From positions 119,259 through 169,210 of the forward strand of contig CALXMR010000002.1 in assembly GCA_944389525.1 (NCBI GenBank): 49,952 nt of DNA, given 5' to 3'. Below the pieces are notes generated by a model. It was not told where the DNA came from. It worked only from the letters and a program-made list of their open reading frames with translations, and did no database searches. This stretch comes from an uncultured Alphaproteobacteria bacterium (GTDB lineage Bacteria; Pseudomonadota; Alphaproteobacteria; Rs-D84). Shown in pieces: positions 1 through 49,952 of this stretch. A program made the position numbers and the translations under genes. How positions within the stretch are numbered: the stretch's first letter is position 1; the number at the start of each line of letters is the position of its first letter.

Positions 1-61
1 CCTTGTCAATTCTTGACAAAATATTAGTCAATTTTAAAGAATATGGCAAGCAGAAAATGAT

Positions 62-1621
62 TTACAGCGGCATATCATCAGGTATATCATCTGTATCAAT
101 CTGTGTTGGTTCAAAATCTTCATCGCCAATTTGCGATGGTTGCATCGGGGTCGGTGAATTAAATTCATTGCCACCGCGTGCATCGATTTCATCCAGATTA
201 TCAAACAGACTGTAATCGCCAAAGAACGCCAAATGCACGGTTTCTGGCCGGCCGTGACGATTTTTGCCGATTATAACATCGGCCTTGCCGCGGGCGCGTT
301 CCAGACGCTTTTGATAACTTTCGATAATTTTTTCATTTGCGTTCCCAGAAATTCGCTGTGACGGATCGCGATTTTCCAGATAGTATTCTTCGCGATATGT
401 GAACATAACGATGTCGGCGTCTTGTTCGATTGAACCTGATTCACGCAGGTCGGCCAACTGTGGCCGCTTGTCATCACGGCTTTCCACGCTGCGCGATAAC
501 TGGGACAGGGCGATAACGGGCACATCCAGTTCCTTGGCCAGCATTTTCAGCCCGCGCGTGATTTCGGATATTTCTTGGACACGGTTGTCATTGCGGCGTC
601 CACCTGGTGATGTCATTAATTGCAGATAGTCAATTACAATCAATGCAATCCCGCCACACTTGCGCGCCAGACGCCGTGCGCGTGTTCGTATCATTGGTAC
701 CGACATCCCGGGTGTATCATCGATATACAATGGCACTTTGCCAATTGCGGCCGAATATTGTGACATTTTCAAAAAGTCTTCATCCGTCAGCGACCCTTCG
801 CGCATGGCAGATGCAGGTATCTTTGATTGAGACGACAACACACGCGCCGCCAATTGCGATGACGACATTTCCAGACTGAAAAACGCGACTGCGCCTTTGT
901 ACTGCTCGTTCGCGCGCCCGTACAGAATTGCATTTGCGGCATTAAACGCAATATTCATTGCCAGTGTTGTTTTTCCCATTGCAGGACGACCGGCAATGAT
1001 AATCAAATCAGAATGATGTAAACCGCTGATTGATTTATCCAACGCGTTCAATCCTGTGGTCAGGCCAGATAATTTGCCATCTGCCTTGTATGCGATTTCC
1101 GCCTCTTGCAGGGCACTTTGCAGTGCGGTTGCAATTGACGATACTTCGCGTTCAGAAACACCACTGGACGCCATTTCAAACAGTTTTTGTTCGGCGGTTT
1201 CAATCTGGGCACTGACCGGATTGTCCAGGTCTTCGACAAATGCGGCATCTGTGATTGATTGCCCCAGATTAATTAATTCGCGCCGCATTGCGTTTTCATA
1301 AACGATGCGACCGTATTGTTCGACATTAACAACGGTTGCACCGGCACCAGCCAGCTGTGTTAAATAATCAACACCACCGACAGATTCCAGTGTGCCTTGC
1401 TGGTCCAGATAATTTTTTGCCGTGATAATATCGAATGGAATTCCGGCGGCAAATTGGCGTTCGGCCAGGCGATATATTTCTTGGTGTGCCGGATGTGAAA
1501 AATGTTCTGGTTTTAAAAATTCGGACACCCGTTCCAACGCGCGGTTATTCATCAGCACCGCCGCCAAGACGGCCTGTTCCGCTTCTAGATTTGTTGGTAA
1601 TGTTTTCGGGGTAAAATCCAT
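62..1621 (-). CDS. dnaB: Replicative DNA helicase DnaB
   Basis: Hexameric helicase that unwinds DNA at the replication fork. The 519-aa product begins MDFTPKTLPTNLEAEQ, the typical DnaB N-terminus, followed by the N-terminal all-alpha domain. A RecA-like ATPase core has Walker A GRPAMGKTT near residue 215 and Walker B IVIDYLQLM near 327, and ends with the DnaB-type arginine-rich and KNRHG motifs. The reading frame stays open to 1882, but the extra 87 residues are unlike DnaB and lie antisense to the terminase gene, so I place the start at 1621. No strong Shine-Dalgarno is visible. The start codon shares two bases with the divergent terminase start (CATG at 1619-1622). Acidic C-terminal tail. 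Family assignment is secure. Confidence 0.95.
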   Translation of the reverse strand: MDFTPKTLPTNLEAEQAVLAAVLMNNRALERVSEFLKPEHFSHPAHQEIYRLAERQFAAGIPFDIITAKNYLDQQGTLESVGGVDYLTQLAGAGATVVNVEQYGRIVYENAMRRELINLGQSITDAAFVEDLDNPVSAQIETAEQKLFEMASSGVSEREVSSIATALQSALQEAEIAYKADGKLSGLTTGLNALDKSISGLHHSDLIIIAGRPAMGKTTLAMNIAFNAANAILYGRANEQYKGAVAFFSLEMSSSQLAARVLSSQSKIPASAMREGSLTDEDFLKMSQYSAAIGKVPLYIDDTPGMSVPMIRTRARRLARKCGGIALIVIDYLQLMTSPGGRRNDNRVQEISEITRGLKMLAKELDVPVIALSQLSRSVESRDDKRPQLADLRESGSIEQDADIVMFTYREEYYLENRDPSQRISGNANEKIIESYQKRLERARGKADVIIGKNRHGRPETVHLAFFGDYSLFDNLDEIDARGGNEFNSPTPMQPSQIGDEDFEPTQIDTDDIPDDMPL

Positions 1622-2468
1622 GTCAGATATGGTATCTAAAAATTTTAGTTTTTCAACGCCTTTTTTGCGCGGGTATCGCGAATTAAAAATACCGGTGATT
1701 TCTGGGGATGGCACGCCGGTGTGGCCAGAATTATTCCCAATTTCGCGCATTGATGAAATGCGACGCGCCGTGGGCGCACGATATTTTTCCGCGCAAATGA
1801 TGCTGGAATTCGTTGCGCCCGAACGCGCGCGCCTGGACCCGGATGCATTGCACCTGTATGACGATGCGTTCGATGTGCGCACTGCGCGTATTGGTGAATA
1901 TCTGGTGACAGGTGCTGTGGCATATTGGGACCCATCAACCGGGCGCCAGAAATCAGATGCCAGTGTATGCGTGCTGGTCTATCGTGATGACAACAACCGG
2001 CATCTGTTTATTCATGACGCAGTGTATTTGACTGTTTCGGACAGTGAATTGCACCCACTGGCGCGCCAGTGTGAAATGGTTTTGGAATTTTTATTGCGCC
2101 ATGGACTGCATCGGGTATGCATTGAAACAAATGGCATCGGCAACGCATTGCCAGAAATAATGCGCGATGTTGCGCGGCGACAAAATATTTCGGTCAATAT
2201 TCAAAACATTGCAAATCATACAAAGAAAGAAACCAGAATCCTGGACGCAATTGAACCCGTGCTGACCACAGGTCGACTGCATGCACATCGGCGTATCCAG
2301 TCAACACCACTGATTGCAGAAATGTTGGGTTGGTCGCCATTGGGTGGGGTGGGGCACGATGACGGACTGGACGCGGTTGCCGGCGCGATATGCGCGACGC
2401 CTGTGCCGGTGCGACCACTGGGTCAAATCATTCGACCATTTACGGCAAACACAGAATTTAAAATCTAA
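1620..2468 (+). CDS. Phage terminase large subunit, nuclease domain only (truncated or domesticated)
   Basis: From residue about 10 the protein matches the C-terminal part of phage large terminases: the PVWPELFP linker, RRAVGARYFSAQM, then an RNase H-like nuclease fold with acidic residues (VAYWDPSTG, CIETNGIGN, GHDDGLDAVAGA). The whole N-terminal packaging ATPase, usually about 220-250 residues with Walker motifs, is missing. The open frame extends back to 1422, but that stretch is antisense dnaB and has no ATPase features. The ATG at 1620 overlaps the dnaB start on the other strand, so the junction looks like a deletion or insertion scar. The portal gene follows after an 18-bp gap, as in phage head modules. 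It is either a decaying remnant or a separately used nuclease subunit. Confidence 0.75.
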   Translation: MSDMVSKNFSFSTPFLRGYRELKIPVISGDGTPVWPELFPISRIDEMRRAVGARYFSAQMMLEFVAPERARLDPDALHLYDDAFDVRTARIGEYLVTGAVAYWDPSTGRQKSDASVCVLVYRDDNNRHLFIHDAVYLTVSDSELHPLARQCEMVLEFLLRHGLHRVCIETNGIGNALPEIMRDVARRQNISVNIQNIANHTKKETRILDAIEPVLTTGRLHAHRRIQSTPLIAEMLGWSPLGGVGHDDGLDAVAGAICATPVPVRPLGQIIRPFTANTEFKI

Positions 2469-2486
2469 CCATATGGAGGAAAAATC

Positions 2487-3710
2487 ATGCACAAGAATTT
2501 ACAACAAATGTATCGGCGCGCACTGGATTTACGTGCGCCATGGATAAATCGTTGGGATTGCGCCATGCGCTATACCATGCCAACCGCAGACGATGACGCC
2601 GCCATGATGTTTGATGCGACTGCCGCGGACGCCGCAGATAATCTGGCGGCGTCAATTTATTCATTACTGACACCCCCAGAATCACTGTGGATTTCATTGG
2701 TTCCCGAAAGTGCCGCGTCCCCCGATGCAACCGCGGCAACAATGGCATTGCGGGCAAACCTGAACGATTCTAATTTTTATACAACAATTCACCAGTGCTA
2801 TATGGACTTGATAATTCTGGGTACGGCGTGTCTGTTTATGGCTGAAAACCCGATTGGTTCGGCGTCCGCATTTTCATTCACGGCGATTCCGATGCGCGAC
2901 ATTGCGGTTTTAAATGGCGCCGTATTTCATATGGCAACGATGCCGGCGCGTGAAGTGATGGAAAAGTATCCATCTTGGACGCCACCGTCAAATTTGCGCG
3001 ATGCGATAAAGAACGACCCAGAAACACCATTGCGATTGGTACAAAGCCTGGTGGGTACAGAATTTACCGCATGGTTGGATGTTGGCGGTGATATAGAAAA
3101 CAATATCGTGTCAACCGGCAAATTTGAAACGAACCCGTACATCATATTCCGCTGGGCGGTTGCCAGTGGCGAACAGTACGGTCGTGGACCGGTCTTGCGT
3201 GCATTGCCAGATATAAAAACCGCGAACAAGGTTGTTGAACTGGTGCTGAAAAACGCAACTATTGCGGTTTCTGGCATATGGCAGGCGGATGATGATGGGG
3301 TTATAAATCTGTCGAATATAAATCTGACCCCGGGGGCAATAATACCAAAGGCGGTCGGTTCGTCTGGTTTGACCCCGCTGGCATCTGGGGCGAATTTTGA
3401 TGTGTCCCAGATTGTACTGAAAGATTTGCGTGAACGGATTCGTCACGCGCTGTTGGCGGACAGACTTGGGCTGCTTAGTGAAAAAGAAATGACCGCAACT
3501 GAAATCATGGCGCGTAATGCCGATATGATGCGGATTCTGGGGGCGACATATGGGCGTCTGTTGCACGAATTTATTCGCCCACTGGTGGAACGCGGGTTGC
3601 AAATATTGGCGCGCCGTGGGGTGATTGATAAAATATCGCTGCACAGCGATGCAGAATTAAAATACATTGCGCCAATTGCACAGATGGCAATCGAAGAAAC
3701 TGTATTGTAA
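2487..3710 (+). CDS. Podovirus-type portal (head-to-tail connector) protein
   Basis: The 407-aa protein has the opening of T7/P22-like head-tail connector proteins (YRRALDLRAPWINRWDCAMRYTMP, given here in parts: YRRALDLR, RWDCAMRYTMP). The family also shows a conserved segment in which a DNA-channel ring subunit recovers its host-packaging role, seen here as GPVLRALPDIKTANKVVE and ATEIMARNADMMRILG. It would form the dodecameric ring at the capsid vertex through which DNA is packaged. A strong GGAGG sits upstream of the ATG at 2487. Portal proteins of this class are usually 500-550 aa, so this one is short. It follows the terminase nuclease gene and precedes a Bbp19-like gene, matching BPP-1-type head modules. 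Composition resembles the host, suggesting long residence. Confidence 0.8.
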   Translation: MHKNLQQMYRRALDLRAPWINRWDCAMRYTMPTADDDAAMMFDATAADAADNLAASIYSLLTPPESLWISLVPESAASPDATAATMALRANLNDSNFYTTIHQCYMDLIILGTACLFMAENPIGSASAFSFTAIPMRDIAVLNGAVFHMATMPAREVMEKYPSWTPPSNLRDAIKNDPETPLRLVQSLVGTEFTAWLDVGGDIENNIVSTGKFETNPYIIFRWAVASGEQYGRGPVLRALPDIKTANKVVELVLKNATIAVSGIWQADDDGVINLSNINLTPGAIIPKAVGSSGLTPLASGANFDVSQIVLKDLRERIRHALLADRLGLLSEKEMTATEIMARNADMMRILGATYGRLLHEFIRPLVERGLQILARRGVIDKISLHSDAELKYIAPIAQMAIEETVL

Positions 3711-3727
3711 AACACAGGGGGTAATTC

Positions 3728-3919
3728 ATGAAAGAACTTGAACAAAATTATGCGCGAACATTTTCAACATCCGCCGGGGCGATGGTGCTGAAACATTTGC
3801 GCCGAATAACAGTAGAACGGGTATTGGGGCCAGACGCCACCGATGCGCAACTGCGCGGACTGGAAGCCCAACGCGCCCTGGTTCACCAGATTGAAAGCAT
3901 GATTGAACGGGGTAAGTAA
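3728..3919 (+). CDS. Bbp19-like small phage protein
   Basis: A 63-aa protein with the pattern ARTFSTSAGAMVLKHLRRIT followed by a conserved helix (RGLEAQRALVHQIESMI), as in the Bbp19 family of Bordetella phage BPP-1 and relatives. Its role is not established; it is usually encoded just after the portal protein, as here. A GGGGG Shine-Dalgarno precedes the ATG. It sits 17 bp after the portal stop and is followed almost directly by the next gene, so the three genes read as one transcriptional unit. Its retention with normal codon use argues against simple decay of the cluster. Confidence 0.65.
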   Translation: MKELEQNYARTFSTSAGAMVLKHLRRITVERVLGPDATDAQLRGLEAQRALVHQIESMIERGK

Positions 3920-3920
3920 G

Positions 3921-4181
3921 ATGACAACACAAACCAGTGCGGCAATGGGGATACTGGATTTTTTGCGTAACAGTTGGTTTCTGATTGCATTTATCGCCGG
4001 CATGATATACTGGGTCGCGCGCCAAGATTCATCGTTGGCAGAATTGGACCGCACGGATCACCGCCTGACGGCACTAGAAAACCGCACAACAATCTTGGAA
4101 ACCGGCATCGGGCAATTACAGATAAAAATCGACACAATTCGCGAAGATGTCGCCTTGATAAAAACCGCCGTGATACAATAA
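3921..4181 (+). CDS. Small single-span membrane protein with coiled coil (phage-module associated)
   Basis: 86 aa starting MTTQTSAAMG (ATG at 3921, GGGG upstream inside the previous gene's end). One membrane segment at about residues 17-34 (WFLIAFIAGMIYWVA) is followed by a regular heptad helix (LDRTDHRLTALENRTTILE, then IGQLQIKIDTIREDVALIK). This architecture resembles small phage membrane accessory proteins (holin- or spanin-like) that accompany head genes, but no specific family was recognised. It lies 1 bp after the Bbp19-like gene, so it is probably co-translated with it. Function unknown. Confidence 0.6.
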   Translation: MTTQTSAAMGILDFLRNSWFLIAFIAGMIYWVARQDSSLAELDRTDHRLTALENRTTILETGIGQLQIKIDTIREDVALIKTAVIQ

Positions 4182-4229
4182 AAAACAGAATATTGTTCCA
4201 CAACAATCGCATTAACATCACACACCTCT

Positions 4230-4297
4230 GTCATTGCGAGTGAAACGAAGCAATCCAGTCAATTATGCGCGCACGCGAATGCCCCCCGCAATGACAA
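4230..4297. repeat. Intergenic palindromic repeat element
   Basis: The ends are inverted: GTCATTGCGAG on the left and CCGCAATGAC on the right, with GAAGCAATCCAGT inside. This is the general form of the TCATTGCGAG...GAAGCAATCC dispersed repeats seen in many unrelated bacterial genomes. Only one copy is present in this window. It lies in the 4182-4357 gap between the phage block and the mini-lipoprotein. Confidence 0.55.
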
Positions 4298-4322
4298 AAA
4301 TGGGTGTCTGATGAGCCCGCAT

Positions 4323-4350
4323 TAAAAAACGCCCCGTTTCGGGGCGTTTT
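4323..4350 (-). terminator. Rho-independent terminator of the mini-lipoprotein gene
   Basis: The stem AACGCCCC/GGGGCGTT is followed on the minus strand by six T residues, just after the stop at 4358. It may also serve the plus-strand phage block, since the sequence is nearly symmetrical. Confidence 0.75.
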
Positions 4351-4357
4351 CCGGGGT

Positions 4358-4507
4358 TTAGCAACCGCCAGTTGCGTTGCCAATCAGTTTAGAAATAGAA
4401 ATATCCTTGTGCAGCAAGAAATCATATTCACAATTACCCTGTTTATATGTACCCATACACGCAGCCAATGTCAAAACTGCAAACAATGCCAACATAACTT
4501 TTTTCAT
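4358..4507 (-). CDS. Small lipoprotein, 49 aa
   Basis: This gene is too short for most gene callers. ATG at 4507 follows an AGGAG box. The product begins MKKVMLALFAVLTLAACMG, a classic lipoprotein signal with lipobox LAAC (Cys17), leaving a mature peptide of about 33 residues that ends NATGGC. A terminator directly follows. It resembles the 48-aa lipoprotein at 10646-10792 in design (same MKKV start, same lipobox position) but not in the mature part. Likely an outer- or inner-membrane anchored peptide of unknown role. Confidence 0.75.
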   Translation of the reverse strand: MKKVMLALFAVLTLAACMGTYKQGNCEYDFLLHKDISISKLIGNATGGC

Positions 4508-4576
4508 ATTATTCTCCTTTTGCTTGAAAAAACTACATGCTGATTATACATGAAAACACCAGATATGCAAGTCGCA

Positions 4577-4918
4577 TTATATCACGCCCCGAATCCATCG
4601 GATTTTATGTGGCATAACAACGATTGCGTCAAACCGTGCATCACCCGTCCAGTGCGTTCGCGCAATATATGTTTCTGCTGCCCGGCGCAGACGCATTGCC
4701 TGGGATTTAGTAATTGCACATATTCCGGTGGTTATGTCTGGACGATATTTAACCTCTACAAACACCATCAAATCCCCACGCCGTGCGATAATGTCAATTT
4801 CTGCGCGTCCAGTATTACGCCCGGTCATGTACCGGGATTTTACAATACGAAATCCATGCAGACGCAAATACATCCGCGCAATAAATTCCGAAACCAGACC
4901 TGTTTTATAAGAATTCAT
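4577..4918 (-). CDS. yraN: UPF0102 family protein (YraN-like nuclease fold)
   Basis: 113 aa starting MNSYKTGLVSEFIARMYL. The UPF0102 pattern is complete: G..AE..A..YL...G (GLVSEFIARMYLRLHGF), the nuclease-like core AEIDIIARRGDLMVFVEVKYR, and a helix rich in Arg ahead of RFDAIVV. These proteins have a restriction-endonuclease-like fold; their role is uncertain and has been linked to DNA processing. An upstream TTG at 4957 would add 13 residues (MFEYINLLYNGSG) that are not conserved in the family, so I chose the ATG at 4918. Confidence 0.88.
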   Translation of the reverse strand: MNSYKTGLVSEFIARMYLRLHGFRIVKSRYMTGRNTGRAEIDIIARRGDLMVFVEVKYRPDITTGICAITKSQAMRLRRAAETYIARTHWTGDARFDAIVVMPHKIRWIRGVI

Positions 4919-4948
4919 TCCAGAACCATTATATAACAGGTTTATATA

Positions 4949-4966
4949 TTCAAACAATCAGAAAAC
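4949..4966 (+). repeat. 18-bp direct repeat, left copy
   Basis: TTCAAACAATCAGAAAAC occurs here and again at 8104-8121 in the same orientation. The two copies bracket the tail-fibre-like gene and the AT-rich glycosyltransferase pair. Confidence 0.6.
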
Positions 4967-5002
4967 TGGGCAAATAAAATAGAAAAATAAAGGAGGCTCC
5001 CT

Positions 5003-5491
5003 TTGTCCAGACAAATACAAATTCGCCGCGGCAGTGCCACGGAACACGCCACATTTACCGGCGCGATTGGTGAAATAACAATGGATACAACAAACAAAAC
5101 ATTGCGCGTTCATGATGGCGAAACCGCCGGTGGTACAATACTGGCACGGCAAAACGAATTACCACCCGCCAGCGCCGATTATGTAATCGAAACCCAAATA
5201 CCAACCGCAGAAAATAATTACACATGGTATCGAAAATATAAATCCGGCTGGGTCGAGCAGGGCGGTCGCACCACCAGCCAGACAATAACATTCCCAATAA
5301 CAATGCAGACAGTAAACTATGCAATCAGCCTGTGTGGGGAATGCCAGACAACAAATAATAATATAACTGTTCTGGGTGTTCGTAATATAACGACAACCGG
5401 ATTCACAGTCCAGGGCAATATTGTTAATAATGCCAGCCAATCCAGCGGTTCCAACACCAGCAGAAAATATTGGCGCATTTCAGGAATTTAA
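5003..5491 (+). CDS. Phage tail-fibre-like protein with Mtd-type N-terminal domain
   Basis: 162 aa, starting at a TTG that is preceded at ideal distance by AGGAGG (4991-4996). The N-terminus QIQIRRGSATEHATF, then GEITMDTTNKTLRVHDGETAGG, is the small adaptor domain found at the N-terminus of phage tail fibres and of the major tropism determinant of BPP-1-like phages. The remaining 100 residues look like a beta-rich receptor-binding tip with repeated NITTTGFTV-type strands. A paralogue with the same first 45 residues lies at 19565-20146. A terminator follows the stop. It may belong functionally with the terminase-portal block upstream. Confidence 0.65.
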   Translation: MSRQIQIRRGSATEHATFTGAIGEITMDTTNKTLRVHDGETAGGTILARQNELPPASADYVIETQIPTAENNYTWYRKYKSGWVEQGGRTTSQTITFPITMQTVNYAISLCGECQTTNNNITVLGVRNITTTGFTVQGNIVNNASQSSGSNTSRKYWRISGI

Positions 5492-5495
5492 TAGA

Positions 5496-5525
5496 ACCCG
5501 CGTTTTTACGCGGGGCATTTTTTTA
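5496..5525 (+). terminator. Rho-independent terminator of the tail-fibre-like gene
   Basis: The stem CCCGCG/CGCGGG with loop TTTTTA is followed by GCATTTTTTT. It overlaps the 3' end of the convergent glycosyltransferase gene. Confidence 0.8.
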
Positions 5526-7161
5526 ATAAATATTTGTTATTTTGTAAATAAAATATAAACATATCAATAATTTGAATTATGCGCCGTAAATCTATATCTG
5601 TTTCCTTTATTGCGGAACAAAAATCAATAATAATATTTGTATTGCGTAATTTTGTATACAAATTAATTTCATCAGAAATTTTTTCATTATTACAATTGTC
5701 ATACCAACATGGAAAATTTGTTTCGCTGTCATGTGTTGTCAGTGTTTTTAACGGTGGACGCGAAAAATAGCTGATATGAATTCCGCATAATGGTCGAAAT
5801 TGTTGTGTTTTTTCATTTGGGATTTTATATCCTTTATTTTTCATCAGCATATATAAAATATGTTCATCATTATCTGATTTTATATTTATATGTCGCATAT
5901 CTTGTGGATACATTTTATCATATTCTATAAAATGCAACCCAGATAATTTGTATTGTCCAATTCTTTTAATATTTGAAAAATCTAACTTATTTTCGTCTAT
6001 ATTTTTTATATGTGTTTTGTATATATCGTGTAATATCAATATATCGATATCACCAATATAAATATATTTCGCACGATTTTGCGGTTGTGAAATAAATCGT
6101 ACTGTCCCAGCCGGTATATTTAATAACTTTCTGTTAATTTGCGTAAATTTCACCCGTGTGCCAAAGTTTTTTTGGTAAAAATCGATTAAATGTTGATATT
6201 TTAATTTAAAGTTATGTAGGTTATCTAATGCTATTTCAACAATTGTGTCATTATTTGATGCCATAACCCATATTGGATACAAAATTGCAAAGTCATAATA
6301 TTTTTTATTTGCGTATGTATAAACCAGCAAGCGGGAAATGTCGTTTGTACATTCATTCGTTTTTAGTGTTTCATGCATTTGTACATATTTTTTCATAAAA
6401 TGTGTACGATTGTGTTTATTCGGTATAAACCAGCTGATAATTTTCCCGATATAATATGGATATTTAAATTTTTTTATTTTATCTTGATTATGACTATCAA
6501 TATACACAAATGTGAAGTCCCCACATGTTCTATGCATACCTGGAATTGTATACATCGGTGTTATATTTATTCCATATTTCCACGCAACGAAGTCAAAAGA
6601 TAATTGATCGCGTTTAGAATATTTAGAAATCATATTCCACCATTCATCAGACATCGCAGACATTTTATTATGGTTCCTAAATAATATCCCCGTTTCATGC
6701 AATCCATTGTTTCTGGGGTATTTTTGTGATTGTATAAATTTCATTTCACGATTAACAATTCGTGGCGAATCTATACAAAGGCTTTTAACAGCATCTGCTT
6801 CGTCATAAATACATTTTTTATTTGGATGTAATGGCACCGCAATATCAATATTTTCATTAATATATTTCTGGCATTTTTTGAAAATATTTGAATTATTAAC
6901 AGATATGTTTGCATCAATCCATAAACTGTATTGATATTCTGGAAATAAAATATGTGGATTAACTTTGTGCCATCTTGCATTACGCACATTATCCAGTTTA
7001 CTAAATTCTAATTTTCGTATTGTCCAATGGTAAATTTTCCCTAAATTAATCAATTCGGCGTTATCGGTAAATAATATATAATCCCATGTTTTATCCAGAT
7101 ATTTATATTCTGGGACATTATCATACCCACCAGTAATGCAAGAATATACAACTTTCTTCAT
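5506..7161 (-). CDS. DUF616-type glycosyltransferase fused to a second GT-like domain
   Basis: 551 aa. The N-terminal 240 residues match DUF616 (TOD1/MUCI70-type glycosyltransferases): YSCITGGYDNVPEY, YILFTDN, RNARWHKVNPH, LWIDANI, and the late GLHETGILFR. The C-terminal half (about 275-551) starts a new fold, FAILYPIWVMASNN, with a D-x-D motif in YIGDIDILIL. That looks like a second nucleotide-sugar transferase domain. Probably builds a surface glycan with the adjacent RgpF-like protein (1 bp between the genes). The gene is much richer in A+T than its neighbours, which suggests horizontal transfer. Activity and sugar are unknown. Confidence 0.7.
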   Translation of the reverse strand: MKKVVYSCITGGYDNVPEYKYLDKTWDYILFTDNAELINLGKIYHWTIRKLEFSKLDNVRNARWHKVNPHILFPEYQYSLWIDANISVNNSNIFKKCQKYINENIDIAVPLHPNKKCIYDEADAVKSLCIDSPRIVNREMKFIQSQKYPRNNGLHETGILFRNHNKMSAMSDEWWNMISKYSKRDQLSFDFVAWKYGINITPMYTIPGMHRTCGDFTFVYIDSHNQDKIKKFKYPYYIGKIISWFIPNKHNRTHFMKKYVQMHETLKTNECTNDISRLLVYTYANKKYYDFAILYPIWVMASNNDTIVEIALDNLHNFKLKYQHLIDFYQKNFGTRVKFTQINRKLLNIPAGTVRFISQPQNRAKYIYIGDIDILILHDIYKTHIKNIDENKLDFSNIKRIGQYKLSGLHFIEYDKMYPQDMRHINIKSDNDEHILYMLMKNKGYKIPNEKTQQFRPLCGIHISYFSRPPLKTLTTHDSETNFPCWYDNCNNEKISDEINLYTKLRNTNIIIDFCSAIKETDIDLRRIIQIIDMFIFYLQNNKYLLKKCPA

Positions 7162-7162
7162 A

Positions 7163-8062
7163 TTAATCTTTATACCGTAAAAATTTTATTGGAATGATTT
7201 TGAATATCCACAGTCTGTATTCGCTGCCATCGCGTTTTTGTTCCCACATTAGTGTGGTAATTTTATTAAACAATTTTAATTTCCAAATTATTTTATATGG
7301 CGATTGATGTAATTCCAATCGTGTTATATTCGCCATTAATGCCCCCTGTAATTCAGGTGGCGTAATTTTCATCAGCGTTTTTATTTTGGGAATATTGCAA
7401 ACGCCTTGCTTTTTAATAAAAGGGATACTGCGAATATAACCATCATAATATAATTTTAGTCCACATATTTTAGGTTCAACGCGTCCCAATTTGATATTAT
7501 GTCCCATTAACAATTGTGATAATCCAATTTCATATTTCCATACGATTTGGTTTTTTGATTCTTGATGCGTTACGCTGTGCATGAAATTTGAAAACCATGG
7601 TTGCTGGGTAATTGGTGCAGCAATACCAACAAACCATGATTGAACATGGTCTGGGTATCCATATTGTTCATTAACTGTGCTGTGTAATCCCATCATGCCA
7701 AATGCATTACCAGCATTTTTGCGTTCCATTCGTTCCAATATTGGTTTCAGATCAAACAATGGTCCAAACACAGAATCATTTACCAGATAAATAAATTCAT
7801 AATCTTTTAACAGATTATTTTTTTCAGCATATTCATACCCGCGTTTATATGAACCAAAATCATATTCACCATGGCGTGATGCGACCGCGCTGATAACACT
7901 GGGGATTCTTTTTACTTTATCCAGTTCCGTAGAAGAAATGTCATTGTCCATTGTAAAAATAATATCCCCCAGCCCAGACAGCGCGCGCAAATAATACAAC
8001 AACGTTTCGTCTACGATTTCATCACGATCATATGATGCAAATATAAACAGTCTGTTTTTCAT
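7163..8062 (-). CDS. Rhamnan synthesis protein F (RgpF)-like glycosyltransferase
   Basis: 299 aa beginning MKNRLFIFASYDRDEIVDETLLYYL. It shows the RgpF family signature: RHGEYDFGSYKRGYEYAE, then YEFIYLVNDSVFGPLFDL, and the later VQSWFVGI segment. RgpF proteins act in assembly of rhamnose-containing surface polysaccharides. The gene precedes the DUF616-type gene in the same operon. Both are AT-rich compared with the surrounding core genes. The start is the ATG at 8062; no strong Shine-Dalgarno is obvious. Confidence 0.82.
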   Translation of the reverse strand: MKNRLFIFASYDRDEIVDETLLYYLRALSGLGDIIFTMDNDISSTELDKVKRIPSVISAVASRHGEYDFGSYKRGYEYAEKNNLLKDYEFIYLVNDSVFGPLFDLKPILERMERKNAGNAFGMMGLHSTVNEQYGYPDHVQSWFVGIAAPITQQPWFSNFMHSVTHQESKNQIVWKYEIGLSQLLMGHNIKLGRVEPKICGLKLYYDGYIRSIPFIKKQGVCNIPKIKTLMKITPPELQGALMANITRLELHQSPYKIIWKLKLFNKITTLMWEQKRDGSEYRLWIFKIIPIKFLRYKD

Positions 8063-8103
8063 GGCATAAAACCTTGTATTAAAAATCTTTGCGCGGGTGG
8101 ATG

Positions 8104-8121
8104 TTCAAACAATCAGAAAAC
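8104..8121 (+). repeat. 18-bp direct repeat, right copy
   Basis: Identical to 4949-4966. It is positioned just upstream of the RgpF-like gene. Confidence 0.6.
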
Positions 8122-8194
8122 AAATTTCCAATCCCGTGCGTTTTGGGTATGGCGCACGCATCCACCCATGTGGGAATAAACTCGGACACATATG

Positions 8195-8227
8195 GAAAAA
8201 GAAAACCGCCTGAATTTTATTGGCGGT
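8195..8227 (-). terminator. Rho-independent terminator on the minus strand
   Basis: The stem ACCGCC/GGCGGT (8205-8227) is followed on the minus strand by TTTTCTTTTT. It ends a transcript coming from the gap 8228-8475 rather than a coding region. Confidence 0.65.
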
Positions 8228-8400
8228 CGGGATGTCAGAACGATCATCAAGCTAATACCCCCATTGGCTTTTGGTTTTCACCTGTTGTATAACCAACGGC
8301 ATCCCGACTTGGTACATATGTCGGGGAAACAGTGCAATCGCACTACTTTTTTACGGTGCGTCGCACCGATCTTGAAGAAATGTTCTAAGTCCCGAATTCC
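8228..8400 (-). ncRNA. Possible structured RNA upstream of the RgpF-like gene
   Basis: This gene-free gap contains several stems when read on the minus strand: CGGTGCG/CGCACCG, AGTGC/GCACT, CCCGAC/GTCGGG, and a long-range CGGGATG/CATCCCG closing a roughly 80-nt loop. They end at the terminator at 8195-8227. No open frame here looks like a protein. It could be a small RNA or an attenuating leader of the glycosyltransferase genes. No known RNA family was recognised and no promoter was assigned. Confidence 0.4.
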
Positions 8401-8475
8401 AATTCCCATTGAAATCCATGCCTATCTTAGTTCAGGGTGATAAAAATGTAAAGAAAAAAACGTGTTGTTTACCAA

Positions 8476-9264
8476 TTAAAATGCATACGGCTTTGCCTGG
8501 AAATTTTCGCGGGCCTGTTGCACATTTTTTGCCATATCTGACGCATTCAGACCATTATCCACCAAATCCAGCGATCCATAATATGCCGTCATCATCGGGT
8601 CATATGCATTGTTTGTCGAAATCCATTTGTCCGTACCAGAATTCGGTGCACCATATTTGTCCAAGACACCCTGCCAGAATGCCAGAATCTTTTTTTCACG
8701 CTGGTCTGCAAATTTTTCATGGTCACCTTCGATTTCATTGACATCGTTGTTGTACAGCACGCGCCACACGACATTATCTGTGGCATTGCTGGTAAAGTAT
8801 ACAACAACCGTCTCGCCAGTATTTTCCCGCACCAGGTGTAATTCCGCCGCATACAACAGCCCCCGGTCACGCGCCAATGTTTTTATACACTGATCCAGTT
8901 CGGCCGGTGCATAAATTCCTTGTTGTCTGCATTCGTAATCCAGATTATATTTCCAATCTTTTTGAATTGAATAAATAATACTGTCTTTTTCGCGCGGACT
9001 GTACAGTCCCTTGGTTTTAAAGAACAATGTTTCAACATCGTCATAGGACATCCCCAGCATTACACCGGCAATATCAAAGTTACTAACGGTAATTGGTTCA
9101 GCCCCAGAATTCAGGCTGACCGATGCCGCATTTAAATCAGTACCACCACTTTCTGTTATTGTGAATTGCTGGAAATCAAAATCATCTGTGGCGGCACAGA
9201 TTGGCATGACAATCGTCATTGAAAATAATACCGGTAAAAAATATATTCCAATACGCATCATCAC
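8476..9264 (-). CDS. Secreted protein of unknown function
   Basis: 262 aa with a cleavable signal peptide (MMMRIGIYFLPVLFSMTIVMPICAA). The mature protein contains SNFDIAGVMLGMSYDDVETL, a motif type seen in periplasmic proteins where a short beta-helix unit senses or binds a partner. It also has paired cysteines (YECRQQGIY, LDQCIKTL). The start overlaps the upstream VirB8-like gene by 4 bp (ATGA), so translation is coupled. The neighbours suggest a periplasmic partner of an envelope complex. No family name is offered. Confidence 0.65.
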   Translation of the reverse strand: MMMRIGIYFLPVLFSMTIVMPICAATDDFDFQQFTITESGGTDLNAASVSLNSGAEPITVSNFDIAGVMLGMSYDDVETLFFKTKGLYSPREKDSIIYSIQKDWKYNLDYECRQQGIYAPAELDQCIKTLARDRGLLYAAELHLVRENTGETVVVYFTSNATDNVVWRVLYNNDVNEIEGDHEKFADQREKKILAFWQGVLDKYGAPNSGTDKWISTNNAYDPMMTAYYGSLDLVDNGLNASDMAKNVQQARENFQAKPYAF

Positions 9265-9908
9265 AGTCCTTGGATTTCAGTTACAGTAAATTGGAATACC
9301 GCCGCCGGATCACCACCCCGTTCCAGATAATCGTGCAATGTATCAATATCAACCCCCACACCCTGGCGCAGGGTAGGCGCATATTCAATTTTCATATACA
9401 GTGTACCACGACTGACAACAGGTGGTACATCAAAATTATTTGGCGCCACCCATGTTACCAGTGCATAATTAACCACCCAATATTGACTGTTATTCGGTTT
9501 GTATATTTTATCGATAACATGCGCGATGCGCATCGCCTTGTCCGCGGCCAGATTTTGGATTGTGACTGCCTCGCCCTGGCGCCATTCGTTAAACACATCC
9601 GCCGTTGACATCAGTGCTAGTGTGCTTTGACCGCCGGTACGGCGTGCGATATTTTCCGGATCTGGTGCGGCATAGAAATATTCTGCCACATATCTGCGCA
9701 CTAACAGTTCCAAGAATTCAGATTCCCCAATTTCCGCGGCGGTTTTTGGTGTCCCTGGTCGGCGTTCAGACAAATTATTTGGTTGAAAGAAATAGGGCGT
9801 TATTTGCTGGCCACGGCCGGCGTCAAATATGGCACCGGCAACATATATCGCCACCCCGCAAAACGCCAGTAGTATTATACCCGCTAAAAATCCAACCAGT
9901 TTTTTCAT
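9261..9908 (-). CDS. VirB8-like membrane protein (second copy)
   Basis: 215 aa: one N-terminal membrane span (LVGFLAGIILLAFCGVAIYV), then a periplasmic domain. Size, topology and position fit the NTF2-like VirB8 fold: FLELLVRRYVAEYFYA, RIAHVIDKIYKPNNSQYWVVNYALVTWV, and a late strand YMKIEYAP. Sequence similarity to canonical VirB8 is weak. It is translationally coupled (4-bp overlap) both to the VirB8-like gene upstream and to the secreted protein downstream. No other type IV secretion genes are in the window. Confidence 0.5.
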   Translation of the reverse strand: MKKLVGFLAGIILLAFCGVAIYVAGAIFDAGRGQQITPYFFQPNNLSERRPGTPKTAAEIGESEFLELLVRRYVAEYFYAAPDPENIARRTGGQSTLALMSTADVFNEWRQGEAVTIQNLAADKAMRIAHVIDKIYKPNNSQYWVVNYALVTWVAPNNFDVPPVVSRGTLYMKIEYAPTLRQGVGVDIDTLHDYLERGGDPAAVFQFTVTEIQGL

Positions 9909-10609
9909 TCGCCTATCTTGTATGCATTAAAATCCGCCACATAGTACCCCAGTGTTAATGGATAACTATCAATATTTCGTACAATTTTGGCAAACCCGAT
10001 AACAGTCATATCGCCGTTTATGTTTGATTGTATCGTTGCCAACACGCGCCATGTTCCGCCATTTTCGTTTATTTCGCCGGCCGGCTGCATCTGGATTTGC
10101 GCTTTATCCACCACCCACCGTTCGCCATTTGCCACGCGCAATTGATAACCTGGCACAATATCTTTTATCAGTCTGGCAAACAACTCGCCCCCCGATGCAC
10201 AATACAGCGCACATGTCGTATCACCATATGGACGGGTTGCGTTTGTGCCACAATCATCGCGCCGTTCACATGTTTTCCACATCCGTTCGTTCGCGGCATC
10301 ATCCCCAGAAATAGTGAACCAGTTCGCCACAAAATTGCCCAGCACAGATTGCTGTAACGATCCCAGTGCCGTATACTCAATCGGACCATTTTTATGCGAA
10401 TGATCCAGTGTTGTCCACTGTCCAGTAATGTTGTTAATTGATACGATGAATGGGTCAACCCGCTGGGATCGCACCGCCCACAGCAATAATGCACACATGA
10501 ATATAACCAGCAAGAACATCACGCACGATGCAATTGCCATAAATCGCGATATGGCAATGGACCGCCCGGCTGGGAACGCCGGCGCATCAAAATCGCTTGG
10601 GTAATTCAA
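9905..10609 (-). CDS. VirB8-like type IV secretion inner-membrane protein
   Basis: 234 aa with a short cytoplasmic N-terminus and one span (ASCVMFLLVIFMCALLLWAV). The span is followed at once by the VirB8 hallmark VDPFIVSINNITGQWTTL. The rest is an NTF2-like periplasmic domain: LGNFVANWFTISGD, WVVDKAQIQMQP, GGTWRVLATIQ, GYYVADFNAYKIGE. An insertion with four cysteines (CERRDDCG, CALYCASG) is unusual for VirB8. VirB8 anchors the secretion core complex to the inner membrane. The gene starts a three-gene coupled set downstream of bamA. Its partners, if any, are outside the window. Confidence 0.6.
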   Translation of the reverse strand: MNYPSDFDAPAFPAGRSIAISRFMAIASCVMFLLVIFMCALLLWAVRSQRVDPFIVSINNITGQWTTLDHSHKNGPIEYTALGSLQQSVLGNFVANWFTISGDDAANERMWKTCERRDDCGTNATRPYGDTTCALYCASGGELFARLIKDIVPGYQLRVANGERWVVDKAQIQMQPAGEINENGGTWRVLATIQSNINGDMTVIGFAKIVRNIDSYPLTLGYYVADFNAYKIGE

Positions 10610-10645
10610 CGATATATCCCCCCACGGTACCGTTTTGTGTTTATT

Positions 10646-10792
10646 TTACGCCTGGAAAACCATGATGCATGCGCACGGGCTTAATTTCAATTCATTATTG
10701 TCGTATCCGACACCCACCGGTTCACGGTCATACACCTGGCCACATCCAGCCAACGCCAGTGCCACGAACAGACCCAATATAACCTTTTTCAT
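10646..10792 (-). CDS. Small lipoprotein, 48 aa
   Basis: Not visible as a long frame. ATG at 10792 follows a GGGGG box. The product begins MKKVILGLFVALALAGCGQ (lipobox LAGC, Cys17) and ends CACIMVFQA after a short mature region. It parallels the 49-aa lipoprotein at 4358-4507 in signal and size. It sits between bamA and the VirB8-like genes in the same direction. Such mini-lipoproteins are reminiscent of the short VirB7 lipoproteins that accompany VirB8-VirB10 complexes, but that link is only inference from size and position. Confidence 0.72.
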   Translation of the reverse strand: MKKVILGLFVALALAGCGQVYDREPVGVGYDNNELKLSPCACIMVFQA

Positions 10793-10864
10793 CGCTTTCC
10801 CCCTTTGCTGTATGAATTATATGAAAAATTCAATACATCGGTCAAGATATAAAACGCAACCACA

Positions 10865-13138
10865 TCAGAATTGTGTTTCAAACGACAGCAAGAACCGTTG
10901 TTCTTCATCATACTCGTTCATTTTCAGTGGCCAACCCCAACTGAAATTCATTGGTCCCATCGGCGTGTTCCAGTAAATACCAACACCAACCGATGTACGC
11001 AAATCTGTATCAATTTTGTTCGGCGCCCCCAGATATGTATATTCTTCTTTTGGCGGCTTGCCCAAGATACCGTAATCAAAGAACACAAAACCCTTTATCT
11101 GGTATTCATCCGGGATAAAGATGGGAAAGTTTAATTGCGTTGACCCGTTCAGTTTCCACAGTCCGCCCAACGAATATGTCGTCCACCACCAATTCCGTGA
11201 CCCGACCCCGGCGATATCAAACCCACGCAATGATTCACCACCCAAGAAATAGCGATATACACGGGAAATGTATGAATCGCCAATTGCCTGTAATGCGCCG
11301 AATTCCAGCGATGACCGCAACTGCCAGCGATCGTCCCAGAACTTTACCATACCGATGATATCGGCACTGTATCGCATATATGTTTCAGTTCCGCCGAACC
11401 CAGTATATGCAACCCCAATATTGCCCACGACACCAGTATGTGTATTTTGTTCAAAATTGGTATCCAGATTGTAATAGCGCAAATATGTACCCAATGTATA
11501 CAGATTGGCATCGCGCCATCCTGTTGCGGATTGAATATCATAATTCTGGTCGAACGATGCCGACAGACGCACAGTCTGGGACCAATGGTCGGTCAGCCGC
11601 CATCCCATACGCCCCGCCACGGTCAAAGAATCCCGATCGTATCCGAACCCGCCCAGCGATGAATAATCATACATTGTGTACGATACATCAAATCCGGCCG
11701 ACAATGGACGCCCGAACAAATACGGTTCGGTGAAACTGAACAAAGCCTGCTTTTGATATTCGGCGATTGACCCGCGCAGTTGAACAACCTGGCCACGGCC
11801 CATAAAGTTGCTTTCTGTGATGCCGGCATCAACCATAAATCCGTTGATGTTCGACCAACCAAATCCGCCCGACAGTTCACCTGTGGGTTGTTCTTCGACC
11901 TGGATATCCAGGTTAATCATATTGGCATCCGCAATACGATTAGGCACCATTTTCACATCTTTGAAATAGCGTGTCCGCATCAGGTTCTGGCGGCCTTCTT
12001 CGATTGTCTGTAATGAAAATGGGTCACCCGATCGCATTGGAATCAACTGTTCAATCACAGAATCAAATGTACGAACATTGCCCAATATGTTGATGTTATT
12101 CAGATAGATACGATTTGTTTTTTCTATCTTGAAATTCATATCAATTGTGCGGTCGTCATCGTTTTTGGTTGGAATTGGTTCGACATTTATAAACGCGTAT
12201 CCGTGATCGGCCACCGCCCCGCGCAGATTTGATATTGTTTCATCAACCAAATCGATATTATACACATCACCCGCGTCAAATGCGATTACATCGTACAGTT
12301 CGTCATCTGGGACATCTGGGAACGGGTTATCGATTGTAATTTTGCCAAAATCGTATTTTTCGCCTTCGTCAATTGTGAACACCACAGAATAGTATTGCCG
12401 ATCTGGGGTGAATTCGCCATCAGCGTCAGTTATTTCAACATCGACATAACCATTACGCATATAAAACTGGCGCAGCATTTGTTGGTCATACATAATTCGA
12501 TCTTCGTCAAAGACATCGAATTGCGTCATAAAACGCCACCACGCATGTTCGCGCGACAGTATCTCCCCACGCAGCGTTCGGTCACTGAACTTTTTATTTC
12601 CCTGGAAATCAATGTCCGTGATGTATGTCGGATGTCCTTCGGTAATTTCATAGACAACATTAACGCGATTATCCCCCAGGTCAATTTTCTTTGGTTCTAT
12701 TTTTGTACCAAAAAATCCATTGCGCTGGTATATGGTCAACATTCTTTGCACATCGGCGCCGATTACAGATTCATCATACGCAGACCGCGCCTTTAACCGT
12801 AATTCTTTTTTTAAATCTTCGGTATCGATTTCGTCATTTCCTTCGATTGTGACCATGTTGACGGTTGGTGCCTCGGTCACATCTATTTTCAGCACATTAC
12901 CCGACATACGAACGCTGACGCTGGAAAAATATCCACTTTCTTGCAGACGCTTTGCAATTTGATTTGCGGTTTCAGAACCGACATTATCACCCACCTGGAC
13001 ATCAGACAAAATTCGTACAGATTCTGCATCCATACGCTGGGTTCCGTTAACATCAATACGCGACACCGTGGCGGCATTTGCGCCCCATGTGACCATTACG
13101 GTGGCTGCTGTTAAAAATAATTTTTTTCTATTCATCAT
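10865..13138 (-). CDS. bamA: Outer-membrane protein assembly factor BamA
   Basis: 757 aa. Signal peptide ends ANA-A near residue 22. Five POTRA repeats follow, beginning VSRIDVNGTQRMDAESVRIL. The 16-strand Omp85 barrel from about residue 420 includes the lid-lock motif region (YFLGGESLRGFD) and a final strand ending in Phe (LLSFETQF). BamA inserts beta-barrel proteins into the outer membrane, so the organism is diderm. It overlaps rseP by 4 bp, the usual alphaproteobacterial order. The ATG pair at 13138/13135 leaves one residue of doubt about the start. The lpx genes that often follow are absent here. Confidence 0.97.
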   Translation of the reverse strand: MMNRKKLFLTAATVMVTWGANAATVSRIDVNGTQRMDAESVRILSDVQVGDNVGSETANQIAKRLQESGYFSSVSVRMSGNVLKIDVTEAPTVNMVTIEGNDEIDTEDLKKELRLKARSAYDESVIGADVQRMLTIYQRNGFFGTKIEPKKIDLGDNRVNVVYEITEGHPTYITDIDFQGNKKFSDRTLRGEILSREHAWWRFMTQFDVFDEDRIMYDQQMLRQFYMRNGYVDVEITDADGEFTPDRQYYSVVFTIDEGEKYDFGKITIDNPFPDVPDDELYDVIAFDAGDVYNIDLVDETISNLRGAVADHGYAFINVEPIPTKNDDDRTIDMNFKIEKTNRIYLNNINILGNVRTFDSVIEQLIPMRSGDPFSLQTIEEGRQNLMRTRYFKDVKMVPNRIADANMINLDIQVEEQPTGELSGGFGWSNINGFMVDAGITESNFMGRGQVVQLRGSIAEYQKQALFSFTEPYLFGRPLSAGFDVSYTMYDYSSLGGFGYDRDSLTVAGRMGWRLTDHWSQTVRLSASFDQNYDIQSATGWRDANLYTLGTYLRYYNLDTNFEQNTHTGVVGNIGVAYTGFGGTETYMRYSADIIGMVKFWDDRWQLRSSLEFGALQAIGDSYISRVYRYFLGGESLRGFDIAGVGSRNWWWTTYSLGGLWKLNGSTQLNFPIFIPDEYQIKGFVFFDYGILGKPPKEEYTYLGAPNKIDTDLRTSVGVGIYWNTPMGPMNFSWGWPLKMNEYDEEQRFLLSFETQF

Positions 13139-14196
13139 CCGTTTAATCCAAATACTCTTGCAATATCATTCCACATGGTCAGTGCAAACAGTGCAATTAT
13201 AAACAGCCATCCGATAATAATTGCAATTTCCATTCCGCGCCCGCCCAACTTGCGGCGTGTGACACCTTCGATTATCAAAATCAACAAATACCCACCGTCC
13301 AGCACTGGCAACGGCAACAGGTTTATCACCCCCAGGTTCACCGACAACAGTGCGATTATCGCCAACAGGGCCCACAACCCCATTGCCAATGCCTGGCCTG
13401 AAACCTCGGCAATAGTTATAAATGACCCCAGTTGTTTTGACGATCGTTCACCCGTGATAATCTGCTTTAACACCACCAACAGCGTTTTTGATTGATAGTA
13501 TGTTTCGCGTGCCCCGGCGTACAAGCCATCAAAAAATCCCTTTTTACGCAGTTCCGTTTTACTGCCATCAGCAACCAGCCCCCACCGTTCTGCGGGTGCC
13601 AATTGCACGCGAATTAAATCTGTACCACGCAACAGCAACACATCGGCATTATGTGTCGATGCCAATTCTTTGGCGATAATCAGTTCGCCCCAGTTTGTAA
13701 CAGGTTCGTCATCAATTTGCATGACGACATCACCCGGTTTTACACCGGCGTTAAACGCGATTGATTCTTGGATAACCTGGCCAACAACGGGTAACTGTAC
13801 TTCGCGGGGGCGCGCCATAAACATCGCCGAATATATCACCCATGCCAGCAAGAAGTTCATCGTAACCCCGGCGGCGATGATAATAAACTGTTTCCACGCC
13901 GGCACGGACAAATAATGCCCCTTTTTCTTTTCGGCATCCAGTGCAGCATATTTTTTGCGGTCAAACATATCTTCTTGACCATAGATGGACACATACCCGC
14001 CCAGCGGCAGACATGCAATTTTCCATTCTGTGCCGTGTTTATCGTGCCATTTAACAATCGCGGGCCCAAATCCAATAGAAAAAGTATTAACGCGCACACC
14101 CGCCCATCGTGCCGCCCAAAAATGCCCCAGTTCGTGAACAAAAACCACAATCCCCAGAACAATCAACAATGCGACAATGGCCAAAACAATTTGCAT
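13135..14196 (-). CDS. rseP: Site-2 zinc protease RseP
   Basis: 353 aa membrane protease. The zinc motif HELGH lies at residues 21-25 in the first membrane segment. A PDZ domain occupies about 105-180 (VVGQVIQESIAFNAGVKPGDVVMQIDDEPV), the second metal-ligand motif LPVLDGG is near 302, and C-terminal spans follow. It cleaves anti-sigma factors and remnant signal peptides in the inner membrane. Only one PDZ is obvious, while E. coli RseP has two; single-PDZ forms are common in alphaproteobacteria. It lies between cdsA and bamA. dxr, which often precedes rseP, is absent. Confidence 0.95.
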   Translation of the reverse strand: MQIVLAIVALLIVLGIVVFVHELGHFWAARWAGVRVNTFSIGFGPAIVKWHDKHGTEWKIACLPLGGYVSIYGQEDMFDRKKYAALDAEKKKGHYLSVPAWKQFIIIAAGVTMNFLLAWVIYSAMFMARPREVQLPVVGQVIQESIAFNAGVKPGDVVMQIDDEPVTNWGELIIAKELASTHNADVLLLRGTDLIRVQLAPAERWGLVADGSKTELRKKGFFDGLYAGARETYYQSKTLLVVLKQIITGERSSKQLGSFITIAEVSGQALAMGLWALLAIIALLSVNLGVINLLPLPVLDGGYLLILIIEGVTRRKLGGRGMEIAIIIGWLFIIALFALTMWNDIARVFGLNG

Positions 14197-14218
14197 AACA
14201 CAATCCCCCAGATACCCC

Positions 14219-14863
14219 TTATAACATAACCAGCCATATTAACGGCAATACATAAATCCAACCGTCAAACCGGTCCAGCATTCCACCATGGCCTGGCAAT
14301 ATGCGACCAAAATCTTTCAGTCCCATTTTGCGCTTTATCCAACTGGCGGTCAAATCGCCATATTGGCTAAGCAGTGATACACTGATACCAATCCACATCA
14401 GTTGTGGCATAAACATATCTGTTCCCAACAAACCGTACATCACGGATGCGAACGTTCCGCATAAAATGCCCGCAATCTGTCCAGACCATGTCTTGGCCGG
14501 GGAAATATGTTCCCACATTTTATCCCCACCAATTAATTTACCAAAGAACCATGCGCCAATATCCGCCGCGCATATGGTCAGCAACAGCAACAGCATAATC
14601 CACGGACGCGTCCCGACATGATTAACCGCCCCCAGCATGATGACTAGCATCAGCAAAAATGCCCCAAATGTCGGCCAGTTTTTCTTTAACACATCACGCG
14701 GTGTTCGCGCCAGGCAGATAATCATTTCCACAATCATCATCGCCACAACAAAGATGCCCAGATACCTGACGGCATTAAATCCACAGTATTCACCAACACC
14801 CGCCGCAACAGCGACCAGTGCCATAATTATCCCGACAATAATGCGTTTTGCTGTATTTGACAT
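14219..14863 (-). CDS. cdsA: Phosphatidate cytidylyltransferase CdsA
   Basis: 214 aa, polytopic. The C-terminal signature is complete: SWIKRKMGLKDFGRILPGHGG followed by MLDRFDG, in parts SWIKRKMGLKDFG and LPGHGGMLDRFD. It makes CDP-diacylglycerol from CTP and phosphatidic acid. It is shorter than most CdsA (about 270), having lost N-terminal spans. I chose MSNTAKRIIVG at 14863 because the longer frame to 14965 runs into uppS. The gene follows the uppS stop by 14 bp. Confidence 0.92.
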   Translation of the reverse strand: MSNTAKRIIVGIIMALVAVAAGVGEYCGFNAVRYLGIFVVAMMIVEMIICLARTPRDVLKKNWPTFGAFLLMLVIMLGAVNHVGTRPWIMLLLLLTICAADIGAWFFGKLIGGDKMWEHISPAKTWSGQIAGILCGTFASVMYGLLGTDMFMPQLMWIGISVSLLSQYGDLTASWIKRKMGLKDFGRILPGHGGMLDRFDGWIYVLPLIWLVML

Positions 14864-14877
14864 GACTGGCCCTTTTT

Positions 14878-15642
14878 TTATTTTTTCTTGCCTGAATAGT
14901 TTGCCTTCTTTCCGCCACCAAATCGCCGATTGCGTTTTGCGTATTCGTCCAGCGTGTATTGCCACAACTTTTCACTGCGCACCAAATCAGGCCAGTGTTC
15001 TGGCAAGAACAATAATTCCGCATACGCCAACTTCCACAGCAAGAAATTAGATATTCTAAATTCATTACTGGTGCGGACCATTAAATCAATGGGTAATAAT
15101 TCACCTGTATCCAAGAATGTTTCAAAATTATCCTTGTCGACTGGTTCGCCGGCGGCGATTGCATCATTTACCGCGGCGATGATTTCGTCTTGGCCGCCAT
15201 AATTTAATGCAAAGACGACTGTCCCAGCGGTGCCGGCGGCGGATGCTTTTTCCAGCTCGTCACATTTTTTGGCCAACCGCGCGGGCAATCTGTCGCGCGA
15301 CCCCACCACGCGATAGCGTAAATTTTTCTCTAACGCGTGTTTCATATTCTTGTCCAGTTCTGTATAGAACAAATTCATCAAGAAATCGACTTCTTCCTGG
15401 GACCGGTTCCAGTTTTCTGTTGAAAACAAAAAGAATGTTATTGTCGTCACCCCGCGCGCAATAAACCAATCGACCAGGTTTTCAAAGTTTGCGATGCCCG
15501 CCTGGTGTCCTGCCAACGGGGGCAGGCCGCGCGCTTCGGCCCAACGGCGATTTCCATCACATATAAACGCGATGTGTTGCGGCACGCGTACTGCGCCCGC
15601 CACAGGTGTAAAATCTTTTTTCTTTTTAAATAATCTCAGCAT
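14878..15642 (-). CDS. uppS: Undecaprenyl diphosphate synthase
   Basis: 254 aa cis-prenyltransferase. HIAFICDGNRRWAEARG carries the catalytic Asp29 with GN.RWA; the usual MDGNGRW reads CDGNRRW. Next come GHQAG, FFLFSTENWNR and the late substrate site LMVRTSNEFRISNFLLWKLAYAE, in parts LMVRTSNEFRISNF and LLWKLAYAEL. Family members usually read RTSGE.R.SNF, so N for G is a small variation. It makes the C55 carrier for peptidoglycan and surface glycans. It sits between frr and cdsA in the standard order. The C-terminus is Lys-rich. Confidence 0.96.
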   Translation of the reverse strand: MLRLFKKKKDFTPVAGAVRVPQHIAFICDGNRRWAEARGLPPLAGHQAGIANFENLVDWFIARGVTTITFFLFSTENWNRSQEEVDFLMNLFYTELDKNMKHALEKNLRYRVVGSRDRLPARLAKKCDELEKASAAGTAGTVVFALNYGGQDEIIAAVNDAIAAGEPVDKDNFETFLDTGELLPIDLMVRTSNEFRISNFLLWKLAYAELLFLPEHWPDLVRSEKLWQYTLDEYAKRNRRFGGGKKANYSGKKK

Positions 15643-15666
15643 ATTTGACCCCGATGGCGATGATTG

Positions 15667-16227
15667 TTAAACCGACATAATATCAGATTCTTTTTGTTTT
15701 GCCATGGCATCAACCTCGGCCACACGGCGATCAAAAACCTTTTGCAGGTCGTCTTCGTATTTATGCTGGTCATCCTCAGAAATTTCTTTGTCCGTAACGG
15801 CGCGTTTGATTTTTCCCATGGCGTCTTGGCGAATATTACGCATAGAAATCTTTGCTTCTTCGGCGTATTTTCCGGCCACCTTGGTTAATTCTTTGCGGCG
15901 TTCTTCGGTCAGTGGCGGCATGTTCAGTCGTATAACCCCGCCGGCTGTCATTGGGTTCAAGCCCAATCCAGAATCACGAATTGCCTTTTCCACCGCACCA
16001 GCATTATTAACATCCCAAACAGTCACGGTCAGTGTTTGATTATCTGGTGTTGCAACGGTTGCCACCTGGTTAATCGGCATATCAGAACCATAGACTGGCA
16101 CGCGCACCCCATCCAACAGGTGCACAGATGCGCGCCCTGTGCGTAAACCGGCGTATTCACCCTGTAACACATCCAGTGTTTGTTGTGTTTTCTGTTCGAC
16201 TTCGGCCTTTAATGCTTGATAATCCAT
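15667..16227 (-). CDS. frr: Ribosome recycling factor
   Basis: 186 aa, matching the family length of about 185. It begins MDYQALKAEVEQKTQQTLDVL and carries the RRF core: GLRTGRASVHLLDGVRVPVYG, QVATVATPDNQTLTVTVWD, and RLNMPPLTEERRKELTKV, all typical. It splits post-termination ribosomes together with EF-G. An AAGGAGT box lies 7 bp before the ATG at 16227, so the 11-residue upstream extension to 16260 is not used. First gene of the envelope series uppS-cdsA-rseP-bamA. Confidence 0.97.
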   Translation of the reverse strand: MDYQALKAEVEQKTQQTLDVLQGEYAGLRTGRASVHLLDGVRVPVYGSDMPINQVATVATPDNQTLTVTVWDVNNAGAVEKAIRDSGLGLNPMTAGGVIRLNMPPLTEERRKELTKVAGKYAEEAKISMRNIRQDAMGKIKRAVTDKEISEDDQHKYEDDLQKVFDRRVAEVDAMAKQKESDIMSV

Positions 16228-16266
16228 ATAAAACTCCTTCTTGTGTAAAAAGGTTAGCAAATTGAT

Positions 16267-16295
16267 TTGACATTTGGCAAGAAGAAATATAGAAT
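16267..16295 (+). promoter_or_regulatory. Sigma-70-type promoter of the tRNA-Ala/tRNA-His unit
   Basis: TTGACA at 16267-16272, a 17-bp spacer and TAGAAT at 16290-16295, 12 bp before the tRNA-Ala 5' end. Confidence 0.85.
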
Positions 16296-16307
16296 AATGT
16301 TCCGCAC

Positions 16308-16383
16308 GGGGTTGTAGCTCAGTTGGTAGAGCACTTGCATGGCATGCAAGGGGTCGTCGGTTCGAGTCCGATCAGCTCCACCA
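16308..16383 (+). tRNA. tRNA-Ala (GGC)
   Basis: Full cloverleaf of 76 nt including encoded CCA. Acceptor GGGGTTG pairs with CAGCTCC (one G-T). D arm GCTCAGTTGGTAGAGC, anticodon stem CTTGC/GCAAG with loop ATGGCAT (anticodon GGC), and T arm GTCGG-TTCGAGT-CCGAT. Confidence 0.96.
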
Positions 16384-16398
16384 CAACAGATTTAGTTT

Positions 16399-16476
16399 GG
16401 CGGATGTAGCTCAGTTGGTTAGAGCGTTGGTTTGTGGTACCAAATGTCGCCGGTTCGAATCCGGTCATCCGCCCCA
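16399..16476 (+). tRNA. tRNA-His (GTG)
   Basis: Acceptor GCGGATG pairs with CATCCGC. An extra G at 16399 faces discriminator C16473, the standard G-1:C73 histidine identity pair, which some alphaproteobacteria have lost. Anticodon stem TTGGT/ACCAA with loop TTGTGGT (GTG). T arm GCCGG-TTCGAAT-CCGGT. CCA is encoded. It lies 15 bp after tRNA-Ala, so both share the promoter. Confidence 0.96.
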
Positions 16477-16515
16477 GTCATAAAAATACCGGCAAAATGC
16501 CGGTATTTTTATGAC
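16477..16515 (+). terminator. Terminator after tRNA-His
   Basis: Perfect dyad: TCATAAAAATACCGGC, loop AAAAT, GCCGGTATTTTTATGA. Bidirectional in form. It is the centre of a larger quasi-palindrome that includes the tRNA T-arm sequence. Confidence 0.85.
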
Positions 16516-16652
16516 TCTGGACGGGTCGGATTCGAACCGCGGTTCGCATACGAGTAATCGAGACAAGCAAAGCGCAGTCGAGAGCTAACGAGTGGTGAGC
16601 GCGCAGTCGCGAACAATACGGAGCAGGGTAATGAAATTATCCTGCGCAGGCA
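16516..16652. repeat. Inverted copy of the tRNA-His T-arm plus structured spacer
   Basis: GGGTCGGATTCGAACCG at 16523-16539 is an inverted copy of the tRNA-His T-arm (CGGTTCGAATCCG identical over 13 bp), mirrored across the terminator. The rest forms small dyads (GCGAACCGCGGTTCGC; CAGGGTAAT/ATTATCCTG). No gene is seen. Confidence 0.6.
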
Positions 16653-16670
16653 CCCGGTCATCCGCCCCAG
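16653..16670 (+). repeat. Second copy of the tRNA-His 3' end
   Basis: CCGGTCATCCGCCCCAG repeats the last part of the tRNA-His T arm, acceptor stem, discriminator and CCA exactly (17 bp), 194 bp downstream. A dyad terminator follows at 16671-16710. Confidence 0.8.
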
Positions 16671-16710
16671 AAATAAAAAAATCGCCCAACGGGCGTTTTT
16701 TTATTTCTGT
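16671..16710 (+). terminator. Terminator after the second tRNA-His 3' copy
   Basis: CAGAAATAAAAAAATCGCCC, loop AAC, then GGGCGTTTTTTTATTTCTG. Strong stem with a T run. Confidence 0.8.
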
Positions 16711-16718
16711 GCAAGGAT

Positions 16719-16836
16719 GCGGATGAGAACCGGCAAGAAAGCCGTTCGAACCGCCGCAAAAAGGCGGACGACAGTACGCCGGTTGTGCGAATGCACAATT
16801 TTGCCAGGTGGCGCAGCAATCCGGTCATCCGCACCA
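16719..16836 (+). other. tRNA-like element with acceptor stem and CCA, third tRNA-His 3' copy
   Basis: GCGGATG at 16719-16725 can pair with CATCCGC at 16826-16832, followed by ACCA, which mimics the ends of tRNA-His over 118 nt. Inside are hairpins CCGCC/GGCGG and TTGTGC/GCACAA but no normal D arm, anticodon arm or T arm. AATCCGGTCATCCGC at the 3' side matches tRNA-His (one base missing before CCA). It could be an RNA with tRNA-like ends or a scar of repeated integration at the tRNA 3' end. Confidence 0.45.
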
Positions 16837-16847
16837 GAAAAAACAGT

Positions 16848-16876
16848 TTGAAAAAATATACAAGATTTCCTAGAAT
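16848..16876 (+). promoter_or_regulatory. Promoter of the GT61 gene
   Basis: TTGAAA at 16848-16853, a 17-bp spacer and TAGAAT at 16871-16876, 27 bp before the start codon. Same -10 as the tRNA promoter. Confidence 0.8.
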
Positions 16877-16903
16877 ACACATGTAAAAGACAGGATTTCC
16901 ATT

Positions 16904-18130
16904 ATGCATCAAATTTTCGCGCCCCAGGTCTATAAAGAATCTACTAATAACTGCTTTAAGTCAGCCATTATAAAATCACATTGTGATATCACCGATGTTC
17001 CAATGGGGTATATCACAGTTGACCGGACGAATGAAACATTTGGGGTCTTGGATTCTGAACACATGTTTGTTCATGCATCTGTATCAACGCGTGGCGATCA
17101 TAAACCGCACTTGCCGCGTGCAACAGTTGCGTCCAATACGCCATATGTTGATGCCGATGCAATATATTGCTATGGCGGATGGAAATTTTTTCATTTTGGG
17201 CATTTTTTACTGGAATGCATGAACAGAATGTATCCTGTGCTGGATTCCAGATATAAAAATTGTAAATATGTTTTTACGGTACTGGATATGCGGCCTGTGC
17301 CAGAATATGTGTACCAGGTATTTGATTTATTGGGCGTGCCACGCGAAAATGTTCTGGTAATCAACCAGACAACACAATTCAGAACAGTATATGTTCCCGA
17401 ACAATCGTTTGATATTTGGCGATATTCATCCACCGCATACGCGCGTTTGGGGCAAAAATTGTCCCGTGCGGTGGGGCCAGGCGCACGACATGATAAAGTA
17501 TATGTGTCCAGGTTAAAATTGGGGGCGCGTAAAACATTCGGCGAAGAATTGATACAAAAAATATTTGAGAAAAATGGATACACGGTAATTTATCCAGAAC
17601 AAATGTCAATCCGGGATCAGATTGCCGCGATAAAGAATTGCAAATATCTGGCGGGGTTGGCGGGAACGGCATTGCATCTGGCATTGTTTATGCGTCCTGG
17701 GGGGGCGGTTATCCAGATAAAAAGAAATACAGGCGCAGATGACAATGCAAGTACACAAGATTTGATAAACCGGTGTGTTGGTCTAGATTTTGTTCTGGTC
17801 TGGGCCAGCACAGAAGATGTACCATCTATTCATTATACCGCGTGTCCCCAGATTGTTGGTCCAACACAGTATTTTCGTGAATTCTTGGACGCCATGAATT
17901 TTCAGTATTCTGCGGACGACTTGGTTCCTGATGCTGGGGTGCTGGCGCAATATACCGCTGCATTATCAGAATACAAACGAACACTGGACAGTAAATTTGT
18001 TTATCAATTAAAAAAGTTAATTATTCGTATGGTTGGCATTATGATACCCATGCGCCGATGGCGGCGTATGGCGCGGCGTTTTTTGGAACGCAAGTTGCGA
18101 TATAAAAGCAATATACCACCATTTGCATAA
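16904..18130 (+). CDS. Glycosyltransferase family 61 protein
   Basis: 408 aa. The C-terminal half has the GT61 (DUF563) pattern: DKVYVSRLKLGARKTFGEELI, IFEKNGYTVIYPEQMSIRDQIA, then KYLAGLAGTALHLALFMRPGGAVIQI. The N-terminal half holds GGWKFFHFGHFLLECMNRMYP, the family's conserved H.GHFL.E segment. It ends in a basic amphipathic tail (MRRWRRMARRFLERKLRYK), suggesting membrane association. GT61 enzymes act in surface glycan synthesis. It has its own promoter and stands alone between the tRNAs and ackA. Confidence 0.88.
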   Translation: MHQIFAPQVYKESTNNCFKSAIIKSHCDITDVPMGYITVDRTNETFGVLDSEHMFVHASVSTRGDHKPHLPRATVASNTPYVDADAIYCYGGWKFFHFGHFLLECMNRMYPVLDSRYKNCKYVFTVLDMRPVPEYVYQVFDLLGVPRENVLVINQTTQFRTVYVPEQSFDIWRYSSTAYARLGQKLSRAVGPGARHDKVYVSRLKLGARKTFGEELIQKIFEKNGYTVIYPEQMSIRDQIAAIKNCKYLAGLAGTALHLALFMRPGGAVIQIKRNTGADDNASTQDLINRCVGLDFVLVWASTEDVPSIHYTACPQIVGPTQYFREFLDAMNFQYSADDLVPDAGVLAQYTAALSEYKRTLDSKFVYQLKKLIIRMVGIMIPMRRWRRMARRFLERKLRYKSNIPPFA

Positions 18131-18214
18131 CTGGCGATTTCATATTTTTATTGTAACGCCCCCAAAAAAACAACTGTTTGTGTGGGATGCTGTTTGACCA
18201 CGGGACAGGGCTGT

Positions 18215-18247
18215 TAAAAAAAGTACCGCACCCCATACAGGGTGCGG
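18215..18247 (-). terminator. Terminator of ackA
   Basis: CCGCACCC/GGGTGCGG stem with TACTTTTTTT on the minus strand, 26 bp past the ackA stop. Confidence 0.85.
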
Positions 18248-18272
18248 ACATATACATATCCGGATCGGTGTT

Positions 18273-19514
18273 TTATTTTGTGAACGAATAATCCATTTTT
18301 AAGTGATCTGGATTATATGTTCCATTCATAATTGCCAATGTGTCTTCGACAATGACCAGTTCTTCATTTGTTGCAATCATGAATATTTTTACGCGACTGT
18401 CTGGTGTGGAAATTTCCGCGCTGTCAACACCCTTGCGTGCCAATGCGGCGGCATTTTTTTCCAGATCTATCTTGATGCCCAATTCTTCCAGTCCTGAACA
18501 GAACTTTGCACGTAAATAGTCGTCATTTTCACCCACGCCCGCCGTGAATACCAGTGCATCTGTATGCCCCAGTTCGGCCATAAATGCACCAATGTATTTT
18601 TTTACATTGTGGGCCTCCATATCAATGGCCAGGCGACATTTATCGTTTGTGTCACGATTGGATTCCACATCGCGCCGGTCGGCAAAACATTCTGTCAGTC
18701 CCAACAGCCCAGAATCCTTGTTCAGATGTTTTTGCATTTGTTCCGGGCTTAACTGTAACCGTTGCATTACATACAGCACGACACCTGGATCAACATCCCC
18801 AGGGCGCGTCCCCATGGTCAACCCAGCCAGCGGCGTCATACCCAACGAAGTATCCACCGACACACCATTTCTTATCGCTGTGGCCGATGCACCCGACCCA
18901 ATGTGCAATGTTATCAGGTTGCATTCAGATGCCGGCTTGCCCAACAGTTTTGCCGCGCGTTTTGATACATACAAATGTGATGTTCCGTGGAACCCGTATC
19001 TGCGCACGCCCAGTTCTGTGTACCACGCGTGTGGCACGGCATAGCGGTACGCATAATCTGGCATAGTCTGGTGAAATGCGGTATCAAACACAGCCACTTG
19101 GCGCGCATTGGGCAATAACTGGCGCGCGGTCACAATCCCCATCAGTGCCGGCGGGTTATGCAACGGTGCAATCGGCGACAGTTCGTCAATTGTGTGCATA
19201 ACTTCATCTGTGATTTCCACAGATGATGCGAATTTATCACCACCCATAACAACACGATGTCCCACACCACCGATTTCATTCATATCAATAGACGCCTCGC
19301 GCAGCATGAACAGAACGACATTTAACGCCTCGTTATGATTTTTCATTTCTGTGTCTTTGCGTGTTTTTGTGCCGTCTGGATATTTTTGGGTTACAAAAGA
19401 ATCCGGCAACCCAATTTTTTCCACATTGCCACCAACAACATATTGTTTGGAATCAGCGTCAAAAACCTGGTATTTCAGTGATGATGAACCACAATTCAGT
19501 GCAAGTATATACAT
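18273..19514 (-). CDS. ackA: Acetate kinase
   Basis: 413 aa, near the family norm of about 400. It shows both acetokinase signatures: ILALNCGSSSLKYQVF at the N-terminus and GVSVDTSLGMTPLAGLTMGTRPGD at mid-length (in parts: TSLGMTPLAGLTM, GTRPGDVDPG). RYGFHGTSH and FTAGVGEND are also present. It forms ATP from acetyl phosphate, indicating acetogenic fermentation. AAAGGGA precedes the ATG. No pta is adjacent. Single gene with its own terminator. Confidence 0.97.
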   Translation of the reverse strand: MYILALNCGSSSLKYQVFDADSKQYVVGGNVEKIGLPDSFVTQKYPDGTKTRKDTEMKNHNEALNVVLFMLREASIDMNEIGGVGHRVVMGGDKFASSVEITDEVMHTIDELSPIAPLHNPPALMGIVTARQLLPNARQVAVFDTAFHQTMPDYAYRYAVPHAWYTELGVRRYGFHGTSHLYVSKRAAKLLGKPASECNLITLHIGSGASATAIRNGVSVDTSLGMTPLAGLTMGTRPGDVDPGVVLYVMQRLQLSPEQMQKHLNKDSGLLGLTECFADRRDVESNRDTNDKCRLAIDMEAHNVKKYIGAFMAELGHTDALVFTAGVGENDDYLRAKFCSGLEELGIKIDLEKNAAALARKGVDSAEISTPDSRVKIFMIATNEELVIVEDTLAIMNGTYNPDHLKMDYSFTK

Positions 19515-19564
19515 GTTAATCCCTTTTTTCTATGCGCCCAGCATAGCAAATGAATTTACTGGTT

Positions 19565-20146
19565 TCAACAGTAAACTCGGAATAACAAACGCCAGCGTTC
19601 GTTTGTGATTGGGGTCTGGGCCCCGGTGTTTTTGTGCGATACCCAGAACGCCTGGCCGCCAGTCAATAATTTTACATGCAACCCAATGCTGTCAACGAAT
19701 GTGTTCGGCATGGGTGCCGGACAGTCGCCAACACCGAACGCCGAAACATATTCACCGATGCTGTAACCAGCCTCGGGCGTTTGGCATATCAAGAATGTTT
19801 GCACAAACATCGCATTTTTCGATGTTTCAAATCCGTATTCGGTCCCGCCACTGACAGGAATGGGCAACAGTTGACTGGTCATAACCGTAAATGGTGCGGG
19901 GCAATATTGTGCAAACAGTTGTTGCCAAAATTCTGTCGGGACATCTGTGATATCAAAATCCCCGTCACCGGTGGTGCCGCCACCACTGACCGTGTCTGCG
20001 CGCGCCAACGCAAACCCGCCCAGTGTTTGTCCATCATGCACGCGCAGTGTTTTTGCATCTGTATCAAATGTTATTTCGCCTGTCATGCCGGTAAAGTTAT
20101 CATTTTGCGCGGTTGTGCCACGTCTGATTTGCAATACTTTTGCCAT
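19565..20146 (-). CDS. Phage tail-fibre-like protein with Mtd-type N-terminal domain (second copy)
   Basis: 193 aa. Residues 5-48 (LQIRRGTTAQNDNFTG, GEITFDTDAKTLRVHDGQTLGG, FALARAD) closely match the first 45 residues of the protein at 5003-5491. The remainder differs and includes paired cysteines (YCPAPF, CQTPEAG, GDCPAPMP). This shared-N, variable-C arrangement is typical of tail-fibre or receptor-binding proteins attached by a common adaptor. No phage genes adjoin it, so it is a dispersed member of a phage-like set. AAGGA lies upstream of the start. Confidence 0.62.
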   Translation of the reverse strand: MAKVLQIRRGTTAQNDNFTGMTGEITFDTDAKTLRVHDGQTLGGFALARADTVSGGGTTGDGDFDITDVPTEFWQQLFAQYCPAPFTVMTSQLLPIPVSGGTEYGFETSKNAMFVQTFLICQTPEAGYSIGEYVSAFGVGDCPAPMPNTFVDSIGLHVKLLTGGQAFWVSHKNTGAQTPITNERWRLLFRVYC

Positions 20147-20186
20147 TATAAAAATCCTTTGTTATTTGGGAATTAATGTGTTTGGA

Positions 20187-20220
20187 AAAATAAAAACACC
20201 GCCATCAGTGGCGGTGAATT
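20187..20220 (-). terminator. Terminator-type hairpin between the tail-fibre-like gene and the 822-aa gene
   Basis: CACCGCC ATCA GTGGCGGTG stem with GTTTTTATTTTT on the minus strand. It ends the 822-aa gene transcript before the tail-fibre-like gene. Confidence 0.8.
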
Positions 20221-20255
20221 CATGCGCGTAATTATATCAAAAAATCAGATAAAAA

Positions 20256-22724
20256 TCAAGCGGCCATTGAATATTTATTCGAATAAGTTGCAAATATGAC
20301 ATTTTTGTTTTGATCAAACTTGTCTTGCTTTTTCTTGGCACTGCCGGAGCGCCATGAATACATCGGCCCCGTGTGTGAATCGCGCCCGGTTTCCAACAGG
20401 TCCCAATGCGCCATTAATTCTTTATATTTATCCTGGTGTTCTTTGTCCCAATTTTTAACCGTATCATCGCGTTTTTTAATATTTTCATCCAATTCTTGAA
20501 TACGCGCGGTAGCGTTTTCAAAATCTTCAATTTTTGCGCCCAGATCATCAACATATGCCTGGGCGGCATCATACGCACTTTTTGCTGTATCGCGTGCACT
20601 CTTTCTGGCGGGGGCGGTGTGGCGTGCGGCACTGGCGCGCGGGCGCAAGTCAACACGTTGCTTAACAATTTGTGTGCGCTGTTGTTCCTTTTCCTGTTTT
20701 TCTTTTTCCAGGCTGATTTTTTCCTGCATCAATTGATTTGCCATTGCGCTGGCGGTGGCTGGGGGTAATGCTGCAAATGTGGTCCCAGATGCCAATGCGA
20801 CTTCGCGTTTTTTTATTTCTGCATCTAATTTTTTTATATCGTTGCGCAGTGCGGTACTGTTATCTGATAATTGTTGGTCCTGGTTTATAATATTAGCCGC
20901 ATCATTATATCGTTTTTCTGCCTTTTTATACTTTTCCTTGGCTTCTTCTGCGGTCTTTTTAGCTGTTTCCAGGTCCGTTTTTTTATCATTAATATTTCCC
21001 GCATTAATACCGGCAGCGTCCAGTGCAGACAATGTGCTTTCATATGGCACCTTTTTTGTCATATCGATTGCGTTTTCCGTAGTTTTGCGTGCTTCGGCGG
21101 CGGTGCGGTCTGCGTCGTTTTGGGTCACCCATGCATCATGTGCATTTTTCATGCGCCTGGTTTTGCCATTAAACTTACTGCCACTCAGACGGATTGCATT
21201 TCCGATACCCGTCACTGCATATCCCGCGGCCAAGAACGCAAATCGTATTGTTTTGTCCATTGCCGTGGTAACAATCCGAACGCCCATGTTACCATCTTTA
21301 TTCCACGAAAAGTCTTTGTCGGAAAAGATAGTGAATAGTTCCTCGTCCGCGCGCAGGGTATCCATAATTTTGCTGGTGGTGTATCCGTATTTGACAACCG
21401 ACAAAACCTCCATCATGGTTTTGGCTTCGTCTATTTTATTTTCACGCACCGCATTTATTATCAGTTCGGACACCAGCGCGCGCATCTGTCCACCGTTTTT
21501 CAGTGCGCCGGCAAACGCCTTGGGCATGGTGTCTTTTAATTCACCCAGCGTTTTTATCATCCATTCGAAATGGTCGACCGCACGCGGTGATTTATACATT
21601 AAATTCTTTTTTATATCGCCCGCGCTGTCCAGCAGTTTTCCCAGCCCATCAGTCGGTTTGAATTTTGCACCAGTCAGTGCCTTGAAAATCAATTTTGCCG
21701 AATGGGAATAATACAGCCGGTCGCCACGCAGTTTTATATATTTGTCCATATAATCGGACCATGTGTCAGATACATTTTCTTTTAACTGTTGCCACGGGGT
21801 TAATTCATCGGCGCGCTTTGGCGGGACATAATCCTTGCTGTCTTTGTTGGCATAGTCCACGTTACCGTTTGCTTTATCCAGATGCTTGGATATTTTTCCG
21901 TTATCATATTCTTTGAACACATCATACACTTTGGATTCCCCAGCCAATGTGTTCAACAAGTCTTTATAATTGCGTTTAAAGTAATTCAGTTTATAGTCCG
22001 GGATGTTTCCGCTGTCAAATCCTTTTTCTACATTGGAAAAATCGGGTATTCGTTCGCCAGGCGCCATTCCCAACGACTCGCGAAAATCAGATTGGTTGCC
22101 GTAAAAGTTTATATATTGTGCAATCGTTTTAACTTTATCCTGGAATGCCGGGTCTGTATTATATTTTCTCGACTTTATTCCCGACATTAAATCAGAAAAA
22201 GAAAACTTGTCATCCAGCAGTCCCCATTGCTTGCAATAAATTTCCAGACTGTTTTTATTCTGTTCCAAGAACCGTTTAAACGCGCCCTGGATTAATGGTT
22301 CCGCAGTTACCGGATCAGCAACCGCATTTGCAAACAAATGGGTGTTTGGGTCGCCAAAGTGCTCTTTTAAAAAACTGGTTGCCTTGGCATTATCTTTGAA
22401 CGAGTCTGCATTCGCCGACATTTTGCGGAACGCGTCTTGGAACGCCTTGAACAACTTCTCCCATTCATCATCGGTCATTGTCATGTTGCCGGTCAAATCG
22501 TTTGGGTGTGGGGGCGGGGGTGCCGAATCAGGCATTGTATTTTCGCGCCAGGTGCCACCCGCGTCCGTGTGCATCAGTTTCTTTTTCCAGTCTTTCATAT
22601 TGCCGCGGAAATCATCGGATTTGGCATATACATCAAACTGGGCACGCACGGTCGCCGGCATGGTGTTAAAACGCCGCTGCATATAATACTGCAATAAAAA
22701 ATCACCCATTTTAACATTTGCCAT
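20256..22724 (-). CDS. Large lineage-specific protein with coiled coils, unknown function
   Basis: 822 aa, no signal peptide. Residues 1-70 begin MANVKMGDFLLQYYMQRRF. A proline run (PPPPHP) is near 70. The middle (about 75-530) is a soluble alpha-helical region with repeated aromatic residues. A weakly hydrophobic stretch (FAFLAAGYAVTGIGNAI) is near 480. Residues 540-760 are long coiled coil rich in E/K/A (DLETAKKTAEEAKEKYKKAEKRY). I recognise no family. The N-terminal region is vaguely reminiscent of phage or effector-like structural proteins, but this is not supported by any motif. Confidence 0.7.
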   Translation of the reverse strand: MANVKMGDFLLQYYMQRRFNTMPATVRAQFDVYAKSDDFRGNMKDWKKKLMHTDAGGTWRENTMPDSAPPPPHPNDLTGNMTMTDDEWEKLFKAFQDAFRKMSANADSFKDNAKATSFLKEHFGDPNTHLFANAVADPVTAEPLIQGAFKRFLEQNKNSLEIYCKQWGLLDDKFSFSDLMSGIKSRKYNTDPAFQDKVKTIAQYINFYGNQSDFRESLGMAPGERIPDFSNVEKGFDSGNIPDYKLNYFKRNYKDLLNTLAGESKVYDVFKEYDNGKISKHLDKANGNVDYANKDSKDYVPPKRADELTPWQQLKENVSDTWSDYMDKYIKLRGDRLYYSHSAKLIFKALTGAKFKPTDGLGKLLDSAGDIKKNLMYKSPRAVDHFEWMIKTLGELKDTMPKAFAGALKNGGQMRALVSELIINAVRENKIDEAKTMMEVLSVVKYGYTTSKIMDTLRADEELFTIFSDKDFSWNKDGNMGVRIVTTAMDKTIRFAFLAAGYAVTGIGNAIRLSGSKFNGKTRRMKNAHDAWVTQNDADRTAAEARKTTENAIDMTKKVPYESTLSALDAAGINAGNINDKKTDLETAKKTAEEAKEKYKKAEKRYNDAANIINQDQQLSDNSTALRNDIKKLDAEIKKREVALASGTTFAALPPATASAMANQLMQEKISLEKEKQEKEQQRTQIVKQRVDLRPRASAARHTAPARKSARDTAKSAYDAAQAYVDDLGAKIEDFENATARIQELDENIKKRDDTVKNWDKEHQDKYKELMAHWDLLETGRDSHTGPMYSWRSGSAKKKQDKFDQNKNVIFATYSNKYSMAA

Positions 22725-22805
22725 TTAACGCACCTTTATCAGTTAATTATAGCATTTTTTGACAAAATTTCAATGTTTTCAGTACCAAAATACGCGACAA
22801 TAGGA

Positions 22806-22811
22806 TATAAT
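22806..22811 (+). promoter_or_regulatory. -10 element of the MFS gene
   Basis: TATAAT 23 bp ahead of the start; the -35 (TACCAA at 22783) is poor. Confidence 0.45.
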
Positions 22812-22834
22812 CCACATTACTATCGGGGGTGGGC

Positions 22835-24067
22835 ATGGCGCGAAATTCATCATTGAGGCGATTTTTGCACAATGTATATGGATATGCATTTTTCAATAAA
22901 TTAATATTGTTAACACCTGTTTATGCGGTGTTTATGCAGTCGCACGGTCTGGGCGATATCCAACTGGCGTTGATGTTTGTGATACTGTCGGCGGGCACAC
23001 TCTTGATGCAGATTCCGGTCACATGGGTCACAAACAAAGTTGGACCAAAACCCGCGATTATCCTGGGACAATTGTCAAAGGCGGCGGCATTCATTTTATG
23101 GTATTTTTGGCCAAATTTTGTTGGGTTCGCAATCGGCATGTTTTTATGGGGTGTTGAATGGGCGTTCTTTAATGTCGCATTCGAAGGATTGGTCTATGAC
23201 GAATTGCGCGCCCGCCGTCACAGTCGGATGTACGCCCGCGTATTGGGGGTGCGATATAATGTCCAGGCAATCGGAACAGCACTGTCGGCGTTTGGTTCGT
23301 TGCTGATGTTTGCAGGATATGGCTGGATAACCGTGGCATCATTGGTGGCAATTGGTGCATCTATCGTGTGCATAATGCGTATGAAATTGCATGTCGGGAT
23401 AAAAAAACATCAGGCACATACAAAGACCAATTTTATAAAACTGTTTAAAACAGGTGTTCGGATTTGTGGCAAAACACCGTGCATATTGTTGATGCTGTTG
23501 CTTAGTTTATTTATCGCAAATATCGCGTACTTGGATGATTTTTTAAGCCCAATTGGTATGGAAATCGGCATGCCGATTGAATATGTTGGAATTATCCAGT
23601 TCTTTGTTTTGGGTTGTGCCGTCCTGGGCCAGACATTTGCATATCGGTTCACGCGTATTCGTGATTGGATTTTATACACAACAATATGCGCCGCCGGTGC
23701 ATTGTTTGTTGCGTTCGCAATGGATTATTCGTTACGCGGCTTGTGGGCGTTGGGCGCGGCATATGTGCTGTTCAGCGGGATAAACATACTGTTGTATTCC
23801 CGGTTCCAGGATTTCTTGCCACCACGGTACCGTTCGGTTATTTTATCCTTGTACAGTATTGGTGATAATATAATCTATATCGGGACATGTCTGGTTATTG
23901 GCCTGGGCGGCATGCTGGGCAGTTGGCGTTACAGTGTCATGATTTTAGGCATGATTCTAATCGGGGTCGGTTTGTGGGCGTTGCTGTGCGTGCGTGGACG
24001 CTGTGCAATTGCACCAATGCCGGGTGCGCATGCAATAAAGCAGACTTATCCGCGTCCAAAGGCATAG
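22835..24067 (+). CDS. Major facilitator superfamily transporter
   Basis: 410 aa with about 12 membrane segments and the loop 2-3 signature region VTWVTNKVGPKPAIILGQL. The N-half also shows FAIGMFLWGVEWAFFNVAFEGLVYDEL, given as FLWGVEWAFFN and EGLVYDELRARRHS, a pattern seen in MFS members with DELR after helix 4. Substrate unknown. I chose the ATG at 22835 over the GTG at 22829 because GGGGGTGGG then serves as Shine-Dalgarno. Followed after 43 bp by a membrane protein gene. Confidence 0.85.
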   Translation: MARNSSLRRFLHNVYGYAFFNKLILLTPVYAVFMQSHGLGDIQLALMFVILSAGTLLMQIPVTWVTNKVGPKPAIILGQLSKAAAFILWYFWPNFVGFAIGMFLWGVEWAFFNVAFEGLVYDELRARRHSRMYARVLGVRYNVQAIGTALSAFGSLLMFAGYGWITVASLVAIGASIVCIMRMKLHVGIKKHQAHTKTNFIKLFKTGVRICGKTPCILLMLLLSLFIANIAYLDDFLSPIGMEIGMPIEYVGIIQFFVLGCAVLGQTFAYRFTRIRDWILYTTICAAGALFVAFAMDYSLRGLWALGAAYVLFSGINILLYSRFQDFLPPRYRSVILSLYSIGDNIIYIGTCLVIGLGGMLGSWRYSVMILGMILIGVGLWALLCVRGRCAIAPMPGAHAIKQTYPRPKA

Positions 24068-24110
24068 ATTCCTCTGTATCCGAATATACCTGTGATGATA
24101 AAATCTGGGT

Positions 24111-24788
24111 ATGAAGTATGGACTGCGTGATTTTTTGTTAAAAACAATTCCGTATATTTTTTCTATTGTGGGCGGATTGGTTTTGTTTATCGTGACCAAA
24201 GACGATGTGCACGACCCGAATGTCACAGACCTGATAAATAACATTGCTGCATCACTATTATCAATACCGCTGGTATTCTTGCTGTATGATTATACGAACT
24301 ATCGCGTGTCGAAACAGTTGAAAAAGACCCTGGCCGATAATATGGGTGATAAAATCAGCGCATTGCTGTTAAACCTGGTGTTAATTTTGCGCCAGATTAT
24401 GGGTATGCGCGGAAAACTGACATTTTCATCATTGAACCAGATGGGCGATGCCAGTCTGTCGCACATTGCCGCGCATATTCGTATTACATCTGTGGCGTTA
24501 AATAACCTGCGCCAGTGTCGTGACGAGTTAGATAATTTAATATACCATAACGCGAATACAAATGTTTTGTCCGCTGACCAGGTTCAGACATTGTCCGCAT
24601 TGATGCGCGAAATATCCCAGTTGATAAACGAACACAATTTTCGCCGCAATCATCGCGCCGCCGCCAAGTATATAAAGAATATTCTCGGCCATATCACAGA
24701 TTGGATAGATTCAGACGCATTGGCGGCGATGCATTTTGATCAATTGTTGGGGCGTGCCGAATTGTCTGGCCATACAGATGTCAAATAA
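24111..24788 (+). CDS. Two-span membrane protein of unknown function
   Basis: 225 aa. Two N-terminal membrane segments (IPYIFSIVGGLVLFIV, IAASLLSIPLVFLLY) lie either side of a short acidic loop (TKDDVHDPNVTD). A cytoplasmic helical domain follows with many conserved-looking Asn/Arg residues (AALNNLRQCRDELDNLIYH). I recognise no family. Probably co-transcribed with the MFS gene. A terminator follows 8 bp after the stop. Confidence 0.7.
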   Translation: MKYGLRDFLLKTIPYIFSIVGGLVLFIVTKDDVHDPNVTDLINNIAASLLSIPLVFLLYDYTNYRVSKQLKKTLADNMGDKISALLLNLVLILRQIMGMRGKLTFSSLNQMGDASLSHIAAHIRITSVALNNLRQCRDELDNLIYHNANTNVLSADQVQTLSALMREISQLINEHNFRRNHRAAAKYIKNILGHITDWIDSDALAAMHFDQLLGRAELSGHTDVK

Positions 24789-24795
24789 ACAAAAA

Positions 24796-24822
24796 TCCCG
24801 CGGGAATCCGCGGGTTTTTTTG
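24796..24822 (+). terminator. Terminator of the MFS/membrane-protein unit
   Basis: CCCGCGG GAAT CCGCGGG TTTTTTT. On the minus strand it also follows the duplicated tRNA-Lys 3' end. Confidence 0.85.
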
Positions 24823-24843
24823 GTGGGGACACAGGGATTCCCT
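24818..24843 (-). repeat. Second copy of the tRNA-Lys 3' end
   Basis: On the minus strand, TCCCTGTGTCCCCACCA plus the following A run repeats the 3' end of the real tRNA-Lys, including CCA, 172 bp downstream of it. A terminator follows, as at the tRNA-His copies. Confidence 0.8.
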
Positions 24844-24962
24844 CGCACGGCGCTGGCGCGCCGGCTGTGGGGCAACCGTGACGATTTGACTGCGTTACAC
24901 TGGTCAAATCTACTTGTTGTCGAACCCTGGGGCATGGTTCTCGTCCGCTTTGCCCAGACCAA
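24844..24962 (-). other. Structured spacer between tRNA-Lys and its 3'-end copy
   Basis: No gene is seen. It contains GATTTGAC/GTCAAATC (8-bp stem) and GGCGCGCC-rich dyads. On the minus strand GCGGACGAGAACC followed by GGTTCGA resembles GCGGATGAGAACC followed by GTTCGA at 16719-16748 in the tRNA-His locus. Confidence 0.45.
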
Positions 24963-24992
24963 AAAATAAAACCGCATTGCGGTTTATATTTT
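24963..24992 (-). terminator. Terminator after tRNA-Lys
   Basis: AAACCGCAATGCGGTTT stem followed on the minus strand by TATTTTTT. Confidence 0.75.
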
Positions 24993-25068
24993 TGGTGGGG
25001 ACACAGGGACTCGAACCCTGGACCCAATGATTAAAAGTCATTTGCTCTACCAACTGAGCTATGTCCCC
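24993..25068 (-). tRNA. tRNA-Lys (TTT)
   Basis: Full cloverleaf with encoded CCA: acceptor GGGGACA/TGTCCCC, D arm GCTCAGTTGGTAGAGC, anticodon stem AATGA/TCATT with loop CTTTTAA (TTT), T arm CAGGG-TTCGAGT-CCCTG. 76 nt. Confidence 0.96.
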
Positions 25069-25184
25069 AAAACTGAACCGAAATTGTCGAACGAATTCAA
25101 CAATTTCAAAGTCCGGCGCTAATTCTGACACAGAAAAAACAAAAAATCAAGAAAAATCACAACAGATTCCATGTTTTGTTCATA

Positions 25185-25937
25185 TTATCGTGTTGCTTGA
25201 TCGATTTTTGATTCTATCACATCAAACAACGCCCGGAAATGCGATTGTTTTATCGTGCGCATATTGCGTTTAAAGTTTGCCCAGTCGTCTGTTGCCTGCA
25301 TTCTTTCCAGGTTCGGTGATTCCAGCATGCATGTGCCATATGTAAAGAAATGGTTCTGGATTGCTGTAAAATGTGGCGAATACAATTGGCGAGATTTTTC
25401 TTGGTACAGTCTGTTCGCATGCACCAGTTCATCTATACGATTGCGCTGGATCATCACATCAATACTTGGGGCGATTTCGCGAATAAATTTGTCCAGATAT
25501 GCCGCCGTCTGGTAATAGTTTGTTGCGTTATATAGTTCACTTGCCACGCGTTCTGGGGTGGGGTGTGTGAACAGATGCATTTTCCCGGCGGCAATGGCAG
25601 AAATTTCGTCCATGCATCGAATGGCCATATATTCGTAATGTGTTCGCAGTGTCCGGCGATAATCAATCGCCCAGTTACGTAAATGGTGCGCTTCGTGGGC
25701 GATGGTTTCCAGTTCATAGTCCCGGTTTATCCGCATAGATTCTATTATCGCATTGCGAACATTTGCGGGCAGTTTTGAATTTGTATCAACTTCATACCGA
25801 TATATAATAATTTCGTTTGTTTGTGGGCATGCCCGACCGTATGACATCTGTTTGCCATTAAATATATCGCACAGTAATTGGTCATTTAAAATAATTGTTT
25901 CGTATGTTATTTTTGGTTTTGGCATTGTATAATCCAT
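25185..25937 (-). CDS. Zincin-like putative metallopeptidase
   Basis: 250 aa, no signal peptide. HEAHH at about residues 81-85 gives a zinc-binding HExxH. CMDEISA near residue 110 offers a glutamate third ligand 25-30 residues later, as in gluzincin-type peptidases. The rest is helical and Arg/Tyr-rich. Family not recognised. The frame stays open to 26060, but the first 41 residues overlap the end of a lipoprotein remnant and lack a good start context, so I chose MDYTMPKPK. Activity is inferred from the motif only. Confidence 0.65.
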   Translation of the reverse strand: MDYTMPKPKITYETIILNDQLLCDIFNGKQMSYGRACPQTNEIIIYRYEVDTNSKLPANVRNAIIESMRINRDYELETIAHEAHHLRNWAIDYRRTLRTHYEYMAIRCMDEISAIAAGKMHLFTHPTPERVASELYNATNYYQTAAYLDKFIREIAPSIDVMIQRNRIDELVHANRLYQEKSRQLYSPHFTAIQNHFFTYGTCMLESPNLERMQATDDWANFKRNMRTIKQSHFRALFDVIESKIDQATR

Positions 25938-25980
25938 ATTGTTTGTTCTCAGATTAAAATAGTACAAACAATATCGTTTG

Positions 25981-26148
25981 TCAACATAAAAATCCGTTAA
26001 AAAACGCCCCTTGTGAACTATGGGGGGATTTCGCGGCGGCGGCATATTGGCCGGCGTCAAACTGCTGTTGGAATGTTTCGTTGGTTTTTGTGAAACTGCT
26101 GCTGCATGTGGCCAGCAATGCGGGCAGGACCAGGATAGGTTTTTTCAT
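25981..26148 (-). pseudogene. Truncated small lipoprotein
   Basis: A 55-aa product starts MKKPILVLPALLATCSSS (lipobox LATC), with GGGG before the ATG. It continues FQQQFDAGQYAAAA, which looks like the first repeat helix of a larger helical-repeat lipoprotein, then loses that character (SSQGAFFNGFLC) and stops. This suggests a gene cut short by frameshift or deletion, although a functional micro-lipoprotein cannot be excluded. Confidence 0.5.
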
Positions 26149-26174
26149 GTCGTCCCCTTTCTTTTTATTTCTGT

Positions 26175-26419
26175 TAAAAATAAAAACCGCCCAGCAAACA
26201 AGGCGGTCGGGGAGTTCACAAATCAGCTTATTATTGATTCTGCTGCTTTCGGGGTTTTGCGACCCTTGTTTTATGGCAGACAGCTCCCCGACCCGATTTC
26301 CCTCAGGCCAGGGATAAATAACGACACAAATGCCATGAAACATCGGATTAACGATGTCTGTTATTTGCACCGAACAAGCCAGGCTTGTGACAGCCCCGAA
26401 CCAACATCCCTGTTGATTC
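26175..26419 (-). ncRNA. Structured non-coding RNA with its own promoter and terminator
   Basis: The gap 26149-26524 has no protein gene. On the minus strand there is a promoter, TTGATT-N17-TATAAT (26454-26426), then about 245 nt of nested stems: CAGGGAT/ATCCCTG closing two hairpins (ACAAGCC/GGCTTGT, and AAATAAC/GTTATTT enclosing ACATCG/CGATGT). A 10-bp stem GGTCGGGGAG/CTCCCCGACC comes next, ending in terminator ACCGCC/GGCGGT with TTTTTATTTTT. I could not match it to tmRNA (no tag frame, no T-arm/CCA), RNase P, SRP or a known riboswitch. 6S RNA or a new class remain possible. Confidence 0.68.
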
Positions 26420-26425
26420 ATGTGC

Positions 26426-26454
26426 ATTATAGTGCGGCATAAAATGTAAATCAA
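26426..26454 (-). promoter_or_regulatory. Promoter of the 26.2-26.4 kb ncRNA
   Basis: -35 TTGATT (26454-26449), 17-bp spacer, -10 TATAAT (26431-26426), all read on the minus strand. Confidence 0.7.
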
Positions 26455-26524
26455 ATGATTTTTTGCCTGTTTTCTATATATGTATTTTCTTGTCAAATTC
26501 ACATAATAGATTTATGATTTCCGT

Positions 26525-27301
26525 ATGCATAAATATATTGATGCCCATTGTCATTTACAGAATGCACCAATTCCCACCACGGCAATTGATACGGCGCATC
26601 GGGCCGGGGTTATGGAATTTATATGTAATTCTGGCGCGCCAGATGATTGGAATGCGATTTTAAAGTTGCATGATGCGCATCCATCAGTCCACGCGTGTAT
26701 CGGGGTTCATCCGTGGCATGCGTCTGATGTGGGACCAGATTGGCAAATGCGTATGGAAAACATCTTGGCCGCCGCGCCAGATATAATGGTTGGCGAAGTT
26801 GGACTGGATAAACATTATCCATCTGTCACCACCCAGGTGGCAGTATTTAACACGCAATTGGATATCGCGTGCGAATTTGCGCGTGTGACCCATATTCATT
26901 GTGTCGGTGCATGGGACACGCTGGTGCATATATTTAAAACGCGTACGATGCGCCGTATGCCACCGGCAATTGTATTGCATGCGTTTTCTGGTCCGATAAA
27001 TATTATTGAAAAATTGGCAAACGAGTATAATGGATACTTTTCTTTTTCGCCAATGATTATGGATGTGCGCCATCGGCGTATGCGCCACGCGCTGTGTCAT
27101 ATACCAATGGACAGAATTTTGGCCGAAAGTGATTCTGATAATTCATCTGTTATCCCTGATACAGTGAACACGATTGCAGAAATAAAATCGGTTGCGTCTG
27201 ATAAAATGGCCGATATAATCTATCACAATACAACAGTGGTGATGAAACAAAATGGACAGATTACACCGAACACGAATGCTGGTTGGGGATGTGGCGATTG
27301 A
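26525..27301 (+). CDS. tatD: TatD family metal-dependent hydrolase
   Basis: 258 aa. Metal-binding landmarks of the TatD family appear in order: YIDAHCHLQ near residue 5, IGVHPW near 59, GEVGLDKHY near 90, HIHCVGAWD, LHAFSGPINII, and ILAESDSD near 200. Members are 3'-5' DNases or deoxyribonuclease-like enzymes, often with other substrates. Its end overlaps the next gene by 50 bp, indicating one transcript. Whether it is strict TatD or a YcfH-like paralogue cannot be settled here. Confidence 0.85.
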   Translation: MHKYIDAHCHLQNAPIPTTAIDTAHRAGVMEFICNSGAPDDWNAILKLHDAHPSVHACIGVHPWHASDVGPDWQMRMENILAAAPDIMVGEVGLDKHYPSVTTQVAVFNTQLDIACEFARVTHIHCVGAWDTLVHIFKTRTMRRMPPAIVLHAFSGPINIIEKLANEYNGYFSFSPMIMDVRHRRMRHALCHIPMDRILAESDSDNSSVIPDTVNTIAEIKSVASDKMADIIYHNTTVVMKQNGQITPNTNAGWGCGD

Positions 27302-27929
27302 AAAATTGACGCGCGCACATGTAATGATTGTTGGGTGTGGTGCGGTCGGATCATTCGCGACCGAGGCATTGGCCCGTACCGGCATTGGCCATATCACACT
27401 GATTGATTCCGATGTAATCGAAGAATCAAACATAAATCGCCAGTTGTTTGCACTGGATTCTACTGTTGGTCTGCCAAAGGTTACAGTTGCGGCCGCGCGA
27501 ATTCGCGATATAAACCCAACAATTCGTGTTGATGGGTTGCAATTATTTTTTGATGCCAACACACACCTGGATTGCACGCCAGACTTTGTAATTGATGCAA
27601 TTGATACAGTTGAATCAAAAATCGCATTGTGTAAATGGTGCAGCCAGCGGAATATACCATTTATATCCAGCATGGGTGCCGCGCGCAAGACAGATGCGTC
27701 ACAAATAAAAATTGCGCCAATTTCCCAGACATCTGTATGTCCACTGGCGGCCCGAATTCGCCGCGCCGTGCGCGATAGTAATATCCCTGAATTTGATGTT
27801 GTTTATTCTGATGAATGCCCCGATAAAAATACCACGGACAACGGTCGCACATTTGGATCTGTGATAACCATTACGGGTATTTTTGGATTATTGGCGGCAA
27901 ATTATTGTATTCAAAAATTGATAAAATAG
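27252..27929 (+). CDS. tcdA: tRNA threonylcarbamoyladenosine dehydratase (TcdA/CsdL-like, ThiF fold)
   Basis: 225 aa E1-like adenylating enzyme. Nucleotide-binding VMIVGCGAVGSFATEALARTG is near 25-45, DSDVIEESNINRQ near 53, KV..AA.RI..INP near 80, and DAIDTVESKIAL near 115. GAARKTDASQIKI and RTFGSVITITGIFGLLAA are typical of TcdA, which cyclises t6A to ct6A in tRNAs. It lacks the C-terminal catalytic features of ThiF/MoeB proteins. The start lies inside tatD. Ordinary core gene. Confidence 0.85.
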   Translation: MDRLHRTRMLVGDVAIEKLTRAHVMIVGCGAVGSFATEALARTGIGHITLIDSDVIEESNINRQLFALDSTVGLPKVTVAAARIRDINPTIRVDGLQLFFDANTHLDCTPDFVIDAIDTVESKIALCKWCSQRNIPFISSMGAARKTDASQIKIAPISQTSVCPLAARIRRAVRDSNIPEFDVVYSDECPDKNTTDNGRTFGSVITITGIFGLLAANYCIQKLIK

Positions 27930-27932
27930 GGC

Positions 27933-27946
27933 ATTGCATATGCGGC
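27933..27946 (+). repeat. 14-bp direct repeat, left copy
   Basis: ATTGCATATGCGGC recurs at 28023-28036 within the following promoter region, 90 bp apart. Confidence 0.5.
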
Positions 27947-28022
27947 AATATGTCCCCGTGTGATTTTGTAAACATGGTGAATTTCTGCACCATAGGGACC
28001 TTTTCCTAAATGCGGTATTACG

Positions 28023-28052
28023 ATTGCATATGCGGCGCAAAGACTGTATAAT
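28023..28052 (+). promoter_or_regulatory. Promoter of the DUF378 gene overlapping the second 14-bp repeat
   Basis: TTGCAT at 28024-28029, 17-bp spacer, TATAAT at 28047-28052. The -35 lies within the repeat ATTGCATATGCGGC, so the repeat may be an operator. Confidence 0.7.
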
Positions 28053-28103
28053 TACATTGTCTTGAACCAAGACAAAATAACCCTTTAAAAGGAGAAAAAA
28101 GAG

Positions 28104-28316
28104 ATGAGAGGACTGACAACATATGTGTTAATGCCATTAACCATTATTGGCGCCTTGAATTGGGGGCTGATTGGTATATTTGGCTTTGACTTGGTTGCGT
28201 TTATCTTTGGGCCGGCCACAATCGCCAGCAGTATCGTATACAGCATAATCGGTATTGCGGCATTGGTGTGGGTAATCTGGATGTTTATCGACCGGCCTGT
28301 TCGTAATGAACGCTAA
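28104..28316 (+). CDS. DUF378 family small membrane protein
   Basis: 70 aa, two membrane spans. The N-terminal span has the DUF378 hallmark (ALNWGLIGIFGFDLVAFIFG) and a second span ends IWMFIDRP. AAGGAG lies 8 bp before the ATG. Function unknown; the family is widespread. Strong promoter and terminator of its own. Confidence 0.85.
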   Translation: MRGLTTYVLMPLTIIGALNWGLIGIFGFDLVAFIFGPATIASSIVYSIIGIAALVWVIWMFIDRPVRNER

Positions 28317-28340
28317 GTCACACAGGAACTTCATGTCATC

Positions 28341-28364
28341 CGCCCCACCTAGGGGCGTTTTTTT
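28341..28364 (+). terminator. Terminator of the DUF378 gene
   Basis: CGCCCC ACCTA GGGGCG TTTTTTT. Confidence 0.85.
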
Positions 28365-28417
28365 GTATCAGGAATTTAAACATGTTGTGCATAGCGTCAT
28401 ATTTGTGATACTGTGCC

Positions 28418-28530
28418 TATTGCGGAAAGACCAGGAGAGAGAAGCCTCGCCCACAGGGTGACCCCCGGGCACGAAAACACTTTCCGCACATTATAAATGT
28501 TTTTGTGCCCCGGGGTGCATTGCATGATTG
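28418..28530 (+). ncRNA. Possible pseudoknotted RNA
   Basis: The gap 28365-28581 contains two interleaved stems. Stem A pairs GCGGAAAG (28422-28429) with CTTTCCGC (28480-28487). Stem B pairs CCCCGGGCACGAAAACA (ending 28479) with TGTTTTTGTGCCCCGGGG (28498-28515). The order A-B-A'-B' is that of an H-type pseudoknot. A possible promoter (TTGTGC, then TGTGATACT) precedes it. There is no T run after stem B. No known family recognised. Confidence 0.45.
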
Positions 28531-28581
28531 TCACCAAAAATTACCCAGTAACAAAAATTGACAGTTTTGGCAAAACATAAC

Positions 28582-28623
28582 TTGACACGGTGTCAGATTG
28601 TGTGATATTCTGACATCGTGTCA
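28582..28623 (+). promoter_or_regulatory. TetR promoter with two operators
   Basis: The palindromes TGACACGGTGTCA (28583-28595) and TGACATCGTGTCA (28611-28623), centres 28 bp apart, surround a promoter with TTGACA at 28582. They lie 22 bp before the TetR start, as expected for autorepression. Confidence 0.8.
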
Positions 28624-28645
28624 GGATGTGAAAAGGGGGCAAACC

Positions 28646-29281
28646 ATGACGAACGCCAGTCACAGTGAAAAACGCAAATCTGAAATTGTACGCGCATGTC
28701 GCGAACTGTACCAAACGATGGCATTTAAAGACATTACAATCAAGGAAATCAGCGCATATACCAGTTTTTCCAGACCGTCTATTTATAATTATTTCGCAAC
28801 CAAAGAAAGCATCTTTCTGGAAATTTTCAGGCAAGAATACGCCCGTTGGTGTGATGATATGGATGCCATAATAACAAAATACAAGAAACTGAATGTAAAA
28901 AGTTTTGCGGACAAACTGGCCCAGACATTGGAAAGACGGCCTGTGTTATTAAAATTGCTGTCTATGAATCTGTATGATTTAGAAGAAAACTGTTCGTTGA
29001 CCGATTTAACGATATTTAAACAAGAATACCGGCGCGCTTTGGATACCGTGGAACATTTGTTGGTGGTATATTTTCCGCAGATGGGCCGGTCGGACAGAAA
29101 CAAGTTTATCTATATATTCTTTCCATTTATGTTCGGGCTGTATCCATACGCGAACGTTACACAAAAACAAAAAGATGCGATGGTTGCGGCCGGGGTAAAA
29201 TTCCCGACCAAACGGGTTTATGATTTCGCATACCAAACAATATTTTTACTGTTAAATAACCAGGGGGAAAAACATGAATAG
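28646..29281 (+). CDS. TetR/AcrR family regulator
   Basis: 211 aa. N-terminal TetR helix-turn-helix: RKSEIVRACRELYQTM, FKDITIKEISAYTSFSRPSIYNYFATKESIF, in parts ITIKEISAYT and SRPSIYNYFATKE. The ligand-binding domain is divergent. ATG at 28646 follows GGGGG; the frame upstream covers the operators and is not coding. First gene of a four-gene unit with the flavodoxin (8-bp overlap), hydrolase and DUF362 genes, which it probably represses along with itself. Confidence 0.9.
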   Translation: MTNASHSEKRKSEIVRACRELYQTMAFKDITIKEISAYTSFSRPSIYNYFATKESIFLEIFRQEYARWCDDMDAIITKYKKLNVKSFADKLAQTLERRPVLLKLLSMNLYDLEENCSLTDLTIFKQEYRRALDTVEHLLVVYFPQMGRSDRNKFIYIFFPFMFGLYPYANVTQKQKDAMVAAGVKFPTKRVYDFAYQTIFLLLNNQGEKHE

Positions 29282-29765
29282 TATTTTATCTTCTGTTCTG
29301 ATTGCGTATTTTTCAGCAACGGGTACAACGGCAAATGTTGCGCAAAAACTGGCAACGGCATTGGATGCGCCCATTTATGAAATCCGACCCGCCCAACCAT
29401 ACACAGATGCAGATTTAAATTGGCACGATGAATCCAGTCGTTCATCTTTGGAAATGGATGGAAAAATTCCATATCCTGAATTGGCGGATTTGAATGCGCC
29501 GGTCACAGATTACGATACGATATTTTTAGGCTTTCCGATATGGTGGGGGACATCGCCCAAAATTGTAAACCAGTTTGTAAAAAGTTATGACCTGACGGAC
29601 AAAAAAATCATTTTATTTGCAACATCTGGTTCCAGTGGTCTGGGCGATACCGCGTCTGATTTAGCCCAAGACGCCACTGGCACCCCCGAAATCATAAATG
29701 GACGGCGTTTTCCCGCCAGTGTCAGCACGGATGAACTGAAAACCTGGGCGGAAAGCATAAAATAA
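29274..29765 (+). CDS. Flavodoxin family protein
   Basis: 163 aa. The FMN phosphate loop AYFSATGTTANVAQKLA is at residues 11-27. The aromatic FMN-stacking loop appears as FLGFPIWWGTSPKIV, and TSGSSGLGDT is a third loop. It is the Flavodoxin_4 type often found in gut bacteria in place of classical flavodoxin. An electron carrier or NADPH-dependent reductase for small molecules. Starts within the TetR gene end and shares its operon. Confidence 0.88.
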   Translation: MNSILSSVLIAYFSATGTTANVAQKLATALDAPIYEIRPAQPYTDADLNWHDESSRSSLEMDGKIPYPELADLNAPVTDYDTIFLGFPIWWGTSPKIVNQFVKSYDLTDKKIILFATSGSSGLGDTASDLAQDATGTPEIINGRRFPASVSTDELKTWAESIK

Positions 29766-29780
29766 TAAAAAGGGAAAAAT

Positions 29781-30818
29781 ATGAAACCAGCAATAACAAT
29801 CGCGTTAACTTTAATCGGAATCACTGCAATTGCAATAGGGGTAAACAGCATGACAAAACAAACATGGGATAAAACATTCCCACAAAATGAAAATGTGACA
29901 GTCGAAAAAGTAAAATTCAAAAACCGCTTTGGTATCGAACTGGTTGGTGATTTATATATGCCAAAGGATAAACCTGCGGGCGCGTCCGCCGCAATTGCAA
30001 TATCGGGGCCATTTGGCGCAGATAAAGAGCAGGCGTCCGGACTATATGCCCAGGAATTAGCCAGTCGCGGTTTTGTGACACTGGCATTTGATCCGTCTTT
30101 CACGGGGGAAAGTGGTGGCACCGTGCGCAATATTGCATCCCCTGAAATCAGTGTCGAAGATATGTCTGCGGCAGTGGATTTTTTATCAAACAATAAAAAT
30201 GTAGATGCAAATAAAATCGGTGTGCTGGGGATTTGTGGTTTTGGCGGATTCGCATTAAGTGCCGCGGCAATAGATACGCGTATCAAGGCAACGGTTACAT
30301 CAACTATGTATGATATGAGTCGTGTAAACGCAAACGGCTATTTTGATTCAATGACTGCCGCAGACAGACAGGCGTTAAAAGAAAAATTGAACGCCCAGCG
30401 TACGGCAGACTTTGCGTCTGGCACCTATGCCGTTGGCGATGGGTTGCCACAAACAATAACTGGCAACGAACCACAATATGTCCAAGATTATTATGATTAT
30501 TACAAAACGCCGCGTGGCTATCATGCGCGGTCCAAAAATTCTAATACGGATTGGACATTAACAACCGCGCTGCCATTTATGAATATGCCAATTTTGTCAT
30601 ACATAGATGAAATTCGCACGCCAGTCTTGATGATTCATGGTGAAAATGCGCACAGTCGCTATTTCAGTGAAGATGCGTTCCGGCAATTGACCGGCGATAA
30701 CAAAGAATTAATGATTATTCCGGACGCCGTCCATGTCGATTTATATGACGGCGGCAAAAATCATGACAAGATTCCGTTTGATAAAATTGAAACATTCTTT
30801 AAGACAAATCTGGAATAA
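29781..30818 (+). CDS. Dienelactone-hydrolase-like alpha/beta hydrolase
   Basis: 345 aa. One N-terminal membrane anchor or signal (ITIALTLIGITAIAIGV). The alpha/beta-hydrolase core has GVLGICGFGGFAL with Cys152 at the nucleophile position, the G-x-C-x-G of dienelactone hydrolases, not Ser. TPVLMIHGENAHS provides the acid region and PDAVHVDLYD the catalytic His. Periplasmic or membrane-bound esterase/lactonase is the likely activity; substrate unknown. Between the flavodoxin and DUF362 genes. Confidence 0.82.
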   Translation: MKPAITIALTLIGITAIAIGVNSMTKQTWDKTFPQNENVTVEKVKFKNRFGIELVGDLYMPKDKPAGASAAIAISGPFGADKEQASGLYAQELASRGFVTLAFDPSFTGESGGTVRNIASPEISVEDMSAAVDFLSNNKNVDANKIGVLGICGFGGFALSAAAIDTRIKATVTSTMYDMSRVNANGYFDSMTAADRQALKEKLNAQRTADFASGTYAVGDGLPQTITGNEPQYVQDYYDYYKTPRGYHARSKNSNTDWTLTTALPFMNMPILSYIDEIRTPVLMIHGENAHSRYFSEDAFRQLTGDNKELMIIPDAVHVDLYDGGKNHDKIPFDKIETFFKTNLE

Positions 30819-30832
30819 AAACGGGGATGCCA

Positions 30833-31825
30833 ATGAACTATAAAAAACTTGGGATAATCCTGGGGTGCGCGGCAATCATTGCAACCTGTGCCGGGATTGT
30901 TGGAACAAAAATGATTAAATCGGGGGATAAAATGGAAAACACACCGTCTAAGGTATATTATGTCAAAGAAATCACACCAGAAAATCTGATAAAAATATAT
31001 GACGCGCTGGGGGTAGAATTAAAGGGTAATGTCGGCATCAAAGTATCCACTGGCGAGGCCGGATCCCGCGGTTATTTAAAGCCTGAATTAATCGGCCCAT
31101 TGGTGCAAAAATTAAATGGCACGATTATAGAGTGCAATACCGCATACGCTGGGCAACGCAACACTGCGGCCGATCACTTGCGGGTTGCCGCGGAACATGG
31201 TTTTGCCAAAATCGCGAATGTTGATATTATGGACGCAGACGGTGAAATGAAAATTCCAGTTAATAATGGAAAGCACTTGAAATACAACCTGGTTGGAACG
31301 CATTTGGATAATTATGATTCTATATTGAACCTGGCGCATGGCAAAGGGCATGCGATGGGCGGATTTGGCGCGAATTTGAAAAATCAATCTATTGGCATCG
31401 CGTCCAGAAATGGCAAGGCGTACATCCATTCGGCCGGATTTACGGCGGACCCAGATATGGCGTGGTCTAACCTGCCACAGCAACAGGCGTTTATAGAATC
31501 TATGGCCGAGGCCGCCAAATCGGTCAGCGATTATTTCGCATCCCAAAACAAGCAGATAGTGTATATAACTGTGATGAACTTTTTGTCTGTGGATTGCGAT
31601 TGCGATGCAGATCAAACGGATCCTGTTATGGCAGATTTGGGTATTGTTGCATCCACTGATCCGGTCGCAAATGACCAGGCGTTCGTGGATATGATATACG
31701 CATCCACTGACCCAGGTGCAAAAAAATTACAGGAACGCATCGACCGCCAAATGGGACGGCATATATTACCATATGCGGAATCAATTGGATTGGGGACAAC
31801 CAAATACGAACTGATAGAGTTATGA
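30833..31825 (+). CDS. DUF362 domain protein, membrane-anchored
   Basis: 330 aa from MNYKKLGIILGC, with an N-terminal anchor (LGIILGCAAIIATCAGIVG). The DUF362 core is clear: NVGIKVSTGEAGSRGYLKPELIGPLV, IIECNTAYAG, then HGKGHAMGGFGANLKNQSIGIASR and FLSVDCDCD. DUF362 proteins often carry iron-sulfur clusters, but no 4Fe-4S ferredoxin motif is seen here apart from CDCD. Last gene of the TetR operon, followed by a terminator. Function unknown. Confidence 0.8.
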   Translation: MNYKKLGIILGCAAIIATCAGIVGTKMIKSGDKMENTPSKVYYVKEITPENLIKIYDALGVELKGNVGIKVSTGEAGSRGYLKPELIGPLVQKLNGTIIECNTAYAGQRNTAADHLRVAAEHGFAKIANVDIMDADGEMKIPVNNGKHLKYNLVGTHLDNYDSILNLAHGKGHAMGGFGANLKNQSIGIASRNGKAYIHSAGFTADPDMAWSNLPQQQAFIESMAEAAKSVSDYFASQNKQIVYITVMNFLSVDCDCDADQTDPVMADLGIVASTDPVANDQAFVDMIYASTDPGAKKLQERIDRQMGRHILPYAESIGLGTTKYELIEL

Positions 31826-31826
31826 A

Positions 31827-31853
31827 ACAAAACCGCCGTAACGGCGGTTTTGT
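31827..31853 (+). terminator. Terminator of the TetR-flavodoxin-hydrolase-DUF362 operon
   Basis: AACAAAACCGCC GTAA CGGCGGTTTTGTAATTGTT, one of the recurrent ACCGCC/GGCGGT stems. Confidence 0.8.
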
Positions 31854-31976
31854 AATTGTTGCATGACCTGATTCTTTTTTCAACAGCATCGCCGCCCAGA
31901 CAATTTACCTGTTTGTTGTTAAAAAGCGGGACAGGGCGCCATGGTAAAACTGATAGATATTTTTGAAAAAATGTTG

Positions 31977-31982
31977 TATAAT
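31977..31982 (+). promoter_or_regulatory. -10 element of the 396-aa protein gene
   Basis: TATAAT 20 bp ahead of the start; no clear -35. Confidence 0.45.
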
Positions 31983-32002
31983 CCGCGAAAAAGGAATGCG
32001 AT

Positions 32003-33193
32003 ATGTCTAGTGTCATGCAGGAAAAACAGTTGAAAAAATTAAATCGTATAACAGACGCTGATTTTCATTTTGTTCCTGCGAATAAAAATCAGTTTGGGGT
32101 TAAATATTACGAACACGCATGTGCAAATGATGAAGAGTTTCAGCGAATTGCCGGCGAATTAAACCAGCGTCAAAATGTTTTCTATACATGCCTGGAATAT
32201 CCAGATGACAATATATCGATTGCCGTTGTACAAAACGAACTGGATAAAAATCGCATAGAAAATATTATGTGGGGGCGTGTACCAGATCTGGCGGATACCA
32301 AACCAATTGGCAAGATTCATGGTAACGATGTTTATTTGGAATTAATCACGACCCAGTCTGGCAAAGCATCAGGTATTGTAGGTCGCGGTGGTCGTGCAAT
32401 TGCTGTTGTTGTTATTAATGGTCATCGTTTGCCTTTTTATGTATCGTCTGGACTGGCCGGCAAGGAAGCGGAATACGGTATTGCATCTGGTAAATGGTAC
32501 CCATTGCAGGGAATTTCTGACAGTGGCTGGTTGAACAAAATGCCGGACATGAACAAAAATCCATATCCAGAACTGGATCAGGTTTGCGCACTGCTAGAGA
32601 AAAAATATCCCGCGGCGATATTGAAACAACGCGCATTGAATAATGAATTGCCCGCCGCGGATATAGACGCGTTGTTAAAATCTGCCAACAGCGAATTTGT
32701 CGAAGGAACCCCATACAATGAACGCAGCCCGTATCAATACTACAGAAATCATATAATATATTTGCCAGCGGTAATTGATGCGTGGCGGGCCGCACCAAAA
32801 GATTTTCTGGAAATTACAAGCGGCACATTACGAATTCACGAACTTGATACATTAGAAAAAATTCGAAAAACAGATTTAATGGCTAATTCAACCCTAGAAG
32901 ATAATATCGTTTGGCTTACCCCTGTCCCCAGCCAGTTAGAGACCCAAACCGGTGCAGAAACAACCCAGGGAATACAAAGGCAGTTGGATAAACTTGGCAT
33001 AGATAGCGTGTTTGTTTCTTTGGATAACAATGGTGGAATTGGTGTCCCCATAGCGGCCTTTGATGATTATTTCTATAACAAACAAGTGCAAGACTTGGCC
33101 GCGGCAACAAAAAGAATCAATGCCCAGCCACGTAAGCAAGGCTCTGTTATACAAATCGCCCTGGACAAGGTAAAAAAGATTTTTAATGGGTAA
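32003..33193 (+). CDS. Protein of unknown function, 396 aa
   Basis: No signal peptide. Sequence starts MSSVMQEKQLKKLNRITDADFHFVP. No catalytic motif recognised. Mixed alpha/beta composition, with a Gly-rich loop SGIVGRGGRAIAVVVING, SGLAGKEAEYGIASGKWYPL and a C-terminal basic helix (VIQIALDKVKKIFNG). It borders the palindrome array and may be the last host-type gene before the accessory region. Start choice MSSVM is the first ATG after a GGA box. Confidence 0.7.
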   Translation: MSSVMQEKQLKKLNRITDADFHFVPANKNQFGVKYYEHACANDEEFQRIAGELNQRQNVFYTCLEYPDDNISIAVVQNELDKNRIENIMWGRVPDLADTKPIGKIHGNDVYLELITTQSGKASGIVGRGGRAIAVVVINGHRLPFYVSSGLAGKEAEYGIASGKWYPLQGISDSGWLNKMPDMNKNPYPELDQVCALLEKKYPAAILKQRALNNELPAADIDALLKSANSEFVEGTPYNERSPYQYYRNHIIYLPAVIDAWRAAPKDFLEITSGTLRIHELDTLEKIRKTDLMANSTLEDNIVWLTPVPSQLETQTGAETTQGIQRQLDKLGIDSVFVSLDNNGGIGVPIAAFDDYFYNKQVQDLAAATKRINAQPRKQGSVIQIALDKVKKIFNG

Positions 33194-33236
33194 TCCGGCA
33201 TATTTGCGGCACAAGAAATTAGAAAAGCACAAAGAG

Positions 33237-34389
33237 TTCAATCAATAGTTGAATTTAACCCCCGTGTTTTTTGCCCGAACGAAAACATGTGTATATTGCT
33301 ATTACAGAACAATATTTGCTATACCGGCCGCATATTCAACTTTGGGTTGAATCAAAGTATGTTTTTCCGCAAACAATAGAAAAACGACATCCAGTTCAAC
33401 CACAGGTTGTGATACTAATGCTTTTGTTCGCAGCAAATGTACCTACATGATACAAAGCCAGGGCACCCAATGCCCAACTCTAATACAGGTTGATTTACTG
33501 CAAATGTTCAATTATGGGTTGTCGAACCCGCCACCGCAGGGGCATGGTTCAACCATGGGTTGAATTGCGTGAGAGCTTTCGTGTAATAAATTGGTGCTGA
33601 TAGAAAAACTGTCCAATTTATCAAATGTTTCTGTTATGATAGAAAAAATATTAAATTTGGATATTTTTTCTGCCGGTGCAAGCACATAATCCCGCGTAGC
33701 GTCTATCTATAAGTGAAGCACGACCTATTTCATCAGGACGAGAATATATCGACCTTTCCCATCTTTACCCAAAAATAAACCAAATGCCGGTTTTATCAAC
33801 ATACAATTCAACCTGTGGTTGAAATCGTGTCTATATTTGTCGTACAAATCGATAAATCAACGGTTATCTAATAAGGCAAAATTGTCGCGAAAGCGTGAAT
33901 ACAGGAATTACAATCTTGTCATGCATTAGCTCTCTATGCTATGTAATTTAAACCGAGTGTTCAATCATAGGTTGAAATTCTGTAAGTGTTCTAGTCAGAA
34001 TAGAATTATTGAGTCAACTCAACCACAGGTTGAATTAGGTCAGGGGGTTATCGTTATAAAAAAAGGTTTTACTGTGACACATTTATTGTTCGTTCTGAAA
34101 ATTCTGCAGCCTGTTCAACTATAGGTTGAGAAAAAATATGTTTTTAATTCGCCAGTGCCAGAAAAACATCGTCCGATTCAATCATAGGTTGTGCAAACAA
34201 GACAAAACTATTGTTTTGGTCGACCGAATTCAACCTGTGGTTGAATATTTTGTTAAAATCCCGCAGTGTGCACATGTTTTTGTTCAGGCGAAAATATGGG
34301 TTAAATTCAACCATTGGTTGAATTGTTTGAGTTTTTCTAATTTTATGCGCTGTACTGAAACGCTTTGGATAATTCAACCTGTGGTTGAA
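33237..34389. repeat. Array of 14 spaced 17-bp palindromes
   Basis: Consensus TTCAACCNNNGGTTGAA. Copies begin at 33237, 33335, 33395, about 33474 (degenerate), 33507, 33548, 33807, 33960, 34019, 34114, 34177, 34229, 34306 and 34373, mostly 41-98 bp apart with a 259-bp gap in the middle. Exact palindromes occur with different centres (TGT, ATG, ATT), so both half-sites are conserved while the middle drifts. Spacers also share a weaker dyad, ATGTTTTT...GAAAAACAT. No protein gene is credible here. Possibly a protein-binding array (partition, replication or repression) or multicopy hairpin element. Confidence 0.8.
33597..33674 (+). promoter_or_regulatory. Orphan copy of the AAA-ATPase upstream region
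   Basis: About 78 bp here match, at roughly 80% by eye, the reverse complement of 37453-37530, the promoter region of the AAA_14 gene. Shared blocks include ATAGAAAAACT, TCCAATTTA and ATAGAAAAA. No ATPase gene follows, so this is probably the stump of a deleted copy. Confidence 0.55.
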
Positions 34390-34651
34390 TATGTGCTTAG
34401 AAACACTCGCCCCAATAAATGCATAACAAAGACTTTGCCCCCCCTTGGCGGGACGGCCAACCCCGAACAAACTACACACGGATTAATCGTGAATTGCACC
34501 GTTTTTTCAAAAACGGCCGAGTTCCGCAGAAAACTTGGAATTTTTGTTTGCGGTTACATTGGCTGTGTAAATGTTGGGGCTAAATAGTATGATTTTGTAA
34601 TACCTTAATTGAAAGGCCAAGGACAATAACCAAGAAAGTAAAAATAAAAAA

Positions 34652-35182
34652 TTGCCAGATGTAATCAGATTAATTAACGATAAAAAACAGATGGAATTAT
34701 CAAATCGGGATAAAATATTGTTGGAATTAAATGAAATGGAATTAAAAATAACGGACAAGAAAAATAGATTATTGGATTTATATCTATCCCGCGGAATAGA
34801 AGAAGGTGAATACAAACGGGTAACAGCTGAATTGGACAATGAACTGACCACCATCATCAACCGGCGATTGAATTTGGATAACAGCATCAGTACATTTTAT
34901 GATAATTTGTCCCGGATGATAAAAATCGCGGATAACAGCCATTTTTTAATAAAAAGTTCGAGGTTTAGTGAAAAAAGGGATTTATTAAAACTGTTGACCT
35001 CGAACTGTTTAGTTGATGGAAAAAATGTAGTAATAACAATAAAAAAGCCCTTTGCTCAAATGCTTGAAACAAAGGGTTGTCTATCTTGGCTCGCAATTAT
35101 AGACAGACTTCGAACAGAAACATATGAAGATGTAATAAATCTGACTGGGTTGCTGGATGAACTTACGACCCATACCACATAA
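34652..35182 (+). pseudogene. C-terminal remnant of a large serine recombinase
   Basis: 176 aa from a TTG, or open from 34613. It matches the last part of large serine recombinases: the coiled-coil LLDLYLSRGIEEGEYKRVTAELDNEL and the terminal region KRDLLKLLTSNCLVDGKNVVITIKKPF. The catalytic serine domain and zinc ribbon are absent. It is the relic of an integrase that may have brought in part of the accessory region. Confidence 0.8.
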
Positions 35183-35265
35183 TCTGACACTGGGGTGATG
35201 TTTAGCATAATTTGAATCCTGACGAATTTATTTTGGGGAAACATATGATTAACATAATTCACACA

Positions 35266-35452
35266 AAATTCGTGAATTCGTGATTAGTGAAGTAAAAAAA
35301 TTTTTTAAATCCATAATAATAATTCAAGATAAGAATTATTCATGAAAAATAAAACTTTTTAAAAACACATCACGAAATCACGAATTGGGTCTGAATATGC
35401 CAGAAAACAGGGAAAAATAATTCGTGAAAGCATTCGTGAAATTCGTGAAAGA
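35266..35452. repeat. Cluster of ATTCGTGA iteron-like repeats
   Basis: About seven copies of ATTCGTGA or its complement: two in tandem at 35267-35284, two inverted near 35368-35385, three direct at 35421-35452. Clusters like this serve as Rep-binding iterons or repressor sites. No rep gene is in view. The rest of the 35183-35505 gap is AT-rich with no gene. Confidence 0.55.
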
Positions 35453-35505
35453 TATATCCAAACACCCTATACCTAAAATGGACATTGGAATACCTGTCTA
35501 AATAA

Positions 35506-35582
35506 ACCCCTTAATAAGCTTGACTTTTAGACACTTTCGAGCCAGGTTACAGCTGAACTTAAATACTCTATTTGGATTTATT
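35506..35582. repeat. 77-bp inverted repeat, left copy
   Basis: Perfect inverted match to 49876-49952 (ACCCCTTAATAAGCTTGACT ... TTTGGATTTATT). It ends 18 bp before the recombinase start and so holds that gene's promoter. Together the copies bracket the 14.4-kb defence island. Confidence 0.9.
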
Positions 35583-35600
35583 AAACAAAAGGAGAATGTT

Positions 35601-36161
35601 ATGGCAATCGTATTGTATGCTCGTGTCAGTTCAATCGGTCAAAATCTGGATCGTCAATTACAGGATTCTGATAAATACGATCGTATCTTTGAAGATAAAT
35701 GTTCTGGTAAAAATACCGACAGACCTGCTTTGCAAGAAATGTTAAACTATATCCGCGAAGGTGATGAAGTATATGCCCACGAACTGTCGCGGTTGGCCAG
35801 AAACACTTTTGATTTAATAGATTTAGTAAATAAAATTCTGGCCAAGGGTGTTTCAATTCATTTTATCAAAGAAAACCTGCATTTTTCGCCAGACAAAGAT
35901 GATGCCACCAGCCAGTTGATATTGACCATATTGGCATCTATTGCACAATTTGAAAGGACTTTGATACGAACCCGCCAGCGGGAAGGCATAGCAATCGCCA
36001 AAGCCAATGGCAAGTTTAAGGGGACTAAGAAACGATTGACCGCGGCACAGATTCAAGAATTAAAAGAACTGGCACAGAACAGGATTGTTTGGCCAATATC
36101 TGAACTGATGAAACGATATTCCATCAGCCGTGCATCCGTGTATAATTATTTGAATGGGTAA
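35601..36161 (+). CDS. Serine recombinase (resolvase/invertase type)
   Basis: 186 aa small serine recombinase. Catalytic Ser10 or Ser11 lies in VLYARVSSIGQN; also RQLQ, EDKCSGKNTDRPALQEML and ELSRLARNTFDLIDLV (the ARN.DL segment). A C-terminal helix-turn-helix ends ISRASVYNYL. AAAGGAG lies 7 bp before the ATG. It sits immediately inside the left 77-bp inverted repeat, the usual position of a recombinase acting on flanking sites. Confidence 0.92.
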   Translation: MAIVLYARVSSIGQNLDRQLQDSDKYDRIFEDKCSGKNTDRPALQEMLNYIREGDEVYAHELSRLARNTFDLIDLVNKILAKGVSIHFIKENLHFSPDKDDATSQLILTILASIAQFERTLIRTRQREGIAIAKANGKFKGTKKRLTAAQIQELKELAQNRIVWPISELMKRYSISRASVYNYLNG

Positions 36162-36173
36162 AGGCCACGGTGG

Positions 36174-37427
36174 CTATTTTTCCACCAGCCAATCCAATAT
36201 ATTCTTGTGTTCTATGCCATTATGGTTGCCACCACCCAAATCCATAGTCAGCAGGTATTTGGGATAGCTATCTTTTATAGCATCTAATGAAGCCAATTCC
36301 CGTCTTAAAACATTTTCATCTGATGTGGATTTGGACACTTGGTAATATTCCACAACCCCAGACCCCTTGGTCGCGACAAAATCTACTTCTATGCTTTTAT
36401 ATTCGCCGTTTTCCATTTTTTTGCCGACTTTGCCAACATAAACCTGGTATCCCCGCCGTATCAGTTCCAGATATACTATGTTTTCTAATATATGGCCTTC
36501 ATCACCTATCTTGCGACCCAGAACAACATTTCTTAGACCGACATCACAGGCATAGTATTTTGGCAACGAAGTCAATATTTTCTTGCCCCTGATGTCATAT
36601 CTTTCACAGGCATATAATAAATAACTGTCCAGCAACCCATTTATGTATTTGTTTATGGTGTCATTGCTGACCGTCTGCCCCAGGGCTTTTTCTATGCTGG
36701 ATATACTTGTTTCACGGGATATATTGTCAAACAAGAACTTGATTACTTCCGACAGTTTTTCAGGGCTTCTTAATTGATACCGTTCTATGATGTCTTTGGT
36801 TATAGTGTTTTTATAGACGGAATCCAACAGGTAATCTTCTATTAATTCAGAATCACCGTTGTATTTCAATGTCTGGGGGAAACCGCTTTGGGTTATATAT
36901 CTGTTAAAATCAGCCATCAGATTGGCGGATTCTGTTATGCTTTCCCCCGGATGCAGACCGTCCAGAAATTCCTTGAACGACAATGGTTGCATTTTTATTT
37001 CTATATACCGACCGCCTAATAAAGTCCCAAGCTTGCTGGAAAACATATATGCATTTGATCCAGTCAGATATAAATCTATGTTATCTTTGCTCCGCAGGCT
37101 GTTGGCTACTTCCTGCCAATCTTTGACCAGCTGGACTTCGTCCAAGAACACATAGTTTAATTTGTCTGGCTGTACCATATTCAATATATGGTTGTACAGG
37201 GCGGTTGGTTCGTGCAGCCATTTGTTTTCCAATAAATCCAAATCTATTTTATGTATCTGGGGTTCTGATGTGCCATTGGCCAACAGGTGCGATTTGAATA
37301 AGTCCAATAACTTGGATTTTCCACACCGCCGCACCCCTGTGATTATCTTTATCAGGGTTGTATCCGCGGACCATTTTATCAATTTTTCCAGATATTCTGG
37401 GCGATTTATCAGTTTTTCTTCTGGCAT
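36174..37427 (-). CDS. AAA_14/DUF4143 family ATPase
   Basis: 417 aa. Walker A TGVRRCGKSKLLDLF near residue 30, Walker B YVFLDEVQLVKDW near 92, sensor LTGSNAYMFSSKL near 120; the C-terminal DUF4143 half has a nuclease-like ending (KSIEVDFVATKGSGVVEYYQVSKS). This family is common and poorly characterised; it is often found in mobile and defence regions. Convergent with the recombinase gene. Upstream dyad-rich promoter at 37453-37530. Confidence 0.9.
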   Translation of the reverse strand: MPEEKLINRPEYLEKLIKWSADTTLIKIITGVRRCGKSKLLDLFKSHLLANGTSEPQIHKIDLDLLENKWLHEPTALYNHILNMVQPDKLNYVFLDEVQLVKDWQEVANSLRSKDNIDLYLTGSNAYMFSSKLGTLLGGRYIEIKMQPLSFKEFLDGLHPGESITESANLMADFNRYITQSGFPQTLKYNGDSELIEDYLLDSVYKNTITKDIIERYQLRSPEKLSEVIKFLFDNISRETSISSIEKALGQTVSNDTINKYINGLLDSYLLYACERYDIRGKKILTSLPKYYACDVGLRNVVLGRKIGDEGHILENIVYLELIRRGYQVYVGKVGKKMENGEYKSIEVDFVATKGSGVVEYYQVSKSTSDENVLRRELASLDAIKDSYPKYLLTMDLGGGNHNGIEHKNILDWLVEK

Positions 37428-37452
37428 ATCAGAATCCTTTTACAGGTATTCT

Positions 37453-37530
37453 AATAGAAAAAAATGATAAATTCAACACTTTTTCTATTATAATAGAAAT
37501 ATTGTCTAAATTGGAAAGTTTTTCTATTAG
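37453..37530 (-). promoter_or_regulatory. Dyad-rich promoter region of the AAA_14 gene
   Basis: On the minus strand it contains ATAGAAAAACT, TATTATAATAG (palindromic -10 region) and ATAGAAAAAG. A diverged copy at 33597-33674 supports functional conservation. Confidence 0.55.
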
Positions 37531-37716
37531 CCCCCGCAAGACGATTATTTTTAAGAAATTTGCAGTAAAAATATTAAATTTTACGGATTGCTTAAAATCC
37601 CATCATTCCGTATACAACTTTTTGATTTTTGTGCTTTATTTTTTATCTTATTGTATTTTTGGGAAAAATTTGCTATACAGAATATGAAATAAACAAATAT
37701 AAACAAAGGATACAAA

Positions 37717-38835
37717 ATGGCATATGCAAAAGAATTTAAAGAAAAATTATCAAATATGGAAGCCGAAGCTTCAAGGGCACTAAATAGCATTGGTTCTTAT
37801 TACAATCAAGTAAAAGACTTGTTTCACGATATGACCACAAATTCACAAGACATAAAAACAACTTTAGACCAAGTTAATAAAACAAAACAGGATTTTGATA
37901 CCCAAGTAAATGATATAGTAAAGTTCTTAGAAGAAAATCCAGATTTACACGAAGAAGCCCAAAATCTAGAGACTGTTATTGAGAATATAAAAGGCCTTCA
38001 GAAGCAAATTGTACTTATTTACAAGCAGATATACGGCTTTGACAACAAAGATTCAAATGGCCAAATAACGGATCACGAAGATGGTTTAAAAGACAAATTA
38101 GAAAAAGCTTATAGTGTCGCCTCCGATAAAATTTCACAATTAGAAAAGGATTCTGAAAGAAAATATAAAGATTATTTGTCCGAATGGGATAAAAATTTTA
38201 ACGATTTAAAACAATCTATAGAAAGTTTATTACCTGCTGCAACTTCTGCCGGTTTAGCTTCTGCTTACAACGACAAAAAAAGAGCAGAAGAAAGAAGTTT
38301 AAGATGGGGTTTTGGTTGTTTCGTTGTGATAATTGTTTGTATGCTGGGTATCGGCATATCTTTGTTTATACCAGAAATAGCTCCAGCAGAAAACGATTAT
38401 ATAGCTTGGTTTTCCAGATTGATTTTAGTTGCACCGCTAATTTGGATTGGCATTTACCAAAATAAAAAAATAAATATATCGAAAAAAATCATTGAAGAAT
38501 ATGCACATAAGGCATCAATGATGCAAACATTTAATGGATTATTTATTCAAGTATTTAAAACAAATGAAGCGGGAGAATATATTAGTTCTAATAAAGTACG
38601 AGAAACTTTCTTACTACAAACATTAAATACCGTTAACAAAAATCCTGCGGAATGTATATCGGATTGCAATAAAAGTGATAATCCTATGATAGATGTTGTG
38701 AAGCTAGCATTAAAAAAATCTAAGAACGAGATATCGGAAACAACTTTAAGCAATATATTAAATGGTATAAATGGGGCAGTAAACACGAATGAACCCCAAC
38801 CAAGTAAGGAGCCGGAGGTTAATTGTGGTTGTTAA
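37717..38835 (+). CDS. Coiled-coil membrane protein of unknown function
   Basis: 372 aa. Residues 1-195 form long coiled coils (KFLEENPDLHEEAQNLETVIENIKGLQKQIV; LEKAYSVASDKISQLEKDSERKYKDYL, quoted in parts here: NLETVIENIKGLQKQIV and ISQLEKDSERKYKDYL). Two membrane segments follow at about 205-225 (GCFVVIIVCMLGIGISLFI) and 235-250 (LILVAPLIWIGIY). A helical cytoplasmic tail ends NCGC. The shape resembles membrane sensors of defence systems, but no family is recognised. AAAGGA upstream, terminator downstream. Confidence 0.75.
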   Translation: MAYAKEFKEKLSNMEAEASRALNSIGSYYNQVKDLFHDMTTNSQDIKTTLDQVNKTKQDFDTQVNDIVKFLEENPDLHEEAQNLETVIENIKGLQKQIVLIYKQIYGFDNKDSNGQITDHEDGLKDKLEKAYSVASDKISQLEKDSERKYKDYLSEWDKNFNDLKQSIESLLPAATSAGLASAYNDKKRAEERSLRWGFGCFVVIIVCMLGIGISLFIPEIAPAENDYIAWFSRLILVAPLIWIGIYQNKKINISKKIIEEYAHKASMMQTFNGLFIQVFKTNEAGEYISSNKVRETFLLQTLNTVNKNPAECISDCNKSDNPMIDVVKLALKKSKNEISETTLSNILNGINGAVNTNEPQPSKEPEVNCGC

Positions 38836-38837
38836 AT

Positions 38838-38868
38838 AAAAACCGCCATAACGGCGGTTTATTTATAG
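38838..38868 (+). terminator. Terminator of the coiled-coil membrane protein gene
   Basis: AACCGCC ATAA CGGCGGTT with TTATTTAT. Also in position to end the convergent gene at 38880. Confidence 0.7.
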
Positions 38869-38879
38869 GGATAACTGAA

Positions 38880-39665
38880 TTACCCCGTTATCATTTTTAC
38901 TTCCTGTTCAATATATTTCAATCTGCAATGGCTGTAACCGAATTTAACGGCATCTGCCAATAATATTTCCAATAATTCCGCCGCAGGTGGAGATTCCTTT
39001 ACAATTGCCAACCAATACATACGAAAACAGCAGTATAAATCCGCGGCCTCTATAAAAAGTTTGCCATATATCAGTTGGTTGCCGGATAGTTTCTTTGGCT
39101 CTTTCAAATCATATTGGGCAAGATCTATATTTTTTGGTGCTTTAATATTGTTGTCTGTATATAAAGTATCTTTAATCAGCTGTGCAAAATTGTTTTTTGC
39201 GGTTTTATAATCGTGCTCTATATCTAATACAGTTCGTTTTTCTTCATCTGGTTGCAAATCATAGGCATATTGTATAAACTGCCTTAACAAGAAATCAAAC
39301 AGTTCCAAAAATACAGGTCTGACGGGATGTGTAAGCTTCGCCTTTTGCAGAAATGTACTTAGGGTAATATTTGAAGTTTTCGCCACAGTGTTTTGATTAT
39401 AAGTTTCTTGTTGAGAAAACATATCTTCCAGTTCTTCATCAGAATAACTGAACCATTGTTTTTCATCCGCTGTTTCAGCAGGGGTTAAATCAAGCCTGTT
39501 ATTTATTGCATATGCTAATTCCTGGACACTGTTTTCTTTGAAGTCAAGGACGGCATTAAAATAGTCCAAAAAGTCCTTTGGACATTCAATCATATGTACT
39601 TTTTCGCCTTCGTGTATAGATACATATTCACTATTTTGATTAACTGTTTGCTTATATTCTGACAT
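38880..39665 (-). CDS. Protein of unknown function, 261 aa
   Basis: Soluble, mostly helical, acidic. Starts MSEYKQTVNQNSEYVSIHEGEKVHM. No motif recognised; contains FLELFDFLLRQFIQYAYDLQPDEE and a Cys/Tyr-rich segment (ADLYCCFRMYWLAIV). It lies between the coiled-coil membrane protein and the invertase. Island-type base composition. Could be cargo or part of the neighbouring defence genes. Confidence 0.65.
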   Translation of the reverse strand: MSEYKQTVNQNSEYVSIHEGEKVHMIECPKDFLDYFNAVLDFKENSVQELAYAINNRLDLTPAETADEKQWFSYSDEELEDMFSQQETYNQNTVAKTSNITLSTFLQKAKLTHPVRPVFLELFDFLLRQFIQYAYDLQPDEEKRTVLDIEHDYKTAKNNFAQLIKDTLYTDNNIKAPKNIDLAQYDLKEPKKLSGNQLIYGKLFIEAADLYCCFRMYWLAIVKESPPAAELLEILLADAVKFGYSHCRLKYIEQEVKMITG

Positions 39666-39786
39666 TTCATCGCCCTTTGTTTAATCTATACAGTTATTTA
39701 TCAGTGTGAAATATTATTGTTTTACGAATAATTTATCCCGACCATTTGGCCAGATGATTTATGAAAACTGTCCAAAAACATCTTTC

Positions 39787-39822
39787 TTTTTTAAGAAAAA
39801 ATGTGCTAAATTCTTAAAAATG
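39787..39822 (+). promoter_or_regulatory. Orphan copy of the DUF6088-gene promoter/operator
   Basis: 35 of 36 bases identical to 48049-48084, including TTAAGAAAAA, TGTGCTAAA and TCTTAA dyad, and ATG. Here ATG is followed by CTC CGT TAA, so the gene is gone and only its control region remains. Confidence 0.7.
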
Positions 39823-39842
39823 CTCCGTTAAAACACAGAGTG

Positions 39843-40460
39843 TCACCCCAGTGAATTAGTGTTGATAAATATTTCCCGTTTTAAAAATTTTGCAAGTGTA
39901 GTTCTGCTGGTTTTTAACCTCTTGGCGATTTGTCGTTGAGAAATTCCTGATCGCAACAAATTTTCTATAACTTGTTTATGGACAGATAATTTTAGTGAAT
40001 TACTAAGTCTGCCCTTGGGTCTTCCCAATATTACTCCTGCTTCTTTTCTAGCAGCCAGAGCTTCTTTGGTTCTCTGTGATATTAAATTTCTTTCTATTTC
40101 CGCGGCTAATCCAAAAGCAAAGGCCAATACTTTAGATTGTATATCTGTATTCAAACGAAAGTTATCTTTTATTGTCCATACCTGGACACCAGAATTTGTA
40201 CAATGATTCAATATAGCCATAACTTCCAATAATTTTCTGCCCAGTCGGGATAATTCACTGGCTATTATAATATCATCTTGATGCAGCCGTTTAATAAGAG
40301 TTCCTAATTTTCGTTTGCTAACATCTTTTGTTGCACTGATGGTTTCTTCAACCCATTTGTCTACTGATAATTCATTATTTTTACAAAATTTATTTATTTC
40401 ATACCTTTGGTTTTCTGTTGTTTGTTTGTCGGTACTGACCCTTATATATCCGTATATCAT
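39843..40460 (-). CDS. DNA invertase, Mpi/Hin-type serine recombinase
   Basis: 205 aa. Catalytic Ser9 in IYGYIRVSTDKQTTENQRYEI; ELSRLGRKLLEVMAIL and FAFGLAAEIERNLISQRTKEALAARK are full invertase/resolvase motifs. C-terminal helix-turn-helix GISQRQIAKRLKTSRTTLAKFL. Similar in outline to Mpi, the master invertase that switches many promoters in Bacteroides. It lies 53 bp from the left 50-bp inverted repeat of the restriction locus, so it is the likely enzyme of that switch. Confidence 0.92.
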   Translation of the reverse strand: MIYGYIRVSTDKQTTENQRYEINKFCKNNELSVDKWVEETISATKDVSKRKLGTLIKRLHQDDIIIASELSRLGRKLLEVMAILNHCTNSGVQVWTIKDNFRLNTDIQSKVLAFAFGLAAEIERNLISQRTKEALAARKEAGVILGRPKGRLSNSLKLSVHKQVIENLLRSGISQRQIAKRLKTSRTTLAKFLKREIFINTNSLG

Positions 40461-40512
40461 CTTATGTTCCTATGTTTTGTACCTTTCCTTGTATAACCAT
40501 TATACTGGATTA

Positions 40513-40562
40513 GAAAATATGAGCGATTTAATTGAACAAGATGGTCAGTATATGAACTTTAC
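40513..40562 (+). repeat. 50-bp inverted repeat of the methyltransferase switch, left copy
   Basis: 49 of 50 bases match the reverse complement of 42139-42188. It encodes ENMSDLIEQDGQYMNFT in both copies, in the same frame relative to the specificity domain. Outside it the two copies keep about 70% similarity toward the cassette side. Confidence 0.9.
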
Positions 40563-41385
40563 CTCTGAGCCTTGGGTAATCCTTTCTCCAATAGAACAAT
40601 CAATCAAGGCTAAAATAGAAAAATATGGAACACCGTTAAAGAATTGGAATGTAAATATATACCGTGGAATATTAACAGGATGTAACGAAGCATTTATAAT
40701 AGATGAGGCCAAGAAAAACGAATTAATAGCCAAAGATCCAAATTCGGCCCAAATTATACGACCGATTTTACGAGGCAAGGACATTAAACGATATGGATAT
40801 GATTTTAAGGGATTGTATCTAATTGCAACCCATAATGGATATAAAGATGTTCCAAGGGTAAATATTGATGATTATCCTGCAATTAAAGAATGGCTGGATA
40901 ATGGCGGTATTGCATATAACGGCAAAGAATATAAAGGATATGAAATTATAGCCAAAAGAGCCGATCAAGGTGATACACCGTATAATCTTCGTAGCTGTGC
41001 TTATATGGACGATTTTTCTAAGCCGAAAATTGTATATCAAGAACTTACACAAGGTAGTCGTTTTGCTATAGATAAAGCTGGGGAATACTTCGTGTCAAAT
41101 ACAGCTTATTTACTTACGGGGGATAAATTACAATATCTCTTGAAAGTTTTAAATTCTAAGATAATAGAATTTGCTTTTAAAACTTATTATTCAACCTCAA
41201 TGGGGAACACAGGAATTCGTTGGCTCAATCAGTATATTATGAACTTACCAATTGTAGTCCCTTTGTATGATACAGAACAAGCTATTACAAATTCAACGGG
41301 GATCGAAATCGAACAACATCTTGGCGATTTGTATCATTTGAGCGACTTAGAGATGCAATTCATTTCTGCTTCAGTTAAACAGTAA
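40519..41385 (+). CDS. Silent alternative specificity cassette of the methyltransferase
   Basis: 288 aa. Begins with the same MSDLIEQDGQYMNFTSEPWV as residues 817-836 of the methyltransferase, then a TaqI-like specificity domain that resembles but differs from the active one (YRGILTGCNEAFIIDEAKK, IIRPILRGKDIKRYGYDF versus YGIKTGCNEAFIINEAKR, IIRPILRGRDIKRYSYEF). After about residue 130 the two diverge strongly, as expected for different DNA targets. It lies head-to-head with the invertase gene and tail-to-tail (52-bp overlap) with the active gene. It has no promoter or catalytic domain, so it is a storage copy. Confidence 0.85.
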   Translation: MSDLIEQDGQYMNFTSEPWVILSPIEQSIKAKIEKYGTPLKNWNVNIYRGILTGCNEAFIIDEAKKNELIAKDPNSAQIIRPILRGKDIKRYGYDFKGLYLIATHNGYKDVPRVNIDDYPAIKEWLDNGGIAYNGKEYKGYEIIAKRADQGDTPYNLRSCAYMDDFSKPKIVYQELTQGSRFAIDKAGEYFVSNTAYLLTGDKLQYLLKVLNSKIIEFAFKTYYSTSMGNTGIRWLNQYIMNLPIVVPLYDTEQAITNSTGIEIEQHLGDLYHLSDLEMQFISASVKQ

Positions 41386-44300
41386 TTGGCTCCTTTATCA
41401 CAAACGGGGAATCTAAGTACACTATCCTTAGTTAAAGAAATGCCGCTATCGTTTAGTAATGGAGAGGTATTATACATATACCAGGTAAAAATCTCAGAAC
41501 TCATAATTGAATATATATGTTTAATTGTTTCTAATTCATCTGCGACTAATACGAAACAGGTTTTGTCGGGGTAATAACCTTCAATGTCAAATGCTATTTT
41601 TGTTGCTTTAGCATTATTAGTTTCAGAGTAGCAAATTTTCGGCTTAGAAAAATCGTCCCAATAATTTATACTATCTTGAGTTTCAAACCATTTATTATTC
41701 GTTTTTTTGCGAGATTTAAATTTAATACCCCCTACAATATGCTCAGCTCCTGTTTGTTCTAATCGTAATTTGCCAGTACCGATTGGAGATTTTGGTAATA
41801 CCCAATCGCCATTTATCAACCAATCTTTGACAGCTGGGAACTGTTCTATGTCGTAATGTTTGCTTGGAAAGGTGCAAATCAAATATAAATTTGCAAATTC
41901 GTACGAATATCTTTTTATATCACGGCCTCGTAAAATCGGTCGTATAATCTCTGCCGATTTAGGGTCTTTCTTTATAAGTTCCGCTCGTTTGGCCTCGTTG
42001 ATAATAAATGCCTCGTTACACCCAGTTTTAATTCCATAATTTATTTCAATATCCCAATCTTTTAATGGGGTGCCATATTTCTCTAGTTTTTCTTTTATAG
42101 ATTGCTCTATGGGGGACAAAATTACCCAAGGTTCGGATGTAAAGTTCATATACTGCCCATCTTGTTCAATTAAATCGCTCATATTTTCCATACCAGTGTC
42201 TTTTGGTCTAGACCAACACCAGGTTTGAGTAGATTTGCTTAAAGAGTTCTGAACCAACAAGATATTAGTATCAACGGTAGCACTTTTAAAAACTTGCCCA
42301 CCCATATCGACCAACAGCTTAGGTGTATATTTCGTTGAAAACAAATGTCTTAAACCTTCGCCATAGCCAGATCGCAACCATTTATTAGAAGTTATATAAC
42401 ACAAATGACCATTTGGTTTTAAAAGTTGCATACCCTTTTCATAAAATAAACAATACAGATCAATACTTCCTGTCTTTACCTGCCATTTTTTTGGGTCAGA
42501 GTAATAAGTTTTCAATTCGCCTTTTATTTCTTCAAGGCTGATGTATGGTGGATTTCCTATAACTATATCAAAGCCATCTTCTAATCCAAACATCCATTTA
42601 TAATCAAAAAATCCGGCCGAAGCATTTTGATTATACGGATCCCATTTAGCAATTTCCTTTGCTTGTCGTTGCAGTTCAAAAGTAGCATCCATTCCATTTG
42701 CTTCCAGCACTTTTGATAATTCTTTTCGCAGATCTTTGTCTCTATCACGGTATTTATGTTTTTCTTCCCAGGTTTTTGCATTAAAATGCTGGTGTCGTAT
42801 ACGATTTATTTTGTGTTGAATTTCTTCTATTTCTGTATCACCAAACAATGACATATTTCTGGGTTTTTCTATGTCTATTAGTGTATTTGCGGACACAAAC
42901 TTGGTTTCTAAATTCGGCAGCTGTGCAATTCCATAATTATCATTTGGATTATCATTCTTTTCTTTTTGATCGCATATCAATGAAATAAAAAATCTAAGTT
43001 TGCTAATTTGGACAGCAATTGGCTGAATATCAACACCATAAATACAGTTTTCTATTAGTTGTAGCTTTGTATTATAAGGATCAAGTTCAGGATCAATATC
43101 TTTCAATCTGTCCATTATATTGTTTAATATTCCCATAGGGAAAGCCCCAGAACCACAGGCTGGGTCTATGATTTTTATTTCTTGTAATGCTTTTTTTATA
43201 TCAGATTGCTTTGTTTCAAAATCTTTGCCTATAACTGTCTCAAGATAAGCATTAATGGAATTATCAACCATATAATCCACTATTTCTCTTGGTGTATAAA
43301 AACTTCCCGAGCTTTTTCTCGCACTTTCCCCCGTTTCTGGGTTATATACGGCCAACAAATTTTCAAATACTTTGCCCAATAATTCTGGGTCTAATGCTAC
43401 TTCTATATCACTGCTGGTATTTTCTTCTACGGTAAAATTATATTTTTTGAAAATATTTATAATCCCATTAACTGTTTTTTCTTTTGAATCTATGATGGTC
43501 TTATGTTCATTAGCAAAGAACAGTGCATTTGGGACAAATGCTCGTTTTTTAGGTACATCATCACGGCTGAAGCCGTCATAATACTCAATTTTGGGTTTTG
43601 GATTATTTTTTGTTTCATCTTCTATTTCTTCTTTTATTTGATCCAGGCATTCAAATAATCCACCATTTAAGAAGGGGACAGGTTCAAATAATTTAATTAT
43701 ATCTTCGTGTGATTTCTTAAACCAAGTGGTTTGATTTTTACGACCGTCATTATCGCGAAACAAAGTTTTTATTCCATATTCACGATGTCCAGCAGCAAAT
43801 CTTCTTTCATTAATTTTTTTGTTTAATGAAGCAAAAAATAAATTTTGTAATATAGCATTATAATAATTACCTTCTGTATAACTGTCTGGATTAAAAGATA
43901 CTAAAATATCTTCTTTCAATTTTTGTTCATTAAATAAAACATCTGGAACAAAACCCTTCTGTTTGATAAACCACACAAACATTAATCTGGTAATTAAACG
44001 GATTAAATGCTTTGGCAAAAAACTTCTGTCATCATCTGGGTCACAGGAATTATTTGGGTAATGAACCCCCGCTTCTTCTGATGAAGCCCACATATACCAA
44101 TCATATAATTCTCCATAAAATGCACTGGTAAGAGTTTCTATACTGAAGCGATTGCCTAAATCTTCTAAACCCTTGACCCGACCCTTTTCAATCAAAAATT
44201 GTGTTGGGGTTTTAATATGTTGTCCTTTCCCAAGCAAAAAGGAATATCGTTTTGAAGGGGTTTTATCCCATTCTACTTTTCCTTCCTTATTCCACTTTGG

Positions 44301-44630
44301 AGACATTTTTATAAAAGAAAATCTCCAAACTAAGGGATCACCTTCTCGGACAAAAGCAACCAAAGCATATGTGATTTGGTTGTTTTGCATATACTTAACC
44401 ATCTCGTTTGATAATGTGACACGGGCATCTGCTTTGGCTGTGTGTATTACCTCAAAAATTTGCAAATTATCCAAAGATGGAACGGTGCCTAAATTTAATA
44501 TATCCTTTATCAGCCCGCGACCTATAAGAGGTTCTTGAAGCTGGGTGGGACGGTAATCATTTGGCAAGAACTGATCTTCTAAAAATTGTTGAAAACTATC
44601 GCGGTCGTATGCTTCGTCTAAGTAGATCAT
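41334..44630 (-). CDS. Eco57I-like DNA adenine methyltransferase with switchable TaqI-like specificity domain
   Basis: 1098 aa. Long N-terminal helical region; GSFYTPREIVDYMV near 455; SAM motif I IIDPACGSGAFPMGIL near 487; catalytic IVIGNPPYISLEE with NPPY at about 693-696; target-recognition region from about 832. Methylates adenine in a specific site. The gene overlaps the downstream end of the PLD-helicase gene by 4 bp (ATGA), so the two are a coupled operon. No PD-(D/E)xK nuclease motif is obvious at the N-terminus, so cleavage is probably by the partner. The 50-bp repeat at residues 814-831 lets inversion replace the last 267 residues. Confidence 0.88.
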   Translation of the reverse strand: MIYLDEAYDRDSFQQFLEDQFLPNDYRPTQLQEPLIGRGLIKDILNLGTVPSLDNLQIFEVIHTAKADARVTLSNEMVKYMQNNQITYALVAFVREGDPLVWRFSFIKMSPKWNKEGKVEWDKTPSKRYSFLLGKGQHIKTPTQFLIEKGRVKGLEDLGNRFSIETLTSAFYGELYDWYMWASSEEAGVHYPNNSCDPDDDRSFLPKHLIRLITRLMFVWFIKQKGFVPDVLFNEQKLKEDILVSFNPDSYTEGNYYNAILQNLFFASLNKKINERRFAAGHREYGIKTLFRDNDGRKNQTTWFKKSHEDIIKLFEPVPFLNGGLFECLDQIKEEIEDETKNNPKPKIEYYDGFSRDDVPKKRAFVPNALFFANEHKTIIDSKEKTVNGIINIFKKYNFTVEENTSSDIEVALDPELLGKVFENLLAVYNPETGESARKSSGSFYTPREIVDYMVDNSINAYLETVIGKDFETKQSDIKKALQEIKIIDPACGSGAFPMGILNNIMDRLKDIDPELDPYNTKLQLIENCIYGVDIQPIAVQISKLRFFISLICDQKEKNDNPNDNYGIAQLPNLETKFVSANTLIDIEKPRNMSLFGDTEIEEIQHKINRIRHQHFNAKTWEEKHKYRDRDKDLRKELSKVLEANGMDATFELQRQAKEIAKWDPYNQNASAGFFDYKWMFGLEDGFDIVIGNPPYISLEEIKGELKTYYSDPKKWQVKTGSIDLYCLFYEKGMQLLKPNGHLCYITSNKWLRSGYGEGLRHLFSTKYTPKLLVDMGGQVFKSATVDTNILLVQNSLSKSTQTWCWSRPKDTGMENMSDLIEQDGQYMNFTSEPWVILSPIEQSIKEKLEKYGTPLKDWDIEINYGIKTGCNEAFIINEAKRAELIKKDPKSAEIIRPILRGRDIKRYSYEFANLYLICTFPSKHYDIEQFPAVKDWLINGDWVLPKSPIGTGKLRLEQTGAEHIVGGIKFKSRKKTNNKWFETQDSINYWDDFSKPKICYSETNNAKATKIAFDIEGYYPDKTCFVLVADELETIKHIYSIMSSEIFTWYMYNTSPLLNDSGISLTKDSVLRFPVCDKGANYCLTEAEMNCISKSLK
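42139..42188 (-). repeat. 50-bp inverted repeat of the methyltransferase switch, right copy
   Basis: Mirror of 40513-40562, lying inside the active methyltransferase gene just before the specificity domain. Confidence 0.9.
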
Positions 44631-47600
44631 ATCATTTCCTCCGCCAAGATGACATTTTCTGGCTCTTTATCTATTTTGTCTGCAGATTTCAGAATATGTA
44701 ATAAAATCTCTATAGAAATGCTTTCTTTTAATTTTTTACAATCTTTTGCTTTGTTTATTGGGGATAAATCTGGCAACCCATCTAGTTCCAGTACTTTAAA
44801 TAGCAGTTCCAGATACTCCTTATCACATTGCTCGTCATTACTATTCAACATAGCCCGTACTTTTGACAATGCTTTGACTCGCGGTGTACTAACTTTTGCC
44901 TTTTGGGTTGTAAACAGATTGTCTTTAATATTTTGGTATACATTATAAAAACTTTCTGAGACCGCTATTGATTTTTCGTTTTTAGAAGCCTCAAACAAAG
45001 GAATTGCTTCTTCTGGTGATATGTATTCTGGTGTCTCATCATAAGGTTGTTGCCATTTGAAAACACATTCGCCCCCTCGTTTTCCAAACACGATTATACC
45101 AGGATGGCCATTAGATTTTGTCCTTTGTATTTTTGTTCTCGGGTTAATAGCCAGTGCTTCTTGGTATTCAAACAGTTTTTTTGTGTTTTCCCATTCTTCG
45201 CGATATTTTGTGTCCCAAGATAATTCTTCTGACTCTTCTTTTGCCTTATTAAACTCATTATTAAATTTAGATAAAGTCAACTTTTCTGTTTTGTCTAAAA
45301 TCTTGGTATCCCCGCCCATAATGGCATGAATCATCCGCATTTTAATTGTTGTAATTCTTTGCAGATTTACATTGCTGGCACCAACTTCTGATGGGAAGTA
45401 GTTGTAAATATACAATTCATCAAAAACTTTCTTGTTAATACGGTTTATACGACCAATTCGTTGAATTACCCTTGTAGGATTATATGGTATATCATAATTA
45501 AATATTGTGCCGGCTCTGTGCAAATTATAACCTTCTGAAATAGCATCTGTGGCCACCAATATTTTATAAAAGTCTTTCTGCTGATTACTTGGCAATCCTG
45601 CATCAAAATTCTCTATTATAGCCTTTTTATTGACGGTATTGGCTATATCAGATGAATAACAAAATACAGGCAGACCATCTTTTTTTAACCTTGAGTATAG
45701 ATACTTTACAGTATCTGCAAATTCGCTGAATATTACTATTTTGCGATTTGGTTCTTCTTTTAGCATTTTATTAATTTTATTTATAAATGTATCGTATTTA
45801 GGGTCATCTGTTATGTTGCCTTTATCCCCAAACCAATCTTTATAAATTTTATCTAATATTTCCGCATCTTGTTTTACATCTGATATGAATTCTGGTTTTA
45901 TCCAATCCATATCTAATTCAACCAATCCTTTGGCTTTCAATTCAGATACTTTCATCTCTACTTGGTCAATACCGTCCAAAAGAGATGTCATATCTTTGTC
46001 TTCACTATCTTCTTTTAATGCCTTGATGTCTGGCAAATACCCCCGTTTATATACAGGTATAGTATGCCTGACCTCTATCCAGTTTAAAATCGTCCGTGAA
46101 TTATTTCTCAGAGATTGAAGAGATGCTTTGAAAGAAGCGATTGAACTCTCAAATCTATGCACTAACAGCCGTCTCATAAAATTAGCCAAATTGCTCTGGG
46201 AACCTTCCAAGAATACCCATTCTGCTTCTTCATCAGACATTGCTCTGATAATTTTATCTTTCGCGGGCTCTTTTGCATATTTTAGTGGTTGATATCTGGC
46301 CGCCTTATATACACCATCCTTTATACTTCTTGGTGATTCTTCTTCGTCAAAATCTTTTGGGTATATCACATCCAATGTGTTTATATATTTTTCTTCTAAG
46401 TCGCCTAAATCGTATGATATAATCTCAGGATCTCTGACTTTGGAAAACTTGATATTTTGTTTGGCCAAGTCTTTTTTATATTTGCTACTGGCTTCCAAAT
46501 CTTTTCTGGATCTACGAATAACTACAGGGGTTATTATATGTTGTATCCTTTTTGCGATTTTTTTCACCAAATCATCAAATGCTTCTTGTACCGCTTTATT
46601 ATTTTTGTTATCTCTGGCTTCTTTGTATGCTTTATTATATTCCCTGATAAGTTCTTCAAATTGACCGCCCAAATTATTAATGTTTCTTAATGTGGTTTTT
46701 TCCGGAATTTGGAATAACCGTATTAAGTTATATATGTCATCTGGTTTATTGCTATATGGGGTCGCGGTTAACAACATCACTTTGTTATAGCCACCTTTTG
46801 ACAATCTGTATAAATTATCATAATCTTTGTTTTTATTACGATACTTATGGGCTTCATCCACTATTAATAAAAAGGGCTGTTCATCGTTGGCAAATTTGTC
46901 CGCTACTTCTGATATTTTTCCGCTAGAGAACACATGCGAATTATGTTGGATATGAAAATCTTTGCAATAATCTTCCCATTGAGTTTTTAAATGAGGTGGG
47001 GCGATGACAATAACAGGCATATTCATATTTGCTGCAATCGCAGAGGCAATAATTGATTTACCCAGTCCAACAACATCGGCAATGATAACCCCATTATGCC
47101 TTTTAAGTCTGTTTATACCTTCTATTATTGCATCTGTTTGATATGCAAAATCGTTATAAACCTTTCCATCCGGCAACCGATTATCTTTAGTTATTTCATA
47201 CGGTGTTTTAAAATCCTGTGGTGCGGTTGTGCTAAAATACTCTTCTAATACTCGTAAATAAACTAAATATGGAGAGGGTAATTTGTCTATCCATATTTTT
47301 TCCACAACATTTTTACGGAACTCCTCCCAAATATCAACATCTGCTATTGGTGTTGCACTGTCCCATAATGTATCAAAATATTCTTTGCCTTGATTATATT
47401 CTTCTCCATGAAAAATAACATTTAATTCATGTTGAGTTCTTAATCCGGCCCCAGATAAATTACTAGATCCAATTATCATATGGCCAGGCAGTGTATTACC
47501 AAATTTATCGCTGTCCTTGGCTTCAAATAGGTACATTTTAGCATGATTTGGATCTTTAGTTTTTCGTATTTGTAATGTGCCTTGTTTGATTTTATCACAA

Positions 47601-47935
47601 AACAATCTGAAAGACTCTACAGAATCTTTTGTGTCCATCCTGTTTGTGTCAAATAATTTTACAATCTTTTCCCACTGTTGCTTCTGGTCTTCGCTTTTAG
47701 AAACTCGCTGATAATCTAATTCTTCTATTTCTCTTATACCTTTTAACAAATCTATATCTATGTCTAGACCATATAAAATTTTTAAATTCTTATCAGCTAA
47801 CCCCTTATACAGTTCTCTAAAACCAGAATAATAAAAATACCCGATCAAGAATCGGACATCTGCACAATTAGGAAGGGCATCGTTTATTATGCTGGCCAAA
47901 GTAGTTTCTTGATTTGTAATAAGTTTTCCCGACAT
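44627..47935 (-). CDS. PLD-nuclease/SNF2-helicase fusion, putative restriction subunit
   Basis: 1102 aa. A PLD-like nuclease domain at about 20-190 contains H131-A-K133 (NHAKMYLF) and GSSNLS (156-161), one HxK(x)n N/S set. SNF2 ATPase: DVVGLGKS (287-294), VDEAH (359-363), LLTATPYSNKP. Helicase C-terminal domain with FSEFADTVKYL, ATDAISEGYNLH and RVIQRIGRINRI near 825. A roughly 250-residue C-terminal helical part is unassigned. It probably translocates on and cuts unmodified DNA, with the coupled methyltransferase giving protection. Not DISARM: DrmA and DrmB are absent. Confidence 0.85.
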   Translation of the reverse strand: MSGKLITNQETTLASIINDALPNCADVRFLIGYFYYSGFRELYKGLADKNLKILYGLDIDIDLLKGIREIEELDYQRVSKSEDQKQQWEKIVKLFDTNRMDTKDSVESFRLFCDKIKQGTLQIRKTKDPNHAKMYLFEAKDSDKFGNTLPGHMIIGSSNLSGAGLRTQHELNVIFHGEEYNQGKEYFDTLWDSATPIADVDIWEEFRKNVVEKIWIDKLPSPYLVYLRVLEEYFSTTAPQDFKTPYEITKDNRLPDGKVYNDFAYQTDAIIEGINRLKRHNGVIIADVVGLGKSIIASAIAANMNMPVIVIAPPHLKTQWEDYCKDFHIQHNSHVFSSGKISEVADKFANDEQPFLLIVDEAHKYRNKNKDYDNLYRLSKGGYNKVMLLTATPYSNKPDDIYNLIRLFQIPEKTTLRNINNLGGQFEELIREYNKAYKEARDNKNNKAVQEAFDDLVKKIAKRIQHIITPVVIRRSRKDLEASSKYKKDLAKQNIKFSKVRDPEIISYDLGDLEEKYINTLDVIYPKDFDEEESPRSIKDGVYKAARYQPLKYAKEPAKDKIIRAMSDEEAEWVFLEGSQSNLANFMRRLLVHRFESSIASFKASLQSLRNNSRTILNWIEVRHTIPVYKRGYLPDIKALKEDSEDKDMTSLLDGIDQVEMKVSELKAKGLVELDMDWIKPEFISDVKQDAEILDKIYKDWFGDKGNITDDPKYDTFINKINKMLKEEPNRKIVIFSEFADTVKYLYSRLKKDGLPVFCYSSDIANTVNKKAIIENFDAGLPSNQQKDFYKILVATDAISEGYNLHRAGTIFNYDIPYNPTRVIQRIGRINRINKKVFDELYIYNYFPSEVGASNVNLQRITTIKMRMIHAIMGGDTKILDKTEKLTLSKFNNEFNKAKEESEELSWDTKYREEWENTKKLFEYQEALAINPRTKIQRTKSNGHPGIIVFGKRGGECVFKWQQPYDETPEYISPEEAIPLFEASKNEKSIAVSESFYNVYQNIKDNLFTTQKAKVSTPRVKALSKVRAMLNSNDEQCDKEYLELLFKVLELDGLPDLSPINKAKDCKKLKESISIEILLHILKSADKIDKEPENVILAEEMI

Positions 47936-48048
47936 TTGTCCCCTTCCTTTTGATGGATAATATAGATTTTAATCCTGATGTGTTAAAAACATCTTAATAA
48001 AAGCGGTTTTACAAATCAAGGTTCAATTATACACTTACACTCCGTTTG

Positions 48049-48084
48049 TTTTTTAAGAAAAAATGTGCTAAAATCTTAAAAATG
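48049..48084 (+). promoter_or_regulatory. Promoter/operator of the DUF6088-methyltransferase gene
   Basis: TTAAGA ... TCTTAA dyad around an extended -10 (TGTGCTAAAAT), ending at the ATG, which implies a leaderless or near-leaderless transcript. AbiEi-type antitoxins bind such dyads; duplicated at 39787-39822. Confidence 0.6.
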
Positions 48085-48999
48085 GCACAGTCAGTTAAAG
48101 ATAAAATATTATCCTTGGTTAAATCTTGCCCAGACCGTTTTATCTGGGCAGACAGAATACCAGATTACAAACGGACTGATATTGATGTGGCATTATATTC
48201 ATTGGCACAGGAACAAAAATTAATTCGTATAATTCCTGGACTATATTTTTACCCAGGTCGCAAGAAATCTGTTCCATCTGTTGATACATTGGCCAATGCC
48301 ATCGCTGATAAATACCATTGGAATATATCAAAAACAAACGAACCTGGTGTTTATCTGGCCAGCACCCCGCGAACAAAACAATATGCCTTTAATGGCCAAA
48401 AAATCACATTCAAACAATGTGCTGGTAAAAAACTGGCGGAAACAAATGATAAACGGCAACATTCACATTATTTATACCTGCATAATTCACCACTGCAAGA
48501 TGAACAATATACCCCAAAGCAAGCGGTTGAACTGATTATCCCATATCTGGAACAGCTGTATCATAAATTAAATCACCCAATTACAGTTTGGTGTCCAGCG
48601 GATACATCTGATTCCCAATATTATCAAGTTTTATCTGAATTACCGTATTGCAGGGTTATTGCAACCCACTTATCAGATGGTTTTGATTTTCTGACCACGA
48701 TTCCAGATTTTGAATTTGATTGCATAATAACGAATCCGCCGTTCAGGGACAAGAAAAACTGGCTGGTCAAAGCATTGAAATACAACAAACCGTTTGCTTT
48801 ATTATTACCCGCCAGCTGGTTAAATGATAATGGTGCATTGGATGCCTATGCCAAGGCAAACAAATCTATGCAATTACTAATTCCAAACAAGCGATTTAAT
48901 TTTATTGGAAATGACAAACAAGTCCCATTCAAGGCAATTTATTACTGCTGGGACTTGCTAAATCAACCAATCGTATATTGTACAATAAATAAAAATTAA
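48082..48999 (+). CDS. DUF6088 winged-helix protein fused to a methyltransferase-like domain
   Basis: 305 aa from MAQSVKDKILSLVK. The N-terminal 100 residues are a DUF6088/AbiEi-type winged helix (CPDRFIWADRIPDYKRTDIDVALYSLAQEQKLIRIIPGLYFYP, quoted in parts: RTDIDVALYSLAQ, LIRIIPGLYFYPG). The C-terminal half has ADTSDSQYYQVL and CIITNPPFRDKKNWL, an N-terminal methyltransferase-like NPPF site, and LLLPASWLNDNG, as in Dam-like phage methyltransferases. I find no clear SAM motif I. Divergent from the helicase gene, so it may regulate or partner the restriction operon. Confidence 0.7.
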   Translation: MAQSVKDKILSLVKSCPDRFIWADRIPDYKRTDIDVALYSLAQEQKLIRIIPGLYFYPGRKKSVPSVDTLANAIADKYHWNISKTNEPGVYLASTPRTKQYAFNGQKITFKQCAGKKLAETNDKRQHSHYLYLHNSPLQDEQYTPKQAVELIIPYLEQLYHKLNHPITVWCPADTSDSQYYQVLSELPYCRVIATHLSDGFDFLTTIPDFEFDCIITNPPFRDKKNWLVKALKYNKPFALLLPASWLNDNGALDAYAKANKSMQLLIPNKRFNFIGNDKQVPFKAIYYCWDLLNQPIVYCTINKN

Positions 49000-49005
49000 T
49001 TCCCC

Positions 49006-49674
49006 TTACACAATTATAATCTGATTTGTTTTGGTGGAATATTGGCAATAATGGTCTGGGGATGGTAAATGTGTGGCTTCGTCATTACCAATTAACATAT
49101 TTGAAAACATTGGGTTTTCTGTTTGGAATACTATTCTGTTCTCAAAACAATTTACTACATCTGATGTTAAACAATCCATTCCTGATACATCACCAGTGGC
49201 CATAAGCAGATGACTGTTTGGGTCTGATGTTATTTGATATATCAGTTCTGTTAATTCCATTGGATAATCAAAAAATAATTGCCCTGAATTCATTATGGCA
49301 ACTATGACTTGTTTATCTTCGTATTTTTGTCTGATTGTTTTCAATGCTTCTATTGCTTCTGGACTGGTTCCAATTATATTAGATAATCCACCTATCTCTG
49401 ACCATTTTGATGGTGTTCTGATGTCTATAATTATATTATTCCAACATTCATATCCCATTTTTAATACAGCTTCGTCCAGTTCCTGTATTTTATTGGTTAA
49501 TAATTCAAATTGATAATGTTGGCTGGAATCATCACCAGTTATAATTGTATTATTACCGCGGTAATCAGATGCTTTGTTGGAATCATATTGATATGACAAA
49601 GTTATATAATCTAAATCATTCAGTAATTGTCTCATTAAATTAAAATTGGATGCATTATTCAGAACTATTTCCAT
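49006..49674 (-). CDS. FtsK/SpoIIIE-like protein lacking Walker A
   Basis: 222 aa. The second half follows the order of the FtsK/SpoIIIE motor core: QVIVAIMNSGQLFFDY in the Walker B place, LTELIYQITSDPNSHLLMATGDVSG aligned to the LAQKARAAGIHLILATQRP segment, RIVFQTENPMFSNMLIGNDEATHL aligned to the strand ending in the GAE.LLG motif. A P-loop and the acidic Walker B pair are missing, so it cannot be an active motor. Starts MEIVLNNASNF with AGGA upstream. Family assignment is from motif order only. Confidence 0.5.
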   Translation of the reverse strand: MEIVLNNASNFNLMRQLLNDLDYITLSYQYDSNKASDYRGNNTIITGDDSSQHYQFELLTNKIQELDEAVLKMGYECWNNIIIDIRTPSKWSEIGGLSNIIGTSPEAIEALKTIRQKYEDKQVIVAIMNSGQLFFDYPMELTELIYQITSDPNSHLLMATGDVSGMDCLTSDVVNCFENRIVFQTENPMFSNMLIGNDEATHLPSPDHYCQYSTKTNQIIIV

Positions 49675-49690
49675 TGTATTATTCCTGTGA

Positions 49691-49798
49691 TTATTCGTGT
49701 TCAATATAAACTGATATTTTAATACTGTTATCCAGTTTAGATATAACTTCTATGATATTTGCTATTTCTGAAACTTTGGCATATATGTTAATACTCAT
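49691..49798 (-). CDS. Possible 35-aa peptide
   Basis: ATG at 49798, product MSINIYAKVSEIANIIEVISK..., ending EHE, stop 16 bp before the FtsK-like start. Amphipathic helix-like. No strong ribosome site (GGACAAG). Could be a leader peptide. Low certainty. Confidence 0.35.
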   Translation of the reverse strand: MSINIYAKVSEIANIIEVISKLDNSIKISVYIEHE

Positions 49799-49875
49799 AT
49801 CTTGTCCATTCGTTTTGATTAATCATTTACATAAAGTATTTATCGTGTCCGATTAAAAAAATGAAATAAGACAGA

Positions 49876-49952
49876 AATAAATCCAAATAGAGTATTTAAG
49901 TTCAGCTGTAACCTGGCTCGAAAGTGTCTAAAAGTCAAGCTTATTAAGGGGT
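49876..49952. repeat. 77-bp inverted repeat, right copy, reaching the end of the window
   Basis: Perfect reverse complement of 35506-35582. The identity runs to the last base, so the true repeat may be longer. Confidence 0.9.

What the first reader, a model, noticed from the sequence alone, without database searches (positions are those of the whole stretch)
40513..44630. Invertible specificity switch in a PLD-helicase restriction system
A silent target-recognition cassette (40519-41385, plus strand) and the active methyltransferase (minus strand) share a 49/50-bp inverted repeat that encodes the same in-frame peptide ENMSDLIEQDG. A Mpi-like invertase gene lies 53 bp away. Inversion of 40513-42188 would swap the last 267 residues of the enzyme and so its DNA target, giving two methylation states. 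Switching of type I HsdS and of some type IIG/BREX PglX genes is known. Here it is combined with a helicase carrying its own PLD nuclease domain, which I do not recognise as a named system.
Basis: partly seen in the sequence, partly recalled or inferred. Interest (0 to 1): 0.88.

Follow-up and report, generated by a model that had tools for sequence, protein, structure and literature searches.

The report
Shuffling DNA-target switch in a restriction system
A bacterial phage-defence enzyme pair carries a spare, back-to-front copy of its DNA-recognition part and its own DNA-flipping enzyme, so it can probably swap, and partly shuffle, which DNA sequence it marks and attacks; related switches occur in at least four bacterial phyla.

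Summary
Window 40513-42188 is bounded by a 49/50-bp inverted repeat. In-silico inversion gives an intact 1104-aa methyltransferase instead of the present 1098 aa. A genuine Mpi-family serine invertase gene starts 52 bp away. The same layout (active recognition region, back-to-front second one, adjacent Mpi invertase) occurs in at least 16 other loci from alphaproteobacteria, Bacteroidota, Elusimicrobiota and Ignavibacteriae, so it is an old, selected device. In 11 of 11 loci tested, inversion leaves the reading frame open.

Evidence that it moves: a sister genome (G063, 99.4% identical over 6 kb) carries the cassette-side sequence fused to the methyltransferase body. In G068 the same two recognition-domain types occupy the opposite places.

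All three are far above chance. Across 17 loci the segments between them are freely reassorted, so each locus could make up to eight recognition proteins.

The host system is a two-gene restriction-modification pair: a PLD-SNF2 helicase plus an Eco57I/TaqI_C-type methyltransferase. It is not BREX, DISARM or Hma. Switching itself, the methylation motifs and restriction are untested. I call it a new variant of a known kind.

The parts
39843..40460 (-). Mpi-family serine DNA invertase, 205 aa
   Evidence: NCBIfam NF009949 304.7 bits > cut-off 272; Pfam Resolvase 117 bits; 59-73% identical invertases next to the same structure in related loci
40513..40562 (+). Repeat A, silent-side arm (49/50 with 42139-42188; 32 bp exact)
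   Evidence: left border at the same codon in 8 loci
42139..42188 (-). Repeat A, active-side arm, methyltransferase residues 815-831
40753..40776 (+). Repeat B, silent side (24 bp exact; encodes the RPILRG motif)
   Evidence: cassette of L055 and L109 begins here instead of at A
41925..41948 (-). Repeat B, active side (motif RPILRGRD from residue 897)
41007..41031 (+). Repeat C, silent side (25 bp exact; encodes DDFSKPKI)
41634..41658 (-). Repeat C, active side (motif YWDDFSKPKI from residue 990)
40519..41385 (+). Silent target-recognition cassette, 288 aa, no stop; R-type linker + half-domain type 3
   Evidence: TaqI_C 53.9 bits; PADLOC IIG model 250 bits; types
41334..44630 (-). N6-adenine DNA methyltransferase, 1098 aa: body about residues 1-814, recognition region 815-1098 (N-type linker + half-domain type 1)
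   Evidence: Eco57I 139 bits, TaqI_C 34 bits; motif I DPACGSG and NPPY invariant or nearly so in 35 homologues; fold matches CamA, BrxX, LlaGI, M.TaqI
40513..42188 (.). Predicted invertible segment, 1676 bp
   Evidence: in-silico inversion gives 1104-aa intact ORF
44627..47935 (-). PLD nuclease-SNF2 helicase, 1102 aa, overlaps the methyltransferase start by 4 bp
   Evidence: PLDc_2, SNF2-rel_dom, Helicase_C; PLD motif H131/K133/GSSN156-159/E170 and helicase motifs invariant in 30 homologues; SNF2 folds Z about 19
39783..39822 (+). Left copy of a 40-bp direct repeat flanking the whole unit
48045..48084 (+). Right copy of the 40-bp direct repeat

Best explanation
This is a two-gene, ATP-dependent restriction-modification system with a built-in specificity switch. 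The methyltransferase carries its target recognition region at its C terminus. A second, unexpressed recognition region lies back to front directly downstream, and a dedicated Mpi-type serine invertase next to it flips the 1.68-kb segment between repeats A. Each flip gives a full-length methyltransferase with the other recognition region, hence another methylation motif. The PLD-SNF2 helicase is presumed to cut unmodified DNA at whichever site the current methyltransferase recognises. Two inner repeat pairs, B and C, probably also recombine, so that the linker (A-B), first half-domain (B-C) and second half-domain (C-end) can be exchanged one by one, giving up to 2x2x2 = 8 recognition proteins. 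Shown by sequence: repeats, intact frames, family memberships, recurrence, and reassortment of segments across loci. Inferred: that this invertase does the flipping, that B and C are its sites, the methylation change, and cleavage by the helicase protein.
For: Inverted matches of 32, 24 and 25 bp, against a maximum of 20 in 200 shuffles. Inversion is frame-perfect here and in 11/11 loci. The invertase meets its family cut-off and adjoins the cassette in every such locus. G063: 6 kb at 99.4% identity, but 4 differences in the 22 bp just past the crossover zone, 3 of them the cassette alleles. G068/L055: window-active half-domain is 86% identical to its silent one, window-silent 81% to its active one. 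In amino-acid-identical codons, codon identity is 94% at A, 77% at B and 93% at C, against 48% elsewhere; label shuffles reaching this 0, 1 and 0 of 5000. Across 17 loci the two half-domains of a locus are always of different type, linkers differ in 14 of 15, and all six linker x half-domain combinations occur.
Against: No locus was seen in both orientations within one strain; no raw reads were available. The G063 contig ends 22 bp beyond the crossover zone, so gene conversion of one arm could give the same sequence. Reassortment at B and C compares species and could come from homologous exchange between lineages rather than from the invertase; B is the weakest, with codon identity between loci near background (48% against 43%). 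No methylation or restriction data were found for any member. The nuclease role of the PLD domain rests on conserved motifs only.
Confidence: 0.85

Rival explanations
1. The repeats recombine by general homologous recombination or gene conversion (RecA), and the invertase gene is a passenger that acts elsewhere.
For: Some loci have long identical arms (80 bp in L077, 67 bp at B in L063, 128/135 in L065), which RecA could use. Window arms share 303 nt at 76%. The same genome has other Mpi paralogues.
Against: In L070 and L056 the exact repeat at A is only 20-23 bp, short for RecA. An Mpi-family invertase of 59-73% identity adjoins the cassette in all such loci across phyla. Left borders are sharp at the same codon. 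Linker and half-domain types stay different within a locus, whereas gene conversion would tend to make them alike.
Confidence: 0.12
2. The cassette is a decaying partial duplicate of the methyltransferase gene, with no switching.
For: No switching has been observed directly in this genome; the cassette lacks a recognisable promoter.
Against: The cassette is fully open (288 aa) and scores better than the active copy on TaqI_C (53.9 against 34.3 bits). Inversion is frame-perfect in 11/11 loci, and the layout recurs in several phyla.
Confidence: 0.04
3. Only repeat A is a recombination site; the high identity at B and C reflects conserved protein motifs, and half-domain reassortment reflects horizontal exchange at conserved stretches.
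For: RPILRGRD and DDFxKPKI are conserved protein motifs. Domain movement within HsdS-type specificity genes is known (PMC3077401, abstract).
Against: Codon choice, not only protein, is locked: 93% at C and 77% at B against 48% elsewhere. The cassette of L055 and L109 begins at B. In L201 the breaks lie exactly at B and C, producing a B-C junction.
Confidence: 0.35
4. The switch mainly turns the system on and off (phase variation of activity), because one recognition region is non-functional.
For: In L201 the methyltransferase stops at B, so off-states may arise.
Against: Both window recognition regions are intact and match recognition-domain families. Each half-domain type is found in the active place in some locus and in the silent place in another.
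Confidence: 0.08

Closest known systems
Invertible type I HsdS systems (pneumococcal hsdS inversions, PMC4948785; survey of duplicated hsdS loci in REBASE, PMC7394358)
   Same: Silent, oppositely oriented specificity sequence; inverted repeats inside the gene; inversion changes DNA target; several nested repeats give several alleles
   Different: There the switched gene is a separate S subunit, usually with a tyrosine recombinase (from general knowledge); here it is the C-terminal recognition region of a single-chain methyltransferase, with a serine Mpi-type invertase and a PLD-SNF2 helicase partner
BREX PglX with a partial second pglX and an integrase (Lactobacillus, PMC7513527)
   Same: Adenine methyltransferase gene next to a partial copy and a recombinase; heterogeneity of PglX described as phase variation
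   Different: Window methyltransferase scores 88 bits against a 500-bit BREX-1 PglX cut-off; no PglZ or BrxC found among flanking ORFs
Gene-altering programmed inversions (Milman, Yelin, Kishony, NAR 2023, cited in PMC11892184; paper not held, content from memory: more than 11,000 predicted loci, type II R-M named as a new target family)
   Same: Gene plus inverted partial copy, size asymmetry, adjacent recombinase; loci of this kind may be among its predictions
   Different: I could not check whether this family or the three-site structure is described there
SauUSI, CglI and NgoAVII (PLD nuclease plus ATPase restriction enzymes; PMC7913695, PMC5737866)
   Same: PLD nuclease with SF2 ATPase; SauUSI is among the fold matches of the helicase
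   Different: SauUSI is a modification-dependent single enzyme and CglI and NgoAVII keep nuclease and helicase on separate chains (general knowledge; CglI two-protein composition in PMC5737866 abstract); no invertible recognition region known to me
Type ISP enzymes LlaGI and LlaBIII
   Same: ATP-dependent helicase, methyltransferase and recognition region; fold match to methyltransferase residues 166-857, Z about 26
   Different: All in one chain with another nuclease domain; here two chains with a PLD nuclease
BREX-related Type-2 / Hma systems (PMC12839542)
   Same: HKD (PLD) nuclease fused to a Swi2/Snf2 helicase, with an N6-methyltransferase
   Different: They have a DUF499 ATPase, none found here; no inversion is mentioned in that paper

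Membership tests
Mpi-family serine DNA invertase | NCBIfam NF009949 equivalog score above 272 bits | tested here: met
   304.7 bits, residues 1-197
Mpi-family serine DNA invertase | Catalyses inversion at its sites | not testable with these tools
   needs an in vivo or in vitro assay
Gene-altering invertible specificity switch | In-gene inverted repeat with an oppositely oriented partial copy that restores the frame on inversion | tested here: met
   1104-aa ORF after inversion; 11/11 loci
Gene-altering invertible specificity switch | Both orientations present in nature | tested here: inconclusive
   cassette-side sequence joined to the body in sister genome G063, but that contig ends 22 bp on; half-domain types swapped in G068
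Gene-altering invertible specificity switch | Different methylation motif in each state | not testable with these tools
   needs methylome data
BREX | PglX above NCBIfam cut-off, with PglZ and BrxC nearby | tested here: not met
   PglX 87.6 of 500 bits; no PglZ or BrxC among flanking ORFs tested
DISARM | DrmD above cut-off, with DrmA and DrmB | tested here: not met
   DrmD 136.8 of 610 bits; no DrmA or DrmB gene among flanking ORFs tested
BREX-related Type-2 / Hma | DUF499 ATPase with helicase and methyltransferase | tested here: not met
   no DUF499 ATPase among the flanking ORFs tested; definition from PMC12839542
Type IIG restriction enzyme | Nuclease and methyltransferase in one chain | tested here: inconclusive
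   best PADLOC model is REase_MTase_IIG (454 bits) but no nuclease domain is reported in the methyltransferase by Pfam; N-terminal part barely covered by fold matches
Type ISP | Nuclease, helicase, methyltransferase and recognition region in one chain | tested here: not met
   split into two ORFs, 44627-47935 and 41334-44630
PLD nuclease superfamily | HxK plus GSSN/GSxN motif conserved | tested here: met
   H131, K133, G156-N159, E170 invariant in 30 homologues; PLDc_2 35.3 bits > 27

The most novel reading that the evidence does not exclude
A single Mpi-type invertase shuffles three nested sites (A, B, C) inside one methyltransferase gene. The linker and the two half recognition domains recombine independently and give up to eight DNA specificities per locus. 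This shuffling device is a mobile module shared by unrelated methyltransferase bodies across phyla.
Probability: 0.55. Interest if true: 0.78.

Novelty: new variant of a known kind. Interest (0 to 1): 0.66.

Why it matters
Populations with a switching restriction system hold several methylation states at once, so a phage or plasmid modified in one cell is still foreign to the next, and methylation-sensitive gene expression may vary too. Here the switch sits in a little-studied two-gene PLD-SNF2 system, recurs in several phyla including oral Prevotella and Porphyromonas, and shows half-domain shuffling in a single-chain adenine methyltransferase. The conserved half-domain types (only three B-C types in 17 loci) with freely exchanged partners are a natural experiment on how recognition halves read DNA, useful for predicting or engineering specificity.

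Tried and rejected
Milman et al. 2023, the most relevant paper, is not held, so prior description of this exact family cannot be excluded; literature searches found no account of an invertible recognition region in a PLD-SNF2/methyltransferase pair. No solved structure matched the helicase by sequence. Prevotella sp. oral taxon 299 (L136) and Parabacteroides distasonis (L135) loci have the pair but no invertase or inverted cassette. G025 (L034) was first thought to show the same switch broken by assembly; its recognition region is of another kind and I leave it open. Contig ends near the site (19 of 80 loci end 0-1000 bp past A; identical 141-bp ends in Porphyromonas gulae and Alistipes) fit a switch, but long identical inverted repeats alone break short-read assemblies, so I do not count them as proof of mixed states. 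No promoter found before the cassette by consensus scan. An idea that B and C carry matching crossover dinucleotides (CC and GG), from the L201 junctions, is too thinly supported to claim. VIA-align rows do not cover the first 120 residues of the methyltransferase or the PLD part of the helicase, so nothing is claimed on their folds.
Full report
1. What is in the window. The minus strand carries a tight operon: a PLD-SNF2 helicase (44627-47935, 1102 aa) whose ORF overlaps by 4 bp that of an adenine-N6 methyltransferase (41334-44630, 1098 aa). Downstream, on the plus strand, lies a 288-aa ORF (40519-41385) that is a second copy of only the C-terminal recognition region. The two ORFs overlap tail to tail by 52 bp. 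Next to it is a serine recombinase gene (39843-40460) that meets the curated cut-off of the Mpi invertase family (304.7 bits against 272). An inverted repeat of 49/50 bp (40513-40562 / 42139-42188) lies in frame in both copies and encodes ENMSDLIEQDG. Inverting 40513-42188 in silico gives an intact 1104-aa methyltransferase.

2. More than chance. In 200 dinucleotide shuffles of the region the longest exact inverted match was 20 bp (mean 12.3); the window has 32 bp (repeat A), and inside it 24 bp (B, 40753-40776/41925-41948) and 25 bp (C, 41007-41031/41634-41658).

3. Recurrence. A scan of 84,980 species genomes with the methyltransferase body kept the 80 best relatives. Of the 50 with at least 2.2 kb of DNA beyond site A, 12 have an Mpi-type invertase (59-73% identical) within 3 kb of it. 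Together with later Prevotella-family loci, 17 loci including the window have both recognition regions, the silent one on the opposite strand. They belong to an alphaproteobacterial genus, Bacteroidota, Elusimicrobiota and Ignavibacteriae. In 11 of 11 loci tested, inversion at the repeat leaves the methyltransferase open to a normal stop, with 196-339 recognition residues. Where the cassette starts at A, the repeat begins at the same codon (TTGAGCG[A/T]TTT...), and in two loci the exact match is only 20-23 bp, about the size expected of a serine-recombinase site (general knowledge).

4. Evidence of movement. (a) Sister genome G063 matches the window at 99.4% over 6,007 bp. In the 22 bp just past the crossover zone it has four differences, three of which are the alleles of the window's cassette arm. 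So cassette-side DNA is joined to the methyltransferase body there. Its contig ends at that point, so conversion of one arm is not excluded. (b) In G068 (L033/L055) the first half-domain of the silent region is 86% identical to the window's active one, and that of the active region 81% to the window's silent one, while the second halves are only 26% and 31% identical. The same pair of half-domains thus sits in opposite places. (c) In a cultured Porphyromonas gulae genome and an Alistipes genome, the methyltransferase contig and the invertase contig end in the same 141 bp in inverted array. This fits a switch but could also be a plain assembly limit.

5. Three nested pairs. Comparing active with silent region codon by codon in 11 loci, and counting only positions with the same amino acid (M and W left out), the codon is identical in 60/64 at A, 66/86 at B, 76/82 at C and 526/1102 elsewhere. 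Shuffling labels within loci reached the observed value in 0, 1 and 0 of 5000 trials. Protein conservation alone cannot explain this. C is also conserved in codon choice between loci (75% against 43% elsewhere). In L055 and L109 the silent cassette starts at B, not A. In structural terms A lies at the end of the catalytic domain (M.TaqI match ends at residue 836, BrxX at 847), B at the start of the TaqI_C recognition domain, and C inside it.

6. Reassortment. The A-B linker has two types (N: NYGIKTG; R: RG[IV]LTG), the B-C half three types, and the C-end half at least sixteen. In 17 loci the two B-C halves of a locus always differ in type; linkers differ in 14 of the 15 loci where both could be typed; all six linker x half combinations occur; and the same C-end type is found with different B-C types. 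For example, the silent region of L070 is 85% identical to the silent one of L063 before C and 65% to the active one after C. Inversion keeps both alleles in a locus while reshuffling them, which is the pattern seen; gene conversion would tend to make them alike. Locus L201 has an expanded array, with two C-starting half-domains and junctions broken exactly at B and C. I infer that B and C are also sites, giving up to eight recognition proteins, with probability about 0.55-0.65; exchange between lineages at conserved stretches is the rival.

7. The host system. PLD motif residues H131, K133, GSSN156-159 and E170 and the helicase motifs are invariant in 30 homologues; methyltransferase motifs DPA-GSG and NPPY are invariant in 35. 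Folds: SNF2 motors (Z about 19) and, lower in the Foldseek list, SauUSI for the helicase; CamA (Z 32), BrxX, M.BseCI, LlaGI and M.TaqI for the methyltransferase. Scores lie far below curated cut-offs for BREX PglX, DISARM DrmD and MAD2, and flanking ORFs hold no PglZ, BrxC, DrmA, DrmB or DUF499 ATPase. It works like a type I or ISP system split in two chains with a PLD nuclease; that it cuts DNA is inference. The switch is not tied to this host: L200 and L206 carry the same recognition regions on 1257-1309-aa methyltransferases with no relative of the PLD helicase detected nearby.

8. Novelty. Invertible specificity is well known for HsdS (PMC4948785, PMC7394358), and a partial second pglX with an integrase is described in BREX (PMC7513527). 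A systematic prediction of gene-altering inversions exists (Milman et al. 2023, cited in PMC11892184; not held, and from memory it names type II R-M). So the kind is known. New here, as far as I could check: the PLD-SNF2 pair as host, its spread over phyla, and three-site half-domain shuffling within a single-chain methyltransferase gene.

Noticed in passing
window 39783-39822 and 48045-48084: A 40-bp direct repeat (92-95% identical) flanks the whole helicase-methyltransferase-cassette-invertase unit; the right copy overlaps the start of an AbiEi-like gene. It suggests the unit was inserted or can be lost as a block.
   Followed up: partly
L201 (G319) 3900-7700: Expanded shufflon-like array: two cassettes starting at A or B on one strand, two C-starting half-domains on the other, and a methyltransferase truncated at B.
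   Followed up: partly
L035 (G006) 7831-11280: Related helicase and 893-aa methyltransferase whose inverted arms (131 nt) lie 5 nt apart, so both recognition regions are missing; Mpi invertase (61%) adjacent. Real deletion or assembly collapse.
   Followed up: no
L205, L206, L200: Window-like recognition regions on other, larger methyltransferase bodies (29-33% identical to the window's) with no relative of the PLD helicase found nearby; L200 and L206 also have the inverted copy and the Mpi invertase.
   Followed up: partly
window 35520-36161; G000 C3:88075-88653 and C2:51074-51658: A second serine recombinase in the window, and two further Mpi paralogues (63% and 48%) elsewhere in the genome; their targets were not examined.
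   Followed up: no
window 36174-37427 and 48046-48999: AAA_14/DUF4143 ATPase matching PADLOC PDC-S01 (461 bits), and a gene with an AbiEi-like N terminus, on either side of the system: a likely defence island.
   Followed up: no
L034 end and L161 start (G025): A related helicase-methyltransferase whose contig ends inside a different recognition region; another contig of that genome begins beside a 74% identical Mpi invertase. Link not resolved.
   Followed up: partly
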